Below are positions 1 through 64,000 of a DNA stretch of 64,000 nt, piece after piece. Numbering within the stretch: the stretch's first letter is position 1; the number at the start of each line of letters is the position of its first letter. A model generated the notes under the pieces. The model was not told the DNA's origin. It ran no database searches and saw only the letters and a list, made by a program, of their open reading frames with translations. The DNA comes from a virus. Position numbers and translations under genes: made by a program. Location: the IMG/VR virus record IMGVR_UViG_3300013101_002049, positions 62,001 through 126,000 of that record; one strand, written 5' to 3'.

Positions 1-1113
1 AATTATTGGAGTAGTGATTATCCATCTAAAGCGATAGATAACAATACTAGTACTTATTACCAGTCTAACGGAACTTCATGGCCTAAATGGCTAGCCTATG
101 ATTTTGAAGTTCCTACAATTATTAATAAAGTAAGGATATATTTTTATCCAAATCATTTTTCTAGTACTGTATATGTACAAGGATCTAATGATTTAAATCC
201 TGATTGGGATAGTAAAGCATGGAATGTGGTATATACTATGACAGGATTAAGTTCTGGGTCTTGGCAAGAGAGGGAGTTTAGTAATACTGATGTATATAGA
301 TTTTATAGATTGTGGGGTAATTCTGGCGGACCTGGTAGTAATGGTTGGTGGTGTATATATGAAATAGAAATGATGGGTTCTCGTTACATAGGAGTAGCTG
401 TTACTTCTAGTGGTGTTAGTTTTGATGAGTATAGGTTTAAAATTAATAGAACCGATTCGGATTTAAGTTTTTATTATAAAGCTTTAACTTCTGGTATATT
501 AGATACCACATGGAATGACCTTGGGTCTATGTCTTTATATGAATATGATGGTTCTATGTGTTTAGGATTACATAGTGCTTCAGTAACAGTTTCTGGTGCA
601 TATTTTGATGATTTAATTTATAATTCAGGACATGTTAGATATCCTCCTGTGGATATTCCTTATTATGATGTAATGGTTATGGATAATATAAGATCAAATC
701 AAAGTACTATAATTCCAATAACAGATATATCATATTATAATGGGAATTTATATAGATTACAAGATGAAGGCACTTATTACGGAGTAGATAATGATTGGGG
801 CTCACAATATAATTACGTTTGTTCTCCTGTTAGATCTTTTATTGATTCAATAACAGTAGATGCTTATCCAATTATTTTACCAGCAAATGCTCGGAATATA
901 TCAACTATAACCTGTATAGTTTTAGACCAGTATTCAAACGGCGCAATTAATAAACCTATAAATTTTACCGATACTGATGATTATGGTTATATTACTATTA
1001 ATCCACAAAATACTGATGCTCTTGAAGGAACTGGGGAAGCTGTGACGTATTATGTAGCAGGTGTTGATGTACACACTGTTACTATACAAGGTACAGTTAC
1101 TCAGTATGATTAA
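1..1113 (+). CDS. Virion surface protein with F5/8C-like domain, 5' end outside window
   Basis: The reading frame is open from base 1, so the start lies upstream and at least 370 residues are seen. The first ~110 residues look like a discoidin (F5/8 type C) carbohydrate-binding domain: an 'AIDNNTSTYY' segment is followed by 'LAYDFEVP' and 'INKVRIYFYP', the usual order of strands. The C-terminal ~110 residues resemble a Big_1/invasin-type Ig domain ('VLDQYSNGAINKPINFTD'). A short segment before it ('YRLQDEGTYYGVDNDWGS') recurs in the next gene ('YRLQHGM...DWGSLYSY'), so the two proteins share a propeller-plus-Ig architecture. The call as a tail or fibre surface protein is inferred from domains and from the virion-type neighbours. 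The next ATG is 10 bases after the stop. Confidence 0.7.
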   Translation, partial: NYWSSDYPSKAIDNNTSTYYQSNGTSWPKWLAYDFEVPTIINKVRIYFYPNHFSSTVYVQGSNDLNPDWDSKAWNVVYTMTGLSSGSWQEREFSNTDVYRFYRLWGNSGGPGSNGWWCIYEIEMMGSRYIGVAVTSSGVSFDEYRFKINRTDSDLSFYYKALTSGILDTTWNDLGSMSLYEYDGSMCLGLHSASVTVSGAYFDDLIYNSGHVRYPPVDIPYYDVMVMDNIRSNQSTIIPITDISYYNGNLYRLQDEGTYYGVDNDWGSQYNYVCSPVRSFIDSITVDAYPIILPANARNISTITCIVLDQYSNGAINKPINFTDTDDYGYITINPQNTDALEGTGEAVTYYVAGVDVHTVTIQGTVTQYD

Positions 1114-1123
1114 GGGGTAATTT

Positions 1124-3682
1124 ATGGCTGATATTAGATTCGATGACGGAAATTTTTGTATAGGAACTTATCCTGGTACTTTTTGTAGTATGAATGATGC
1201 TAATGACCTATTAGTAACCAAAAACACTTCAAATGGTACGGTTGGTATTCAATATACACTAGAGCCAGAATTAAGCTTGCAAGTGTTGAGTTTAGAGTAT
1301 GTTGGACCAAAAGATCTTACAGCCACTGAGTTTGGGGGGCCATTACCTTTTTTTAGTTTGGATTCAAGCTATATTCGTAAATGGGAATTAAACAATCCTA
1401 TTTCATTGGGTAGTGTAAGTAGTGGTATTAATAATGGTAATTATACTACTATGGCTGTTGAGCATTATACTACTTCATTTAGCGCTGCTACAGCTACTGG
1501 AACTGGTAGAATAAAAGTTGATGATGATACTTATATAGATGTGGGAACAGAGCTTTTATTAGGGCCTAGTGATGATGCAGGAGATGACGGGGCTTATGAA
1601 TATGTTGAAGTTACTAGTATTTCTGGTGGTTGGGTTTATATAACATCAGATGGTGTTACTCCTCCACATCATCAATATGATAATGGAAATGATATTACTT
1701 TTGCTAAATATATTTATGTGTTTAGTAATGATGGGTATTTGAGAAAACTTAATTTAGATTATTCAGTAGTTGAAACAAAATACAGTGACATATATGCAGG
1801 TGTAAGTGCAGCTGCTTGGAGTGATAATTATAAAGCTGTGGGGTTCGTAAAAGACGGGGGTTATAGTCTGTTATACGTAGACCCATATCAGAATTATCAG
1901 ATATTGAAATCACATACTTTGAATACTGTGAAGGCTGATAAGGCGCTTACTTGGACTGTGTATGATTTAGCTTTTGAAGGGGCATCTATTTATAGGTTAC
2001 AACACGGTATGACTCTCGTAGATGATGATGGTGATTATTCTAATACAGATTGGGGGTCGTTATATAGTTACCATGAAGATGTAAGTACACCATATACTAA
2101 AAGTATTTCAATTGTGGTAGATCCAGCTGGTATAGTTGTTAATGATGATGTTGTAACGTTAACAGTGGTTGTTAGAGATCAATATGGTATTGGATTATTA
2201 GGTAAAACTGTTACTTTTTCAGATGATGATTCTTATGGTACGTTTGATCCTATAGGTGGTACAGCAGTAACCAATGCAAGTGGAATTGCTGAAATTAATT
2301 ATGATCTTAATAAGCCTGGTGGAGATGTGCCTGGTTTTTCATCAAGCCATGATATTAGGATAGATATAAAAACAGACGGATCTTCTTCATTTACTGGTAG
2401 TTCATGGGTATGGGATGGTATGAATTTGTTATGTCATCGCAAGTTTACAATAGCAGCTGATGATTTTATTGAACAAAAACAGACTTTGAGTGGTGATTAT
2501 CCTGTAGAAGGAGATGATTTATATACACAAATGTATATGACTCAAATATCTGAAATGGAGAATGATTTTTATTTAAAAGCAAAAAGTAAATTTCAGTTTC
2601 CAGGTGGTGATTGGGGTTCTGGAGGAGCGCCATCAAATCAAACAACTTCTGTAAAACAATTGGAAGAGTTTGGAAGTGATATGAATTTTGACCAGATAGA
2701 TAAAGAAATTGATTCCGAAGTTTATTTGGATCAAGATAAAGAACAAGATAATGAATTACAAGTTAGTCAAACATATGTTAGTCGTCATGTTTTAACTGGG
2801 CATTATGATAGTACTGATATAGATCAATTTAGGTTTATTGAAGATGCTATACCGGCTTTTTGGTCAGAAAAAAATTCTGTAAGTACAAATATTTGGATCA
2901 GGCTCAGACCTTTTGCGTATAGTTTAAATCAAAGTACGTTAATTTTTAAAGTCAGAGAAATTTCATATGTAGGTGATACACATTGGCAAGATGTTACATC
3001 TTCCTGTGCAGTTAGTACGTTTGATGCTGGCGGCGGTCTTCTTGGTTTAGATATTACATATGATCCGCCAACGGATTTTCATCACAACGGAATTGTGTAT
3101 GTCGATATTGTAGTTTATGATACAGCATCGACTCCAAATATAATCGTTACTGACTATTGGTTTAAAATTATTCAAGATTATAAAGCTCCTTATATCGAAA
3201 ATGAGTATCCTTCTCGTGGTGAGGAGGATGTTGTTCGAAATACAAATATTTCGTTTGATATAAAGGATGCGGGGGTAGGTGTAGATATAAGTACATTAGA
3301 ATTTTATGTCAATAACAGAAAGAAAACACCTGTTATTTCGAATATTTCTGGTGGTTATCACGTTGAATATAACCCACCAAATGATTTCTTTTATGGTCAA
3401 ACTGCTGAAATAACAGTTAAAGTGAAAGATGCCTCGGATTATGAAAATGCATTACATGATATGTGGAGATTTTACATTGAAGAGAGCACTGGCCCTTGGA
3501 TAGACCCTGATAGTTTTTATCCGGATAATTGTACTAAAGGGGTGTCCAGAAAATGGTCCGAAATATCATTTAATGTGTATGGAATCAATGACACGGGGGT
3601 GGATAGAGACAGTATTGTAGTGCATATTGGCGGTAAGGAAAGGGGTGTAACCATAACCCCTATTATATACCGCATAAGTTAA
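1124..3682 (+). CDS. Large virion protein with propeller-like, Big_1-like and Ig-like domains
   Basis: 852 residues; ATG preceded by AGGGGT. The N-terminal ~300 residues have propeller-like repeats ('YIRKWELNN', 'YVFSNDGYLRKLNL'). A Big_1-type Ig domain follows at about 325-425 ('VVRDQYGIGLLGKTVTFSDD'). A polar linker with Gln/Glu/Asp-rich stretches lies at 440-560. Two cadherin/Ig-like 'SbsA' domains end the protein ('YPSRGEEDVVRNTNISFD' and 'FYPDNCTKGVSRKWSEISF'). The last domain stops roughly half way compared with the one before it, just after 'ITPIIYRIS', and the following gene starts with similar sequence. The C-terminus may therefore be truncated by a frameshift or be a genuine gene split. 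The structural role is inferred from domains and neighbourhood. Confidence 0.75.
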   Translation: MADIRFDDGNFCIGTYPGTFCSMNDANDLLVTKNTSNGTVGIQYTLEPELSLQVLSLEYVGPKDLTATEFGGPLPFFSLDSSYIRKWELNNPISLGSVSSGINNGNYTTMAVEHYTTSFSAATATGTGRIKVDDDTYIDVGTELLLGPSDDAGDDGAYEYVEVTSISGGWVYITSDGVTPPHHQYDNGNDITFAKYIYVFSNDGYLRKLNLDYSVVETKYSDIYAGVSAAAWSDNYKAVGFVKDGGYSLLYVDPYQNYQILKSHTLNTVKADKALTWTVYDLAFEGASIYRLQHGMTLVDDDGDYSNTDWGSLYSYHEDVSTPYTKSISIVVDPAGIVVNDDVVTLTVVVRDQYGIGLLGKTVTFSDDDSYGTFDPIGGTAVTNASGIAEINYDLNKPGGDVPGFSSSHDIRIDIKTDGSSSFTGSSWVWDGMNLLCHRKFTIAADDFIEQKQTLSGDYPVEGDDLYTQMYMTQISEMENDFYLKAKSKFQFPGGDWGSGGAPSNQTTSVKQLEEFGSDMNFDQIDKEIDSEVYLDQDKEQDNELQVSQTYVSRHVLTGHYDSTDIDQFRFIEDAIPAFWSEKNSVSTNIWIRLRPFAYSLNQSTLIFKVREISYVGDTHWQDVTSSCAVSTFDAGGGLLGLDITYDPPTDFHHNGIVYVDIVVYDTASTPNIIVTDYWFKIIQDYKAPYIENEYPSRGEEDVVRNTNISFDIKDAGVGVDISTLEFYVNNRKKTPVISNISGGYHVEYNPPNDFFYGQTAEITVKVKDASDYENALHDMWRFYIEESTGPWIDPDSFYPDNCTKGVSRKWSEISFNVYGINDTGVDRDSIVVHIGGKERGVTITPIIYRIS

Positions 3683-3717
3683 TCTAACCAACTTATATAT
3701 AGAGGATTACATCCAAA

Positions 3718-4338
3718 ATGACTATATTAATTGATAATTTTTCGGTGGGAGTTGAAGAATGGTTACCTGTTGCAGATTTAGTATCTTTTTCGGTGGATGT
3801 GGTAGACTTATCTTCTACAATAAGTACATCTGGAACATATTTTTTGCACGACGGCATGATTGTGTCCACAGTTTTATCTGGAATACCGAATGGTTATAGA
3901 GCTTATTATTACCCAACTAGTGTTGCGTCTAGCGGCACGATAACTTTAACAATCCATGCGGAAAACACAAATTCGGGTATTTTGGAACATAATTATTATT
4001 TATTGTATGGTTATCATGTTGAATTTAATGAGCTTATAGATTGGGGACCGAAGTCCACCGTAGTAACATCTGTTCAGGCATCAAATTTGGCTTTTTGTCC
4101 TAATACAGAGGGAGAAGCGGCGTATTTTGAAACTCGTGATTTAGAATCCTATGATTTAAGGGCTTCAATATCTGCTATTGATAGTGTAGATTTGGGAGCT
4201 TCTATTTATCCTCAAAATAAATTTTTCTTTTATGGAAGAACTTATACGATAACCGTTTCTGGAATAAAGGACTTTGGGGGAAACGAATTAGATCCTGTTG
4301 TTTTTAGTTTTACTATAGAGAATCCAAACGATACATAA
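3718..4338 (+). CDS. Ig-like virion protein, possible continuation of the preceding gene
   Basis: 206 residues. ATG follows AGAGGA by 11 bases. The sequence is rich in beta strands and Ser/Thr. The C-terminal part ('FFFYGRTYTITVSGIKDFGG') matches the strand pattern of the Ig domains in the upstream gene ('DFFYGQTAEITVKVKDASD'). It also has two copies of a D-L-x-A-S-I motif ('YDLRASI', 'VDLGASI') that is the unit of the 12-residue repeats in the protein at 32465-34495. It lies only 35 bases after a gene whose last Ig domain looks cut short, so the two may once have been one protein. No enzymatic motif is visible. Confidence 0.65.
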   Translation: MTILIDNFSVGVEEWLPVADLVSFSVDVVDLSSTISTSGTYFLHDGMIVSTVLSGIPNGYRAYYYPTSVASSGTITLTIHAENTNSGILEHNYYLLYGYHVEFNELIDWGPKSTVVTSVQASNLAFCPNTEGEAAYFETRDLESYDLRASISAIDSVDLGASIYPQNKFFFYGRTYTITVSGIKDFGGNELDPVVFSFTIENPNDT

Positions 4339-4393
4339 AGAGATTTATCAAAATGTTGTTAGGAATAAATATAATTATAGGGAGGTATAAATT

Positions 4394-5962
4394 ATGGCTG
4401 CTGTGACAAGGTGGGTTGCCTATGATGTGAGTGCAGAAGGTGCTATTGGTGATGGGGATAATGGATGTAAGGGAACGCAGGGTTATTCTATAGCAACTGC
4501 AAGTGTTGGTGATACATTTAATATAGGTCCCACAACTAATAGGTTACATCTTAGTATTGGTGGTGATTCTGCTCCGTATATTACTTTATATTCTGGATCT
4601 AATCTGGATGCAAGGTTTGTAGCAAGAGACATCACTGAAAAATTAAGAGCTTTAGGTAAAGGCACTGAAGATTATGATAAAGCCATTTGTAAATGGGAAA
4701 ATGATGGTACGAATGGAAATCGTTTTGCGATTTATCCTGGTGAATTAGGTGTTGGGTCTCAGGTTGTGGTAGCAACTAGTGGTACTAATTCAGCACACGC
4801 AGTGCTTGGTTGGACTACAAAAAGCGAGGCTGGTGGATCTGCTACTTCTAACACGTTTAATGGCACGGCATCAATTTCTGGAACTTATTATGGTTTAGTT
4901 TCAGAAGTATATAAAATTGTAATTAGTGATGATAATGATGCTACTCGTGGTATAGGTTCAGCAAGTAAAGGCGGCGGAAATACATATGCTGGGACTATGT
5001 CCACTGGTGGTGTGTTTAATAATAATTCTGATATTGAATATGTTATAAGTATAGATGTTACCAATGGAACAACTATGGGCGCAGGAACTGGTAATGTTCC
5101 AACAATGGGCTGGACATCAACTGGAAGTGCTGATGACTCAAGTGTTAATACAGAGTTATTATATCCAGATTATTGGTATAAAGTAGGTAGTAAAGGATTA
5201 ATGGTTAAATTTACTGATGCAGTTTTTAATACTGCAAGTCCTGCTTGGACCATCCAGTGTTATAAACCAGATGGCGCTGGTGGGGGGGCTTCATCTCCAG
5301 TAGGAACAGCTCAATATGTATATAGTTCTGATAGAGGTGATATGAGTAGTTCTCCGACTACCACTATTTCAGGTAGTTATACTGTATTAGGTTCTCGTGG
5401 TGTGTCAATTAAATTTAATCCAACTGGTGGTGGTGATGATCTTGCTGCTGGTGATGAATTTTATGTAATTTGTGCTGGACCAGATAATGCCGCACCTGCG
5501 TATCCAAATGTAACATCAATAAATTATGGAAATGTTACGGTTTCTACTGAGAGCGCTGTTAAATGTGTTATGTTTGAAATTGAATCTGGTGCTGTTCAGA
5601 TGAGTACTGTAAAATTTGGTTTACAAAGTCATGGTACATTTTCTCATCATAACGAAGGTAATTCTGATACCTATTTTAGATTTGGTACCGTTGGTATGGG
5701 AAATGAAGCTGGTACAGGCGACACTGATGGTATTGAATGGTATCCTAATATAGCAGCTACGGATATTGATGGTGATACTCCGCCTAGTTATTTATATGCT
5801 ACTGAAGATAATTTGTCTGTTGTGTCAACAGCTGATGCTAGTGAATCTATTGGTAATTATGGTTTGGTTGCTGATCCTGTATGGTTAAATATAAGATTAG
5901 GCGCTGCAGAAACTGGTGCCAATTCTACTATTAACTATAGGTGCTATTTCGACTATAGTTAG
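4394..5962 (+). CDS. Gly/Thr/Ser-rich virion structural protein
   Basis: 522 residues preceded by a strong site, GGGAGG, 8 bases before ATG, which fits an abundant product. The composition is rich in Gly, Thr, Ser, Ala and Asn with few Lys/Arg and no Cys cluster. Segments such as 'YYGLVSEVYKIVISDDND' and 'YVYSSDRGDMSSSPTTTISG' suggest repeated beta-sandwich modules. It ends in TAG within a perfect inverted repeat (5932-5961). I do not recognise a named family. A tail, decoration or fibre component is likely from position and composition only. Confidence 0.7.
   Translation: MAAVTRWVAYDVSAEGAIGDGDNGCKGTQGYSIATASVGDTFNIGPTTNRLHLSIGGDSAPYITLYSGSNLDARFVARDITEKLRALGKGTEDYDKAICKWENDGTNGNRFAIYPGELGVGSQVVVATSGTNSAHAVLGWTTKSEAGGSATSNTFNGTASISGTYYGLVSEVYKIVISDDNDATRGIGSASKGGGNTYAGTMSTGGVFNNNSDIEYVISIDVTNGTTMGAGTGNVPTMGWTSTGSADDSSVNTELLYPDYWYKVGSKGLMVKFTDAVFNTASPAWTIQCYKPDGAGGGASSPVGTAQYVYSSDRGDMSSSPTTTISGSYTVLGSRGVSIKFNPTGGGDDLAAGDEFYVICAGPDNAAPAYPNVTSINYGNVTVSTESAVKCVMFEIESGAVQMSTVKFGLQSHGTFSHHNEGNSDTYFRFGTVGMGNEAGTGDTDGIEWYPNIAATDIDGDTPPSYLYATEDNLSVVSTADASESIGNYGLVADPVWLNIRLGAAETGANSTINYRCYFDYS
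5932..5961 (+). other. Perfect 9-bp inverted repeat across the stop codon
   Basis: TAACTATAG (5932-5940) and CTATAGTTA (5953-5961) are exact reverse complements with a 12-base loop. The stop codon TAG of the upstream structural gene overlaps the 3' arm. No T-run follows, so it does not look like a standard intrinsic terminator. It could be a 3'-end stabilising or processing hairpin, or coincidence in coding DNA. Confidence 0.35.
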
Positions 5963-6019
5963 AGTAAAATTAAATAGTTATACAGATATAGCATATTGTT
6001 ATTTATTCCATTTTTATTC

Positions 6020-6047
6020 TAGCAAAATCCATAAAATATCCTATAAT
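6020..6047 (+). promoter_or_regulatory. Phage promoter, TAGCAA / TATAAT, 16-bp spacer
   Basis: TAGCAA at 6020-6025 and TATAAT at 6042-6047 are separated by 16 bases. Two other sites in the window (34509-34536 and 61440-61467) have the same two hexamers and the same spacing, and all three continue as TATAATATA. The flanks of this site and the second also share CTAGCAAAAT. The ATG of the homing endonuclease gene is 17 bases after the -10. The TATAAT fits a sigma70-type -10; TAGCAA is a poor match to TTGACA, which suggests a modified or phage-specific -35 element. Confidence 0.75.
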
Positions 6048-6063
6048 ATATATAGGAGGCTTT

Positions 6064-7992
6064 ATGAATACTAATAGCAATATGATAAAAACTAAAAAAA
6101 TTTGTCCAGTATGTGGTAAGGTTGTAAATAATCTGAATCAACATATTAGTATGATGTCCAAATCATGTAAAGCGCATGACGCTTATCAGTATGGCAGACT
6201 GGAGAGTTGTTTTAATAGTGAGTCCTCTTTATCTGAGATTTCTACTTTGTTAGGCATAGAAAGACATAGTCTAACCAAATTGTTTAAATTATATTTTGGC
6301 AATAATAAAACTGTAGGTAGGAATGAATTTAATAGAAGAAATAGTATATCTAATAAAAAAAGTGGTAAGTCTAATACACGTACTAAAACTTCAATATCAT
6401 ATGAAACGATCAAGAAATCTTTTGAGGTTGAGGGGTATAAACTATTATCTACTGAGTATATAAATAATCGCCAAAAATTAAAATATGTGTGTAAAAATGG
6501 GCATAGAGGTGAAATTAATTGGACTAAATGGCGAATTGGACAGCGTTGCGCTAAATGCTCAAAATATAGAAATAGATATAATATTAATTATATTAAAAAG
6601 TCTTTCGAATCTGAAGGGTATCTGCTTTTGTCGGATACTTATATAGATTCTGAAACACCTCTTGATTTTATCTGTCCAAATGGGCATAAGCATGCTATAT
6701 CATGGTCTGCTTGGAATAATCAGCATCAAAGGTGTGCTATATGTGCTGGGGTGTCCAGGACTAGTTATGAACAAATTAAAAGCTCTTTTGAAAAAGAGGG
6801 ATATGAATTATTAACAAAAGTTTATATAAATAATCGTCAAAAATTAGATTTTATATGTCCTAATAGTCATAAGTGCTCTATTACGTGGAGCGCTTGGTCG
6901 AAGGGAGGTCGTTGTAAAATTTGTAGTGGATTATATATCGATGAAGATGTAGTTATAAAAGATGTAACATCAAATGGATATATATTAATAGGAAAGTATA
7001 CTAATTCTCACATACCTATGCATTTAATTTGCCCAAATGGCCATGATTATTATGTGTCATGGCACAACTGGAGTTCTAAAGGGTATAGATGTCCCAGATG
7101 CACGAATGTAGGCACATCTTATCAGGAAACAGATTTATTATCTTGTATTAAATCAATTTATGATGGTGAAATAATAGATAGATCAAAAACTATAATATCT
7201 CCATATGAATTAGATATAGTAATTCCAGATAAAAAAATAGCCATAGAATACTGCGGTCTGTATTGGCATTCAGAATTATCTGGAAAAGATCGTAAGTACC
7301 ACCTAAGTAAGTTAGAACTTTGTAATGAAAAAGGTTATAGATTGATAACTATTTTTGAAGACGAATGGTTATCAAACAAAGATTTAGTAATTTCAAGACT
7401 TAAAAACATTTTATCTTTGGACAATGAAAGAATATATGCTCGTCAATGCACTGTTAAGGAAATCACTGTTACTGAAGCTAAAAAGTTTTGTAATGAAAAC
7501 CACCTTCAAGGTTATAATGGATCAAATATAAAATTAGGTTTATTTTATAATGATGAGTTGGTTTCGGTTATGACATTTTCTAAGCCTTCAATTTCTAAAG
7601 GGGGTAAGAATAGAAATCGAAATATATGGGAATTGCAGAGGTTTTGTTCTAAAAGAGGTATAACTGTTGTAGGAGGAGCTTCGAAGCTTTTAAAATATTT
7701 TGAAAGAACTTATGATTGGATTCAAATATTTTCTTATGCGGACCGCCGTTGGTCGAATGGGAATTTATATGAAAAATTAGGGTTTGATTTTGATAAGTAT
7801 ACTGTGTTAAATTACTGGTATTTTAAATCAAATAAGTTAGAAAGAATTCATAGGTTTGCTTTAAGAAAACAACCCTATGAATCTAAAAATAAAACTGAGT
7901 GGGAATTACGACAAGATGAGGGTTATAATAGAATATGGGATTGTGGTAATATCAAATATATAAAATATAAGAACAATATTAAGGACAAGTGA
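6064..7992 (+). CDS. Homing endonuclease: four zinc-ribbon repeats, Vsr-like PD-(D/E)XK nuclease, GNAT-like C-terminus
   Basis: 642 residues with AGGAGG before ATG. An N-terminal CxxC/H/C finger lies at 14-38. Four ~60-residue tandem repeats follow at about 112-350. Each has 'SFExEGYxLL', then C-x-N-x-H and a closing CxxC, so each probably binds zinc and DNA. A Vsr-like nuclease core is at about 352-450, with Asp384 and Glu395 in 'ELDIVIPDKKIAIEYCG' followed by 'YWHSE'. The last ~170 residues resemble an acetyltransferase-fold domain often attached to such nucleases ('LGLFYNDELVSVMTFSKP', 'YEKLGFDFDKY'). It interrupts a structural gene run and carries its own promoter. A role as a free-standing homing endonuclease is inferred from family and context. 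Confidence 0.8.
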   Translation: MNTNSNMIKTKKICPVCGKVVNNLNQHISMMSKSCKAHDAYQYGRLESCFNSESSLSEISTLLGIERHSLTKLFKLYFGNNKTVGRNEFNRRNSISNKKSGKSNTRTKTSISYETIKKSFEVEGYKLLSTEYINNRQKLKYVCKNGHRGEINWTKWRIGQRCAKCSKYRNRYNINYIKKSFESEGYLLLSDTYIDSETPLDFICPNGHKHAISWSAWNNQHQRCAICAGVSRTSYEQIKSSFEKEGYELLTKVYINNRQKLDFICPNSHKCSITWSAWSKGGRCKICSGLYIDEDVVIKDVTSNGYILIGKYTNSHIPMHLICPNGHDYYVSWHNWSSKGYRCPRCTNVGTSYQETDLLSCIKSIYDGEIIDRSKTIISPYELDIVIPDKKIAIEYCGLYWHSELSGKDRKYHLSKLELCNEKGYRLITIFEDEWLSNKDLVISRLKNILSLDNERIYARQCTVKEITVTEAKKFCNENHLQGYNGSNIKLGLFYNDELVSVMTFSKPSISKGGKNRNRNIWELQRFCSKRGITVVGGASKLLKYFERTYDWIQIFSYADRRWSNGNLYEKLGFDFDKYTVLNYWYFKSNKLERIHRFALRKQPYESKNKTEWELRQDEGYNRIWDCGNIKYIKYKNNIKDK

Positions 7993-8078
7993 ATTATTTA
8001 GGTTAAGAATATAGGACGGGATGGTCTCTACAATAGTGTGGTTGTAAGATAATAGTTTTAAGGGAAATGGAGTAAAAA

Positions 8079-8153
8079 ATGAATAATTGTATAAAATTTT
8101 ATAAAGAGTACAGTGGTCTATATTTTTATATGGATTGTTGTGCTCTTTTTTAA
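8079..8153 (+). CDS. Possible 24-residue ORF in the gap between homing nucleases
   Basis: ATG at 8079 follows GGAAATGGAG and opens a 24-codon frame ending in TAA. The product has two adjacent Cys near its end and no recognisable motif. The region 7993-8163 otherwise holds only a 14-base palindrome, TATAAAATTTTATA, at 8090-8103. It may be noise, a leader peptide or a remnant left by insertion of the neighbouring nuclease genes. Confidence 0.15.
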   Translation: MNNCIKFYKEYSGLYFYMDCCALF

Positions 8154-8163
8154 TGGTGGCAGT

Positions 8164-8718
8164 ATGCAAAGAGGTAAAAGAAGTATTCAATTAGATAAAA
8201 ATAAAAATAGTATAATTAATATGTATAATAATGGGTTAACTCAACAGGATATAGCTGATAAATTTGGTGTACATCAAGGTACTATAGGAAGACGTTTAAT
8301 TAAATGGGGAATCACTAGTGGCAGAAATTTGGATAATGATATTATTAAAGAGATGTATGTGAAAGATTGTTATACTTGTAGAGAGATAGCGGAAAGATTT
8401 AGGGTAAGTGTTTCGTGTATAAATAATAGATTACATACTATGAGTATATATCGTAAATGTATAAATAGAGATTTTGTGCGTACTGCACTTAGAGTGGATA
8501 TATCTAAAAATGTTTTAAAAGATTTATATTTCAATAAAAAGTTAACTATGAATAATATAGCTGAGAAGTTTAATTGTAGTAGATCTTCTATATACAGAAG
8601 GATGATGGAATATGGATTGAGACCACGGAATAAAGTAGAAGCCGCTAATAGGGGCATTAATCATCATAATTATAATAAACATATGTCTAAAAAGTCGAAA
8701 GACAAATTGATTAAGTAG
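8164..8718 (+). CDS. N-terminal half of an HTH homing endonuclease, ended by in-frame TAG
   Basis: I choose ATG 8164 over the GTG at 8113 because the first 17 residues of the longer form are hydrophobic and lie outside the conserved part. The 184-residue product has three tandem helix-turn-helix repeats of about 35 residues: 'GLTQQDIADKFGVHQGTI', 'YTCREIAERFRVSVSCI' and 'LTMNNIAEKFNCSRSSI'. Such HTH arrays normally position a C-terminal nuclease. That nuclease is present downstream in the same frame, directly after TAG 8716-8718. The protein as translated should bind DNA but not cut it, unless the stop is read through. Confidence 0.65.
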   Translation: MQRGKRSIQLDKNKNSIINMYNNGLTQQDIADKFGVHQGTIGRRLIKWGITSGRNLDNDIIKEMYVKDCYTCREIAERFRVSVSCINNRLHTMSIYRKCINRDFVRTALRVDISKNVLKDLYFNKKLTMNNIAEKFNCSRSSIYRRMMEYGLRPRNKVEAANRGINHHNYNKHMSKKSKDKLIK

Positions 8719-9063
8719 TTATCTAAAATTGATCGTCCTATTAAAACTTATGGTAAAGGGAATGGATCTTATTATATAACACCCAATCAGGGTAAGCGAT
8801 GGATGAGGTCTGGATGGGAAATTAAAGTTGCTGACTATTTGACTAATAACAATTATGACTGGTATTATGAACATAAATGGTTAAAAATAGGCGATGAATA
8901 TTACATCCCTGATTTTTATTTACCTACGGAGAATAAGTATATAGAAGTTAAGGGATGGAAGACTGATAAGACTATGTACAAATATAATAAAGCGAAGGCT
9001 ATGTACAATATAGAATTGTGGGATTATCACAAATTAATTGAGCTTGGTATACCAACCAGGTAA
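8719..9063 (+). pseudogene. C-terminal PD-(D/E)XK nuclease half of the same homing endonuclease
   Basis: The frame stays open right after the TAG at 8716-8718 and codes for 'GSYYITPNQGKRWMRSGWEI', a conserved lead-in of phage PD-(D/E)XK endonucleases, before any ATG. The core follows: 'WYYEHKW', 'YIPDFYLP' (catalytic Asp) and 'YIEVKGW' (Glu-x-Lys). The first ATG (8803) lies inside the conserved lead-in and has no ribosome-binding site, so independent translation is unlikely. With the upstream half it would make a 299-residue HTH-nuclease. I read it as a gene broken by one nonsense change; readthrough is the alternative. Confidence 0.65.
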
Positions 9064-9079
9064 TTTATAGGAGATAAGT

Positions 9080-9397
9080 ATGAAAGAATTTATCGGATGG
9101 GAAGTACAATTAAAAGACGGTACTATTATACGAGAAGGGTCTATGGAGTGGAAGGAAGTGCCAAAGAGGGCGATAGTTAGACTTTCATTGTATCATTATA
9201 ATGGACGTAGATGGGATTTAACTGGTAAGGAGGCGTATGGTATAAAGACAACTGCTTCTATGGTTCCTGGAATTCAAGAGAGTTTTCGGATTGAACGTAG
9301 GACCATTTATTACTATGAAGGTGCGTCAAAGGTTTGTTATCATGTAGATGAAACAACTGGCCGATTTGATATGGAGGTCATTGATAATAGTGAGTAA
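9080..9397 (+). CDS. Small conserved-looking phage protein
   Basis: 105 residues; AGGAGA precedes ATG. The sequence is rich in aromatic and basic residues ('LSLYHYNGRRWDLTGKEAY', 'IERRTIYYYEG') and has one Cys. I do not recognise a family. It overlaps the start of the giant structural gene by 8 bases, which implies translational coupling and a role with the structural proteins, for instance a chaperone or minor tail component. It is the first gene after the homing-endonuclease island. Confidence 0.6.
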   Translation: MKEFIGWEVQLKDGTIIREGSMEWKEVPKRAIVRLSLYHYNGRRWDLTGKEAYGIKTTASMVPGIQESFRIERRTIYYYEGASKVCYHVDETTGRFDMEVIDNSE

Positions 9398-12300
9398 GAA
9401 TAAATGTCAATATTGGGTTAATGAGCCTATTGTATGTGAATATTGGGATGAGGTAAATCAGGTTTGTATTTATGCACCTCAGAGTGCTTCTGACGCAGAT
9501 GCGGCTAGTAGGGCACCTTATTGTAATCGGATAGGTACAGATGCATCTTGTGACCAATATACAGGAGATGGTTCTAAACAATATAGGTGTATTTTACCAG
9601 ACCCAAATAGACATGTAGGACAAAGAGATGTTCCTGGTGGTGGTAAATGGACTCTGGATCAGATTAATGGATATAATGATGGTCAGTGTGATGGTAATGG
9701 TACTGATGCTACTTGTTCTGGTTACTCACCTTATCACATGGGTTTTTCATCTATACAGCCGGATAAATATCCTTATGCAGCTGATTTAGAACAATTTGCT
9801 ACAGTTCCTTCTGGATTGGTTTTTAGACTACCTCTTTATTATGATGTTTCTTATATAAGGGCTCAGTTGGGTAGATGCTTTTGGTGGCGGGAGGAAGCCC
9901 AAGAATTCTCAATTGATAGTAATACCGGTAGAATAAACAATGTACCTACACAATGTTTGAATAGAAATGATGAAAAAATACAGGAATATTGGAATGATCA
10001 TAGTTATGATAAAGATTTAGGTATGTGGAAAGCCCCGTGTAATGGTGCCAAACCAGAATGTCCAGGATATACTGGGGTTTGTTGGGAATATTGTGTTGAT
10101 CCTAAAATGAGCCAAGGTGACAAGGTTTTGGCGGAGCAGATTTTGGAGCTGCGATATTATCTTTTTAAGGAAAATTGGGATCTTGATAAATATAAAGATT
10201 CGTTTGCTGAACCAGATATTCAAGCATGGGCGGGTAAAATACATCAAGCGTTAAGTACTGTCAATCCTTTTCAGGTTAATTGGATTATAGATGCATGGCG
10301 TGTTTATTTACCAGATTTTGATTATTTTCATACTGAAAGAGAAAAGCTGCCTTTAACCGCTGGTACCGCTTCAAATAATTATGAAGGTGAATATCCTGAT
10401 TTAGTTAAAGAACTTAAATCAATACCTTTAAAACCAATTATACGAAACAAGTTTGAAACGTTAGAATTTCCCGATGGAGAATATAATGTTTTTGAATCTT
10501 CCGATATAAATCACGAAGACGTAGTAATTTTAGGTGACACATTTTGGTATAATAGTGTTGTTTATGCTATAAATTTGTCTGATCCAGAATTGTCCTTTTT
10601 GCCTAAAGATGAGTTATTACGATATGGTAGTTTATTCGAAATGGAGCAGGCTTGGAGTGATACTACTGGTAAATTTGATGAATTTTATGATGAATTATCT
10701 AATGATTTAGATTTTGTATTAAAAGCTTTTCCTGAAAAAGCCCCTACGTCTTTAGTGGATTCACATTTAAATATGTTTTATATTGGCTCAAAAACTTTTT
10801 GGGGTGATAATGACATATTTGTGTTTGATAAAGGTAGTGGAACGTGGGAATATGATCATATTCATTTTAAAAAATTATTTGTTGGCGGGGTAATAGGTCA
10901 AACGTCTTTTAAAATAGAAGGTGAAGGAACTGCTGATTATTTACCATCATATCAAGATGATTTTGTAGCTTACACTAATAGAAATGGTGAGATAACTTTT
11001 AGTTTCTTTCCTATGGTGTCAGCTTGGTTTGGTGAATCTTGTGATATGGCCTATTTATATAACGATGCTGTGCGTGAACGTTTACCAGCTAATAATCTTA
11101 TTATGCCATTATCAAAGACATATGTGGTTGGCTATAAATTATACAAAATTTTATTTGGTCAGGAAATGGAATTATCTATAACTGATGGAAGTTTAAGAGT
11201 ACTGGGTAATGCAGGTTATATACTTGTAATTATACCAGATACATACAAAGATTTATCAAACGCGGTGCGCCCATGGGAAATAGATGGGAAAATGTATTTA
11301 TATTATGCTGAAGATGATAGAATAGAGATGGAAGTGTATGAAAAGGGCACCGATCGTTTAGAAGTAAATCAATTTATAATAAAACCTAAAAATATAAATG
11401 AATTTAAACAAATATGTAATAATACTTATTTATATATAAATAAATTATATACATATGAAAAGCATAGTTTTGGTGAAGTTCCGGAAAGATCTCATTATGG
11501 TTCAGAAGTTGTGCCTGATTCTTATGTAACGGTTAGTGGTAGTGATCCAGATTCCGTTATTTATCGAGATGATATTATGGAATTAGAAAATGATGAATAT
11601 AATTATACATTGAGTAAATTTGGTTATGATCCATTGATTATGTCGGTCGTATTAAAAGGACGAACTGGTAGAACACGCGGTCAGATTAAAACAAAATTAT
11701 TGACTTGGGTTAGACAACCTTATTGTCGTGATGTTGAAATTTTTTACTCATGGTCAGCTTCTTATAGGAAATATACTTTATTACCTGAGTATAATTGTTA
11801 TGGTAAGCCAGGTGCGGAGTATGAGGTAGACGAAAATGATGCGCCTGTTTCTATAAATAATGGATATGTACCTCCTTGTGGTGATCACGATTTGAGTTTT
11901 TTTTCTGAGACCGGTCCCATGTGGTATCCATATAATGAATGTGATAATTATGCACGATATAATATAGTAGGTAATCTTACTGAATTTGATATTCGCATAA
12001 TGGAACCTTTTTGGGAAGGTGTTGATCCGCCCCATGGTAAATGGGATATACGTATGTTAGGTCCGGCCGATCATTTTGGTTATACTTGTGATTCGCATGC
12101 TCATTTATGGAATTGTTTGTGTGATTGGTCTTTTTGTAATGAGGACAAATTAGGTGAAAATAGATTTTCCGGATATGGTTATTACCGCTGTGGTCTTGAT
12201 TTTTTAGCTAAAGAAAGAGCTTTAAGAAATGACGGATCTTTGCCTAAATTCGGTAATGTATACCGGGATTTTCTCAGAAGTTATAGATCTATGGATAATA

Positions 12301-14777
12301 TAGATTATTATGTTGTGAACGAAGCGTCGTCTTCATTTGTACGTAAGAATAAATGGGTTCCAGCTAATGAGTTTTATACAGTGGCAGATATTGGTGCTAC
12401 AACACAGGATTATCCCTATTTGTTATATTGTAGTAGTGATTATTATGATGATGGTTCTTTTTTTATAAATCCATTTGGTTTATATTTGGTAGATGATGAT
12501 TTAGAAAATATTCCAATAGACGAAAAAATAAAAGTAGATGGATCTACAAATTTACCAGTACGTTATAGATTTGATGATGTGTTTAGAACACATAGTTCTT
12601 TAGCTGGTTTATATTACCCATATCCTAAAAATCCTTATCAAGCTATGGTAGGTAGTATATTAGTTGATATAATAACTTGGTATACATATAATGATTACCC
12701 AGATGGTGATAGTACTAAATCTATTCAATGGGCATGGCAGGAAATTTGGAAAGATATTGATAGATATCGTGTTGTGTATGACAATAGTTTATCCGTTACT
12801 TATTTAGGAAGTCATCCAATTTTAGATGAGGAAGATTCTTATTTTGATGAGTATATAGATTCTAATTATGAAGATATCAGCGGGGATATTAAAGGGCGCC
12901 ATTTATTTTTAAATGTGGAGTATCCAGAATATAAATATGATTTTAAATTAGGTGAACACAGATTAGTTTGTGATGAGGGTGATTCAACAATTAATATTTT
13001 AGCCCCTATAAAAGAGGAATCAGGGGTATTTACTGGTAATTATTGGCAGATACAATTAAATAATGGTCCGGTTAGATGTTTTGATGCAAGTGGCGATTGG
13101 GTAAATACAGTTAGTGGGTGTAATAAAGATTTATATGATACTTGTACCATGTCCCCATGGGTGACTGATATAACATTGTTCGATACTGGATATAATAGCA
13201 CAATACCTTCTTCAGATCGTACTATTCAAACTTATGATAGTATTGGTGACCCTGTTTATGAATATTATCAAAGAGGTTTAAATATAGCGATTGATGATAC
13301 AAAACTTGATTTAGTACCTTCAAAAATGGTAGTTTTAAATGAAGATAAGTATTTAGTTAGTTGTGATGTAGCTCCAAACTGTTTAGATAGTGGTTCTAAA
13401 ATTCCTTGGTCTGATATAATTCCAGGTGATTGGTATCCTAATACTACTGGTAACTACTATTATGCTAAATATTGTTGCGGTAATACAGATTCGGGTGATG
13501 GAGTTAACATTGATTTTAAATTTCAGGATAGTAATGGGGAGGAACAACAGCGTGTAATTTCTGGTGTTCTTATTGAATTTAAATATGGATCTATAGAGAC
13601 AGAAGGAAGAACTCCACCTATAGAAGGTGCAGATTACTTTGGTAGTCTTTATCATTTACCAGGTTTAAAAATGTATAGTTCGTCTAATGGTTCAAATTGG
13701 ACGGAAGTGTATAGTTTGGACGCTATGTATTTAGCTACTAAATATGATGTTTATGAAAATAAAACTGGATTTTATAATTTAGGAGTAAATGCTCGGGATT
13801 ATCTCAATGGTTATTCTTATTTTAGAATATCCTTTAGAATATCACCTACTAATACCGAAGTTGAAAGTCGAAAAGGTCTTTCTAAATATTACGATATAAT
13901 CAGTACAACTAATATTGTTGGAATTAATGGAATAAAGCTTTATTTTGGAGATTTAGTGGATGCGGTTGAGGACATCGTCACTTATGAACGAAAATATAAT
14001 ATATCTTATGGTGAGCATGGTGATTTTCCACCTCATGGATATGAATCGACAGGATCTTTATTATATCCTACTCCAACTGATAAATCTACAGTATATCAAT
14101 ACGACACTATTGGTGGTGTAGTTGGTATGCCAGGTAGTAGTGGGGAAGTTAATTCTATGAACAAAGTTCGTGGTAGAATAATGCAAGAATGTGTAGCTGA
14201 TAAATCTCGATTAGATATTAGTGGTGGTGGAAGCAATGCTTGGTTATACAAAGCTGAAGCTGAGCAGAAAAAAATTCATGATGAAATAGCTATAAATAAG
14301 GGCAACACAGCTTTTACTTTAACGTCAGTTACGCCACCAGGTTTAGAAGATTTTTTGAATGAGATGGAATTATCGTTTCCGACGTGGTCTTGTTCTTTTA
14401 CTAACACGTTAGTCAGGCCACTTAGTCCTATATTGGAACGCGGATTATATAGTCCATGTGGGCATAGTTTTGATAGAGACATGGAGAATGCTCATTTGGA
14501 ATATAATTGCGGTAAGCACGGTACTCCATTTCACAGATCTACTGAAGTAGTGTATGATTATGTATTTAGGCATTATTGTAGTGATTATGAACAGGAAATG
14601 GTTGATGTATTGGTAGCTTATTATAGAGGTATTGGTAATTTGTTAATTAATCCATTTGTGTTTATCCAAGCTGATGCTGCTAGAGCTAGTCGATTTAGTT
14701 CACATTATAGAACTTATAGAGCTCAGGGCGGTGATGTGGTTTTGAGTTTTCCTCCAATAGTGGATCCAATAAATTAG
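9390..14777 (+). CDS. Giant Cys-rich virion protein
   Basis: About 1795 residues. I place the start at GTG 9390, because a GGAGG lies 12 bases upstream and this gives an 8-base overlap with the preceding gene. An ATG at 9348 would overlap by 50 bases without a ribosome-binding site. The N-terminus is rich in Cys ('CQYWVNEPIVCEYW', 'IGTDASCDQYTG', 'GTDATCSGY'), and another Cys-rich segment sits near residues 895-935 ('CDSHAHLWNCLCDWSFC'). The rest is Tyr/Asp-rich with beta character and has one F5/8C-like stretch in its last third. The C-terminus has 'YNCGKHGTPFH'. I recognise no enzyme. Size and neighbours suggest a tail, baseplate or fibre protein, with Cys pairs possibly binding metal. Confidence 0.7.
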   Translation: MSKNKCQYWVNEPIVCEYWDEVNQVCIYAPQSASDADAASRAPYCNRIGTDASCDQYTGDGSKQYRCILPDPNRHVGQRDVPGGGKWTLDQINGYNDGQCDGNGTDATCSGYSPYHMGFSSIQPDKYPYAADLEQFATVPSGLVFRLPLYYDVSYIRAQLGRCFWWREEAQEFSIDSNTGRINNVPTQCLNRNDEKIQEYWNDHSYDKDLGMWKAPCNGAKPECPGYTGVCWEYCVDPKMSQGDKVLAEQILELRYYLFKENWDLDKYKDSFAEPDIQAWAGKIHQALSTVNPFQVNWIIDAWRVYLPDFDYFHTEREKLPLTAGTASNNYEGEYPDLVKELKSIPLKPIIRNKFETLEFPDGEYNVFESSDINHEDVVILGDTFWYNSVVYAINLSDPELSFLPKDELLRYGSLFEMEQAWSDTTGKFDEFYDELSNDLDFVLKAFPEKAPTSLVDSHLNMFYIGSKTFWGDNDIFVFDKGSGTWEYDHIHFKKLFVGGVIGQTSFKIEGEGTADYLPSYQDDFVAYTNRNGEITFSFFPMVSAWFGESCDMAYLYNDAVRERLPANNLIMPLSKTYVVGYKLYKILFGQEMELSITDGSLRVLGNAGYILVIIPDTYKDLSNAVRPWEIDGKMYLYYAEDDRIEMEVYEKGTDRLEVNQFIIKPKNINEFKQICNNTYLYINKLYTYEKHSFGEVPERSHYGSEVVPDSYVTVSGSDPDSVIYRDDIMELENDEYNYTLSKFGYDPLIMSVVLKGRTGRTRGQIKTKLLTWVRQPYCRDVEIFYSWSASYRKYTLLPEYNCYGKPGAEYEVDENDAPVSINNGYVPPCGDHDLSFFSETGPMWYPYNECDNYARYNIVGNLTEFDIRIMEPFWEGVDPPHGKWDIRMLGPADHFGYTCDSHAHLWNCLCDWSFCNEDKLGENRFSGYGYYRCGLDFLAKERALRNDGSLPKFGNVYRDFLRSYRSMDNIDYYVVNEASSSFVRKNKWVPANEFYTVADIGATTQDYPYLLYCSSDYYDDGSFFINPFGLYLVDDDLENIPIDEKIKVDGSTNLPVRYRFDDVFRTHSSLAGLYYPYPKNPYQAMVGSILVDIITWYTYNDYPDGDSTKSIQWAWQEIWKDIDRYRVVYDNSLSVTYLGSHPILDEEDSYFDEYIDSNYEDISGDIKGRHLFLNVEYPEYKYDFKLGEHRLVCDEGDSTINILAPIKEESGVFTGNYWQIQLNNGPVRCFDASGDWVNTVSGCNKDLYDTCTMSPWVTDITLFDTGYNSTIPSSDRTIQTYDSIGDPVYEYYQRGLNIAIDDTKLDLVPSKMVVLNEDKYLVSCDVAPNCLDSGSKIPWSDIIPGDWYPNTTGNYYYAKYCCGNTDSGDGVNIDFKFQDSNGEEQQRVISGVLIEFKYGSIETEGRTPPIEGADYFGSLYHLPGLKMYSSSNGSNWTEVYSLDAMYLATKYDVYENKTGFYNLGVNARDYLNGYSYFRISFRISPTNTEVESRKGLSKYYDIISTTNIVGINGIKLYFGDLVDAVEDIVTYERKYNISYGEHGDFPPHGYESTGSLLYPTPTDKSTVYQYDTIGGVVGMPGSSGEVNSMNKVRGRIMQECVADKSRLDISGGGSNAWLYKAEAEQKKIHDEIAINKGNTAFTLTSVTPPGLEDFLNEMELSFPTWSCSFTNTLVRPLSPILERGLYSPCGHSFDRDMENAHLEYNCGKHGTPFHRSTEVVYDYVFRHYCSDYEQEMVDVLVAYYRGIGNLLINPFVFIQADAARASRFSSHYRTYRAQGGDVVLSFPPIVDPIN

Positions 14778-14785
14778 GAGTAATT

Positions 14786-15178
14786 ATGTTTACTATTAAG
14801 TGTGATAAATGTTCTGGTAATTTGGTAATGGATATGCGTTCTACTATGAACAACTATATAAAGGATGATTGGAAGTACGAAATAGATATTGATACTGGAA
14901 AATTGATTGAAGATTCTATTCAGAAATATTTGATTTATACTTGCAAAAAGTGTGGAACAAACTATAAGTTTACCTATAAAGAATGGGAAAAACGTTATAG
15001 AAAAGAATTAGCGACACAGATTATGGAAATTAAAAAGATGAAAGTATTTAGAACATTGAATCCAGCTGCTATAAAAGAAGAAAATGGAATAGAATTTTGT
15101 GGTCAATGTAGTGGGTATGCTGGAGACGGATATTGTTTAGTGGATATTATTAAACAGTGTTCTATAAGGAAATCATAA
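14786..15178 (+). CDS. Zinc-ribbon-like protein between two giant structural genes
   Basis: 130 residues; the ribosome-binding site AGGAG overlaps the stop of the upstream gene. Two CxxC knuckles near the ends of the first half ('CDKCSGN' and 'CKKCGTN') form a likely zinc ribbon. A C-terminal cluster ('CGQCSGYAGDGYC' plus a last Cys) could hold a second metal. A charged helical segment ('YKEWEKRYRKELATQIMEI') lies between them. The gene ends directly at the ATG of the next giant gene. The function is unknown; a structural or assembly partner of the adjacent Cys-rich proteins fits the context. Confidence 0.65.
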   Translation: MFTIKCDKCSGNLVMDMRSTMNNYIKDDWKYEIDIDTGKLIEDSIQKYLIYTCKKCGTNYKFTYKEWEKRYRKELATQIMEIKKMKVFRTLNPAAIKEENGIEFCGQCSGYAGDGYCLVDIIKQCSIRKS

Positions 15179-18100
15179 ATGTCATATAATTTTTTAAGAG
15201 ATTCCAGATATATAAGAAATTCATTTCTATGTATGTATGATACATTGGACGGGTATTCGTCTGATTTTCATGAAAATGGTGACGTAGATGGTTGGGATCT
15301 GTATAATAATATATATTTATATGGATGTTGGAATGGTGTTTTATTTGGAACATCTTATGATAGAGATTGTTATATAGGTCGTTCCGCTAATTTATTACCT
15401 ATCGAGGCTGAATATTATTATGTAGTTAAAATAATGATGAAAGTTACTAATAATAATTCTGACAAAGCTGTGCAAGGTCTTACAACTGGTAGAATTAGAT
15501 GGACTCGTTTGGGTGATAGTAGTTGGGATTCGAATAAACAAATGGATTTTGATATTACAGCGGACGATAAATGGCATTTATATACTATTAATATGGGGCC
15601 GGCTCAGTGGTGGCAAGGCGATATTAGTAATTTGAGAATTTATCCTTTTCTTGATGGTTGGTCTGGTGATGAATTTGCCATTAAATATGTTAAAATTAGT
15701 TCGCAAAATAAGTATGCTTGTACTAATACACAATGTCCTTATTATTTAAGTTATGAACACCCCTGTCCTGGTGGCGGTAGTAGGGGTAGTTGTGAGTCTG
15801 GTTTACAAAATACTACATATACAACTATATCTGGAGTAAACGATAAGTTTTCTATAAATATAGACGGCTATGGAGAAGAAACATTTGATTTAGGTACTAA
15901 TGAAAATGTTACTCCAATAGAGATGGCAAAAATTCTCGCAAATAATATAGCTTCTCTTAATGTAGGAGGTTATTCATATGTTGAAGTTGATTATTCTGAA
16001 AATGATAAATTAAAAATATATTCTGGAACAGTAGGATCAGACAGTTCAGTGATGGTTGTGGATTCATCCGCCGCCAGAGCTCTTGGTTTTTTCGATAATG
16101 AAGGTAATGATATTTCAACTACTGAAATAGGCACTGATCCGGCTGATGGGTTTGATTATGCGTCATCACGTATGCTGACTGCATTGGAAATTAATAAGTT
16201 GATTGATGGGCGTACTAATTCGTTTGCATACATTCATAATCCACAACAATATAATATTGAAGGTGGTCGTAGAGATTTTAATGAAATTGGAACTTCTCGA
16301 TTGCTGTCTGGGGTTACTTCTGGTGAATATTATCAGTCATTAAATAATACAGGACGAACTTTAATAGATTTATCTCATCCAATAAATAATAATGGGTGGC
16401 TTAAAGCTATTTATATGTATGGAAAAATAACGTCGTTGGCTAAGATAAAGATATTAAGACCTAAAAAAGACGGTACATTTACTGTAGTTTATTCATTGGA
16501 TATGCCCACAGAAGATGCTACTAAGCTTTATACTACTAGACCTATTAATTATCGGGTTGATTGTGATATATTAGTTACTAAGGGTGATGTTATTGGGATT
16601 TATAATGCTGATTTATATGTTGGTGTTACGTTAAATGGCCGCCCGGATGCTGTGTTTCAGCAGTTAGCTGGTGATGTTGTGGTTGGTGATGCGATAGATG
16701 CTGGTGAAGTTTATTCATTTGGTGTTGCTGGATTCGCTATATATGCTCGTGGAGATAGATGGCAAGATAATATAGTTTTAGATATTGATTTAGGTGATAG
16801 AATTAATATTGAAGAAATGAACATTTATGGTAGAGAAGAATCTGATGAATTTGAATTTAATATAGCATCTTGTTTAGATTTAAGTTGGGATGTTGATTTA
16901 TATAATGAAACACATTACCATTCAGGTGTTAGATGGACTGATGGTACTACTTGGACTGAAACTCATTTGAATGTTGGTTATGGGCATAGTTGTTTAAATG
17001 ATTGTGTTAGAACGGCTGATAATGGTAGGCAAGGTGATACGTTTACATCTGGACCTAATGGCATGGAAACTTACGGCCATCATGCATATTTTTATGTTGA
17101 TGGTGACGCTGAGTGGTTGTATTCATTCAGTTGTACTGGTAAAACTGAATATTGTTGGCCGTATGTACCTGGATCAGCATATGGTACTACACGTACGGCT
17201 GGTGTAGGAGGTTTTACACGGGACCCTATTTCATTTACGTTGATGTTTCCTTATAATTTTACAACTAAAATTCATAAAAGTATAGTTTATTTTAAAGAAC
17301 GTAATAATTTTCGTAGTATTGAGTTATCTTATTATCTTGGGCCTTATCAATCTACTGGTAATGCATACAAAGACTCACGATTTATGAGGGTGCCTGATTA
17401 TACTTCGGTAAAATTAGATGGGCTGGAATATTTACCTGATTCGGATGATATGTCAAATGATTATATTTTTAATAACCCAACCAATGAAGATATACAATTT
17501 GCTCGAGCTAATAGATATGATCCAATTAATTGGCGTGAATATAGGGCTGCTTTGATTACTGATTGGACTATTTTAGAACATAATTTCGATCCGGTAGGAT
17601 GTGCTGGTTTTAGAATTTACACTAATAATCATAATAGTACAAAGATTATGGAAATGGAGTTGTATAGTAAAGTTGAAACTGACCCGTCGTTATTAGATAA
17701 TGTGTCATTGTCATTTTCTGATTATGGAGAAATATGGATTGATGTATCATTTGAAGAAATAAATGATAGTAAAATTTCTGGATTTATGGGTGGTGCGCCT
17801 AGGTATATGCGTTTGGAATTTTCATCTGCTACTACATTTGAATTAAATGAAATTGAATGTTTGGTTGGTGATCAAGTTAAATTAGAAGATTGTAAAGATA
17901 TTATTGATTTAAACCATGCGCCAAATAAAAGAATAGGTGATTCAACTCCGATAGTGTTAGAGAATGTTTATGATAAAGCTTTTGATTTAAGTGTTGATAT
18001 ACCAAGGGAAACTAGTGAAAGCGAAGATATTATTTTTTGGAGCAAATTAAATTCGCAAACAGATGTTGAAGATCCACAAATTGGTCCTGGTTGTAAATTG

Positions 18101-21100
18101 TATAAAAATGATGATTATGATATTCGAAATGACAATAAGCAGTGTGCTATAAATGTACCTGCATATGGGTTAAAAAATATAATTGATAATAAAAATTCTT
18201 ATGTTTATGAAAATGCTGGGGATTGGAGATTTCATGAAGTTTTATCAAGCGGAGTTTCATTGGATTATTCTAATAGTGAAATTGATTTTAGAGAAACGTT
18301 GGTTACTTTTCCTGCCGTATCTAGTAAATATTGGAAAATAGTGCATAGTGATTCGGGTCTTTTATTAAGTAATATTACTCCATATTTTGACGATACTGAT
18401 AGAGACGTAGGTGAAGTTTATGCATGGAGCACTAATGATAATTTGTCACAGAATTATACTTTAACGCATCGAGATGGGCTTGATATAGAAGGAAGTCCAT
18501 TACGAAATGATGTAACTGGAGAAGCACTTGATTTGATTTGGAGTATTGTTCCTTCAGGCACTATAATTATGGATAATATGGGTGCTGTGGTTGATAATTA
18601 TACTGGTAGTAGTAGTCCTTATATAATTAGTACATTTGATTCTATGACAGATTTTACATTTTTTATTGATTTTATAATGTATAGAGCATCAGATAATAGG
18701 ATGGCAATTACACAAGTTGATTTTTTAGATAGCGGTGATAATCGAGTAATACGATGGGAAATTTATGATTATTGGGTAGGTAGTCAGCAAACAGCTCATA
18801 GATTATATGATAAATCAACACCATTATGGGGTGATCATGTATATGTAACGATTAATAATACAGCCACAGATTTTAATGGTTTATACATAGAGCGGCAAGG
18901 TAGTAATTTAATTTATAAATTGAATGGAGTAGAATATTATAATGGGTCTTTTTCTGCTGATGCTGTGGCTAAGATGAAAATTGTATTGGCAAGATCGCCA
19001 AGTTATACTCCACCAGATAAACATGGTGTGTATTTTTCATCTCAAGAAACTATGGGTTTTAGTTTGGATAGTAGTGAGGCGTTAAATAAAATACGATTTA
19101 GACATTTAAATGGTAATTTTCCGTCATCAGCAGAAATTTGGGTTAGCCCCGATAATGGTAATAACTATATTAAATGGAGTAATTTGACATTAGAGGAATC
19201 AAATCAGACGTTTTATCAGTATTTTGCTATTGATTTAGAAAAACGACATGATCTTGCGATATTAAGAAACTATGGCGAAGCATCAAATAAACTTTGGTTA
19301 AGTGTAGATGACTCTAATGTAACATATTCAAATACAGAAACCAGTGATGTTGAAAGTGTAGTATGGGACAATACGGATTATGATGATACACGATGGATTA
19401 GAATAGCATTATTGTGTGGTGATGGTGTTAGAAGATGGTTAAGAAAAGTAGGTATATATCCCGATATTACTACTGCATATTGTATAGGTGGTGGATATAA
19501 TTGTGAATGGTATTCTTTGGGTAATATTTTATCGGATTATTATAACCCGATAAATGTAGCTTATGGCGCTGTTGTAACTGGAACTAATAATTACTTTAGA
19601 GATTTTTATCCTGATAATGCAGTGGATGGTATTAGTACCGATTATAGATCGCAGGCATGCTGGGGCTTTGATGATAGTGATGGTGATCCTTATTTAGAAA
19701 TTGATTTTGGCCAATTGTATGATATAAATAAGATTGTATTATATCATGGGTATAGTCCTGATGATGATGATTATATGAACGTGGATTACAATTTTAAAGT
19801 ATCTACCACAGTCAGCGGTGATGATTTTACTACCGTGTTTTCGATAACGAGTAATTCTGATTTTACTAGAACTCATTATTTTACACCGGTTTCGGCACGT
19901 AGAGCACGATTAACAATAACAGATTATGATCATGGCAGATTATTTATTGTTGATCCGATTACAAATGAATACGAAGTATTTCTCGGTAGTTTTTTACGAG
20001 AGATTGGGGTATATACATATACTGATGTTGGATATATAAATAGTGAAAACTGGCCGATAGTTTGTATGAATTTATTAGATCAATTTCAGATAGTGAATCA
20101 TGAATTGATTAATAAAGATCCGTCAGATACAGATACAGATTGGGATAATGATGAAATTTATTTTAAATATTCGGATAATATATTTAATGATCCAGAAAAG
20201 GTTTCGTTTACTAGGGCGGGTAGTGAAGTAGAGATTTATTCTACAAGTGATAGTTCTGGAGATGCGGCGACCACCTTTGAATATATTTTTGATGAAAATG
20301 TATATTTTGATGCTGGAAGTTATAATGTAGAATGGCAGTCATATTATAATCAGTCAGATGCTGAAATTAGTTTAACTTTAGAAGGTCCTGATTTAGCTGA
20401 ATTGTATGCTGAGACAATAAGTACAACTTGGGCAGATGAATCGGGTGTAATTGAAGTGCCTATGGATGGATTTTATACTGTTAAAGTAGTTCAACACGAA
20501 AATTCTGAGAATCATTGGGGTGGTAGAAATGTGTATATATACAGAATGGCTGGTTTGACTAAATGGGTATCAGTTAAACGAGACACCGCAGAAAATTATT
20601 CTTGGGACGATGATTCAGCCAAATATGGAGCTGATTATTTGACGTTAATAAAGATATTTGGTGATACAAAATATATACCTACGGAATATGGTTGGTGGTG
20701 GCAATCTACTTTGAGTGAAATCAGTAATGATAGTTTGTTAGTAAAGACCGGAGCTAGGTCTTTGAAAATATCTTATCCCACATCATCGGGTATTGATACA
20801 GTTCAATTTTTTGAAGGCGATGATTTTGGTCAGGATGTTTATTTTTCTGCAAAAGATATGTTACATTTTTGGTTGTATATTGATGACGTGTCTGAATTAG
20901 ATACAGCTACTGGTGATATTACATTTGGAATAATAAATGATGCTGATCCGGCTTATTATATTTGGTATATTGAAAATTTAAGTTTGAATACAGGTTGGAA
21001 TAGTTTAAAGTTAAAGTTTGAAGATGCTGAATATACTTATCCGGTACCGAGTCAGTCTGATTATATATTTGGGTATTTGAATGCTGGTTTGGATTTTCGT

Positions 21101-22006
21101 ACTAATAATAGAAACTTTAGTTCTTTTAGAATTAGATATAAAGGGTCAGGTAATCCATTTACTATGTATATTGATGATTTACAAATTAAGCGTAATACTT
21201 TTGATGATGATGTTAAATTTAATAAAGGTTTGTGTTTAACTGGTTATGATTATTTAGATATACCATTATCTGGAGTTACATTAGAACGCGGTGCGATTGA
21301 GTTTTGGGTTAAATTCTATACTGATACTTATGGAATTGATATATTTGGTGATATGAATTCAAGGTCGTTATTTACTATGGTGAATAATAATAATGATGTA
21401 ATATCGTTGGGCATAAGATCTGGTTATTGGTTTGCACCAAATGCTGGTCATGTTAGAAAAGCTTTGAATTTATTTGAAGTAAATAATAATTTGTTACCAC
21501 CAGAATATGTTTTTTCTATCGGTGATACAGCACATATAGCTTTGGTTTGGAGTAATGATGGTGAATATTTAGATAACGGCGACACCATAAGAATGTATAT
21601 TAATGGCGAGTTAGCTGTAAGAAATAATATAGCATGGAATGTTGAAGATACTAAGGCACTTTCAATAAGATTGGGTGGTGCAAATACGCAGTTAGCTTTA
21701 AACAGTGATTCTTATGGTAGTGCAGTATTTGATAATGTTAAAATTTATAATTATTGTAAAACAAGTTTTACTCCTAATGAAGAAGGTATTGCTAAAGATA
21801 AGGTATATACCCCTAATGAGTTTATACAAATATCGAAAGATGATGTTAATTTTTATGGTTTAGGTTCAGATCAATTACCATTGGTATTTTCACAAGTACC
21901 CGCTGGAGCTTCTAGAACTATTTATTTAAGAACAAATAAAAATGAAAATTTTGGGCGGGGTAAAACGACCGCTAATTTAATAGTTGAATGGTTAACAACG
22001 GTGTAA
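15179..22006 (+). CDS. 2275-residue multi-domain adhesin-like virion protein
   Basis: ATG directly follows the previous stop. Visible modules in order are: a galactose-binding-like region within 1-170; a Cys cluster near 180-210; a flagellin-hook-like segment at about 220-320 ('DKFSINIDGYGEETFDLG'); F5/8C-like stretches near 345-560; a concanavalin/LamG-like region near 1130-1290; a clear F5/8C domain at about 1465-1600 ('NAVDGISTDYRSQACWGF', 'LEIDFGQLYDINKIVLYHG'); a carbohydrate-binding-like beta sandwich near 1830-2015 ('ARSLKISYPTSSG'); and a LamG domain at about 2025-2200 ('GAIEFWVKFYTD', 'HIALVWSNDG', 'MYINGELA'). The many glycan-binding folds point to a tail fibre or baseplate protein that touches the host surface. 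This is the largest gene in the window. Confidence 0.75.
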   Translation: MSYNFLRDSRYIRNSFLCMYDTLDGYSSDFHENGDVDGWDLYNNIYLYGCWNGVLFGTSYDRDCYIGRSANLLPIEAEYYYVVKIMMKVTNNNSDKAVQGLTTGRIRWTRLGDSSWDSNKQMDFDITADDKWHLYTINMGPAQWWQGDISNLRIYPFLDGWSGDEFAIKYVKISSQNKYACTNTQCPYYLSYEHPCPGGGSRGSCESGLQNTTYTTISGVNDKFSINIDGYGEETFDLGTNENVTPIEMAKILANNIASLNVGGYSYVEVDYSENDKLKIYSGTVGSDSSVMVVDSSAARALGFFDNEGNDISTTEIGTDPADGFDYASSRMLTALEINKLIDGRTNSFAYIHNPQQYNIEGGRRDFNEIGTSRLLSGVTSGEYYQSLNNTGRTLIDLSHPINNNGWLKAIYMYGKITSLAKIKILRPKKDGTFTVVYSLDMPTEDATKLYTTRPINYRVDCDILVTKGDVIGIYNADLYVGVTLNGRPDAVFQQLAGDVVVGDAIDAGEVYSFGVAGFAIYARGDRWQDNIVLDIDLGDRINIEEMNIYGREESDEFEFNIASCLDLSWDVDLYNETHYHSGVRWTDGTTWTETHLNVGYGHSCLNDCVRTADNGRQGDTFTSGPNGMETYGHHAYFYVDGDAEWLYSFSCTGKTEYCWPYVPGSAYGTTRTAGVGGFTRDPISFTLMFPYNFTTKIHKSIVYFKERNNFRSIELSYYLGPYQSTGNAYKDSRFMRVPDYTSVKLDGLEYLPDSDDMSNDYIFNNPTNEDIQFARANRYDPINWREYRAALITDWTILEHNFDPVGCAGFRIYTNNHNSTKIMEMELYSKVETDPSLLDNVSLSFSDYGEIWIDVSFEEINDSKISGFMGGAPRYMRLEFSSATTFELNEIECLVGDQVKLEDCKDIIDLNHAPNKRIGDSTPIVLENVYDKAFDLSVDIPRETSESEDIIFWSKLNSQTDVEDPQIGPGCKLYKNDDYDIRNDNKQCAINVPAYGLKNIIDNKNSYVYENAGDWRFHEVLSSGVSLDYSNSEIDFRETLVTFPAVSSKYWKIVHSDSGLLLSNITPYFDDTDRDVGEVYAWSTNDNLSQNYTLTHRDGLDIEGSPLRNDVTGEALDLIWSIVPSGTIIMDNMGAVVDNYTGSSSPYIISTFDSMTDFTFFIDFIMYRASDNRMAITQVDFLDSGDNRVIRWEIYDYWVGSQQTAHRLYDKSTPLWGDHVYVTINNTATDFNGLYIERQGSNLIYKLNGVEYYNGSFSADAVAKMKIVLARSPSYTPPDKHGVYFSSQETMGFSLDSSEALNKIRFRHLNGNFPSSAEIWVSPDNGNNYIKWSNLTLEESNQTFYQYFAIDLEKRHDLAILRNYGEASNKLWLSVDDSNVTYSNTETSDVESVVWDNTDYDDTRWIRIALLCGDGVRRWLRKVGIYPDITTAYCIGGGYNCEWYSLGNILSDYYNPINVAYGAVVTGTNNYFRDFYPDNAVDGISTDYRSQACWGFDDSDGDPYLEIDFGQLYDINKIVLYHGYSPDDDDYMNVDYNFKVSTTVSGDDFTTVFSITSNSDFTRTHYFTPVSARRARLTITDYDHGRLFIVDPITNEYEVFLGSFLREIGVYTYTDVGYINSENWPIVCMNLLDQFQIVNHELINKDPSDTDTDWDNDEIYFKYSDNIFNDPEKVSFTRAGSEVEIYSTSDSSGDAATTFEYIFDENVYFDAGSYNVEWQSYYNQSDAEISLTLEGPDLAELYAETISTTWADESGVIEVPMDGFYTVKVVQHENSENHWGGRNVYIYRMAGLTKWVSVKRDTAENYSWDDDSAKYGADYLTLIKIFGDTKYIPTEYGWWWQSTLSEISNDSLLVKTGARSLKISYPTSSGIDTVQFFEGDDFGQDVYFSAKDMLHFWLYIDDVSELDTATGDITFGIINDADPAYYIWYIENLSLNTGWNSLKLKFEDAEYTYPVPSQSDYIFGYLNAGLDFRTNNRNFSSFRIRYKGSGNPFTMYIDDLQIKRNTFDDDVKFNKGLCLTGYDYLDIPLSGVTLERGAIEFWVKFYTDTYGIDIFGDMNSRSLFTMVNNNNDVISLGIRSGYWFAPNAGHVRKALNLFEVNNNLLPPEYVFSIGDTAHIALVWSNDGEYLDNGDTIRMYINGELAVRNNIAWNVEDTKALSIRLGGANTQLALNSDSYGSAVFDNVKIYNYCKTSFTPNEEGIAKDKVYTPNEFIQISKDDVNFYGLGSDQLPLVFSQVPAGASRTIYLRTNKNENFGRGKTTANLIVEWLTTV

Positions 22007-22018
22007 AGGGGATAGATT

Positions 22019-25000
22019 ATGTCAAAATACAATTTGATAAGAAATGGCGCGTTTTCTGGATCAGGGGATCATAGTTTTACTTGGGCTGATCTAGAATTAC
22101 TTCAAGATGGAAATACTACAAGTAGTGGTGTAACTATTTCTGGAACTAATAATTTGATTGTGGATTTATCGCAACGTATAAAAGTAGATGGTATTCGTTT
22201 GTATGCGAGTGATATGAGTAAGTCCAGTAACATACATTTTTACTATAAGAATGGAACTTCTGATAGTTATACCTCATTGATTACGAGTTCTGGAACTTAT
22301 TATTCTACAACTATTCCTGCCCCTTCCGCACCGAGATATGTTAAAGTAACTATTAGTGGTGTGTCCATGGATTTATATGAATTTCAAGTATTTAATGATG
22401 ATTATATTGTAAACTTCGGTGAAAATGGGCAGCAGTATGTAGAATATATTGAAAGTACTCCAATTGGTGAGATAGGTGATCCACAAGCTATACCTATTTA
22501 TAATAATAGTGAAAATAATATGGCGGCTACTGCGTATACTTGTGTAGAAGCTGTTGGTTCTGGCTATGATAATTACATTGAAATTTCGGCTAGTGAAAAT
22601 GGCCCCTATTATGCTATAGAAGACGGCGCGGTAATAGAGAATGATTCACTTGCATCAACTTGGCGTTGGAGTGATGGTACTTTGACTGATGTTGAAGTTA
22701 ATGATCAAAGTAATTTAGAAGTATCAATAGGTATAGGATCTAAATTGAATGAAATTCAGTCAGATGTTAAAACATATAATTGGTATGTAACGGAATCGGC
22801 TTGGGATTTTGATCCTATTAGTAAAAAAATGTATACTAGCGGTAGTGATGGTATATATAAATTATGGGAATATCATTATGAAAATGATACATATACTTAT
22901 ATAGGTGAATTAGGCGGCGGCACTGTTACTAGTGAAGCTTGGAAAGGATCAATGTGTGTTTTAAATAATAAGATTTATTCTATTCCAGAATCTACTCAAG
23001 TATTCGGCTGTTATGATTTAAGCGGTCCTGCGGGTAATTGGACTACATTATCTGGGCATCCTCATGCATTGTCTGGAGATAATGCACGTAGAGTGCTTTG
23101 TAGTGACTATAGTAGATATATTTATTGTATTGATGTAGCTAGGCATAGTCTAGTTAGGCGATTTTATAGATATGACACCACTACGTCAGGTTGGTATAGT
23201 TTGGACATCAATTACAGTTATGCTAATTCAGATAATTATTCTATGTCAGCTCATTTTGTTTATGATTATGATAGGGATTATATTTATTTTTCACATCAAA
23301 ATGGAGGTAATATGTGGAATATTCAAAGATACAATGTAGCCGCAGATAGTTGGAATACAACTTATTATAATCTCACTGCTTTAAAAACTAGCCCTGCTGC
23401 AGGAAGTTACGCGGCTATATCATATAATAATAATACGATATGGGTAGCTTTTAGCGCTGATAAGGCTGATGATGATATTTATGGTATTAATCTTGCTACT
23501 GGTGTGACAACTCGTTATACAAATATTAGTTGGGAACTGGAGCATTGGGGTGATGGTAGTGGTTATGCTAATCGTTCATCATATTTAATAGCTATAGATG
23601 CTTTACCTGGAGACACTACTTCTTCTCATATATTTGCAGGTCAAGTAGATTTAGATCGAACTCGAATTTTTACATTTCCTAGTTTTGATTTTTGTGATTA
23701 TGGTAGTTACACAACACCTATTTTAAAATTAGAAGATAAGTATAATTCGAGTTATTTTTATATAGATGGAAACACGAATAGTGTTTCTGGTAGTATTAGT
23801 TATGATGCAGATACTTATAATGGTACTATTCGAGTTCGTAGTTCAGATACAGAGCCAGTGATTATATATGAGTCTTATTTAGTATATATGGAGAATGCTG
23901 ATATACATATAGTTAGTTGGTCGCCTTATAACGATGAATATGTTGATTCTGAAAAATGGGCGTCTAGTCATAGAAGTACTTCACCTGGGGCTATAGCAGT
24001 TGATTGGCAAGATGGTAGATCTGCTATATGTTGGGGATATGGTTATTATGGTTATCATGAAAATGCTATTATAGAGGTTTATGATAGGGAAGGTTCTACT
24101 CTTTATTCTGAAAATACTGGTATTGATTATTATTATTATTTTAATGATAAATTGCAATTTGAAGGCGAGCATGGTTTGTGGGGTTATGGAAATGTTGATA
24201 GTTCAAATAATCGAATACTTAAACATTTAGATGAGGATTTAAGCGTTATAGCTTCGTATAGTGAGAGTTTACAAGATTTTTTATATGATTTAGCAACTGA
24301 ATATAACGGAAGAGGCTGTTGGTATACTAATTCTATTGATGATACGTTAGTGCATATGAATAGTGATTGTACTAAAATAAATACTATTATTATGAATTCA
24401 CCAAGAAGTGTAGCTCGAACTACTGATGGTGGTTGTTGGGTACATGATACGGAGGATGAAAAAGTTTATAGATATGATTGGAGTGGTAATAGAATTAAAA
24501 CTTTTGATTTACCTTATAATGCGATGTATCAAACACATGGGTTAAGTTTTATAATAGATGATCGCAGAGATGGTTTTTGGTATCGTCATGGTGATATAAT
24601 ACGTCATGTGACTAGTGCCGGTGCTGTGGATGTAGGACCGGTTACGGTGGTGGATTCTAATCAAATGTTTGGATCTCCAATTGGTTGTTTTGTACATTCA
24701 TCTGATGATAATAAGATGTATTGGATTAATATGAACGGCGGTATTGAAAGTTATCATTCTATGCCTGGAGGTGAATCTACTATTATATCTGGGTTTTATT
24801 ATGGTTACGATGAATTTGAAGAATTTAAAGAGCATTATATTCCGGTTTCTTATGACCCAGTTTGGGGAACTGGTGGTAGTTTGGAATGGCAAGAAGTAAG
24901 GAAAGATGGTTATTTTTTACCAAAAACTCAATATCACCAGGCAGAAATTACTTTAAGAGGAACAGCAGAATTAGAAAAAATTATTATAGCGCCAGCTGTA

Positions 25001-25126
25001 AAAGTTCAAGATATACAACCAAAAAGTAGTCGAAATATGTATGTGCGAACAAATATACCGCTCGAGGCTGATATATCTGATTATGAAATAAAATTAAGAA
25101 CTTGGTGGGGGATAGAAGATATTTAA
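22019..25126 (+). CDS. Virion protein with discoidin-like N-terminus and beta-propeller
   Basis: 1035 residues with GGGGATAG before ATG. Residues 1-135 form a discoidin-like domain ('LIVDLSQRIKVDGIRLYASD', 'PRYVKVTISGVSMDLYEFQV'). From about 240 to 900 there are repeated blades of the Kelch/NHL kind: 'MCVLNNKIYSIPESTQVF', 'CSDYSRYIYCIDVA', 'DYIYFSHQNGGNMWNIQRY', 'KVYRYDWSGNRIKTFDL'. The last ~100 residues ('LRGTAELEKIIIAPAVKVQD', 'SRNMYVRTNIPLEADISDYEI') resemble the C-terminus of the gene before it ('SRTIYLRTNKNENF'), so the two proteins share a terminal module. No catalytic site is visible. Confidence 0.75.
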   Translation: MSKYNLIRNGAFSGSGDHSFTWADLELLQDGNTTSSGVTISGTNNLIVDLSQRIKVDGIRLYASDMSKSSNIHFYYKNGTSDSYTSLITSSGTYYSTTIPAPSAPRYVKVTISGVSMDLYEFQVFNDDYIVNFGENGQQYVEYIESTPIGEIGDPQAIPIYNNSENNMAATAYTCVEAVGSGYDNYIEISASENGPYYAIEDGAVIENDSLASTWRWSDGTLTDVEVNDQSNLEVSIGIGSKLNEIQSDVKTYNWYVTESAWDFDPISKKMYTSGSDGIYKLWEYHYENDTYTYIGELGGGTVTSEAWKGSMCVLNNKIYSIPESTQVFGCYDLSGPAGNWTTLSGHPHALSGDNARRVLCSDYSRYIYCIDVARHSLVRRFYRYDTTTSGWYSLDINYSYANSDNYSMSAHFVYDYDRDYIYFSHQNGGNMWNIQRYNVAADSWNTTYYNLTALKTSPAAGSYAAISYNNNTIWVAFSADKADDDIYGINLATGVTTRYTNISWELEHWGDGSGYANRSSYLIAIDALPGDTTSSHIFAGQVDLDRTRIFTFPSFDFCDYGSYTTPILKLEDKYNSSYFYIDGNTNSVSGSISYDADTYNGTIRVRSSDTEPVIIYESYLVYMENADIHIVSWSPYNDEYVDSEKWASSHRSTSPGAIAVDWQDGRSAICWGYGYYGYHENAIIEVYDREGSTLYSENTGIDYYYYFNDKLQFEGEHGLWGYGNVDSSNNRILKHLDEDLSVIASYSESLQDFLYDLATEYNGRGCWYTNSIDDTLVHMNSDCTKINTIIMNSPRSVARTTDGGCWVHDTEDEKVYRYDWSGNRIKTFDLPYNAMYQTHGLSFIIDDRRDGFWYRHGDIIRHVTSAGAVDVGPVTVVDSNQMFGSPIGCFVHSSDDNKMYWINMNGGIESYHSMPGGESTIISGFYYGYDEFEEFKEHYIPVSYDPVWGTGGSLEWQEVRKDGYFLPKTQYHQAEITLRGTAELEKIIIAPAVKVQDIQPKSSRNMYVRTNIPLEADISDYEIKLRTWWGIEDI

Positions 25127-25148
25127 TTGAATAAGGAGTAAAATTAAT

Positions 25149-25946
25149 ATGGGATATGCTACATGGAATCCATCAGATAAGCATAGTGATATAACATTAT
25201 CTAATGGTAATTTAACTGTGGGACATACTGGTTCCACTTATAGGTCTGTTAGATCTACTGTAAGTGTTAGCAGTGGTAAATGGTATTGGGAAATTACTGT
25301 TGATTCGTCTAGAGACCAAGTTTTTGGTGTGGGTAATAGTAGCGCGTCATTAAGTGAAGCACCTGGATGGAGTGATACTAGTGGCTGGGGTCTACAAGGT
25401 TATTATAGCCCAACAAGGTTATATCACAATGGAAGTTATGATGGTTATGGAAGTCAGTGGTCAGATAACGATGTTATAGGAGTAGCTCTTGATTTGGATA
25501 ATGGTAAATTGTGGTTTTCTAAAAATGGAGTATATCCAAATGGTGGAGATCCAGCTAATGGTACTAACCCTGGAGCAACTGGAGTAAGCGGGCACATTTA
25601 TGCTATGGTTTCTCCGTATAATAGTAGTTGTTCGTCAACTACAAATTTTGGAAGTACACCATTTTCTTATACTGTGCCTAATGGATTTATGGCTGGTTTA
25701 ACTGATTATTTAGGTTATTTTTCTGGTTACGTTAAAGAGGGGGATGTAGCTGTTAGTAGAATTGTAAGATTGTATAATAGGAATAGTGGTTTATTAGTAG
25801 ATTCAACTACATCAAGTGGTAATGGTTATTATTATGTCGAAACAACATATTCTGGTGCACATTATTTAATAGCTTTAGATGATGATAGTGGTGATAGTTA
25901 TAATATGGCTCGTTTAGATAAAATGATTCCTGTTAGTATAATTTAA
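25149..25946 (+). CDS. SPRY-domain virion protein
   Basis: 265 residues. Residues 15-165 match the SPRY fold well: 'SSGKWYWEITVDSS', 'FGVGNSSASL', 'GWGLQGYYSPTRLYHNG', 'VIGVALDLDNGKLWFSKNG' and 'IYAMVSPYNSS' occur in family order. SPRY domains are protein- or ligand-binding. The last ~65 residues ('VSRIVRLYNRNSGLLVDST', 'LIALDDDSGDSYN') are a small carboxypeptidase-regulatory/transthyretin-like module that also ends the proteins at 26774 and 28386. The layout, a variable binding domain on a common C-terminal module, suits interchangeable surface decoration or receptor-binding parts. Confidence 0.8.
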   Translation: MGYATWNPSDKHSDITLSNGNLTVGHTGSTYRSVRSTVSVSSGKWYWEITVDSSRDQVFGVGNSSASLSEAPGWSDTSGWGLQGYYSPTRLYHNGSYDGYGSQWSDNDVIGVALDLDNGKLWFSKNGVYPNGGDPANGTNPGATGVSGHIYAMVSPYNSSCSSTTNFGSTPFSYTVPNGFMAGLTDYLGYFSGYVKEGDVAVSRIVRLYNRNSGLLVDSTTSSGNGYYYVETTYSGAHYLIALDDDSGDSYNMARLDKMIPVSII

Positions 25947-25958
25947 AAGGAGGCAAAA

Positions 25959-26768
25959 ATGTCTATTTATGATCCACCTATTGGAAATGATGCTGATCTT
26001 ATTTTTGTGTCTCCTGGTTATGAAGCTCCATTAGGGAATGATTCTGATTTGATTTTCGGTCCAGATATCATAGAAACGCTTTATCAGATTTGGACTGACG
26101 ATGATTATGTTTATGCTGCTACAGCAAGAGGTTTAGATATTTATGACATTGAAACTGAAGAAAAATATGCTTTTATAAATTATTCAAATGGATTTAATAC
26201 AGTATGGGCAAACGATGATAGAGTTTTTGTTGGCACAACTAATAGTGGTGTCAAATATTTTAATAAAACTTGTATTAGTGGTAGTATTAGTGATCCATAC
26301 AATTTAATTATTTGTTTAAGTGATTTAAGTGATCTAACTTATTATAGTCAATTAACATCAACTTATATTAAATATATCCATGGAAATAGTGATAAATTAT
26401 TGATTATCACAAACAGCGGTATCGATGTGGTAAAATTAGATCCACAGAGTTATCGAAGTCATTCTACAATGACAAGTGGTGTAAAAGGATTTATGACCTC
26501 GACTGGAAAATTTTACTATACAGTTTCAGGTACAAATGAATGGGCTATACATCGACTTAATACATGTTTAGTTGATTGGTCGGTTCCAGATAATGTGTAT
26601 AGAACTGGAGGTAGTATATTTGATGCTGACTTAACATTAAATGATATGTTTGTTACTGAAAATACTGCGTCGAATGATATATCAAACACATTGTTTGTTG
26701 CGACTTCAAGTGGTGTTTATGTAATTGATGAAGGAAATGATCTATATGCTATTTATTATAAGGAGTAA
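25959..26768 (+). CDS. Propeller-type virion protein with shared N-terminal tag
   Basis: 269 residues after AGGAGG. The N-terminus carries two copies of a short motif, 'PPIGNDADLIFVSPGYEAP' followed by 'LGNDSDLIFG', which recurs at the N-terminus of the proteins at 28066 and 32465. The rest has propeller-like repeats ('DDYVYAATARGLDIYDIET', 'DDRVFVGTTNSGVKYF', 'NTLFVATSSGVYVIDEGN'). The repeated tag may be a virion-attachment or assembly signal. Overlaps are absent, but gaps to its neighbours are only 5-12 bases. Confidence 0.7.
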   Translation: MSIYDPPIGNDADLIFVSPGYEAPLGNDSDLIFGPDIIETLYQIWTDDDYVYAATARGLDIYDIETEEKYAFINYSNGFNTVWANDDRVFVGTTNSGVKYFNKTCISGSISDPYNLIICLSDLSDLTYYSQLTSTYIKYIHGNSDKLLIITNSGIDVVKLDPQSYRSHSTMTSGVKGFMTSTGKFYYTVSGTNEWAIHRLNTCLVDWSVPDNVYRTGGSIFDADLTLNDMFVTENTASNDISNTLFVATSSGVYVIDEGNDLYAIYYKE

Positions 26769-26773
26769 AAATT

Positions 26774-28063
26774 ATGCCTTGGTTAGAAGGATGGTCTAAT
26801 AGAATAAAACTGACATTAGATGGATCTAAAATTGATGAAGATCTTACTGATTTTCCATTGATGATTAATGTTGCATCGGGAACTGGTCGTACTAATAGCG
26901 ATATAACTGATGTGTTTGATGAATTGTCTACAATTTCCGGAACTAAAAAAATAGCTGTAACAACTAGTGACGGTGAAACTCAGTGTTACATTGAAATAGA
27001 GATTTGGGATTGGATTAATAAAGATGCTTATCTTTGGACTAAAGTTCCAACTATTACATCTGGAACAAATATAAATCTTTATTTATACTATGATAAAGAT
27101 CAGCCTGATAATACAACTTATGTTGAGAATACTGGAACTTATCCAGCAACGGAAGTGTGGGATGATAATTTTAAAGCAGTATATCATTTTTCAGAGTCCA
27201 GCGGTCAATTAATAGATTCAACCTCTAATAATTTCAATTGTACTGTTAATGGGAGTACTACTAGAAATCATGATTCTCCAGTAGGATATGCGTATAATTT
27301 TGATGGATCTGGGGATTACGCTGAGACCTTATCAAATATAGGTATATCATCTGATGATGTTAGAACATCTCAAGTAGTAATAAAAGCTAATTCAACATCT
27401 CAGTCTCAGTGGGCTTATTATTTAGGTTGGGGAGGTACAAACACGCTTATTGATTGGAATATGAACCACTTTAACGATACTGGTCGATGGGGAACAAGTT
27501 TGTGGGGTGTAGCTTATGATTATGATAGTAGTGTAGATATTGACACTGATAATTGGCATATTAATACATTCAGATATGATGGGTCTAATGTGTCTTCATT
27601 TATTGATTTAACTGAATTTGGTGTTAATGCACATACACCTAACACTTCAGATACTCATTTATTTATCGGTGGTGGTCATTACGGTGGTAGGGATTTTAAT
27701 TGTAAAATTTCTGAAGTGAGGATATCTGATATAAATAGAGCTGATGCTTGGCTTAAAGCCGATTATTATTCAGTTCATGATGATTTAATAACTTTTAGTG
27801 ATCCAGATAAAAGTGGACCACCAGTTTTAAGTTTTTCTGGTTATACTTATGAGATTGGATTACCGGTGTCAAGGATTGTGAGAGCTTATCGCCGTGATAC
27901 TGGCGAGCTGGTAGATGAAACTACATCTGATTCATCAGGGTATTATTATTTAAATACTACAATTAGTGGCGAACATTCATTAGTTTGTTTAGATGACGTT
28001 GGTGGAAATGATTATAATGATTTGATTATAGGGTGTGCTACTGCTTCTGGGATAGGAGGTTAG
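26774..28063 (+). CDS. DUF2341-LamG virion protein
   Basis: 429 residues. Residues 1-115 match DUF2341: 'LEGWSNRIKLTLDGSKIDED', 'FPLMINVASGTG', 'KKIAVTTSDGETQCYIEIE' and 'LWTKVPTITSGTNINLYLYY'. A LamG/concanavalin domain follows at about 130-335 ('AVYHFSESSGQLIDSTSNN', 'KISEVRISDINRADAWLKAD'). The C-terminal ~65 residues are the same transthyretin-like module as in the SPRY protein ('VSRIVRAYRRDTGELVDETT'). The DUF2341-LamG pairing is common in secreted and phage adhesins; sugar binding at the virion surface is inferred. The DUF2341 here is contiguous and serves as the reference for the split version at 28386. Confidence 0.8.
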   Translation: MPWLEGWSNRIKLTLDGSKIDEDLTDFPLMINVASGTGRTNSDITDVFDELSTISGTKKIAVTTSDGETQCYIEIEIWDWINKDAYLWTKVPTITSGTNINLYLYYDKDQPDNTTYVENTGTYPATEVWDDNFKAVYHFSESSGQLIDSTSNNFNCTVNGSTTRNHDSPVGYAYNFDGSGDYAETLSNIGISSDDVRTSQVVIKANSTSQSQWAYYLGWGGTNTLIDWNMNHFNDTGRWGTSLWGVAYDYDSSVDIDTDNWHINTFRYDGSNVSSFIDLTEFGVNAHTPNTSDTHLFIGGGHYGGRDFNCKISEVRISDINRADAWLKADYYSVHDDLITFSDPDKSGPPVLSFSGYTYEIGLPVSRIVRAYRRDTGELVDETTSDSSGYYYLNTTISGEHSLVCLDDVGGNDYNDLIIGCATASGIGG

Positions 28064-28065
28064 TT

Positions 28066-28371
28066 ATGAATAATTTTAATTTCACTGAATCTGGTTATAT
28101 TCCTCCGTTACAAACTGAATATAATTTTAATTTTGGAGAAGTATATAGTGTTTATAATATTATCAAGAGTTTGTCAGATTATTTTGTTGCAATATGGGCA
28201 GATTCGGACGCAAGTTTAGAAAACGGTAAGATGTATGTTAGTTCGGCTGCATCATTTAATATAATAAATTTAAGTACTCATAGTGTCGAAGACTATTATA
28301 CTGAAAGTCATGCTGGAGAAGCTGGTGAAGTACTAGAAGGTGATGATATAGTTGATGTTAACACACTATAA
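28066..28371 (+). CDS. Short virion protein with the shared N-terminal tag
   Basis: 101 residues from ATG 28066, preceded by ATAGGAGG just before the upstream stop codon. I prefer this to the earlier in-frame start at 28033, which lies inside the upstream gene. The N-terminus 'FNFTESGYIPPLQTEYNFNF' is the same two-part tag seen at 25959 and 32465. The remainder ('YFVAIWADSDASLENGKMYV') looks like one or two propeller blades, as if the protein were a cut-down version of the one at 25959. No other family is recognised. Confidence 0.65.
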   Translation: MNNFNFTESGYIPPLQTEYNFNFGEVYSVYNIIKSLSDYFVAIWADSDASLENGKMYVSSAASFNIINLSTHSVEDYYTESHAGEAGEVLEGDDIVDVNTL

Positions 28372-28385
28372 AGGAGACCTACAAC

Positions 28386-31300
28386 ATGGGTTTTGATACA
28401 TGGCAAAATAAATTAAAATTAACAATAGATTCTTCTAAAATAGACGAAGATCTTACCAATTTCCCAATTTTGGTAGCTTTGTCTTCTGGAACTGGTATAA
28501 CTAATTATGATGCTACTGATGTGTTTGACCAGTTGGAGCCGAATACTATCTCTGGGGTTGCTGTGTCTGGTACATACGATGATTATACAAAATTGATGCT
28601 CCATATGGATGGGGATTTTTCTGATTCACAACATACTATTACTATGAATGGTAATCCTAAATTATATGCTACTGGAATATTTAACGGTAGTATGTATTTT
28701 GATGGTGCTGGTGATTATTTAAATATTCCTGATAGTAGTGATTTTGATTTGACTTCTGTATTTACTATTGATTTTTGGTTTAAAACTAATACTTCAAACC
28801 AATGTTGTTTACTTAATACTGGAAATGCTAACAATTCCAATGAGTATCAGATCGAAATGAATAGAACAGCAGGTAAGTTGTCAGTGTATTCTTCTGGACA
28901 AAAATGTGTAACTGCTAGTTCTTGGAATGATAACAATTGGCATCATTGCGCTTTAGTCTGTGATGGCACAGATATGAAAATGTATATAGATGGTGTAAAA
29001 GATGGAGAAGAACTTTCTTACGCTCCATCGTGGACACCTACTGGAATGTATATAGGTTCTGCTGGAGGGTCTGAATATTACACTGGTTATATAGATGAAT
29101 TACGTATATCAAAAGGGATATCAAGATGGACTTCAAATTTTACTACGCCGACTGAACCTTATACAACTGACTCTGGAACAGTTCTTTTGCTTCATATGGA
29201 TGGAGATCAGTCTGAGTCACAACACACAGTTACTTTTAATGGTAACCCACAGTTGTACGCTACTGGTAAATTTAATGGTAGTATGTATTTTGATGGTACA
29301 GGAGATTATTTAAGTCTAAGTGATGATTCTGATTGGGATTTTGGAACTGGTGATTTTACTATAGATTTTTGGATAAATCCAGGAGTACTTCCAGCTAATT
29401 ATTTTGAATTATCTGGAACAGCTACTGGTGATATGTTTATAGGTGGTAGATCTGGAACAGTAGGTATAGGTAGGGTAAATGTAGCTTGGGATCAGGAATA
29501 TGTAGGGGGACTTTCTACCACTACATGGGCTCATATAGCTTTTGTTAGATTTAGTGGTGTATTAACTATTTATGTCAATGGTTTAAGTATTGGTTCGGAT
29601 AATAATACTAATGATTATGATTTTAACTCTTTATATGTTGGTCGCCAATCAGGTTACTATTATACTGGTTATATAGATGAATTACGATTTTCTAAAGGAA
29701 TTGCTCGTTGGACTTCAAATTTTATTCCTCCAACTGGACCTTATGGAAGTTCATGGGATAACAGAAAAAAAATAGCTGTAACTACTGAAGTTGCTTCTCC
29801 TGGTATATATGATCCAATGACTAAATTATTATTGCATATGGACGGTGACCAGTCTGATTCTGAGCATACAGTCACATTTGCTGGAAATGCACAAAGTTAT
29901 TCAGCTATTGGTAAATTTGATGGAAGTTATAAATTTGATGGAGCTGGTGACTATTTGAATTTAGGAAGTGATTCTGATTGGAATTTTGGGTCGGAAGAAT
30001 TTACTATAGATTTTTGGATGTATGCTACTTCGAATGCAGATGAACGAGATGGTTTAATATGTGTCCAAAATGGATCAGGTGATATTGAAATACACATTGG
30101 TTTAGGCGTAGCTAGTTGGGGCAGCGCGGGTGATAAAATATGTTTATCTATTAATTATTCTGGTGGTTGGGGAGCAGATTTAGTTGGGTCTATTGGAGTA
30201 TGTGATTCTACTTGGCATCATGTAGCTATTACTAAAAGTGGTACCTCTTGGAAAACTTATATCGATGGCGTTGAGGATATCTCTACCACTTATAGTTTTA
30301 GTCCAGGAGCTGGAACATTGTTAATAGGTGCGCATATAACTACTGATAGATGGTTTAATGGTTATTTAGATGAAGTCCGAATTTCGAAAGGAGTTGTTCG
30401 ATGGGATTCTAGTTTTACCCCACCAACAGAGGCTTATACGACTGATTCCGGAACAGTTTTGCTGCTTCATATGGATGGTGACCAATCTAGGTCAGAGCAT
30501 TCATTTATGTTTAACGGTAATCCGCAAATTTCCTCTGCTGAATATAAATTTAATAGTAGTTACTATTTTGATGGCAGCGGGGATTATTTGTCTATACCAT
30601 CATCTACTGATTTTGGATTTGGTACAGATGATTTTACAATAGAATGTTGGACAAAATTTGGGGGAAGTCAAACAAACGATTCGGTTATTTGTGCTAATTG
30701 GGAAGAAACTGGTGGTTCTTGGGCGGCTAATGAATGGACACTTCATAATAATCATCATGTTAGTGGAGGTTATTGGTCATTTTGGGTATATAATATAAAT
30801 TCTAGTGCAGAGATATTAGTGTCTACATCAGCATCAAATGATGATACTTGGACACATGTAGCTGTGGTTAGATCTGGTCAGAATTTTTATTTATTTGTTA
30901 ATGGTGTTTTAGAAGATTCTACGTCTTCTAATCTTTCATTGGATGGTGGTGGATCTCACCCAGTTTATATAGGCGGGGATATAAGTACTATGTATTTAAC
31001 TGGGTATGTTGAAGAGTTTCGTATATCTAAAGGAATAGCACGGTGGACCACAACATTCAGCGGGTTGTTGCCAACAGATGCTTATGCTAGATCTACAGGC
31101 GAAGTGCAATTACCAGTAGAAATAGAACGTTGGGATAGTATAAATGAAAAAGCATGGTTGTGGACTCAGGTTCCAACTATTACGTCTGGTACTGATACAG
31201 ATTTATATTTGTATTATGATAAAGATCAATCTGATAATACAACTTATATAGGAGATACCGGTGAAGTAGCATCTCAAAATGTGTGGGATAATGATTTTGT

Positions 31301-32453
31301 TGGTGTTTGGCATATGAGTCAAGATCCATCTGGTGGGCTTAGTACTATAAAAGATTCTACTTCATCTGTTAATGATGGGACCCCAGCTGGTTCTATGACT
31401 TCTACCGATTTAGTTGATGGTAAAATAAGTAAAGCCTTAGATTTTGATGGTAGTGATGATGTTATTACTCTTGGTACTATAACTACAGCAGCGTGGACGG
31501 CTGAAATTATATCGAAACCTATTAATTACACACAAAGCGGTGATGGTTTTATTGTTTTTGATGGCAATGGTATTGTTCAGGCAAATGGTTATTGGGCTTT
31601 ACTCGAAAATAGTGATTGTCAACGAAAAGGTAATTCCCTTTCTATAAGCGGTGATTTTGTAAACATAGTGGCTTCTTATGATGGAAGTTCTGTTTATAAA
31701 ATGTATGAAAATGGTGTAGAAAATAGTTCATCACATGTTAATAGTGGTTGGGCTTTAGGTGATAAATACTATATAGCAGAGGGGTATAGTAGTCGTAGAC
31801 CAGAAGGTAAAATTGACGAGGTTCGAGTGTCTAATACTGAGCGTTCTACTGCTTGGGTAAAATCTACTTATTATTCTAATTGGAATAATTTAATAACTTT
31901 TTCTGAATCATCGTTTGTTAATTTTGTTTTTAGTAATCCGGTTCCGGCGGATGCGTCCACTCAGTATGGTTATAGACATTTACTTAAAATAACTGTTACT
32001 ACTAGTGGTAATACCGCTGCGTCATATGCGAATGATATTACTTTTTATGATGGGTCGGATAATAAAATAGGTAACACAGTATCTGGTGTGTCAAGTGGGG
32101 CACAATCAACTAGTACTGACTATTATCTTACTCCGACCGCTGGTACTAATAGTTGGTATGTATATTCAACTGCTAGCGGTTATGATGGCACAAGTTCTAC
32201 TTATAGTTTTAATAATTTGTTTTTATGTGCGGGGTATACTGAGGTAGATGGTGTAAGAACTTCAGGTATTCCTGTTAGATTATATAAACGTAGTGATGGG
32301 TCGATGTTAGGTGAGGCTGTGACAAGTGGTGTAAGTGGTACATTTGTAATACCGACAAGTTATACGGGATATCATTATGCAGTGGCTTTACATCCTACAG
32401 ATGATTATCGCAATGCAGAAATTTATGATTGGTTAGCTCCGGTAGTTTCATAA
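28386..32453 (+). CDS. 1355-residue protein: DUF2341 split by LamG repeats, plus transthyretin-like C-terminus
   Basis: The N-terminus matches DUF2341 ('KLKLTIDSSKIDEDLTNFPI') up to 'FDQLEPNTISG' near residue 57. Two LamG domains then intervene (about 65-265 and 266-455). A short DUF2341-like piece follows ('SSWDNRKKIAVTTEVA', ~460). Two more LamG domains come next (about 475-690 and 690-900), before DUF2341 resumes ('VQLPVEIERWDSINEKAWLW', ~905). A fifth, divergent LamG lies at about 975-1180, then a beta domain, and a C-terminal module ('GIPVRLYKRSDGSMLGEAV') like those at 25149 and 26774. Each of the first four LamG units opens with 'LLHMDGD' or 'MLHMDGD' and closes near 'RISKGIxRW'. Glycan binding is the expected role. 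Confidence 0.8.
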   Translation: MGFDTWQNKLKLTIDSSKIDEDLTNFPILVALSSGTGITNYDATDVFDQLEPNTISGVAVSGTYDDYTKLMLHMDGDFSDSQHTITMNGNPKLYATGIFNGSMYFDGAGDYLNIPDSSDFDLTSVFTIDFWFKTNTSNQCCLLNTGNANNSNEYQIEMNRTAGKLSVYSSGQKCVTASSWNDNNWHHCALVCDGTDMKMYIDGVKDGEELSYAPSWTPTGMYIGSAGGSEYYTGYIDELRISKGISRWTSNFTTPTEPYTTDSGTVLLLHMDGDQSESQHTVTFNGNPQLYATGKFNGSMYFDGTGDYLSLSDDSDWDFGTGDFTIDFWINPGVLPANYFELSGTATGDMFIGGRSGTVGIGRVNVAWDQEYVGGLSTTTWAHIAFVRFSGVLTIYVNGLSIGSDNNTNDYDFNSLYVGRQSGYYYTGYIDELRFSKGIARWTSNFIPPTGPYGSSWDNRKKIAVTTEVASPGIYDPMTKLLLHMDGDQSDSEHTVTFAGNAQSYSAIGKFDGSYKFDGAGDYLNLGSDSDWNFGSEEFTIDFWMYATSNADERDGLICVQNGSGDIEIHIGLGVASWGSAGDKICLSINYSGGWGADLVGSIGVCDSTWHHVAITKSGTSWKTYIDGVEDISTTYSFSPGAGTLLIGAHITTDRWFNGYLDEVRISKGVVRWDSSFTPPTEAYTTDSGTVLLLHMDGDQSRSEHSFMFNGNPQISSAEYKFNSSYYFDGSGDYLSIPSSTDFGFGTDDFTIECWTKFGGSQTNDSVICANWEETGGSWAANEWTLHNNHHVSGGYWSFWVYNINSSAEILVSTSASNDDTWTHVAVVRSGQNFYLFVNGVLEDSTSSNLSLDGGGSHPVYIGGDISTMYLTGYVEEFRISKGIARWTTTFSGLLPTDAYARSTGEVQLPVEIERWDSINEKAWLWTQVPTITSGTDTDLYLYYDKDQSDNTTYIGDTGEVASQNVWDNDFVGVWHMSQDPSGGLSTIKDSTSSVNDGTPAGSMTSTDLVDGKISKALDFDGSDDVITLGTITTAAWTAEIISKPINYTQSGDGFIVFDGNGIVQANGYWALLENSDCQRKGNSLSISGDFVNIVASYDGSSVYKMYENGVENSSSHVNSGWALGDKYYIAEGYSSRRPEGKIDEVRVSNTERSTAWVKSTYYSNWNNLITFSESSFVNFVFSNPVPADASTQYGYRHLLKITVTTSGNTAASYANDITFYDGSDNKIGNTVSGVSSGAQSTSTDYYLTPTAGTNSWYVYSTASGYDGTSSTYSFNNLFLCAGYTEVDGVRTSGIPVRLYKRSDGSMLGEAVTSGVSGTFVIPTSYTGYHYAVALHPTDDYRNAEIYDWLAPVVS
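28596..31085 (+). repeat. Four tandem LamG-coding repeats of about 600-650 bp
   Basis: Each unit starts with a segment coding L-H-M-D-G-D, near 28596, 29185, 29827 and 30465. Each then shows 'TFNGNPQ'-like, 'YFDGxGDYL' and 'TIDFWx' motifs and ends near 'DELRISKG'. Parts of units 1, 2 and 4 remain close at nucleotide level (for example around the 'HMDGDQS' codons), so duplication is fairly recent. The units sit within and after the DUF2341 coding sequence. Confidence 0.8.
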
Positions 32454-32464
32454 GGAGATCTTGA

Positions 32465-34495
32465 ATGGCATATGAAAAACCACCTATAAATAGAGTACCT
32501 TTTAGGTTTAGTTCAACTGGCTATTCAGCTCCAGATTTTAGTAATGAGCCATTTCAGTTCGGACTTAGACCTTCTCAGCAACAAACTGCTGATATGCGAG
32601 CTATGCTTGAGGTGTTTGGTAAATATTGCACCTCGACGTATACTTATGTTAAAGAAAGAAAAACATATGTTGTAGGTTACAGCGCTCACGGAGTACAAAT
32701 TTTAAAAGGTAAAACGATTTATGGTGGTATACGAGATCTTTGTGCATCGTTAGTAAGAACACCCCCATATTCAGATTTACCAGCATATATTTTTGTGGCC
32801 TATAATTTTCTTGATTTAAATGGTTATATAAAAGCTACTATACAAGCCTACGCTGATTTGGTGGCTGAAGTTTATGGCGTACCTCCGTCGGATTTACCAG
32901 CTTTTATACATGGTTTTGATACTAGAAATATCCCTGCTACTATTTATGGATGGGCTATAAAAGACCTACCGGCTTATATTGGTACTCATCCGCCAAGTGA
33001 TTTGGCGGCTATTTTAAATGTAATTGAAATAAGGAATTTGTCAGCGTCAATTACAGGTGAATGGTGGCACGGACAAGCTGATTTAGGGGCAGAATTTTAT
33101 CGTATATGGGATCGTAAATATAAAGATTTACAGGCAATTTTACATGGTTGGCAAGAAGTTAATTTACCAGCTTATATTACTGCGGTTTATTTTAAAGATA
33201 TTAATGCTCGAATTCAGAGTAGTACAATAGTTGATTTGTTAGCTTATTTAAGCGCAGTCGCGCCAGTAGATTTGTCCGCTTTAATACATGGATTCGATAC
33301 AAGAGATTTACCAGCTTATCTTACTGGTCAGTATGGTCCATATGATATACAAGCTTATTTGACCACTATACCTCCAAGAGATTTGAATGCGCGTATTAGA
33401 GGTTTTAAAGGAATAGAAGTTTCGTTTGATTTACAAGGTATAGTCGGTGGTTGGGGTATCGGTGATTTGTCAGCGTATATTAATTCTATTAACTCAGTAG
33501 ATTTGTCGGCGTATTTAAATCCTACAGGAAAGTCATCAGATATCGGTGCTTCAATTATACCTAATACCATTTTAATGAAACGAGCTATTCAGATCCCATT
33601 ATTGGAACATAAAGATTTGAATGCATTAGTTAATTTTATGTGTTTTGGGTCAGGATATAAAGATTTATCAGCTTATGTTTATACACTTTATAAGTTAGAT
33701 TTACCTGCTAATATTATAGGGTGGTATGGTAATACTTCTGATAATATTAAAGATTTAGGCGCTTATATAAATGCGGAAGATTATACCGTTCAAGATAAGT
33801 TTAATTTAAGATATGTTCCAGAGATAGATAAGTATTCAAGATTAAAATTAAAATTTGGTGTACATGATAAGTACACAACTTGGGATACATTTAGAATATT
33901 ATATGAAACTTATTATGCTAAAAATTTACCTGCCTCTATAACAGGTGTGTTAACAAGCAGTGATTTAGGTGCCAGTTTAACAGCGGTTTTTGATTGGAAT
34001 TACAGCGAATTGTCGGAATATGTTAAACCTAAAACACACGAAGTGTTTATTAATATGGACAGATTCGAAGATCAATGGCGACGTTTCGTAGAATTAATGT
34101 TTGATAGAACTGGAACCACTCCATTTGAATATTTTTATGTAAGTGGTACTCAGCGTGTATATAAAATTGATAGAACTCGTAAATGGACAATTTGGGTGGA
34201 TGGGTATAGTCGGACAGAAAATAGTTTGGTTGAACGGGTTAATGTTCGACGTAAATATATATTTAATATGTCGCAATACAATACCGTTGATGAGGCTATA
34301 AGAGAATTAATGGAACGAGCGGCTCATCCAAGACGGGTGGATTTACCTGCGACTATAAATGCATTTTTTGAACCCCATTCAGATTTAACAGCATCTATTG
34401 TTTCTATCGAGAAATACACTTGGGTTAAACATTTGACCGCTGAATTGAACGTAATTGAATATAAAGATTTGACCGCTGAAATAATTGGTAATTAA
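32465..34495 (+). CDS. Virion protein built from 12-residue D-L-x-A-x-I repeats
   Basis: 676 residues; AGGAGATCTTGA precedes ATG. The N-terminus has the shared tag ('PPINRVPFRFSSTGYSAP', then 'FQFG'). From about residue 90 on there are roughly 30 copies of D/N-L/I-x-A-x-I/L, most spaced exactly 12 residues apart: 'DLPAFIHGFDTR', 'NIPATIYGWAIK', 'DLPAYIGTHPPS', 'DLAAILNVIEIR'. Alternating hydrophobic positions suggest stacked beta strands, for example a beta-solenoid shaft. An unrelated globular part interrupts the repeats at about 440-475 and 515-615. It is the last gene of the structural run, followed by a promoter. A fibre or spike role is inferred. Confidence 0.75.
   Translation: MAYEKPPINRVPFRFSSTGYSAPDFSNEPFQFGLRPSQQQTADMRAMLEVFGKYCTSTYTYVKERKTYVVGYSAHGVQILKGKTIYGGIRDLCASLVRTPPYSDLPAYIFVAYNFLDLNGYIKATIQAYADLVAEVYGVPPSDLPAFIHGFDTRNIPATIYGWAIKDLPAYIGTHPPSDLAAILNVIEIRNLSASITGEWWHGQADLGAEFYRIWDRKYKDLQAILHGWQEVNLPAYITAVYFKDINARIQSSTIVDLLAYLSAVAPVDLSALIHGFDTRDLPAYLTGQYGPYDIQAYLTTIPPRDLNARIRGFKGIEVSFDLQGIVGGWGIGDLSAYINSINSVDLSAYLNPTGKSSDIGASIIPNTILMKRAIQIPLLEHKDLNALVNFMCFGSGYKDLSAYVYTLYKLDLPANIIGWYGNTSDNIKDLGAYINAEDYTVQDKFNLRYVPEIDKYSRLKLKFGVHDKYTTWDTFRILYETYYAKNLPASITGVLTSSDLGASLTAVFDWNYSELSEYVKPKTHEVFINMDRFEDQWRRFVELMFDRTGTTPFEYFYVSGTQRVYKIDRTRKWTIWVDGYSRTENSLVERVNVRRKYIFNMSQYNTVDEAIRELMERAAHPRRVDLPATINAFFEPHSDLTASIVSIEKYTWVKHLTAELNVIEYKDLTAEIIGN
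32740..33560 (+). repeat. Core of the 36-nt-period DLxAxI repeat array
   Basis: This stretch codes most consecutive 12-residue units. Codons for Asp-Leu-x-Ala recur at a 36-base period with rare 39- or 45-base steps. The unit 'IHGFDTR' occurs twice, about 390 bases apart, which points to block duplication as well as single-unit expansion. Further, more scattered copies follow to 34490. Confidence 0.75.
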
Positions 34496-34508
34496 GTCAT
34501 TTTTTGTC

Positions 34509-34536
34509 TAGCAAAATACGAATTTTATTCTATAAT
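34509..34536 (+). promoter_or_regulatory. Phage promoter, TAGCAA / TATAAT, 16-bp spacer
   Basis: TAGCAA at 34509-34514 and TATAAT at 34531-34536 with 16 bases between. It has the same layout as 6020-6047 and 61440-61467, including TTCTATAATATA shared with the third site. It stands between the end of the structural genes and the ThyA-family gene, 36 bases before that ATG. It probably starts the replication and metabolism transcription unit. A short A/T hairpin with six T lies just upstream (34482-34505) but is weak. Confidence 0.78.
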
Positions 34537-34572
34537 ATAGTTGAATCTCAATGATACAGGAGATAAAACTAT

Positions 34573-35226
34573 ATGAAATTAGAGTTTATTGAGGCAACAA
34601 CTATTCCAGATAGTTGGTTTCAATCTGTTTATAAAATATTGGATTCTGGTAGAATTTATATAATAGATAGAGGCAGTTATGAAGGTCAACAGCGGTTAGA
34701 ATTCGATCATATTACTATTCGTATAAAATACCCCAATTCAAGACCCCTTCTTCCAGAATGTCCCCCTGGATGTGGTGTACCTAATCCTGCATCCAATGAT
34801 TATCTTGAGGAATATCTTCCTTATTTATTCACATCTTATAAACCAGCTAATACAATTTACACTTATGGTTCTTATCTTGAAAAACAAATAGAAAAAGTTA
34901 TAGAAATATTTTCTAAAGGCTATCATGGTACCAATCAGGCTTGTATGACTGTTGGTGATACTGATTCTATTTTTCAATCTGATCCAGCTTGTTTGAAGAT
35001 AATAGACTGTAGGGTTATAGACGATAAGTTAAATTTTATAATTTATTTTAGATCCAATGATTTATGGAATGGGTACCCAGTTAATATAGCTTCTTTACAG
35101 TTATTAAAGGAATATATTGCTGAGGCATCCGGATTGGAAGATGGTGAAATAATATATAATAGTAAAGGTCTTCATTTATATAATCATGTGTGGGATATTG
35201 CTAAAGTAGTGGTGAATCATGAATAG
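34573..35226 (+). CDS. thyA: ThyA-family thymidylate synthase / dNMP hydroxymethylase
   Basis: 217 residues, shorter than the ~264 of E. coli ThyA and closer to archaeal-type forms. The C-terminal half matches the family: catalytic Cys140 in 'DPACLKIIDCRV', the phosphate-binding 'FRSNDLWNGYPVNIASL' (Arg160, Ser161, Asp163), Asn171 at the position of E. coli Asn177, and 'GLHLYNH' (His201, Tyr203). The Asn suggests dUMP rather than dCMP as substrate. The product could be dTMP or a hydroxymethylated dUMP; sequence alone cannot decide. It opens the replication operon behind its own promoter and supplies DNA precursors. The N-terminal third is poorly conserved. Confidence 0.8.
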   Translation: MKLEFIEATTIPDSWFQSVYKILDSGRIYIIDRGSYEGQQRLEFDHITIRIKYPNSRPLLPECPPGCGVPNPASNDYLEEYLPYLFTSYKPANTIYTYGSYLEKQIEKVIEIFSKGYHGTNQACMTVGDTDSIFQSDPACLKIIDCRVIDDKLNFIIYFRSNDLWNGYPVNIASLQLLKEYIAEASGLEDGEIIYNSKGLHLYNHVWDIAKVVVNHE

Positions 35227-35254
35227 TGGTAGTGTAAATATATCTATAGTAAAT

Positions 35255-35281
35255 TTGATAAATTTTGGAAATTCCTATAAT
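35255..35281 (+). promoter_or_regulatory. Possible sigma70-like promoter before the MazG-like gene
   Basis: TTGATA (35255-35260) and TATAAT (35276-35281) are spaced by 15 bases, in an 81-base gap. The -10 context TTCCTATAAT resembles the three TAGCAA promoters but no TAGCAA is present. The ATG is 26 bases downstream, behind AGGAG. AT-rich DNA makes chance matches likely. Confidence 0.35.
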
Positions 35282-35307
35282 AATGGTTGTATATTAGGAG
35301 TTAAAAA

Positions 35308-35592
35308 ATGGTTGGTGAAGAAGAACTTGATAAATTATATAAAGATTGCGTAGAAACTTGGGGGGTTGAGGCCCAGTTGAGACAAGCGCAAGAGGAATGT
35401 GCTGAATTAATTATCGCTGTAAACCATTTTTTTAGAAATAGAAAAAGTGGTTTGGATGAGATAATTGAGGAATCTGCTGATGTTTTTTTAATGGTTAATC
35501 AAGTTATGGAAATAGTAGGTAGGGATAAGGTTATGGAAGTCGTATCTTATAAAGCAGGTAGGACTAACAGATTGTTAAAAGGAGATAGTTAG
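35308..35592 (+). CDS. MazG-like nucleotide pyrophosphohydrolase
   Basis: 94 residues, all helical. The metal-binding pattern of the MazG/all-alpha NTP-PPase family is present: 'EECAE' (Glu29, Glu30, Glu33) and then 'EESAD' (Glu54, Asp58). Such enzymes hydrolyse NTPs or dNTPs to monophosphate and pyrophosphate. In phages they are linked to nucleotide-pool control or to (p)ppGpp lowering. Its place between the ThyA-family gene and the sliding clamp supports a nucleotide role. It ends one base before the clamp ATG. Confidence 0.8.
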   Translation: MVGEEELDKLYKDCVETWGVEAQLRQAQEECAELIIAVNHFFRNRKSGLDEIIEESADVFLMVNQVMEIVGRDKVMEVVSYKAGRTNRLLKGDS

Positions 35593-35593
35593 T

Positions 35594-36724
35594 ATGGAAT
35601 TTACAATACCAGTTGAGACATTACAGAATGTTGTAAGCAGAATGTCTCATATAATTAAATTGACTTCTGATGATGTAACTAGTATGATGTCAATCGAAGT
35701 CTATGATGATAGAGTTAAGTTTTGTGGTACAGGTGGCGCAGTGCATGTAGTTATGACTGCAAGAGATTGTGAAATTACAGATAAAGGTAAAATTTTATTA
35801 CAGTTACGTGACGTTAGTAATTATGTAGGGAAATTTGTACCACTCAGCGATGGTTTTGGAACAGAAAGTTTTAAAATTATAGCGGATGACAGGGAGGGGT
35901 TTATCAAAACAAAAACACATTTTGTATCTGGAAAACCTTCCTATAGGAAGCTAAAATTTAAGACATTTAATACTGGATTACTACCAGCAATTAAAGATTT
36001 TGATGATGCTCAGTTAATCGTAAATAGTGATATTTTATTGGAAGGTCTTAGTAAAATTGTTCATTGTGTTGATCCAGGAGAAATACGTGAAGCTCTTGCG
36101 GGGGTATATATCGCAATAGATCAAGACAAAATAGTCTTTGCTGGTACAAATGGCATCAAATTAGCCGAAGCAAGATTAAATATTGTTGCAGATATAAAAC
36201 AAGCTCAATATGTTTTAAAGTTCTCTATGGCTAATGCGATGAAGCAGTTGTTAGACCATAATTCACAGGTATTTATGAAGTTCGAAGGTAAAGATGTTTA
36301 CATTAAGTGTAATGATGTGTATATTTCTGGTGGTTTAGTTTTGAATGAACCATATCCGGATTACAAATCTACATTAAAATCATACGAAAAGATTATATCA
36401 ATACCACGATATGATTTGGTTGATAGTGTATCAGCTTCTATCGGTGTTTTAGATCCTGAAGATAATAATCGTTTAACGATAAGATTTGAAGGTAATAAAA
36501 TGATGTTGAAGAACGATAGGGTAGAAGCTGTTCATGAATTTGATTATCAATTTGAGCATGATTTAGATGTGGATATAAATGGGTCTTATTTGTTGTCTAT
36601 GATTACTAATTTCATAGGTGAAAATTTAGAAATATGTTTTATTGATAACAACAAACCAATTATTTTTAGGTCTAAAGATAATCCTGATCATACCGCTTTG
36701 TTGATGTTATTAAGGAGACGTTAA
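35594..36724 (+). CDS. dnaN: DNA polymerase sliding clamp (beta subunit)
   Basis: 376 residues, the usual length for bacterial beta clamps. Three-domain organisation is visible: 'MEFTIPVETLQNVVSRM' opens domain 1, 'LIVNSDILLEGLSKIVHCVD' with 'YIAIDQDKIVFAGTNGIKLA' marks domain 2, and 'ISIPRYDLVDSVSASIGVLD' marks domain 3. It should encircle DNA and tether the polymerase, loaded by the DnaX-type protein at 61497. The stop TAA overlaps the next ATG by one base (TAATG), so translation is coupled. Confidence 0.92.
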   Translation: MEFTIPVETLQNVVSRMSHIIKLTSDDVTSMMSIEVYDDRVKFCGTGGAVHVVMTARDCEITDKGKILLQLRDVSNYVGKFVPLSDGFGTESFKIIADDREGFIKTKTHFVSGKPSYRKLKFKTFNTGLLPAIKDFDDAQLIVNSDILLEGLSKIVHCVDPGEIREALAGVYIAIDQDKIVFAGTNGIKLAEARLNIVADIKQAQYVLKFSMANAMKQLLDHNSQVFMKFEGKDVYIKCNDVYISGGLVLNEPYPDYKSTLKSYEKIISIPRYDLVDSVSASIGVLDPEDNNRLTIRFEGNKMMLKNDRVEAVHEFDYQFEHDLDVDINGSYLLSMITNFIGENLEICFIDNNKPIIFRSKDNPDHTALLMLLRRR

Positions 36725-37290
36725 TGATTGAAGATCAAACTAATTTATTTTCCGATGGGAAATCTATTGAAGAGGCTCGCATTGATGCTGCTAAAGATAT
36801 ATTGCTTGCGGCAGGATATCGTATAATTGATCCTATAATGATTAATGATCAGATAACAACACAAAAATGTTTGAGGGATTATTTTTATATGCGTTTGGAT
36901 TCTAAATATCCAAATAGACGTTTATTACGCCAGCCTAATATAAAATATGATATGCAGATGATTAGTCGATTTGTTAAATCTCAAATGGACGGTGCTAGTG
37001 AGAAACGTGCAATACAGGAATGTGTTAGAATTATTGATGCATTATTTAATTATGAGGAAGAATTTAATTTTAAATATCCTATATCTGATATAGGCATTTT
37101 AGGTCAAGGTAAATTGGCGTGGATTACAGAAAAAGCTCTTATAATTCTTGATAAAAAACGTCATGAGAAAATTGAAAAAGAAATGTATAAAAAAGCCGAT
37201 GAAATAGAAAATGCTTGTGATGTTGATGTGGAAGAAAGAATACGTAGTTTAGACGCTTTGTTAGAAAATATGGGGGCTAATAATGGTTAA
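36724..37290 (+). CDS. Unknown protein between sliding clamp and RecA
   Basis: 188 residues. It has no motif I can name. The protein is mainly helical, with a basic middle part ('KYPNRRLLRQPNIKYDMQM') and a conserved-looking 'DIGILGQGKLAWITEKALII' before a charged C-terminal helix ('DKKRHEKIEKEMYKKADEIE'). It starts in the stop codon of the clamp gene and overlaps recA by 8 bases. A role as a replication or recombination accessory, for example a mediator or loader, is only a guess from context. Confidence 0.6.
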   Translation: MIEDQTNLFSDGKSIEEARIDAAKDILLAAGYRIIDPIMINDQITTQKCLRDYFYMRLDSKYPNRRLLRQPNIKYDMQMISRFVKSQMDGASEKRAIQECVRIIDALFNYEEEFNFKYPISDIGILGQGKLAWITEKALIILDKKRHEKIEKEMYKKADEIENACDVDVEERIRSLDALLENMGANNG

Positions 37291-38329
37291 AAAGAAAGAA
37301 AAGGATAAGGAAAAGCCTAAAAAAATGGTTAATTTGTTACAACTTGCTGAAAAAACCATTGAAAAAAAGTATGGTAAGGGCATAATTAGCAGTTTAGGTG
37401 AGCATGAGGACTTAATTATAGATGCTATTTCAACCGGTTGTTTATCATTGGATGCGGCTTTAGGCATTGGGGGGTTTGCTCGAGGTCGTTTGTATGAGGT
37501 GTTTGGTCCTCATAGTAGTGGTAAATCTACCTTAGCACTTAGTGTTATTATGCAAGCATTATTAAGATCTTTGGTAGTAGTGTATATAGATGCTGAACAT
37601 GCTCTTGATCCTAAATTGGTAAGAAATATGGGAAAACAAGTCGGGGTGGATGCAGACCAGATCAAACTAGTGCAAGCATATACTGGTGACGATAATTTAC
37701 AAATTGCGGAAGAGTTAATGAAAACTGGCGAAGTAGATATTGTTGTTGTTGATAGTGTATCGGCACTTTTACCAAAAGGCATGGCTGAGGGTGAGATTGG
37801 TGATAATTATATTGGCCAATTAGCAAGGTTGATGAGTAAAGCTTGTAATAAACTTACACCGGTAGCTAATCGCACTAATACTCTTTTAATTTTTATTAAT
37901 CAGATTAGACATGATATTGGTAAATGGGGTGATAGTCGAGTACCTACAGGTGGAGAGGCATTGGCTTTTTATGCAACTGGACGTATACGTGTTGAAGGTG
38001 GTGAAAGTAAATCCACACGTATTTTGAATGATGATGGTGTGGTAATCGGTCATGAAAGTAATTTTTTAGTGATAAAAAACAAACTTGCTGCTCCTTGGAG
38101 AACAGCTAAAATAAATTTGATTTATGGACAGGGGTATGATTTTGCAGCTGAAGTAGTAAATTTATCTATTGATTTTGGTCTTATAGAACAATCTGGTGCG
38201 TGGTTTGAGGCTGATGGTTATCGTATACAAGGTAAGAAGAATTTGGTTGATTTATTTAGGGAAAAACCTGAATTGTATACTGATTATCGTAGTAAATGCA
38301 TGGCTATGGTGGGGCTAAAAGATGAGTAA
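37283..38329 (+). CDS. recA: RecA recombinase
   Basis: 348 residues. Walker A is 'GPHSSGKST' at 75-83. 'YIDAEHALDP' (101-110) and the Walker B 'VDIVVVDSVSALLP' follow. 'FINQIRHDIGKWGDSRVPTG' with 'GGEALAFYA' covers the L2 region, where bacterial RecA usually reads 'INQIRMKIG'. The N-terminal ~20 residues are a Lys-rich extension. It forms ATP-dependent filaments on ssDNA for strand exchange and is probably used in replication-linked recombination. It overlaps both neighbours by 8 bases. Full length and intact motifs suggest an active enzyme. Confidence 0.95.
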   Translation: MVKKKEKDKEKPKKMVNLLQLAEKTIEKKYGKGIISSLGEHEDLIIDAISTGCLSLDAALGIGGFARGRLYEVFGPHSSGKSTLALSVIMQALLRSLVVVYIDAEHALDPKLVRNMGKQVGVDADQIKLVQAYTGDDNLQIAEELMKTGEVDIVVVDSVSALLPKGMAEGEIGDNYIGQLARLMSKACNKLTPVANRTNTLLIFINQIRHDIGKWGDSRVPTGGEALAFYATGRIRVEGGESKSTRILNDDGVVIGHESNFLVIKNKLAAPWRTAKINLIYGQGYDFAAEVVNLSIDFGLIEQSGAWFEADGYRIQGKKNLVDLFREKPELYTDYRSKCMAMVGLKDE

Positions 38330-38666
38330 GCAATCCAATGACATTTACGATTTGTTAGTTAAAACATTTCCATATAGTATAGTGAAAAAGGAATATTATA
38401 TTAAATACAAAGGGCAAAAATTGTTTTTTGATTTTTATGTCAAGGACTTTAATTTATTGTTTGAAGTTCAAGGTCGGCAGCATAGTGAATATGTAAGTCA
38501 TTTTCACGGCAATCGTCAGGGATTTCTGGAAACTAAACGGCGTGATAATCTCAAAATTCAGTATTGTCAAGAAAATGATTTGGATTTAATAACGATTAAC
38601 TATGATGAAGAAATAATTACATCAGATGAATTGATTGAAAAGATAAATAGTATATTGAGTCGATAG
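38322..38666 (+). CDS. Vsr-like / DUF559-type PD-(D/E)XK endonuclease
   Basis: 114 residues. The core pattern is 'FDFYVKDFNLLFEVQGRQH', giving Asp37, Glu48, Gln50 and His54. 'RQGFLETKRRDNLKIQYC' follows, the arrangement of Vsr and related small nucleases, where the E-x-K Lys is replaced by Gln. The final strand is 'LDLITINYDEE'. It overlaps recA by 8 bases, so a part in recombination or branched-DNA processing is plausible. The exact substrate cannot be told. Confidence 0.7.
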   Translation: MSKQSNDIYDLLVKTFPYSIVKKEYYIKYKGQKLFFDFYVKDFNLLFEVQGRQHSEYVSHFHGNRQGFLETKRRDNLKIQYCQENDLDLITINYDEEIITSDELIEKINSILSR

Positions 38667-38679
38667 AGGTAATATTTTT

Positions 38680-38937
38680 ATGGTAGATATAATAATTAAA
38701 GATCAGAAAGATGATATATTAGATAAAGATTGCCCTGATTTTGTTTCGTTGGAAGATGGAACAATAATAGGTGATAAGAAATATTGTAATCTTTCATTTC
38801 AATGTAAACAAATTGGTTTTTACTCTGAGTATTGTGAATTTTTTGATGAAGAAGGTAATGTGGTACTTAAAGATTATCTATGTACTGGTAAAAGGTTGAA
38901 GCCAGGGGAAGCCACTAAAGATGAGGAAGCCAGATAA
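38680..38937 (+). CDS. Small Cys-containing protein of unknown function
   Basis: 85 residues. The sequence is acidic at both ends with five Cys in the middle ('KYCNLSFQCKQIGFYSEYC', then 'YLCTG'). The spacing does not match a standard zinc ribbon. AGAGGT lies 11 bases before ATG. The stop overlaps the next start as TAATG, so it belongs to the replication operon. I do not recognise a family. Confidence 0.55.
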   Translation: MVDIIIKDQKDDILDKDCPDFVSLEDGTIIGDKKYCNLSFQCKQIGFYSEYCEFFDEEGNVVLKDYLCTGKRLKPGEATKDEEAR

Positions 38938-39407
38938 TGAATATGCCTGATTATTTAAAGCGACGTTCAGAAGAACTTTTACTTGACAAGATGCCAAGGA
39001 ATGGACATATTATGGATGAAATATTTCAATTTGATGTAAGGAATTTGGAATCAACCACTTCGCTTAAAATAAGTCAGTTTGTTATTGGTTTATCTCAGTT
39101 TTTGATTTACTTTGGCTCACAGATTAACCAAACTAAAGTAGCATTGATGCGGAAACGTAATGTAATTGATTCATATATAGATAAATCTGATATAAAGGCT
39201 AGAACTAAAGCTGAAAAGCGCTGTAAGGTTATTGATTCTAATCCAGAATTACAGCAGATTGAATTGGGTATAGAATTAGCCGAACAAGAGTTAGCATTGG
39301 TTGAAAATAGAGAGAAGTATTTAATAGAATTAATTAATAGTTTTAAACGTGAACTGACTCGTCGCGAAAATGAATTAAAATTAATTAGAACTGAGAGAAG
39401 ATCATAA
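38937..39407 (+). CDS. Coiled-coil protein upstream of the helicase
   Basis: 156 residues. The C-terminal half is a long charged helix likely to form a coiled coil ('LGIELAEQELALVENREKY', 'FKRELTRRENELKLIRTE'). The N-terminal part includes 'FVIGLSQFLIYFGSQINQT', an amphipathic helix. Starts and stops overlap both neighbours by one base. Position directly before the DnaB-type gene would suit a helicase loader or ssDNA-binding accessory, but no motif supports this. Confidence 0.6.
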   Translation: MNMPDYLKRRSEELLLDKMPRNGHIMDEIFQFDVRNLESTTSLKISQFVIGLSQFLIYFGSQINQTKVALMRKRNVIDSYIDKSDIKARTKAEKRCKVIDSNPELQQIELGIELAEQELALVENREKYLIELINSFKRELTRRENELKLIRTERRS

Positions 39408-40861
39408 TGAGTGAGGGTATCAAAAATTTATTTTGCCGTGCTATATATGAACGTGCAGTTTTAGCGTATTGTTTTAGATCAGCCGATAATTATTATACAA
39501 TTACGTCTATAGTTTCTGGTGATGATTTTCTTAGTCCTGAGCATAAACTTATTTTCACTATTTTAGGAACATTAATCAAGCGCGGCGTATCATCATTCGA
39601 TAGTACTTTGGTAATTAATGAGGCTAAAACTGATGGTGTTTTAAAGCAAGTTGGTGGATATGAGTATGTAGATGCTGTTATAGGTACAGATGTAAGTGAT
39701 GGTAATTTAGAATATTATGTTAAAAAATTACTTGATGCAAGCACGAAATACAAACTTTATAATCGCTTAAAAAAGCACTGCCGTACTTTAGAAGATAAAG
39801 CACAAGACGAAGATATCACTTCTGATAATTTGATGAATTTGGCTGAGTCAGATATTATGGATTTGTCGATGCAATCAAAGTTTGTTAAAGAACCCAAAAA
39901 TTTATCTGATGGTTTGGAAGAATATATTGAAGAGCGACGTAATAATCCGATTGAATATTGTGGTATTAGTAGTGGTTTTCCGATAGTTGATAAGCGCATA
40001 GATGGATTAGTTCCTGGAACATTACATGTTATTTGTGCTCGACCAAAAGAAGGTAAGAGTACGTTTTTATCTTGTGTAAGTTCCTATGTAGCTTATAATT
40101 TGCGTAAGCCGGTATTATACGTGGATACTGAAATGCCTTTTGAACAATGGCGAGATAGAATAGTTTCAATGCTTTCTGGTGTTCCTGAAAGACGTGTAAA
40201 ACATGGTGGATATAACGATGATGAATATGAACGTATATCAAAAGCATTAACTCTCATCAAAGGTAGTAAATTGTTCCATGAATTTATGCCTGGTTATGAT
40301 GTTGATAAATTAATATCAGTTTATAAAAAGTATAAGTATAAAGAAGATATTGGTTTAGCAGTCTTTGATTACATTAAAGCACCTTCTGGATCAGATTTTC
40401 AGAATAAGAAGGAGTATCAAATCATCGGCGATGTAACCACTGCATTGAAAGATTTGTCAGGTGAATTAGATATACCAGTATTGGCTGCTAATCAGATTAA
40501 TCGACAAGAAGATATTGCTGATAGTGATAGAGTATTGAGATATGCAGATGTTATAGCTTTTTTTCGAAGACGTACTGCTGAAGAGTTAAAGGATATTGAA
40601 GATAAATACGCGCCATTTCATAATGATTACGGTACGTATAAGTTGTGGATAAAAGAAAGTCGTAGGGGTGGTCATACACCACCCGACGGTATTGGGTTTT
40701 CATTTAAAAAACGAATGTTATTGGTGCATGAATCTAAGCGACAACTGATAGATTACGATAGTTCTGAATATAATGAAAAAGAGGAAGTTGAAGATGAACA
40801 CAGTACTCCAGATGCAACCGACAGCACAGTGGAGAAAGCCGATGGAAAGTCGTATTTCTAA
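39407..40861 (+). CDS. dnaB: DnaB-type replicative helicase
   Basis: 484 residues. The N-terminal DnaB domain ('FLSPEHKLIFTILGTLIKRG') covers about 10-110. A RecA-fold motor starts at about 185 with 'ISSGFPIVDKRIDGLVPGTL'. Walker A is 'ARPKEGKST' at 211-219. 'LYVDTEMPFEQW' and Walker B 'IGLAVFDYIKAPSG' follow, then 'LAANQINRQED' and 'RRTAEELKDIEDKYAPF'. An acidic tail ends the protein. It unwinds DNA ahead of the fork and works with the primase that overlaps its last 20 bases. Confidence 0.92.
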   Translation: MSEGIKNLFCRAIYERAVLAYCFRSADNYYTITSIVSGDDFLSPEHKLIFTILGTLIKRGVSSFDSTLVINEAKTDGVLKQVGGYEYVDAVIGTDVSDGNLEYYVKKLLDASTKYKLYNRLKKHCRTLEDKAQDEDITSDNLMNLAESDIMDLSMQSKFVKEPKNLSDGLEEYIEERRNNPIEYCGISSGFPIVDKRIDGLVPGTLHVICARPKEGKSTFLSCVSSYVAYNLRKPVLYVDTEMPFEQWRDRIVSMLSGVPERRVKHGGYNDDEYERISKALTLIKGSKLFHEFMPGYDVDKLISVYKKYKYKEDIGLAVFDYIKAPSGSDFQNKKEYQIIGDVTTALKDLSGELDIPVLAANQINRQEDIADSDRVLRYADVIAFFRRRTAEELKDIEDKYAPFHNDYGTYKLWIKESRRGGHTPPDGIGFSFKKRMLLVHESKRQLIDYDSSEYNEKEEVEDEHSTPDATDSTVEKADGKSYF

Positions 40862-41864
40862 AGAGGAGTTTAATTATAGATTAACACGGTTACAGGAAGC
40901 CGTAGATGCTGAACAGTTGTTGCGTTTATTGGGTTTTCAAATAACTCGTGTAACTGAAAGAGAAGTACGTGCCCCATGTGCTGTTCATGGTGGTGATAAT
41001 AAAACGGCGTTTAGAATGAATAAAGATACTAAAAGATGGGTGTGTTTTTCTCATCAATGCCACGAAGATATTGGATTCGGTGTAATCGATTTAGTAAAAC
41101 ATATGCTAAATATGAATTTTGCTGAAGCGGTCAAATATTTAGAAAGTATTACTGGTATAGATATTCATGATGAATCTGACTATGTTGAATATCAACGACA
41201 AAAAGAACGACAGGAAGTTATACATCAAGCTGATAATCGTAAAATACCACTAGCATTAATTGATGAGTCGTTTTTAAATAGTTTCGGGAAGTTTAGATCT
41301 GATTATTTTGAACACGAAGAAAATGGTGGTTTTTCAAAAGAATTATTAGATCTATTTGAAATAGGTGGTGGTTACGTTGATAAATTTGGATTTCAACGAG
41401 ATGTTATACCAATACACGATGTTAATGGTAGATTATTAGCATACAGTGCTCGAGATATTACTGGAAAAGCGGATTATGATTATAAGTATTTACTAACTGA
41501 AGGATTTGACAAAGATAAAGTTTTATATAATCTGTTTCGAGCAAAAGATTATATGACAGAATCTCGTATTATTATTGTTGTTGAAGGGTTTAAATCTGTT
41601 TGGAATTTACATCGATCAGGATATAAAAATGTTGTTGCGTGTATGGGTAGTACTATTACATCTGGACAACAGAATTTATTATATAAACATGCTTTTAAAG
41701 TAATAACTTTATTTGATGGGGATGAAGCAGGCATCAAAGGTACTCTTAGGGCTTTGAATGATATGAAAGGTAAGATAGATATAATACCACTATTTATACC
41801 ATATGCTGAAAAAGATCCAGGAGATCTTACTATAAACGAACTACATGGTATTTTAAGGAGATAG
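40842..41864 (+). CDS. dnaG: DnaG-type primase
   Basis: 340 residues from ATG 40842. I choose this start because GGAG lies 7 bases upstream and the overlap with the helicase gene is 20 bases; the earlier ATG at 40773 would add 23 low-complexity residues encoded within the helicase tail. An N-terminal CHC2-type zinc finger (Cys46, His49, Cys68, Cys73) is followed by 'DLVKHMLNMNFAEAVKYLE'. The TOPRIM domain has 'IIIVVEGFKSVW' (catalytic Glu) and 'VITLFDGDEAGIKG' (DxD). It is shorter than bacterial DnaG (~580) and lacks an obvious helicase-binding domain, as usual in phages. Confidence 0.9.
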   Translation: MESRISKEEFNYRLTRLQEAVDAEQLLRLLGFQITRVTEREVRAPCAVHGGDNKTAFRMNKDTKRWVCFSHQCHEDIGFGVIDLVKHMLNMNFAEAVKYLESITGIDIHDESDYVEYQRQKERQEVIHQADNRKIPLALIDESFLNSFGKFRSDYFEHEENGGFSKELLDLFEIGGGYVDKFGFQRDVIPIHDVNGRLLAYSARDITGKADYDYKYLLTEGFDKDKVLYNLFRAKDYMTESRIIIVVEGFKSVWNLHRSGYKNVVACMGSTITSGQQNLLYKHAFKVITLFDGDEAGIKGTLRALNDMKGKIDIIPLFIPYAEKDPGDLTINELHGILRR

Positions 41865-41866
41865 CG

Positions 41867-42226
41867 ATGAAAGATTCTTTTAAAAAGGTGATTGGCACAC
41901 CTACTATGATGATGTTACCAGCAAGAAATTATACATTTAAAGTTTTTGAAGAAGATTATAGTATAATTTTACCGAGAAAAGGTAAATACAAAGATTTTGA
42001 TGATGAGTTATTTAGTGAAGAAGATGGTGAATTCAATATAATGGATCATATAAGTGAAGAAACTGGTCATGTATTGTTTATGCCGTCATTATCAAAAGTT
42101 TTGTTTGCTACTGCACAGTATCCAGATTTAGAAGAAGATCAAGCTTTTGTGCCTGTTGCGTTAATTATTCGTAACGAAGAGGTAGAAATTTTAGGTAATG
42201 TAATTCAGATGATAAAGGAGAATTAA
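41867..42226 (+). CDS. Unknown acidic protein in the replication operon
   Basis: 119 residues; AAGGAGAT precedes ATG, and the gene starts 2 bases after the primase stop. The sequence has a hydrophobic N-terminal strand region ('TPTMMMLPARNYTFKVF') and an acidic middle ('FDDELFSEEDGEF'). No motif is recognised. The tight spacing on both sides ties it to replication functions. Confidence 0.6.
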   Translation: MKDSFKKVIGTPTMMMLPARNYTFKVFEEDYSIILPRKGKYKDFDDELFSEEDGEFNIMDHISEETGHVLFMPSLSKVLFATAQYPDLEEDQAFVPVALIIRNEEVEILGNVIQMIKEN

Positions 42227-42227
42227 T

Positions 42228-42617
42228 ATGACAGAGTTGATTAGTGATCGAAAATGTCCGTCTTGTGGTAATAATACTGGAGTGGTAATGCATTTTGAAG
42301 AAATTCCTTGTACTTGTGGTAGGTCAGTAAAAATGGAATATATAGTATGTGAATGTGGATATTCTTGGCGATCTGCTGATGATAAGTTCCTTGATGGCTG
42401 TATAATTAATGTAGAAAATGTGGAAGAATTGATTAATGAAGTAGAGGAATTTTTCGAAGATCAAGGCGTGTTTAATAATATGCAACAAGGTGGAAGTATG
42501 GAAGAGCTAATTCATAGATGTTTAAGATGCGGCGAAGTAGTCGTTCAAGTAAATCCTACAACATTTGAATGCCCTATATGCGGATTTTCTTGGGAAATGG
42601 GTGAGTTTAATGAATAA
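42228..42617 (+). CDS. Double zinc-ribbon protein
   Basis: 129 residues. An N-terminal ribbon has 'CPSCGNN', 'CTCGRS' and 'CECGYSW'. A C-terminal ribbon has 'CLRCGEVV' and 'CPICGFSWEMG'. An acidic helix joins them ('VEELINEVEEFFEDQG'). Two zinc ribbons suggest nucleic-acid or protein contact, perhaps with polymerase or transcription machinery. The function is not known. It overlaps the RuvC-like gene by 8 bases. Confidence 0.65.
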   Translation: MTELISDRKCPSCGNNTGVVMHFEEIPCTCGRSVKMEYIVCECGYSWRSADDKFLDGCIINVENVEELINEVEEFFEDQGVFNNMQQGGSMEELIHRCLRCGEVVVQVNPTTFECPICGFSWEMGEFNE

Positions 42618-43101
42618 TATATTATCGTTTGATGTTTCTTCGGTAAAAACTGGGTGGTCTTTTATAAAAGAAGGCAAATTAAAAGAGTTTGGTTTGATTG
42701 TGCCACCGAAGAGTTTTGCTATTCAGGAAAAGTTATATTGGTTTAAGAACGAAGTTAAGGCATTATTTAAAATTTATTTTCCTGAATATGTAGTTATAGA
42801 AGAGACATATTTGAAAAATGTTAAAACTTTAAAAACATTAATGCAATTTATAGGGGTAATAAATTTGGAGTGCTTTTGTGAATTAGGAGAAGAGCCCACG
42901 TTTGTTAGTCCCCAAACTGTTCGTAGTTATTATGAGTTAAAAACTAAAGAAGAAGTATTTGATTACGTTAAAAACAAATACAAGGTTAAATTAAAAAATT
43001 ATACATTTGAAACGGGAAATGATATAACTGATTCAATTTTACAAGGTTTATATATAAATCAGGTGTTATTGGAAGTTCAAGAAGGAGATCAATATGAGTG
43101 A
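42610..43101 (+). CDS. RuvC-like Holliday junction resolvase
   Basis: 163 residues from ATG 42610, which gives an 8-base overlap; the earlier start at 42565 lies in the zinc-ribbon gene. The RNase H-like RuvC fold shows its acidic residues in order: Asp8 in 'NILSFDVSSVKTGWSF', Glu64/Glu65 in 'YVVIEETYLKN', and Asp138/Asp141 in 'GNDITDSILQGL'. It should cut four-way or branched DNA made by recombination or replication, which matters before packaging. It lies between the zinc-ribbon gene and the Cas4/RecB-like nuclease. Confidence 0.82.
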   Translation: MNNILSFDVSSVKTGWSFIKEGKLKEFGLIVPPKSFAIQEKLYWFKNEVKALFKIYFPEYVVIEETYLKNVKTLKTLMQFIGVINLECFCELGEEPTFVSPQTVRSYYELKTKEEVFDYVKNKYKVKLKNYTFETGNDITDSILQGLYINQVLLEVQEGDQYE

Positions 43102-44233
43102 AAATAAACAAATTTTTATGTCAGCAACACGTATGTCCACTTATCTGACTTGTAAGTGGAAATATTGGTGTGGTTATGTATTACACTTGCCTCGAAAGGA
43201 TAATGTTTCGTTTAAGTTAGGTATAGCGGTACATGAGTCTTTAGCTAAGGCAGGTGAGATTTGGAAGAAGAAAGAACAATTCACTGCGAGTGATATTAGA
43301 CGTATCAAAGATGAGTATAGGAAGATAGCTGCTCGAGAAGGTATCCAGAATATGTCAATTTATGATGATGGGTTAGAAATGGTTTTAAATCGGGTTGACT
43401 CATTTGACGCGGGTACTATAATAACTGTTGAGGATAGATTTAAAGTAACTACACCAGATGGAGTTATTATTATTGGTGCTATGGATAAAGTTTTAGAGTT
43501 AAATGACGAAAGTTTGTTGGTTGTGGATTATAAAACCTCTAAATACTTTTTGACTCCAGATGAGTTGAAAGCTGATATTCAGTTGTCTATTTATGATTTG
43601 GTGGCAAGTCTTAAATTTCCTGATTATAAGCGTATTATTTTGTCTTTGGATTATCTAAGAGGTGAACCAGTTTATACTTATAGAACTGTTAAAGAACGTA
43701 AAACATTTGCTAAATATTTATTGGCTGTTCATAATGAGATGCTAAAATTGGAAGAGAAGGACGCGAAACCTACCATCAATGATATGTGTAATTGGTGTGA
43801 TTTTAAGGATAGTTGCTCTGCTTATAAGGATTCAGTTGTAAAAAAAAGCATTTTCAAAAAAAATCTAAACGAGTACGACAACGACGAACTGGTAGCCGAG
43901 TATCTCGACGTAAAAAATAAAGCTCGCATCTTGTATGAATATGAAAAGCAACTAAAGACCCATATTATGCAGAAGATAAATGAAGAAGAAAGTGATTTAA
44001 TTGGTAGTGGAAAACTAATGTATATTAAGCAAAATGGTAAAGTAACGTATGATCCTGCTACTATTTCTAAGCATGTACCAAAAGCAGATTTTCTTAAAAT
44101 GGTAACAGTAGGAAAGAAATTTGTGGATGAGTATTTAAGAGCTCATCCTGAAGTAAGACCGTTGGTTATGGAAACAGCGAGGAAAAATTTTACATTACCA
44201 TTTTTGGCTTATCGAACACTGAAAAAGAAATAG
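43094..44233 (+). CDS. Cas4/RecB-type PD-(D/E)XK exonuclease with Fe-S cluster
   Basis: 379 residues. Conserved elements are: 'LGIAVHESLAKAG' (His47), 'IIGAMDKVLEL' (Asp131), 'LLVVDYKTS' (Asp145, Lys147) and 'DIQLSIYDL' (Gln163, Tyr167). Four Cys (Cys20, then Cys232, Cys235 and Cys241 in 'CNWCDFKDSCSAYK') match the 4Fe-4S site of Cas4/AddB-type nucleases. The last ~130 residues are an extra helical domain. It likely resects DNA ends for RecA. A ~75-base patch just after the Cys cluster has C-ending codons unlike the rest of the gene. The glycan island begins 10 bases downstream. Confidence 0.85.
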   Translation: MSENKQIFMSATRMSTYLTCKWKYWCGYVLHLPRKDNVSFKLGIAVHESLAKAGEIWKKKEQFTASDIRRIKDEYRKIAAREGIQNMSIYDDGLEMVLNRVDSFDAGTIITVEDRFKVTTPDGVIIIGAMDKVLELNDESLLVVDYKTSKYFLTPDELKADIQLSIYDLVASLKFPDYKRIILSLDYLRGEPVYTYRTVKERKTFAKYLLAVHNEMLKLEEKDAKPTINDMCNWCDFKDSCSAYKDSVVKKSIFKKNLNEYDNDELVAEYLDVKNKARILYEYEKQLKTHIMQKINEEESDLIGSGKLMYIKQNGKVTYDPATISKHVPKADFLKMVTVGKKFVDEYLRAHPEVRPLVMETARKNFTLPFLAYRTLKKK

Positions 44234-44243
44234 GAGGAGTATT

Positions 44244-46691
44244 ATGGATAAGGGAAAGAAAATTAGAGTTTTTGCGTATTGTGATTCACCAACTTGTGCT
44301 ACAGGATTTGGTACAGTTTCAAGGAATATATTCGAAGGTTTGTATAACACAGGTCGTTACGATATTGATGTGTTTGGAATTAATTATTGGGGTGATCCTC
44401 ATAATTTTCCGTATCGCATTTGGCCAGCAGGTACAAATAAAGATAGAGACCCTTATGGTAGGCAAAAAGCAGTAAGTATGATACCTCGTATGCAATTTGA
44501 TCTATTATTTTTGTTACAGGATTCATTTATTATGGATTTTTTGCCCGTTTTGTTGCCTCATATGAAGGAAAATAGCTCTAAATCTTTTAGATCAATACTA
44601 TATTTTCCGGTGGATTCTGTTTTGAAAGAGAAGTGGGGTAAAAATATTTCGGATGCTGACACTATCGTTGCTTATTCTGAATTTGGAAAGCAAGAAGCTT
44701 TGAAAGTTATGCCTAATCATGAGGATATGAAAGTTATACCGCATGGTGTTAATACTCGTGAATTTTATCCACTACCTAAGCATGAAGTTGAAGCTTTTCG
44801 TAAAGAATATTTTAAGTCAGAAGCAGATAAATTTATTATTACAAATCTTAATCGTAATCAACAACGTAAGGATGTTCCAAGAACTATTCAAGCTTTTAAA
44901 GAGTTTAGAAAACAAGTTCCTGAATCTATTTTGTATCTTCATATGGCTATGCAAGATCAGGGATGGGATTTACCTGAGATATGTAGACAGATTGGACTGG
45001 ATATTACTAAGGATGTTATTTTTCCGCAGAATTTTGGGCCTAATCAAGGTTATCCTCGTGAAATTGTTAATGCATTATATAATTCAAGTGACGTCATTGT
45101 AAGTACAACGCTTGGCGAAGGTTTTGGCCTTTGTTTAAGCCCCGATACTAATGTTTATACATCTAATGGTATTAAGACGATGGACGAATTAACAATAAAT
45201 GACGCTGTATTATCGTCTAATGGTGAATATAATAATATCGAAGCTATATTATCTAGGGACTACAACGATTATTTGTATGAAATAACTACTTGGTTAAGTA
45301 ATATACCTATAAAAGCATCGTCAGATCACGGTTTCCTAGTATACAATGATGAGTTTGTTTGGAAGAAAGCTTCACAATTAAAAATAGGTGATAAATTGCT
45401 TTTTCCGTGTAATTATGCGTATAAAAATGAGAATACTACTATTGATGTGCTAGATACTATTTATACATTTTTGAATAAAAGGCAAAAGGATAATATTGTA
45501 GTTAAAAATGGCCAGGTTCGTATACAATCGAATTTTAAACAAGAAGAAAATTTTATACCGAAATATATAAATATTGATAAAGATTTTTGTAAATTGATGG
45601 GTTTGTATTTGGCAGAAGGGTCTTTAAGTTCTGTTAAGATGGATTCTGTAACATTTTCTTTTAATAAAAATGAAAAGGAGTCTATCGAGTTTGTTATCGC
45701 TAAAATGAAAGACGTTTTTGGGCTAGATTTTTATGAACTCAAAGATAAACAGTTGAATTATAATGGATATTCTATAAGATTTTATTCTTCCGTAGTTGCA
45801 TATTTATTTTATGCATTATGTGGCAAAGGTGCTAGAACAAAGAAAATTTCAACTATATTATTAAATTTAGATAAGCCAATGTTAATTAAATTAGTAGAAG
45901 GTGTGTATATTGGTGATGGTAGTTATAGCGAGTCTCAATATGAAATATCTTTCTCTACAACTTCTAGAGATATAGCTTATAATTTACGTTTGATTTTGTC
46001 ACGTCTTGGTATATTATCATCTGTACGTACTTCTAGAGTAGAATATAAAGTGAATGTTAGTGGTGTGTCGCGAGAAAATTTGCAAAAACTATTTGGTATG
46101 AATGTTGTTAAGGTTGATAGAACAAGAGCAAATGAGCGGGCTTCTATAAGTGATGAGTATTTAATATTACCGGTAAAGAATATTGATAAAGTACATTATA
46201 AAGGAAAACTTATAGATATTCAAGTAGCAAATACTAATGATTTTGTTGCTGAAAATGTTATTGTTCATAATTCGTGGATTGAAGCCATGGCTACTAAAGT
46301 ACCAATTGTTATGCCAAATAATACAGCTATGTCGGAATTTATTACTGAGGACAGGGGGTATCTTGTTAATAGCGGCAGCAATCCAAGTTTATGGACAGTA
46401 ATTCCACATGATAATGAAGTTATGCGTCCATTAGTAGATGTTGATGATATGGTGAAAACTCTAGTTCATATTTATAATAATAGAGATGAAGCACGTACTA
46501 AAGCTGAAAATGCTTATAAATGGATTGTTAATGAGATGGATTGGCAGCGGGGTATTGTACCGCGATGGGTTGATGTTTTTGACGAAGCTTATGAATTGAT
46601 TCAGAGAGAGGATAAAGAGCATAGTGAGGATGTAGAAGCACTTGTTGACCAATTAGGTAAGAAAAAAATTATTGAGTCGGAGGAATTATAA
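44244..46691 (+). CDS. GT4-type glycosyltransferase interrupted by an intein
   Basis: 815 residues. The N-extein (1-296) is a GT-B fold: 'RVFAYCDSPTCATGFGTVSR', 'VIPHGVNTREFYPLP', and the conserved C-terminal-domain motif 'VSTTLGEGFGL'. The intein occupies 297-676. The C-extein resumes at 'SWIEAMATKVPIVMPN', so splicing restores 'EGFGLSWIEAMA', the donor-binding E-x7-E motif. The spliced enzyme would be 435 residues, normal for GT4. AGGAGGAG precedes ATG. It opens the glycan island and should move a nucleotide-activated sugar to an unknown acceptor. Without splicing the donor site would be destroyed. Confidence 0.88.
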   Translation: MDKGKKIRVFAYCDSPTCATGFGTVSRNIFEGLYNTGRYDIDVFGINYWGDPHNFPYRIWPAGTNKDRDPYGRQKAVSMIPRMQFDLLFLLQDSFIMDFLPVLLPHMKENSSKSFRSILYFPVDSVLKEKWGKNISDADTIVAYSEFGKQEALKVMPNHEDMKVIPHGVNTREFYPLPKHEVEAFRKEYFKSEADKFIITNLNRNQQRKDVPRTIQAFKEFRKQVPESILYLHMAMQDQGWDLPEICRQIGLDITKDVIFPQNFGPNQGYPREIVNALYNSSDVIVSTTLGEGFGLCLSPDTNVYTSNGIKTMDELTINDAVLSSNGEYNNIEAILSRDYNDYLYEITTWLSNIPIKASSDHGFLVYNDEFVWKKASQLKIGDKLLFPCNYAYKNENTTIDVLDTIYTFLNKRQKDNIVVKNGQVRIQSNFKQEENFIPKYINIDKDFCKLMGLYLAEGSLSSVKMDSVTFSFNKNEKESIEFVIAKMKDVFGLDFYELKDKQLNYNGYSIRFYSSVVAYLFYALCGKGARTKKISTILLNLDKPMLIKLVEGVYIGDGSYSESQYEISFSTTSRDIAYNLRLILSRLGILSSVRTSRVEYKVNVSGVSRENLQKLFGMNVVKVDRTRANERASISDEYLILPVKNIDKVHYKGKLIDIQVANTNDFVAENVIVHNSWIEAMATKVPIVMPNNTAMSEFITEDRGYLVNSGSNPSLWTVIPHDNEVMRPLVDVDDMVKTLVHIYNNRDEARTKAENAYKWIVNEMDWQRGIVPRWVDVFDEAYELIQREDKEHSEDVEALVDQLGKKKIIESEEL
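45132..46271 (+). mobile_element. 380-residue intein with LAGLIDADG endonuclease, in a glycosyltransferase
   Basis: The intein begins with Cys (TGT 45132) in 'CLSPDTNVYTSNGIKTMDEL' (block A). It has 'KASSDHGFLVY' (block B, with S-S-D-H in place of T-x-x-H) and ends in 'ENVIVHN' with the penultimate His and terminal Asn; the next residue is Ser. Two LAGLIDADG-like helices are present ('LMGLYLAEGSL' and 'LVEGVYIGDGSY'), so the homing endonuclease may be active. All splice-junction residues are intact. Confidence 0.92.
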
Positions 46692-47810
46692 ATGGAGATA
46701 CGGGGTATTAAATATGTAGGCCCTATATTTGATGTGTCTGGTTATGGGCAAGCAGCTAGAGGGTATGCTTTGTCATTACATAAATTGGGAATTCCTTTGA
46801 CTATTGATTCTGTATCTTTTGAAGAGGGGTTGGCTGATTTTGGAGAAACTAGTCGTATTTTAGCTCCTCTTGTAGATAAAAATATAGATTATAATATAGT
46901 AATTATCCATCTAACTGCTAATTTATTTTGTTCTAAGGCTGAACCTGGTAAAATGAATATAGGTTATTTTGTGTGGGAAACCGATAAAGTTCATGAGGAA
47001 TGGGTGGAAGAGGCCAATAAAAGTGTAAGTTTTGTGATGACTGCTTCTCAATGGGGAGCAGATATATTTAGAAAATCTGGTATAACTGTGCCGGTGGCTG
47101 CTATTCCTCATGGGATTGATGCTGATGAATTTGTTGATGTTGACCCATATACTGTTGCTGGTGTAAAACAGAATGCTTATAAATTTTATGGAATATTTCA
47201 ATTTACTGAACGTAAGCACCCGATGGCATTAATTAAATCATATTGGAGTGCTTTTCAAAATAATGAAAATGTAGCTCTTATTTTGAAAACGTATCGTAAT
47301 GGATTTGCGGATAGTGAAAAAGAGGCTATACGAGCAACAATAAAAAGATTAAAAAAAGTAACTAATATGCCTATATACCCACCTATATATTTAATATCTG
47401 AACGTTTGGATAGATCTGAACTATTAGGACTTCATAAAACATGTGATTGTTTGGTTCATTTGGATCGTGGGGAAGGTTTTGGTTTGGTGCCTTTTGAAGC
47501 TGGTGTATGCGGCAATCCTATATTAATTACTGGATGGGGCGGTGCACTAGAATATGCTAAGGAAGATAATAGTTATTTAGTTAATTATACTCTTACGCCA
47601 GTATTTGGCATGCCTTGGTCACCATGGTATTCTGGAAATCAGTTATGGGCTGAACCGGATTGTGGCCACGCGATTGAATTACTGCGTGAAATTTATAATA
47701 ATCAGGGTGAAGCACGTATCCGTGGTGAGAAACTGAAACAATATATTATTGATAATTTTAGTTGGGAAAATGTTGGTAGTAAAATAATAGAAACAATAAA
47801 GTCTTTGTAG
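46692..47810 (+). CDS. GT4-type glycosyltransferase
   Basis: 372 residues; starts directly after the previous stop, behind GGAGG. The N-terminal domain has 'DVSGYGQAARGYALSLHKLG'. The linker region has 'AAIPHGIDADEF'. The C-terminal domain has 'CLVHLDRGEGFGLVPFEAGV' and 'ILITGWGGALEYAKE', the GT4 E-x7-E donor site. It belongs to the same family as the spliced product of the upstream gene but is not a close copy. The acceptor is unknown. It continues the glycan island with 10-base spacing to the next gene. Confidence 0.85.
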   Translation: MEIRGIKYVGPIFDVSGYGQAARGYALSLHKLGIPLTIDSVSFEEGLADFGETSRILAPLVDKNIDYNIVIIHLTANLFCSKAEPGKMNIGYFVWETDKVHEEWVEEANKSVSFVMTASQWGADIFRKSGITVPVAAIPHGIDADEFVDVDPYTVAGVKQNAYKFYGIFQFTERKHPMALIKSYWSAFQNNENVALILKTYRNGFADSEKEAIRATIKRLKKVTNMPIYPPIYLISERLDRSELLGLHKTCDCLVHLDRGEGFGLVPFEAGVCGNPILITGWGGALEYAKEDNSYLVNYTLTPVFGMPWSPWYSGNQLWAEPDCGHAIELLREIYNNQGEARIRGEKLKQYIIDNFSWENVGSKIIETIKSL

Positions 47811-47820
47811 GAGATTAGAA

Positions 47821-48738
47821 ATGAATGTAATAATGAGACCAGTTTGGAATAGACCTGAGATGCTTTATTTATCAATGGAAGCTGAGCTGGAAGCTCGTAA
47901 GCACCATGAGTTTTCGAATGATTTACTAACAGTTTTTGTTTTGGATCATGGGTATAATGAAAAAGTATTAGAAATAGTTGAGAGTTATCCTGAGCCAAAA
48001 AAAATTATTAAAAGACAAAAGCGCTTAGGCTTAACCGTTAATATACTTGAAGGTATGAAAGAATCATTTACACATGCTGATGATTACATTATTTATATAG
48101 AAGATGATATGGTGGTGCACAAGACTTATTTTCAGTTTTTGGATGTACTTATGAATTTAGTAAAACCAGAAGAATATTCTGTGATTATAGGTCATAGTAA
48201 AGGTATTCAGAACAAAGGCCGCAAAAATTTTGATCCTCCTAATGTGGATTTAAATGTGGTGGTGAAAGACCATGTGTATGCAGCTTTCGCTAGTTTGATA
48301 AGAAAAGAATTTTTTAATAATTATATTTTACCTTGTATTGGACCGACGTATTATAAAAATTTTGGTACGAGAGATAAATTTGTCACTGCTTTGGGAACTA
48401 AATATCAACAAGATAAGCGATTTAAATATAAAGGTAAATCTATGCATGCTCATAATGAGCAAGCTGGTTTAATTAATCGTTTGGTTGATGTAGCATTAAT
48501 TGAAGAAGGTAAATGTACTTTAAGACCTGTTGCTACAAGAACTATACATATAGGAGTGTATGGAAAAAATCGACCTGGCAATATACCTGGGAAAGATTTT
48601 AACGAACGGCTATCATTACTTAGACATGCGGTAGAAAACAATAAGTTGTATGATTTAACTAGATCTAAACAATATGATGACTATGAAGGATTTTCGCCGA
48701 GATTAGATGAATGGGATGGGACTTTATATGTCAAATAG
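47821..48738 (+). CDS. GT-A type glycosyltransferase (family 2-like)
   Basis: 305 residues after AGGAG. The N-terminal fold is nucleotide-diphospho-sugar transferase-like, with 'RPVWNRPEMLYLSMEAELEA', a central 'GLTVNILEGMKESF' and the metal-binding 'YIIYIEDDMVVHKTYF' (EDD in place of DxD). A later segment 'YAAFASLIRKEFF' fits the acceptor side. The C-terminal ~90 residues include His-rich 'KSMHAHNEQAG'. It should add a sugar with metal-dependent inverting chemistry. It overlaps the next gene by 11 bases. Confidence 0.75.
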   Translation: MNVIMRPVWNRPEMLYLSMEAELEARKHHEFSNDLLTVFVLDHGYNEKVLEIVESYPEPKKIIKRQKRLGLTVNILEGMKESFTHADDYIIYIEDDMVVHKTYFQFLDVLMNLVKPEEYSVIIGHSKGIQNKGRKNFDPPNVDLNVVVKDHVYAAFASLIRKEFFNNYILPCIGPTYYKNFGTRDKFVTALGTKYQQDKRFKYKGKSMHAHNEQAGLINRLVDVALIEEGKCTLRPVATRTIHIGVYGKNRPGNIPGKDFNERLSLLRHAVENNKLYDLTRSKQYDDYEGFSPRLDEWDGTLYVK

Positions 48739-49600
48739 AATACTTTTTTGTACTGGTGAAGGCGTTGGAAATGTTATTCAAACTATACCTGTACTTCGTA
48801 CTTTAAGAGAATCACTAGGGGTTAAAATAGATTTTTGGTATGTTTATGGTACTTTTCAATTGCCTAAGATAATTCCATATGTTGATAAATGGATAGTTGG
48901 CAATCAGATTCGAAACATGGATATGAATAGATATGTTGGCGCTGTATCTACTAAATGGACAAGGAAGCATATTAAAAATTTACCTATTCCTATTCTAAAT
49001 AAGATTTCTGATTTAAGTATGGTAAGATCAGAAGTCGATTGTTATATGGATATTGCACGAAGTTTAAAAGTAAACGATGAGGATTTATTATGGTGGGGTA
49101 AATGTAATTATAATAGATCTGACGAATTTTATGATGTAGTGATACATAACGGTTATAATTTTAAAGGATCTTCTGATTGGAAGTTAAAAAGTTATCCAAG
49201 ATATAAAGAAGTGGTGAAATTATTATCTGGAGATGTATCTTTATGTTCAGTGGGCAGTAAAGGTGAACATATTAAAGGTACGATAGATAAAACCGGTTTG
49301 AATATTCTAGATAGTTTAGGCATAATTAAAAATGCTAAAGTATTTTTGGGTAATGATAGCGGATTATATCATTGTGCGAATGCATTAGATGTGCCAAATT
49401 TAGTGATATTTACTTATACGTCTACAGAAAAAAATTATGACAAAAGATTTCATAGAAAAGCTAAAATAATATGCAGGAAAGATTTAGAATGTAGATGGTG
49501 CCAATGTGAACCAAGATTTAAAACCTGTAAGACAAGAGAATGTAGAAATATAGAACCTAAATTGATAGTAGATGTTGTATTGGAGAAATTAAATGGATAA
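48728..49600 (+). CDS. Family 9 glycosyltransferase (heptosyltransferase-like)
   Basis: 290 residues from ATG 48728; an in-frame ATG at 48707 lies further inside the upstream gene. 'ILFCTGEGVGNVIQTIPVL' matches the GT9 N-terminal glycine loop. 'NAKVFLGNDSGLYHCANALD' with 'VPNLVIF' matches the donor-binding region of ADP-heptose:LPS heptosyltransferases. A Cys cluster near the end ('CRKDLECRWCQCEPRFKTC') could bind zinc. The substrate could be a heptose, which would suit the heptose-kinase-like genes at 59130-60853. Confidence 0.78.
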   Translation: MSNRILFCTGEGVGNVIQTIPVLRTLRESLGVKIDFWYVYGTFQLPKIIPYVDKWIVGNQIRNMDMNRYVGAVSTKWTRKHIKNLPIPILNKISDLSMVRSEVDCYMDIARSLKVNDEDLLWWGKCNYNRSDEFYDVVIHNGYNFKGSSDWKLKSYPRYKEVVKLLSGDVSLCSVGSKGEHIKGTIDKTGLNILDSLGIIKNAKVFLGNDSGLYHCANALDVPNLVIFTYTSTEKNYDKRFHRKAKIICRKDLECRWCQCEPRFKTCKTRECRNIEPKLIVDVVLEKLNG

Positions 49601-50273
49601 ATGTTTGGGTTTTGGTGGACTTGGTGATTGTTTTATAGTAGGATTAAAATTGATGGAATATCCTAATGAATATGTATATGTGCATATAGATAATTCTAAA
49701 TCAAGATTAACATCTTCTATGTATTTAATGGAACATTTAGGTATACCTGCTATTGGGAAGGTAGTAAAAAATATTAAACGGTGGTGGTATACAAACCATA
49801 ATCAATTTGATAAATGTTTTAATGTGTTTGCTAATGGGTATATTGATATACCAAAAAGGGATTACCATTGGGAACCTTGTAGAGATGAAGGATATAAAAA
49901 TCCATATAGAAAAGAATTAAAAACGAAAACAGATTTTATAGCAGTACAAATTAATTCTGGTGGGCAGAGAAGTTATAAATATAAGCCAATAATTGAATAT
50001 GTTTATGCAAATTATGATAGAAATAAAATACTATGGTTTGGCACTGATACAGAATTTCATGCTGAATATGGAACAAATTATTGTGGGAAAATAGATTTTA
50101 TTTCAGCGTTAGAAAAAATATCTGAATGTAAATATTTTGTTGGTTTTAATAGTGTGTTACTTTATTGGTCATTGTGGAATAAATTAGATTGTTTTTTATT
50201 TACAGATCATCAAGGTAAAGAGGATTTACGAATACATAAAGAGTGGAAAAAACATTTGGAGTTTGATATATGA
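49593..50273 (+). CDS. Probable divergent GT-B glycosyltransferase
   Basis: 226 residues. The N-terminus 'CLGFGGLGDCFIVGLKLMEY' resembles the glycine loop of GT9 enzymes, and 'ISECKYFVGFNSVLLYWSLW' resembles their donor-site region without the usual 'DSG'. It is short for GT9 (about 340), and the acceptor domain is reduced. It overlaps neighbours by 8 and 4 bases. I call it glycosyltransferase-like from fold pattern and context, with no certain catalytic residue. Confidence 0.5.
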   Translation: MDKCLGFGGLGDCFIVGLKLMEYPNEYVYVHIDNSKSRLTSSMYLMEHLGIPAIGKVVKNIKRWWYTNHNQFDKCFNVFANGYIDIPKRDYHWEPCRDEGYKNPYRKELKTKTDFIAVQINSGGQRSYKYKPIIEYVYANYDRNKILWFGTDTEFHAEYGTNYCGKIDFISALEKISECKYFVGFNSVLLYWSLWNKLDCFLFTDHQGKEDLRIHKEWKKHLEFDI

Positions 50274-50905
50274 AAATTCTTATAATAGGCTTTCAACGAG
50301 GTGGTACTACATTACTTAGGCGATTGATGCATAATCATCCGGATGTACAATGTATGATTCATGAGAAGCGCATTTTAAATCGTAAAGATAATGGGGAATC
50401 GTTATTAAATGATTTAGACATAGATAAAACTGGAAATTGGGGTGAGAAAGTACCGTGGAATTCTTCAGATGGATCTGAAATAATAATTTATGGTAAGAAA
50501 TGGTTAGAAGAATTCGGGGATGAAGCCAGGATAGTTCATATAGTAAGACATCCGGTTGATAGTGGGTTGTCAAATCAAAGACTTGGTTGGATGCAACTAA
50601 ACAGAGCTGTGGATAATGCTCAAAAATCTATACCTTTAGTAATAAACGCTTTTAAAAATGATAATAGATATTTGGCTATTGCTTTTGAAGATTTAGTTAC
50701 TAATCCAGAAAAAGTATTGAAAAAAATATTTAAGTTTTGCGTACTTAATGATGACGGGGCTTCCAGAGATATAAGTAATTTAAAAAAGAAAGATTTAAGA
50801 TACTATGATGGTATAAAAGCTAGTAAAGCATATGAATATAAAAAGGTAGATAATTTGAATTGTAAAATACCTGATTATAGTAAAATACTGGAGTTAATAA
50901 AATGA
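50270..50905 (+). CDS. PAPS-dependent sulfotransferase
   Basis: 211 residues. The 5'-phosphosulfate-binding loop is 'GFQRGGTTLLRRLMHNHP' at 7-24. The catalytic-type Lys is in 'GNWGEKVPWNS' (Lys60). The 3'-phosphate-binding strand is 'ARIVHIVRHPVDSGLSNQR' at 86-104, and 'YLAIAFEDLVTNPEKVLKKI' is the usual conserved helix. It should transfer sulfate from PAPS to a hydroxyl, most likely on a sugar given six glycosyltransferases around it. Overlaps are ATGA at both ends. No PAPS-making gene is in the window, so donor would come from the host or from elsewhere in the genome. Confidence 0.85.
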   Translation: MKILIIGFQRGGTTLLRRLMHNHPDVQCMIHEKRILNRKDNGESLLNDLDIDKTGNWGEKVPWNSSDGSEIIIYGKKWLEEFGDEARIVHIVRHPVDSGLSNQRLGWMQLNRAVDNAQKSIPLVINAFKNDNRYLAIAFEDLVTNPEKVLKKIFKFCVLNDDGASRDISNLKKKDLRYYDGIKASKAYEYKKVDNLNCKIPDYSKILELIK

Positions 50906-51879
50906 AGTATTTAATGTTGCGTGGCCAGGTACCAATTGATCGTGATCCAAAAGAGATAGTATTTGAATATTTAGAAGACATTGATGATGTTTGGACACAA
51001 TTATTTTATGCTATATTAGATAAGGATGATGAAGGTGAATTATGGTATTGGGGTGGTACACGAGAAAAAAAATTTACAGCGAATTTTGTAGAGCGCTGGG
51101 TACCAAATTATGACCAATACAAGACGAGTTTTATTCCTGATGTAATATTTTGTCGTGGGGGATTTCCAGAATATCATGTAGTTCTTCGAAGATTTCCTAA
51201 CTCTATAAAGATTTATTATGGGGCTGGTAGAAGATTTTTACCCCAACCCGGTTTTTATGATTATGATATCATTTTGCAAGATTCACCAGAACAAGTACTG
51301 GAATGTCGAGAAAAATTTCCTAAAGCATTGACTACATTATTTATTAAGCCAGCGGCTGATAATATATTTTATCCGATGCCTCATATTAAAAAAGAATATG
51401 ATATTTGTTTTCCTGCTAATGCGGCTCAAACTTTTAAAGGTCATAAATTTGTGTATGACACTGTGCCAAGTGATATGACATTGTTAAATCTTGGTAATCG
51501 AAATGATAGATATAAGTACCCAGCCAATGTTACTTCTTATAGAGTGTTAAGACCCAAAATGGCTGAAAATATAGCTAAATGTAAAGTGGGTATAGTAGCA
51601 GTTCAAAGTGAAATAGATTCATGCCCTAGAGTAATTCCAGAAATGTTAGCATGCGGCATTCCTATTGTCGCACTTGATAGAGTCCGGTTTTGGCGAGATA
51701 AATATATAGTCACTAGTGTTACTGGTGAATTAACTACGTTGAATAAATTCTGGATAAAAGTAAGATTTGTACTTGATAATTTAGAAGAGTATGTACCGAG
51801 AAAATATTATGAAAATAATTTATCACTTGACTATGCTGCTAGATTTATAAAGGAGAAGATAAATGAAGTTAGCATTTAA
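50902..51879 (+). CDS. Glycosyltransferase-like protein (GT-B, group 1)
   Basis: 325 residues. A GT-B C-terminal domain is suggested by 'MAENIAKCKVGIVAVQSEID' and 'SCPRVIPEMLACGIPIVALD', where 'PRVIPEMLACGIPIV' is the donor-loop helix of group-1 enzymes. The N-terminal part ('PDVIFCRGGFPEYHVVLRRF', 'IKIYYGAGRRFLP') is a Rossmann-like acceptor domain. It overlaps both neighbours by 4 and 17 bases. The sugar and acceptor are unknown. Confidence 0.72.
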   Translation: MKYLMLRGQVPIDRDPKEIVFEYLEDIDDVWTQLFYAILDKDDEGELWYWGGTREKKFTANFVERWVPNYDQYKTSFIPDVIFCRGGFPEYHVVLRRFPNSIKIYYGAGRRFLPQPGFYDYDIILQDSPEQVLECREKFPKALTTLFIKPAADNIFYPMPHIKKEYDICFPANAAQTFKGHKFVYDTVPSDMTLLNLGNRNDRYKYPANVTSYRVLRPKMAENIAKCKVGIVAVQSEIDSCPRVIPEMLACGIPIVALDRVRFWRDKYIVTSVTGELTTLNKFWIKVRFVLDNLEEYVPRKYYENNLSLDYAARFIKEKINEVSI

Positions 51880-52813
51880 CGGATTAAATAGCGGATTAGG
51901 TAATAATGGTGGATCAAGAACAATTATTAAATGTTGTGAAGTTTTAAATAGTTTGGGACATAGTTGTGATATAATTGCTAATGTAGATAATTTTTCATGG
52001 TTTGATCATAAACCAGTTATAAATTATTTACCAACCAATTTGGATGCCATTATTTCAATAGCTGCTGTAGATGTACCACTTACTTTAAGAATAGCAGTCC
52101 CAGTTAAAGCTTGGTATATTAGAGGACATGAATCATGGGCTAATCCAGAGCATCTTTTGGTGGATTATTATAAAAATGAAAATATTTTGAATGTAGTAAA
52201 TTCAAATGGACTTAAACAATTATTGTCTACGTGGGGCGCTGATTCCTATGTCATTTATCAAGGCATTGATTTTGATTGGTGGGAAGATAGAAAGTTACGT
52301 AAGGATGGTATAATACGTATAGGATGTTTATACGGATCAAAACTTACTAAACGTTGGCAAGATTTTGTTAAACTTCATAGCATACTTGGTGATGAAAAAT
52401 ATGAATACGTATCTATTGGAGACGTTAAACCTAAATCGAATTTTATAAAAAAATCATGGGCTAATATAAATCATGATGAACTTTGTAATGTTTATAGTTC
52501 TTGTGATATATGGTTTGCACCTACTGAACTAGAAGGTCTTCATAATGTTCCTATTGAGGCTGCTCTATGTGGATGTTTGATAGTGTGTGGTGATGAGCCT
52601 ATGAATGGGATGATATATGATTATGCTTTTCCTAATAATACCGCAATGGTTTATGACAGGAAAGACATTAAGCATGCTGCTGAACTTATTAAAAATCCTA
52701 ATTGGGAATTAATTGGTAGAATGCAAAAACATATTAAAGAAAATATAGGATCACGCGAGACTAATATAAAGAAACTTGTGAAGTTATTGGAGATGACTGA
52801 TGAAACTATATAA
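51863..52813 (+). CDS. GT4-type glycosyltransferase
   Basis: 316 residues. 'LGNNGGSRTIIKCCEVLNSL' is the N-terminal glycine-loop helix. 'SYVIYQGIDFDWWED' links the domains. 'CDIWFAPTELEGLHNVPIEA' with 'ALCGCLIVCGDEP' is the E-x7-E donor-binding region. The last helix ends in the next gene, with a 14-base overlap. It is probably one of several enzymes that build a multi-sugar chain. Confidence 0.8.
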   Translation: MKLAFNGLNSGLGNNGGSRTIIKCCEVLNSLGHSCDIIANVDNFSWFDHKPVINYLPTNLDAIISIAAVDVPLTLRIAVPVKAWYIRGHESWANPEHLLVDYYKNENILNVVNSNGLKQLLSTWGADSYVIYQGIDFDWWEDRKLRKDGIIRIGCLYGSKLTKRWQDFVKLHSILGDEKYEYVSIGDVKPKSNFIKKSWANINHDELCNVYSSCDIWFAPTELEGLHNVPIEAALCGCLIVCGDEPMNGMIYDYAFPNNTAMVYDRKDIKHAAELIKNPNWELIGRMQKHIKENIGSRETNIKKLVKLLEMTDETI

Positions 52814-53369
52814 ACATAAAGATTATGATAATTATAAAGCAGCCCAAATAGATAAAAATGTAAGAAAGTTAAAAAATATATGGGTTAAACCGAAAGAGAT
52901 ATCTTTAGTGGTCGGACATATAAATAAATACATCCCTAATGCTAAATTTGGTATATGTCATGGTGTGAGAAATGCGTGGGAAGTTAAACAGTTTAGGAAA
53001 TTATTAAATATAAATGTTATTGGCACTGATATAGCACCATCGGTATCTAAATTTGAACATACACTAGAATGGGATTTTCATGAGGTAAAAGAAGAATGGG
53101 TTGGTAATGTGGATTTTATATATAGTAATTCTTTCGATCATTCTTATGACCCTGGTATGTGTTTAGATAAATGGATGAGTTGCTTAACTAAAGATGGTAT
53201 ATGTTATATACATTGGATGAAAACTAATGAAACTAAAATTGATGCTGCTGATTGTTTTGCAGCTTATCAAAAGGAATATCGAAAGATGTTTAATAAAAAA
53301 TATAAGGTTATAGCTGAATTACCTAGTGCGGGGGGAACTCGTGTTATTTTTGCTATAAAGTCTAAATAA
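52800..53369 (+). CDS. Class I SAM-dependent methyltransferase
   Basis: 189 residues. A Rossmann-type order is seen: 'NAKFGICHGVRNAWEVKQFR' takes the place of motif I, 'INVIGTDIAPSVSKFEHTLE' is motif II with the acidic residue binding SAM ribose, 'WVGNVDFIYSNSFDHS' is motif IV, and 'LTKDGICYIHWM' is the following strand. Motif I lacks the full GxGxG and has 'CHGVR'. Given its neighbours a sugar is the likely target, for example O-methylation of a glycan. It has a 17-base gap to the next gene. Confidence 0.65.
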   Translation: MKLYKHKDYDNYKAAQIDKNVRKLKNIWVKPKEISLVVGHINKYIPNAKFGICHGVRNAWEVKQFRKLLNINVIGTDIAPSVSKFEHTLEWDFHEVKEEWVGNVDFIYSNSFDHSYDPGMCLDKWMSCLTKDGICYIHWMKTNETKIDAADCFAAYQKEYRKMFNKKYKVIAELPSAGGTRVIFAIKSK

Positions 53370-53386
53370 AGAGGTAGGATTTAAAG

Positions 53387-54118
53387 ATGTGGGATCAATT
53401 AAGAGATATAAAGATGACAAGAAGTATAGATAATCTTGAAGAAGGCTGTTTAACTTTCGCTAAGACAGAAAAGCATTTACAAAAACTTAAAAATATAAAT
53501 TTAAAGATTAGTGTTATGGTTCCTCATGATATTGATTCTTCTGGTTTGCCTTCTAGCGTAAATATATATAAAGTAAGAAAGGGTGAAAATCTTAAAAATG
53601 TTTTTATACGTATCCATAATAGAATAAATAAATATGTAGATCCAAAAGAGAATATTATAAGTTCTAAGGCAATTATTGATCCAACCGCGATAATTGGAAT
53701 ACCTGGAAATAATATAACCAAAATGGCTAATGGTCGAATAATTAATATGAAACATATGGGTAATGTTATAATCGAAGACTATGTTGAGGTACAGGCTTTA
53801 TCAATTGTGCATAGATCTGTTTTTGATTCAACAATTATAAGAAAAAATGCACAAATTTTTGCAAAAGTTAACATTGGACATAATTGTGATATAGGAGAAA
53901 GCACTATTATTTGCCCAGGAAGTTTATTAGCTGGTGGAACTAAGGTTGGAAGTAATTGTTATATATGGCAAGGTGTTATAACTAGAAGTAATATATCTAT
54001 ATGTGATAATGTGATAATTGGAGCTGGGTCTTTAGTGTTAGATGATATTAAAAAACCTGGAGTTTATTTTGGAAGTCCGGTTAAATATATAAAACCTTAT
54101 GATGAGGAAATACGATGA
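53387..54118 (+). CDS. LpxD-like left-handed beta-helix acyltransferase
   Basis: 243 residues. An N-terminal alpha/beta domain of about 85 residues precedes hexapeptide repeats from about 90 on: 'AIIDPTAIIGIPG', 'GNVIIEDYVEV', 'AQIFAKVNIGHNCDIGES', 'TKVGSNCYIWQGVITRSNIS'. The order of domains and 'VNIGHNCDIG' (candidate catalytic His) recall LpxD, which N-acylates UDP-acyl-GlcN. The ending 'KPGVYFGSPVKYIKP' is typical of sugar acyltransferases. It probably acylates an amino sugar made by the neighbouring enzymes. It overlaps the next gene by 4 bases. Confidence 0.75.
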   Translation: MWDQLRDIKMTRSIDNLEEGCLTFAKTEKHLQKLKNINLKISVMVPHDIDSSGLPSSVNIYKVRKGENLKNVFIRIHNRINKYVDPKENIISSKAIIDPTAIIGIPGNNITKMANGRIINMKHMGNVIIEDYVEVQALSIVHRSVFDSTIIRKNAQIFAKVNIGHNCDIGESTIICPGSLLAGGTKVGSNCYIWQGVITRSNISICDNVIIGAGSLVLDDIKKPGVYFGSPVKYIKPYDEEIR

Positions 54119-54591
54119 ATATAATTGGTAATAAATTTGAACATGGAGAAGAATTTGAAATAGGTTATTTTAATGTAATTGGTAATAATGTTAAAGTGGG
54201 TAGTTATGTAAAGATTGGCCATCATTGTATAATTGAGGATAATGTAGAAATTGCGGATAACGTTATACTTCAAGGAAATATTAAAATAGCTGAAGGAGCA
54301 GTTATTGGTAATAATTGCGTATTAAAGCACGGTACTATTTTAACAAATAAAACAACCCTTAAAGATGACGTTTTTATGGGGCCTAATACGATTACACTTG
54401 GAGGCACACATGAAAGAAAAACTGAGCATGGTACTATCATAGGAAATAGATGTTATATTGGTGGAGGTACTCAAATAGCCGCAAATAAAAAATTATGTGA
54501 TGATGTAACGGTCGGAGCCCTTTCATTTGTTAATAGAAATATAGTTAAACCTGGACTATATGTTGGTATTCCTGTAAGGAGTCTTCGATGA
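54115..54591 (+). CDS. Hexapeptide-repeat sugar O/N-acetyltransferase
   Basis: 158 residues almost wholly of hexapeptide repeats: 'FNVIGNNVKVGSYVKIGHH', 'NVEIADNVILQGNIKIAEGA', 'VIGNNCVLKHGTILTN'. The loop 'TLGGTHERKTEHGTIIG' and the ending 'KPGLYVGIPVRSL' fit acetyltransferases acting on sugar nucleotides. It probably works as a trimer with acetyl-CoA. It resembles the WbpD-like protein at 58643 in fold but not in its N-terminal sequence. Confidence 0.78.
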   Translation: MNIIGNKFEHGEEFEIGYFNVIGNNVKVGSYVKIGHHCIIEDNVEIADNVILQGNIKIAEGAVIGNNCVLKHGTILTNKTTLKDDVFMGPNTITLGGTHERKTEHGTIIGNRCYIGGGTQIAANKKLCDDVTVGALSFVNRNIVKPGLYVGIPVRSLR

Positions 54592-55517
54592 AAATACTAT
54601 TATTAAATCCTAATCGCATTAAACGTCATAATTGGGGGCATCAATTATTTAAAAACGAATTATCTAATTACCATGATGTTACCTATTATGGAAGCGGATT
54701 TTCTGGTTATAATAAAAATCTAACAGTATCAGAAGTAATAAAACAATTTAATATACCTTTTGATTTAATTTTAACTTATGAAGCTAAATGGAGTTCATTT
54801 GCACGTGGTTTGAAAAATGTGGGAGATATTCCAAAAGCACATATTCAAATTGATTATTCAAAAGCTACGAAAACATGGAATGGTGCGGCTAAAAAGGAAA
54901 ATGTTGAAAGGTTTTTAAATAAAAATAAATATGATATATTTTTTGTAACCTCGACTTCAAATCAAAGTGCTTTTAAAAAAAGTTTAAAAACTGATAAGGT
55001 GTTTGTTTTGCCGTTTTCGGTAGATACAACGATATATAAAGATCAAAATCTTAAAAGAGATATCGATGTTATGGCAACTTATAGTACACATATTGGAGTA
55101 TATCCTAATAGAAAGAATATACAGAATTTGATTAAGAAAATGAATTTAAAATCTTTTACTTCACGCGTACTTCATAGAGCTTATGTGAAAGCTATTAATC
55201 GGTCTAAAATTTTCATTATTAGTAATAATTTTAATAAACGATTGAGTATGAAATATACTGAAGCTATGGCTTGTGGAGCTATGGTTTTAGCGGATGAACC
55301 AGAAGATTTAGAATTACAAGGATTTAAAAATGGTAAACATTTAGTATTATATAAAGATTTAAAGGATATGAAGAAAAAAATATCATATTATCTTAAACAT
55401 GATGAGGAACGCCAAAAAATAGCCAATCAGGGAATGAAATTTGTACAGAATAATCATAGTTGTAAAAAGAGAGTGGAACAATTCACTGAAATAATTAAAC
55501 GGGAGCTTAACATATGA
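54588..55517 (+). CDS. CgeB-like glycosyltransferase
   Basis: 309 residues. The N-terminal half has 'PFDLILTYEAKWSSFARGLK' and 'IPKAHIQIDYSKATKTWNG'. The C-terminal GT-B half has 'VFVLPFSVDTTIYKDQN', 'RSKIFIISNNFNKRLSMKYT' and 'EAMACGAMVLADEPEDLELQ', the pattern of CgeB/group-1 enzymes. It starts within the previous stop (ATGA) and its own stop overlaps ATG 55514 in the same way, which helps define the next gene's start. Sugar and acceptor are unknown. Confidence 0.75.
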   Translation: MKILLLNPNRIKRHNWGHQLFKNELSNYHDVTYYGSGFSGYNKNLTVSEVIKQFNIPFDLILTYEAKWSSFARGLKNVGDIPKAHIQIDYSKATKTWNGAAKKENVERFLNKNKYDIFFVTSTSNQSAFKKSLKTDKVFVLPFSVDTTIYKDQNLKRDIDVMATYSTHIGVYPNRKNIQNLIKKMNLKSFTSRVLHRAYVKAINRSKIFIISNNFNKRLSMKYTEAMACGAMVLADEPEDLELQGFKNGKHLVLYKDLKDMKKKISYYLKHDEERQKIANQGMKFVQNNHSCKKRVEQFTEIIKRELNI

Positions 55518-55603
55518 AAAAAATAAATTTAGGCACCTCTGTTAAATGGCAAGCTGTTGATAAAAGAGACGTATTGGATGTTCGTGAAAAAAGTTTTGAA
55601 TGA
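55514..55603 (+). pseudogene. Out-of-frame leader of the methyltransferase gene
   Basis: ATG 55514 overlaps the upstream stop as ATGA and has GGGAG 8 bases before it, exactly like the other starts in this operon. It codes for 29 residues ('MKKINLGTSVKWQAVDKRDV') and then meets TGA at 55601-55603 in the second frame. The methyltransferase body runs in the third frame from at least 55533. A +1 change of frame between 55533 and 55600 would join the two into one protein. Either an indel or programmed frameshifting is present. Confidence 0.5.
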
Positions 55604-56081
55604 TATGCCATTTCCTAAAGGGTTAATATTAGAAATAGGCTGTGCATCAGGTAATTTTTTTAATATATTACGCAATAAGAATTTTAAAAATAATCGTTAT
55701 ATTGGAATAGATTTAGATTCACGGCAAATAGAAAAAGCTAGAAGTAATTTTCCTAAAGAAGATTTTATTTGTGGTAATGTATTAGATGATAAATTTAATA
55801 AGCTTATAAAATCGGCTAATATTATAGTATCTTTTGAAGTATTAGAGCATATAGATTTGGATAAAAAATTGTTTAATAAAATTAAAAGTAATACTCCTAT
55901 TATATTCTCAGTTCCAAATTTTAAATACAGAAGTACATTTCCTGATGGTCATAAAAGATGGTTTGATTTGGATGGGTGGATAGATAGATATAAAGACATT
56001 ATAGATATTAGTGAAGTATGGTCTATTAAACATTATAAAAAAGATCGAAAAATATTTGTTTTTCAATCTACTAGGAGATAG
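55557..56081 (+). CDS. Class I SAM methyltransferase, start uncertain
   Basis: At most 174 residues from TTG 55557, or 167 from ATG 55578; neither has a ribosome-binding site. Motif I is 'GLILEIGCASGNFFNIL', with 'RYIGIDLDSRQIEKARS' as motif II, 'DFICGNVLDDKF', and 'ANIIVSFEVLEHIDLDKKLF' as motif IV. 'IIFSVPNFKYRS' follows. All SAM-binding parts are present, so the fold is intact. A better translation start lies at 55514 but in another frame (see separate entry). Target is probably a sugar or glycan of this island. Confidence 0.7.
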   Translation: MIKETYWMFVKKVLNDMPFPKGLILEIGCASGNFFNILRNKNFKNNRYIGIDLDSRQIEKARSNFPKEDFICGNVLDDKFNKLIKSANIIVSFEVLEHIDLDKKLFNKIKSNTPIIFSVPNFKYRSTFPDGHKRWFDLDGWIDRYKDIIDISEVWSIKHYKKDRKIFVFQSTRR

Positions 56082-56083
56082 TA

Positions 56084-57145
56084 ATGAAAATATTTTTAGT
56101 AGGTGGAGCTAGACCAAATTTTATAAAAATAGCCCCAATCACCAGAGCTTGTATTAAATTTGATATGGAATACAAACTTATTCATACCGGGCAGCATTAT
56201 GATTTTAATATGTCGGAATTATTTTTTGAGCAATTAAAAATAAAAAGTCCAGACTATAATTTGAATGTAGCCTCATCCACTCATGCTGATCAGACTGCTA
56301 AAATTATGCAAAGATTCGAAAAAATATGTTTAATGGATACGCCTAATGTGGTGATTGTTGTAGGAGATGTTAACTCCACTTTGGCCTGTTCGATTGTAGT
56401 TTCAAAGATAGAAAATATTAAATTAGCTCATGTTGAAGCGGGATTACGTTGTTTTGATAGACGTAAGCCAGAAGAAATAAATCGGGTAGTGACCGATGTG
56501 TTATCAGATTATTTATTTGTTACTAATGATGGTGCTGTAAAAAATCTTACAAAAGAAGGTATAGAAAGAGAAAAAATATTTCTGGTTGGTGATACTGTTA
56601 TTGACAGCTTAATTCATAGCTTACCTAAGATAAAGACTTCTGTTGGAGATGATTATGTTTTAGTAACTATACACAGACCGTTAAGTACAGATAAAAAAGA
56701 TCGTTTAGAAACTATTTTGAAAGCTTTAGTAAAAATATCTAAAGATATAAATATAGTTTTTCCTATACACCCTAGAACTCTAAATAAAATAGAGCAATTT
56801 AATCTTCAAAGCTATATCAAAAAGTTAAATATAATAGAACCTGTAGGTTATTTAGATTTTTTGTCGTTATTGGTGAATTCTAAAGCAGTTGTCTCCGATT
56901 CTGGAGGATTACAGATTGAAACGTCTTTTTTAGGAATCCCATGTATTTCTATAATGAATAGTACAGCTAATTTATATACGTTGAATCAAGGCACCAATGT
57001 ATTAGTGAGTTATGATGTGGAAGATATATACACACAATTAATGAGGGTGATAGGAACAAATTGTGTGCTTTATAGAGATAAACTTACTGATGGAAAGTCA
57101 GCAGAGCGAATATTAAAAATACTTATGGAGAAAGAATATGTTTAA
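56084..57145 (+). CDS. wecB: UDP-GlcNAc-type 2-epimerase (WecB/WbpI family)
   Basis: 353 residues, normal length. Conserved pieces are 'GGARPNFIKIAPITRA', 'LIHTGQHYDFNMSELFF', 'VVIVVGDVNSTLACSIV', 'KLAHVEAGLRCFDRRKPEEI', 'VLVTIHRP' and 'AVVSDSGGLQIETSFLGIP'. These match non-hydrolysing UDP-GlcNAc 2-epimerases, which make UDP-ManNAc. Members such as WbpI act instead on UDP-GlcNAc(3NAc)A, which would suit the WbpB- and WbpD-like genes 0.6-1.5 kb downstream. It overlaps the deacetylase gene by 8 bases. Confidence 0.9.
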   Translation: MKIFLVGGARPNFIKIAPITRACIKFDMEYKLIHTGQHYDFNMSELFFEQLKIKSPDYNLNVASSTHADQTAKIMQRFEKICLMDTPNVVIVVGDVNSTLACSIVVSKIENIKLAHVEAGLRCFDRRKPEEINRVVTDVLSDYLFVTNDGAVKNLTKEGIEREKIFLVGDTVIDSLIHSLPKIKTSVGDDYVLVTIHRPLSTDKKDRLETILKALVKISKDINIVFPIHPRTLNKIEQFNLQSYIKKLNIIEPVGYLDFLSLLVNSKAVVSDSGGLQIETSFLGIPCISIMNSTANLYTLNQGTNVLVSYDVEDIYTQLMRVIGTNCVLYRDKLTDGKSAERILKILMEKEYV

Positions 57146-57770
57146 TCGCATACTTTGTTTAGGAGCGCATACAGATGATGGAGAGTTTGGATGTGGTGGA
57201 ACATTAGCTAAATTTATTGGTGAAAATAAAGAAGTATATTATGCTACATTTTCATTTGCTGAAAAATCTTTAATTAAAGGATTTACTAATGATTCAACAC
57301 ATAAAGAGATTTTAGAAGCAACTTCGATTTTAGGATTGAATAAAGATAATCTCATTACTTTTAATTATGAAGTTCGAAAATTTGATAGTTATCGCCAAGA
57401 TATATTGGAAGATATGGTTAAATTAAATAGTCGATTAAAACCAGATTTAGTGCTCACGCATAATACCCAGGATACACATCAGGATCATGAAGTTATTTGT
57501 AAGGAAAGTTTTAGAGCTTTTAAACAAACTTCATCTATTTTTGGATATGAATCATTTAAAAATAATCGGAGATTTAATTCAGATATCTATATCGAGTTAT
57601 TAGATAAGTATATAGATATAAAATTAAAAGCCATTCAATGTTATAAATCACAGATAGTTAAGAAAGAAAGTAATACTTTTATAATTAAGCAAGCAGCGAT
57701 GGTTAGAGGTGCAAATATTGGATGTAAATATGCAGAATGTTTTGAAAATATTAAATTTATAATGAGGTAA
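57138..57770 (+). CDS. PIG-L/LmbE family N-deacetylase
   Basis: 210 residues. The zinc-binding motif is 'GAHTDDGEFGCGGTLAKF' (His11, Asp13, Asp14; the family normally has AHPDDE). The second site is 'LTHNTQDTHQDHEVICKESF', with His114 and His117. Such enzymes remove acetyl from GlcNAc-containing substrates. Next to three acyltransferases it suggests that an amino sugar is deacetylated and re-acylated with another group. The C-terminus is complete. Confidence 0.85.
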   Translation: MFNRILCLGAHTDDGEFGCGGTLAKFIGENKEVYYATFSFAEKSLIKGFTNDSTHKEILEATSILGLNKDNLITFNYEVRKFDSYRQDILEDMVKLNSRLKPDLVLTHNTQDTHQDHEVICKESFRAFKQTSSIFGYESFKNNRRFNSDIYIELLDKYIDIKLKAIQCYKSQIVKKESNTFIIKQAAMVRGANIGCKYAECFENIKFIMR

Positions 57771-57777
57771 TAATAAA

Positions 57778-58656
57778 ATGAAATTTGCTCTAATAGGGGC
57801 TGCTGGATATGTAGCTCCAAGACATATGCAAGCTATTTATGAAACTGGAAATGATTTAGTAGCAGCATTAGACCCCCATGATTCTGTTGGTATATTGGAT
57901 CGTTATTTTTTTAATTGTGAGTTTTTTACTGAAACTGAAAGGTTTGATAGGCATTTGGAAAAATTGCGTAGAGAAGGTGAGAGGGTGCATTATATTAGTA
58001 TCTGTTCGCCAAATTATTTACATGATGCTCATTGTAGATTAGCTCTTAGAGTTGGATCGAACGCTATTTGTGAAAAGCCTTTAGTATTAAATCCTAGAAA
58101 TATAGATCAGTTGGTAGAATTAGAGAAAGAATATAATAAAAAAGTTTATGTAGTTTTGCAATTAAGATTGCAGAAAGAACTATTGAAACTTAAATCAGAG
58201 TTAGATAACACATATCGAGTGGTGGATATAAAATATATTACCCCCAGAGGTCAGTGGTATTTTAGATCTTGGAAAGGTGATGAAAATAAATCTGGTGGAT
58301 TAGCTTCTAATATAGGAGTGCATTTATTTGATATGGTTATTTGGTTGTTTGGAAAAGTAGAGGATTTTGTGATAAGTAAAAAAATAAACAATAAGGTAGT
58401 GGGTACATTACTATTAGAAAGAGCCAAGGTAAAATTTATGTTATCTACTGATAATCAAGATTTGCCGGATGGTTATGAATTTTATAGATCTATAACTATT
58501 GATGGTAATCCTATTAAGTTTGATAAAAATTTTACTCATTTACATACAGATATCTACAAAAATATATTGAATGGAGATGGTTTTGGCTTAGAAGATGCTA
58601 GACCTTCAATAGATTTGGTTTACAAAATAAGGAAGTTGAATAATGTGGTGTCATAA
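57778..58656 (+). CDS. wbpB: Gfo/Idh/MocA oxidoreductase, WbpB/WlbA-like
   Basis: 292 residues. The Rossmann start is '[18 protein letters not shown]'. '[18 protein letters not shown]' and the catalytic '[13 protein letters not shown]' (Lys100) follow. '[20 protein letters not shown]' (His182) is the second active-site region. '[18 protein letters not shown]' near the end is typical of the WbpB/WlbA group, which oxidises C3 of UDP-GlcNAcA with NAD. The length is slightly below the usual ~315. It overlaps the WbpD-like gene by 14 bases, the same gene pairing as in bacterial UDP-diacetamido-uronate pathways. Confidence 0.82.
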
Positions 58657-59128
58657 ATCTTCATATATAGATGACTGTGTAATTGGCGAAGGTACTAAAA
58701 TATGGCATTTTTGTCATATTTATAACTCAATTATAGGTAAGAATTGTGTTATAGGTCAAAACGTGATGATAGGCCCAGATGTAAAGGTTGGTAATGGCTG
58801 TAAAATACAAAATAATGTATCATTGTATAAGGGCATTGTATTAGATGACGATGTATTCATAGGGCCGTCAGCTGTTTTTACTAATGTAATTAATCCACGG
58901 TCTTTTATAAATAGAAAAGCTGAATTTTTAAATACATTTATTCATAAGGGCGCTACTATTGGAGCTAATGCTACCGTATTATGTGGCGTCACTATTGGAG
59001 AATATTCTTGTGTAGCAGCTGGGGCTGTGGTAACTAAAAATGTTGATCCTTATACATTAGTTGTTGGTAATCCTGCTAAATATACAAAAATGATTGGCTG
59101 CGATTTTAATTTGAATGGGGTAATATAA
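58643..59128 (+). CDS. wbpD: WbpD/WlbB-like N-acetyltransferase
   Basis: 161 residues of left-handed beta-helix. '[20 protein letters not shown]' contains the family's conserved 'WHF' histidine region. '[20 protein letters not shown]', '[17 protein letters not shown]' and '[18 protein letters not shown]' follow, and it ends with '[18 protein letters not shown]'. WbpD acetylates the 3-amino group of UDP-GlcNAc3NA. The aminotransferase (WbpE) and the 6-dehydrogenase (WbpA) of that route are not in this window. Confidence 0.85.
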
Positions 59129-59129
59129 T

Positions 59130-60062
59130 TTGAAAGATTTTAAAAAAGGCTTAGGAAAAATATTAGTTATCGGTGATTTAATGCTAGATAATTATATATT
59201 GGGAACTGTTGATAGGGTTTCTCCAGAGGCACCAGTACCGGTAGTTCGTGTAGATAAAGAAACATTAACACTCGGGGGATCAGCGAACGTTGTAAACAAT
59301 TTCTGTGGGTTAGGAGTAAAACCCTTAATTTGTGGTGTAGTTGGTTCTGATATTAACGCAGGGCATATATTATCTATGTTAAGTGAAAAAGATTTATTTA
59401 TAGATGGTATTATAATTGATGGTGATAGACCTACAACGATTAAGACTAGGGTGGTTGGAAACGATCAACAAGTAGTGCGTATTGATTACGAGAAAATATC
59501 CACAGTAAATAATCGTATTACTAAAGAGATGTTAAATTTTGTACAGACAAACAAAAGAAGTATTGATATGATAATCATTTCTGATTATGGTAAAGGTGTT
59601 GTTTCACGTCAGCTTATTGTTGAATTGACAGCTATAAGTGGATCTATACCAATTTTAGTTGATCCACATGTTACCAATTTCAAACATTATGTTGGGATTA
59701 CAGGTTTAACACCTAATCATCATGAGGCTGGTGATTTTTGCGGTTTTAAATTGACTAATGATGAACGAGTAATTAAAGCAGGCGATTATATTTTAGATAA
59801 GTTAAAATGTGAATATGTATTGATTACTAGAGGTTCTGAAGGCATGACATTATGTACAAAGTCTGATGTGTTTCATATATCTACAGTTGCTCAAGAGGTA
59901 TATGATGTTTCTGGCGCCGGGGATACGGTTATTAGTGTATTTGCTTATGGATTAGTACAAGGTATGTCATTATTTGAATCAGCTAAACTATCTAATAAAG
60001 CTGCTGGAATTGTGGTTGGTGAACGAGGGACCTCAGTTATTACGAAGGAGAAATTATTATAG
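59130..60062 (+). CDS. HldE/RfaE-type sugar kinase domain (PfkB family)
   Basis: 310 residues from TTG 59130, with GGGG 9 bases upstream. The next ATG (59181) would remove the first strand 'GKILVIGDLMLDNYILG', so TTG is preferred. 'DRVSPEAPVPVVRVD', 'LGGSANVVNNFCGLGV', 'IIISDYGKGVVS' and the catalytic 'DVSGAGDTVISVFAYGL' match the heptose-7-phosphate kinase domain of HldE. In E. coli this is fused to the nucleotidyltransferase; here that partner is a separate gene 14 bases downstream. No gmhA, gmhB or hldD is visible. Confidence 0.85.
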   Translation: MKDFKKGLGKILVIGDLMLDNYILGTVDRVSPEAPVPVVRVDKETLTLGGSANVVNNFCGLGVKPLICGVVGSDINAGHILSMLSEKDLFIDGIIIDGDRPTTIKTRVVGNDQQVVRIDYEKISTVNNRITKEMLNFVQTNKRSIDMIIISDYGKGVVSRQLIVELTAISGSIPILVDPHVTNFKHYVGITGLTPNHHEAGDFCGFKLTNDERVIKAGDYILDKLKCEYVLITRGSEGMTLCTKSDVFHISTVAQEVYDVSGAGDTVISVFAYGLVQGMSLFESAKLSNKAAGIVVGERGTSVITKEKLL

Positions 60063-60076
60063 TTGGAGGTGTATAA

Positions 60077-60853
60077 ATGGATTTTGTAATTATCAGTGGT
60101 TATTTTAATCCAATTCATAAAGGACATATAGATTATATCAAGGCAGCAAAAGATCTTGGTGATTCGTTGATCGTTATTGTAAATAATGATGTACAGCAAG
60201 AAATTAAGAAAGGTAAAATAATTTTACCTGAAACAGATAGAATGGAGATTGTTAAATCTTTGAAGTATGTGGACGAATGTGTTCTAGCTATTGATCAGGA
60301 TAATACAGTGATTAAAACATTAGAAATGTTGGCAGACAGAATAAAATCTGAAGGTGACTATTGTATTAGGTTTGCAAACGGTGGTGATAGACATTCAGAG
60401 GGGGTAGTTCCTGAATCAGTTTTATCCGAGAAATACAATATTGAATTTGTTTATGGGGTAGGTGGAACAACTAAAAGGGATTCAAGTACTCGTATCAACT
60501 CTTTAATGAAAGAATCTTTTACTATAACTCATCCTGAATATCATAATAAGGTTTGGGGGTCAGAAGAATGGATAGTGAATAGTCAGTTATATTGTGGAAA
60601 GATATTAAATGTTAATAAAGGGCATAATTGTAGCTATCATTTTCATAAAATAAAAGATGAAACGTTTTATATTTTATCTGGTACTGTAGCAATGACGATT
60701 GAAGGGGAAACACGTATCATGGGTATAGGAGATGTTGTTCATTTAGCTCCATATACTAAACACACATTCAAAGCTTTAGAAAACACTCAGATATTAGAGA
60801 TTTCAACACAACATTTTGAGGAGGATAGTCATCGATTGACTAAAAGTATATAA
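60077..60853 (+). CDS. HldE-type nucleotidyltransferase fused to a cupin
   Basis: 258 residues. The first ~150 are a cytidylyltransferase-like domain: 'SGYFNPIHKGHIDYIKAA' (HxGH His14-His17), 'PETDRMEIVKSLKYVD', 'RFANGGDRHS' and 'DSSTRINSLM'. The last ~95 form a cupin: 'NKGHNCSYHFHKIKDETFYI', 'LSGTVAMTIEG', 'GDVVHLAPYTKHTF'. The first domain should couple a sugar-1-phosphate to a nucleotide. The cupin could be an isomerase/epimerase or a binding module. The fusion suggests that the two act on one substrate. It ends 2 bases before the next gene. Confidence 0.82.
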   Translation: MDFVIISGYFNPIHKGHIDYIKAAKDLGDSLIVIVNNDVQQEIKKGKIILPETDRMEIVKSLKYVDECVLAIDQDNTVIKTLEMLADRIKSEGDYCIRFANGGDRHSEGVVPESVLSEKYNIEFVYGVGGTTKRDSSTRINSLMKESFTITHPEYHNKVWGSEEWIVNSQLYCGKILNVNKGHNCSYHFHKIKDETFYILSGTVAMTIEGETRIMGIGDVVHLAPYTKHTFKALENTQILEISTQHFEEDSHRLTKSI

Positions 60854-60855
60854 AA

Positions 60856-61359
60856 ATGGAAATGATTTTTGAAAGACCGATAAAATTAATTGTCTCCGAA
60901 ATAGATGGAGTTCTTACAAATGGCACATACGCAGAGGATGAATTAGGTAATACCTTATATAAAGTTTTTAATCAAAAAGATTTTTTTGTGATTAATGAAT
61001 TAAAGAAGTATTATAAGGTAGTTTTTCTTTGTGATGATAATAAGATTAATTATAATATGTGCCAGCGTAAAAGTTTGCCATTTTATTGGGGTAAAGGAAG
61101 TAAAGGTAAGTATGAAATTATACCTAATATATTAAGGCGTTATGATGCTACCCCTGATAGTACTATTTACATAGGTTCGAAACTATCAGATAAGAAATGT
61201 ATGCAATTGATACCTTATTCTATGTGCCCGGATGATGTTGGTGATTATTTAAGAAGCATTGCTTGGGCTCCATTTATTGCAAAAGGTGGTGAAGGTATTT
61301 TTATTGAGTTGCTCGACCTTTTACAAGAGAATATAAGAAAATATATAAATTTAATATAA
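60856..61359 (+). CDS. KdsC-like HAD protein lacking catalytic residues
   Basis: 167 residues, usual KdsC length. The fold is clear: 'IKLIVSEIDGVLTNGTYAED', 'YIGSKLSDKKCM' and 'IAKGGEGIFIELLDLL' align with KdsC/NeuA-C HAD phosphatases. However, the nucleophile Asp of 'DxDGV' is Glu ('SEIDGV'), motif II ('TGR') is replaced by 'LCDD', and the usual 'GDDxxD' is 'GSKLSD'. It is probably not a phosphatase. It may bind a sugar phosphate or act as a structural partner. It is the last gene of the glycan island. Confidence 0.75.
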   Translation: MEMIFERPIKLIVSEIDGVLTNGTYAEDELGNTLYKVFNQKDFFVINELKKYYKVVFLCDDNKINYNMCQRKSLPFYWGKGSKGKYEIIPNILRRYDATPDSTIYIGSKLSDKKCMQLIPYSMCPDDVGDYLRSIAWAPFIAKGGEGIFIELLDLLQENIRKYINLI

Positions 61360-61382
61360 AAATGATAAAAAATGATAGATAA

Positions 61383-61416
61383 TTATATATTTTTATATAA
61401 ATTCTTCGTTTTTTTT
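61383..61416 (+). terminator. Weak candidate terminator at the end of the glycan island
   Basis: TTATATA (61383-61389) pairs with TATATAA (61394-61400) around a TTTT loop, and an eight-T run follows at 61409-61416. The stem has only A-T pairs, so it would be unstable. Its position between the last island gene and the next promoter is the main support. The rest of the 137-base gap is A/T-rich without another signal apart from that promoter. Confidence 0.25.
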
Positions 61417-61439
61417 CTGAAAAAAATGATAAATTAACC

Positions 61440-61467
61440 TAGCAATATTGAAATAATATTCTATAAT
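61440..61467 (+). promoter_or_regulatory. Phage promoter, TAGCAA / TATAAT, 16-bp spacer
   Basis: TAGCAA (61440-61445) and TATAAT (61462-61467), 16 bases apart, inside the same extended context as the other two (CTAGCAA ... TTCTATAATATA). The dnaX-type gene starts 30 bases downstream behind GGAGAAGGG. It should drive the second replication unit separately from the glycan island. Confidence 0.78.
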
Positions 61468-61496
61468 ATAAGTGTAGTTTATAACGGAGAAGGGCT

Positions 61497-63482
61497 ATGA
61501 TAAAGAAGAGAAGGAAAGGTGATTTAAATGTTGCATATCGACCTTACCGCATTGATGAGGTATTTGGTCATGATCGTATAAAAAATATGATCTCGGGATA
61601 TTTAGAAAATGCTACATTACCACATGCCTCATTGTTTACTGGACCAGCAGGTTGTGTGGATTGCGATACTGAATTTTTTACTGGTTATGGTTGGAAAAAG
61701 ATTTCCGAATACACTGATGGTGATTTAGTAATGCAGTATGATACTGCTACTAAGATAGCATCGTTAGTTAAACCGTTTAGGTATATAAAGAAGCCAGTAG
61801 ATAAATTATTTCATTTTAAAACTAAATATGGATTGGATCAGTGTTTAAGTAAAGATCATAGGGTATTATATTCATTACGAAAAAGTGGTTTACATACTGA
61901 TAGTTTTGAGTCAATAATAAACACACACAATACTAATAAGTATGGTTTTAATGGTAAATTTTTAACATCGTTTAATTTAGATGCATCTGCTGGTATTGAT
62001 ATGTGTTCCGCGGATTTACGTGTAATGGTTATGATAATTGCTGATGCAACTATTGACCCTAATAGAACAAAGTGTTGTCTTAATTTAAAAAAGAAAAGAA
62101 AAATAGAACGTGCTCATAAATTATTAAACGAGGCAGGTATTGAATATTCTACATTAACCCAGGGTGATTATACACGATTTTATTTTATACCTCCAATTAG
62201 AACTAAGGAATTTGATAGTTACTTTTATGGTTGTAATGCCAATCAATTAGAGACTATATCATCTGAGGTGGTTTTGTGGGATGGTGATCAAAATAATATT
62301 TTCTTTACAACATCTAAACAAAGTGCAGATTTTATACAATATGCATTTACTGCTTCTGGTTATAGAGCTTCGATAAATATTGATGATAGGCGAATAAATA
62401 ATAGGTCTATTACTTACAGGGTTATCAGATCTACTAGTACTGTTTGCGGATTTAGTACTGTGGCCGATAGAAAGACTGTTATTTCTGAATATACACCAAT
62501 AGATGGTTATCAATATTGTTTTACAGTTCCATCATCTTATTTAGTACTTAGAAGAAATAATTGCATATTTATAACTGGTAATTGTGGTAAAACGACTTTT
62601 GCTAGGATAGTTGCTTTAGGTTTGAATTGTGAAACAGGTGTTACATCTAATCCATGTTGTGAATGTTCTACATGTAAAAGTATTATAGCATTGAATAGTC
62701 TTTCAGTATTAGAGTTAGATGGTGCAAGAACAGGAAATGTTGATACTGTCAAACGTGTATTAAATGATTTACCCGCGGCTCCCTTTGGTAATGATAGAGT
62801 GCGGGTATTAATTCTTGATGAGGCGCATAAACTTAGTGACGCCGCAGAGGATTCCCTCCTAAAGTTTTTAGAAGACACACCTGCTCATGTGTATATTATA
62901 TTATGTACCAATGAGCCTCAAAAACTTAAAGAAGCCATTCGACAGCGTTGTAAAATGATTCAATTTAGTAGATTGGAGCGCAAACCTATATATGAGTTAT
63001 TAGAACAAGTTGCGCAGTTTGAAGGTATGAATTATAACTCAAAAATTCTTAATAAAATTACTGAGGAATGCGAAGGGACACCGCGTATAGCGTTGTCTTT
63101 TTTACAGCAGATTAATGCTGAAGGTAGTTGGACGAATGAAGCGGTTGGTTTTATTTTAAGTGCTGGCCTCGAAGCAGATCAACAAGAAGTTATAGATATG
63201 TGTAGATTGTTAGTTAAGAATCATGGCCAATGGCAACCAGTTCAAAATATTTTTTTGAAGTTGGTTAAAAAAATTCCAGTAGAAACTATGCGTATAGCGG
63301 CTACTGGATTTTTATCTGGATGTTTTAAGAGATCGACTTCCATTGAAGATGCAACTCGTTACGCTAAATGTGTAGAGTTAGTTGGGCAGTTATATTATGG
63401 ACCTAAGCCCGAGCATATGTTATTGATGAAATTGTTTCGGAGTTATAATATTATACATTCGGGGAAGGATATATGGACATAA
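61497..63482 (+). CDS. dnaX: Clamp loader (DnaX gamma/tau-like) with an intein in its P-loop
   Basis: 661 residues. The N-extein is 1-52 ('YRPYRIDEVFGHDRIKNMIS', ending in 'FTGPAG'); the intein is 53-362; the C-extein begins 'CGKTTFARIVALGL'. Splicing makes the Walker A GPAGCGKTT and a 351-residue protein. A zinc module ('CETGVTSNPCCECSTCKS'), Walker B 'VLILDEAHKLS', sensor 1 'LCTNEP' and the Arg finger/sensor 2 region 'EGTPRIALSFL' follow. It should load the clamp made at 35594. It lacks the long tau C-terminus. Unspliced protein cannot bind ATP. Confidence 0.9.
   Translation: MIKKRRKGDLNVAYRPYRIDEVFGHDRIKNMISGYLENATLPHASLFTGPAGCVDCDTEFFTGYGWKKISEYTDGDLVMQYDTATKIASLVKPFRYIKKPVDKLFHFKTKYGLDQCLSKDHRVLYSLRKSGLHTDSFESIINTHNTNKYGFNGKFLTSFNLDASAGIDMCSADLRVMVMIIADATIDPNRTKCCLNLKKKRKIERAHKLLNEAGIEYSTLTQGDYTRFYFIPPIRTKEFDSYFYGCNANQLETISSEVVLWDGDQNNIFFTTSKQSADFIQYAFTASGYRASINIDDRRINNRSITYRVIRSTSTVCGFSTVADRKTVISEYTPIDGYQYCFTVPSSYLVLRRNNCIFITGNCGKTTFARIVALGLNCETGVTSNPCCECSTCKSIIALNSLSVLELDGARTGNVDTVKRVLNDLPAAPFGNDRVRVLILDEAHKLSDAAEDSLLKFLEDTPAHVYIILCTNEPQKLKEAIRQRCKMIQFSRLERKPIYELLEQVAQFEGMNYNSKILNKITEECEGTPRIALSFLQQINAEGSWTNEAVGFILSAGLEADQQEVIDMCRLLVKNHGQWQPVQNIFLKLVKKIPVETMRIAATGFLSGCFKRSTSIEDATRYAKCVELVGQLYYGPKPEHMLLMKLFRSYNIIHSGKDIWT
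61653..62582 (+). mobile_element. 310-residue intein inside the clamp-loader Walker A motif
   Basis: The intein starts at Cys (TGT 61653) in 'CVDCDTEFFTGYGWKKISEY'. Block B is 'LSKDHRVLY'. The end is 'NCIFITGN' followed by Cys of the C-extein. The penultimate residue is Gly instead of His, as in some phage P-loop inteins. LAGLIDADG-like helices ('RVMVMIIADATI' and 'EVVLWDGDQNN') suggest an endonuclease that may be degenerate. Confidence 0.88.
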
Positions 63483-64000
63483 GTTATGATAATGGATTGC
63501 CGGACCTTCCGCCACCAAATTATCAATACATTACAAATACTGAAGAAGCTTTAAAAGTATTACCTGAAATTGAAAGGTACGATTTGATTGAAGTGGATAC
63601 AGAGACAACTGCTTTGGATCCATTTATGGCGAAAATAGTACTAATTCAAATAGGCGTGCTTGGTAAATCTTACGTGTTTGATGTTCGTGATGGTAATGTT
63701 CGTGCGGAAGTTTTGAAATCGTTATTAGAAGGCGATGGTTCTTTAAAACTTTTACAAAATGCTGCTTATGATTTTGAGGTACTAAAAACTAATTTTGATA
63801 TCGAGTTAAATCGTATTTATGATACAATGTTAGTTGAACAGTTGTTGTATTTAGGATTACATCAGAAAGCAAGTTTGGACCATTTAGTTGGTAAATATTT
63901 ACATATGAAGATGCCTAAAGATATTGCAACTTCGTTTGTTAATTATCATCAAAAATATCAAGAATACCAACTTAGATACGCGGCGAATGATGTTTCAGTT
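63473..64000 (+). CDS. DEDDy 3'-5' exonuclease, probable N-terminus of a family A DNA polymerase
   Basis: The frame starts at ATG 63473, overlapping the dnaX stop by 10 bases and preceded by GGAAGGA, and is open to the end of the window (176 codons seen). Exo I is 'YDLIEVDTETTALDPF', Exo II is 'LLQNAAYDFEVLKTNF', and the Exo III Tyr and Asp appear in 'RYAANDVS'. This is the proofreading/RNase D-type nuclease. In phages it is usually followed by a Pol I-type polymerase, but that part lies outside the window, so a stand-alone exonuclease is possible. Confidence 0.82.
   Translation, partial: MDISYDNGLPDLPPPNYQYITNTEEALKVLPEIERYDLIEVDTETTALDPFMAKIVLIQIGVLGKSYVFDVRDGNVRAEVLKSLLEGDGSLKLLQNAAYDFEVLKTNFDIELNRIYDTMLVEQLLYLGLHQKASLDHLVGKYLHMKMPKDIATSFVNYHQKYQEYQLRYAANDVSV

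What the first reader, a model, noticed from the sequence alone, without database searches (positions are those of the whole stretch)
6020..6047. Three matching promoters define a phage promoter class
TAGCAA-N16-TATAAT occurs at 6020, 34509 and 61440, each in a true intergenic gap and followed by a gene start 17-36 bases later. The spacer length and the hexamers are identical. The -35 differs from TTGACA, so either the host sigma factor prefers it, or a phage factor helps. They precede a homing endonuclease, thyA and dnaX but no structural gene, so they may be early/middle promoters.
Basis: seen in the sequence. Interest (0 to 1): 0.65.

Follow-up and report, generated by a model that had tools for sequence, protein, structure and literature searches.

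The report
Phage promoters with swapped -35 box
Three identical start signals for genes in this phage are real and belong to a promoter type shared by dozens of related, uncultured phages, in which half of the textbook bacterial promoter (TTGACA) has been replaced throughout by a different sequence (CTAGCA), so either their unknown hosts or the phages themselves read promoters in an unusual way.

Summary
TAGCAA-N16-TATAAT occurs exactly at 6020, 34509 and 61440 (chance 0.04). The 150-kb phage record holds six copies plus one variant, all on the coding strand, six of seven intergenic. The true unit is T-CTAGCAaA...TATTC-TATAAT-ATA, with a conserved purine 7 nt after the -10. The -35 hexamer is therefore CTAGCA at the canonical 17-bp spacing. 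The motif is clade-wide: 53 IMG/VR stretches match versus 2 for a scrambled box. Upstream of ThyA homologues retrieved by protein only, 12 of 19 carry it exactly and one as CTAGTAA. Motif-bearing phages have almost no TTGACA promoters (2 sense, 2 antisense in 123 kb intergenic DNA), while a syntenic relative without CTAGCA has five. It precedes replication, nucleotide, ClpP, cold-shock and endonuclease genes; the capsid operon carries another element. 'Promoter class' is supported; early/middle timing is plausible but inferred. No phage RNA polymerase or sigma factor was found, but contigs are incomplete and about half of this phage's ORFs were scanned. Who reads CTAGCA is unresolved: a host sigma factor with altered -35 preference, or a phage co-factor as in T4 sigma appropriation. 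My scan of cellular genomes lacked the power to decide.

The parts
6019..6024 (+). -35 box CTAGCA of promoter 1
   Evidence: exact match; box defined by alignment of 56 sites
6037..6041 (+). TATCC (consensus TATTC) element directly upstream of the -10
6042..6047 (+). -10 TATAAT of promoter 1; predicted +1 at about 6054
   Evidence: +1 from conserved purine 7 nt after -10, inferred
6064..7992 (+). gene after promoter 1: 642-aa composite endonuclease-like protein
34508..34513 (+). -35 box CTAGCA of promoter 2
34526..34530 (+). TATTC element of promoter 2
34531..34536 (+). -10 TATAAT of promoter 2; predicted +1 at about 34543
34573..35226 (+). gene after promoter 2: thymidylate synthase-like protein; promoter conserved upstream of its homologues in 13 of 19 phage loci
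61439..61444 (+). -35 box CTAGCA of promoter 3
61457..61461 (+). TATTC element of promoter 3
61462..61467 (+). -10 TATAAT of promoter 3; predicted +1 at about 61474
61497..63482 (+). gene after promoter 3: clamp-loader (DnaX-like) domain in a 661-aa protein

Best explanation
These are genuine promoters for a cellular (host) RNA polymerase holding a sigma70-family factor. Sigma region 2 would melt the perfect TATAAT -10, and the -35 contact is made to CTAGCA instead of TTGACA at the normal 17-bp distance. They are the dominant promoter class of a clade of large uncultured phages and drive replication, nucleotide-metabolism, endonuclease, chaperone and small early-type genes, while capsid genes carry another element. 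Shown: the motif, its conservation, strand and position bias, and the near-absence of TTGACA promoters in the same phages. Inferred: that transcription starts there, that host polymerase does it, and timing. Because no TTGACA-type promoter is left even for early-type genes, I think the most likely reader of CTAGCA is the host's own holoenzyme, in a bacterial lineage whose sigma has shifted -35 preference; a phage-encoded co-factor is almost as likely.
For: Six exact copies, all coding strand. Clade-wide: 38 and 53 IMG/VR stretches with two strict forms versus 2 with a scrambled box and 17 single hits with TTGACA in the same frame. All copies in the first 30 records lie on one strand per record. 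Free positions are conserved: A8 94%, A15 82%, T19 100%, A20 96%, T35 78%, purine at 36 92%. Footprint without motif selection: in loci fetched by ThyA protein (38-86% identity), 12 of 19 have the exact motif and one has CTAGTAA. Unsupervised k-mers: CTAGCAA (55 vs 2 on the other strand) and TTCTATAA (61 vs 3) are at the top of the intergenic list. Wholesale -35 swap: TTGACA-N16-18-TANNNT intergenic 2 sense / 2 antisense in motif-bearing records (123 kb intergenic) versus 5 / 0 in 11 kb of the syntenic motif-free relative G042 and 2 / 0 in 2.3 kb of G046; CTAGCA 75 sense / 12 antisense. No sigma region 2 or 4 above cut-off and no RNA polymerase found.
Against: The host is unknown and no host genome with this promoter consensus was found. 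The strict scan of 84,980 species gave five hits, one of them a viral contig in a Lokiarchaeota bin, but the same strict form with TTGACA gave 0 of 149 genomes, so that scan could not see a host sigma either way. Primary-sigma region 4.2 is highly conserved in most bacteria (general knowledge), so a three-base shift would be unusual. The motif-bearing records were selected for the motif. No transcript data.
Confidence: 0.5

Rival explanations
1. Sigma appropriation by a phage protein: as in T4 middle promoters, the host sigma still reads the -10, but a phage-encoded protein replaces or redirects region 4 and reads CTAGCA.
For: [quoted passage not shown] In record G043 both promoters carry CTAGTAA, a concerted change expected if one factor drifted. 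A syntenic relative without the box (G042) uses TTGACA.
Against: No MotA or AsiA family match among the proteins scanned, though about half of this record's ORFs were not scanned. CTAGCA sits at the exact -35 position with 17 bp, not centred at -30, 12 bp away, like a MotA box. No separate TTGACA early class is seen to make such a factor first, unless it is injected with the virion.
Confidence: 0.37
2. A divergent phage-encoded sigma factor reads both CTAGCA and TATAAT.
For: Phage sigma factors can be too divergent for family models (general knowledge); the records are fragments.
Against: No Sigma70_r2 or r4 match above cut-off in 12 and 24 records; phage sigma factors usually change the -10 as well (general knowledge).
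Confidence: 0.1
3. Chance or coding constraint: the matches are coincidental AT-rich words.
For: Two-mismatch matches are not in excess; the copy at record 133674 encodes the KLSSKKRELFYN stretch of RNase HII.
Against: Shuffles 0.04 vs 3, scrambled control 2 vs 53, conservation upstream of ThyA without motif selection.
Confidence: 0.01

Closest known systems
Sigma70 housekeeping promoter (TTGACA-N17-TATAAT)
   Same: Perfect -10, 17-bp spacer, +1 purine about 7 nt downstream of the -10
   Different: -35 is CTAGCA (3 of 6 bases differ), with an added near-invariant TATTC in front of the -10
Bacteriophage T4 middle promoters (MotA box, AsiA/MotA sigma appropriation; PMC2988021)
   Same: Host-type -10 kept strictly, -35 replaced by a phage-specific box, similar gene classes downstream
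   Different: Box sequence and position differ (CTAGCA at -35, 17 bp, versus TGCTT centred at -30, 12 bp); no MotA/AsiA found; no parallel TTGACA early class found
phiEco32 / 7-11 type phages with their own sigma-like factor (PMC8948821, abstract only)
   Same: Phage that redirects host polymerase to phage promoters
   Different: Those encode a sigma-like protein; none detected here

Membership tests
Sigma70 housekeeping promoter | -10 element TATAAT | tested here: met
Sigma70 housekeeping promoter | -35 to -10 spacer of 16-18 bp | tested here: met
   CTAGCA-N17-TATAAT in every site of the patterns searched; spacing was fixed in those searches, but the motif-bearing ThyA-fetched loci also show 17
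Sigma70 housekeeping promoter | -35 element TTGACA | tested here: not met
   CTAGCA instead; TTGACA-type sites not in excess in these phages
T4-type middle promoter | phage box replaces the -35 while the -10 stays near-perfect | tested here: met
T4-type middle promoter | MotA box (TGCTT) centred at -30, 12 +/- 1 bp from the -10 | tested here: not met
   box is CTAGCA at -35, 17 bp from the -10 (definition from PMC2988021)
T4-type middle promoter | MotA and AsiA proteins encoded | tested here: inconclusive
   no Pfam match among the proteins scanned; about half of this record's ORFs not scanned and the record lacks the terminase-portal region
Promoters of a phage-encoded sigma factor | phage sigma factor gene | tested here: inconclusive
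   no Sigma70_r2/r4 hit above cut-off; records incomplete
Promoters of a phage RNA polymerase | phage RNA polymerase gene | tested here: inconclusive
   none among the large proteins scanned; not all ORFs scanned, the 7531-aa ORF was too long for the tool
Any promoter | mapped transcription start | not testable with these tools
   no transcript data for uncultured phages

The most novel reading that the evidence does not exclude
The clade encodes a -35-respecifying transcription factor unrelated to MotA/AsiA or known sigma factors, which switches the host polymerase from TTGACA to CTAGCA (or CTAGTA in one member) for non-structural genes, possibly carried in the virion; or, equally novel, an uncultured bacterial lineage has a housekeeping sigma with a CTAGCA -35.
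Probability: 0.4. Interest if true: 0.75.

Novelty: new variant of a known kind. Interest (0 to 1): 0.55.

Why it matters
It gives a highly specific 29-bp signature for a large uncultured phage clade and marks which of its genes are transcribed together. A wholesale TTGACA-to-CTAGCA swap between syntenic phages is a natural experiment on -35 recognition: it predicts either a new kind of phage transcription factor or a bacterial lineage with a re-specified housekeeping sigma, and both can be tested once the host is known.

Tried and rejected
One search used a spacer one base too short and found nothing; repeated correctly. Two-mismatch scan gave no excess, so weak sites were not pursued. Searching cellular genomes with the strict pattern was meant to test a host sigma, but the TTGACA yardstick (0 of 149 genomes) showed it had no power; I do not use it as evidence against a host sigma. 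Host identification through cultured phages failed: no match for the conserved capsid-type protein, terminase only about 30% identical to Bacillus and Microcystis phages. The Lokiarchaeota bin holding L051 has only three copies of the motif, two of them on the viral contig L051. Candidate factors considered: the multi-HTH gene at window 8113-8718 (weak sigma-r4-like hits below cut-off; found in only three records), a small protein with Myb-like appearance judged by eye (no Pfam match; also in motif-free G042), and the NusG-like gene (present by Pfam in all 16 motif-bearing relatives searched that cover its locus, absent from six motif-free records; only one of those six is collinear there); NusG-type proteins act in elongation (general knowledge), so I do not propose it as the -35 reader. 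No paper was found that describes the motif. No structure predictions were run.

Full report
Observation. TAGCAA-N16-TATAAT occurs three times in the window, at 6020, 34509 and 61440, with 0.04 expected. The window is positions 62001-126000 of a 150,128-bp virus record; the record holds six exact copies, all forward, none reverse, none in the backward control, and a seventh variant at 148820. Six of the seven lie between genes in a genome that is about 4% intergenic (P about 4e-8). The exception, at 133674, lies inside an RNase HII gene and may be partly explained by its protein motif.

Anatomy. Aligning 56 non-redundant sites from this and related phages gives T-CTAGCAAA, a variable stretch, A at position 15, then TATTC-TATAAT-ATA. 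Bases fixed in the search patterns say nothing, but free positions do: A8 94%, A15 82%, T19 100%, A20 96% (19 and 20 were free in the pattern only), and T35 followed by a purine at 36 (92%), exactly seven bases after the -10, where a sigma70 transcript would start. The -35 hexamer is therefore CTAGCA at the canonical 17-bp spacing, differing from TTGACA at three positions.

It is clade-wide. Strict forms find 38 and 53 stretches in IMG/VR; a scrambled box finds 2; the same frame with TTGACA finds 17, one per contig. In the first 30 records every copy lies on one strand per record, and nearly all are intergenic with a gene start downstream. Many of these records are collinear with this phage. 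A test free of motif selection: of 19 ThyA loci fetched by protein similarity with upstream DNA, 12 have the exact motif, one has CTAGTAA, six have none. Record G043 carries CTAGTAA at both of its sites.

A swap, not an addition. In 123 kb of intergenic DNA of motif-bearing records, TTGACA-N16-18-TANNNT occurs twice in sense and twice in antisense; CTAGCA (or CTAGTA) occurs 75 times in sense and 12 in antisense. In the syntenic relative G042, which lacks CTAGCAA promoters, TTGACA occurs five times in sense and not in antisense; G046 has two and none. Unsupervised k-mer counts recover this motif as the only strongly strand-biased one.

Genes served. In this phage: an endonuclease-like protein, a thymidylate synthase-like protein, a clamp loader and small genes near the right end. 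In relatives: ThyA, clamp loader, ClpP, cold-shock protein, endonuclease-like proteins, a C92-family peptidase (some named from sequence reading). The capsid operon instead carries a conserved CTAACC element next to a -10-like sequence. This fits an early/middle class but is inference.

Who reads it. No phage RNA polymerase and no sigma region 2 or 4 above cut-off were found, with the limits that about half of this record's ORFs were not scanned, that the record lacks the terminase-portal region seen in relatives, and that contigs are fragments. The near-absence of TTGACA promoters means the first genes after infection should also depend on CTAGCA, which favours a host sigma with that preference or a virion-carried factor. 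The T4 middle-promoter design (PMC2988021) is the closest known analogue for a phage factor, but box position differs. My scan of cellular genomes cannot choose between them, because the canonical form of the same pattern is also invisible at that strictness.

Verdict. The promoter class is real (about 0.95) and clade-wide.

Noticed in passing
L011:15472-15571 (record 140972-141071): The promoter at 140972 is followed within about 10-40 nt by a hairpin with a run of T (AGGTCAGTGGAGTTTATCTTCGCTGACCTTTTTT) before the gene start: a terminator-like leader that could be an attenuator.
   Followed up: no
L007 about 380-415 and homologous places in about 15 relatives: A conserved TWACTAACC element next to a -10-like sequence and TAGAGG sits upstream of the capsid operon and elsewhere in late regions; it may be the late promoter class.
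   Followed up: partly
L146:8084-8569 (G001) and 15 other relatives: A NusG-like gene (Pfam NusG) sits beside the terminase genes in the 16 motif-bearing relatives searched that cover the locus and is missing from the otherwise collinear motif-free record G042.
   Followed up: partly
L007:3616-3695 and homologues: The leader of the most conserved structural gene (probable major capsid protein, by position and conservation only) carries a hairpin GGAT..GCAC/GTGC..ATCC with what look like compensatory changes between phages.
   Followed up: no
L007:1973-2093 and homologues: The leader of another conserved structural-region gene carries AAGGAAATGG and GAGGTTGG blocks, conserved across relatives although the rest diverges.
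   Followed up: no
window 44244-46691; L011:2248-5391; L011:6903-8609; L093; L146:9551-13597: Many inteins: in a glycosyltransferase, ribonucleotide reductase and RNase HII of this phage, and by reading the sequence in a relative's ThyA and terminase.
   Followed up: partly
record 28607-51202 (L008, L009): A single open frame of 7531 aa, too long for the family scan; possibly a tape measure or other tail protein.
   Followed up: no
window 46692-60853: A long run of glycosyltransferase, sulfotransferase, epimerase, PfkB and cytidylyltransferase genes, suggesting the phage makes or remodels surface sugars.
   Followed up: no
whole record: The record seems incomplete: relatives carry terminase, portal, ClpP and cold-shock genes next to the capsid operon that were not found in it.
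   Followed up: partly
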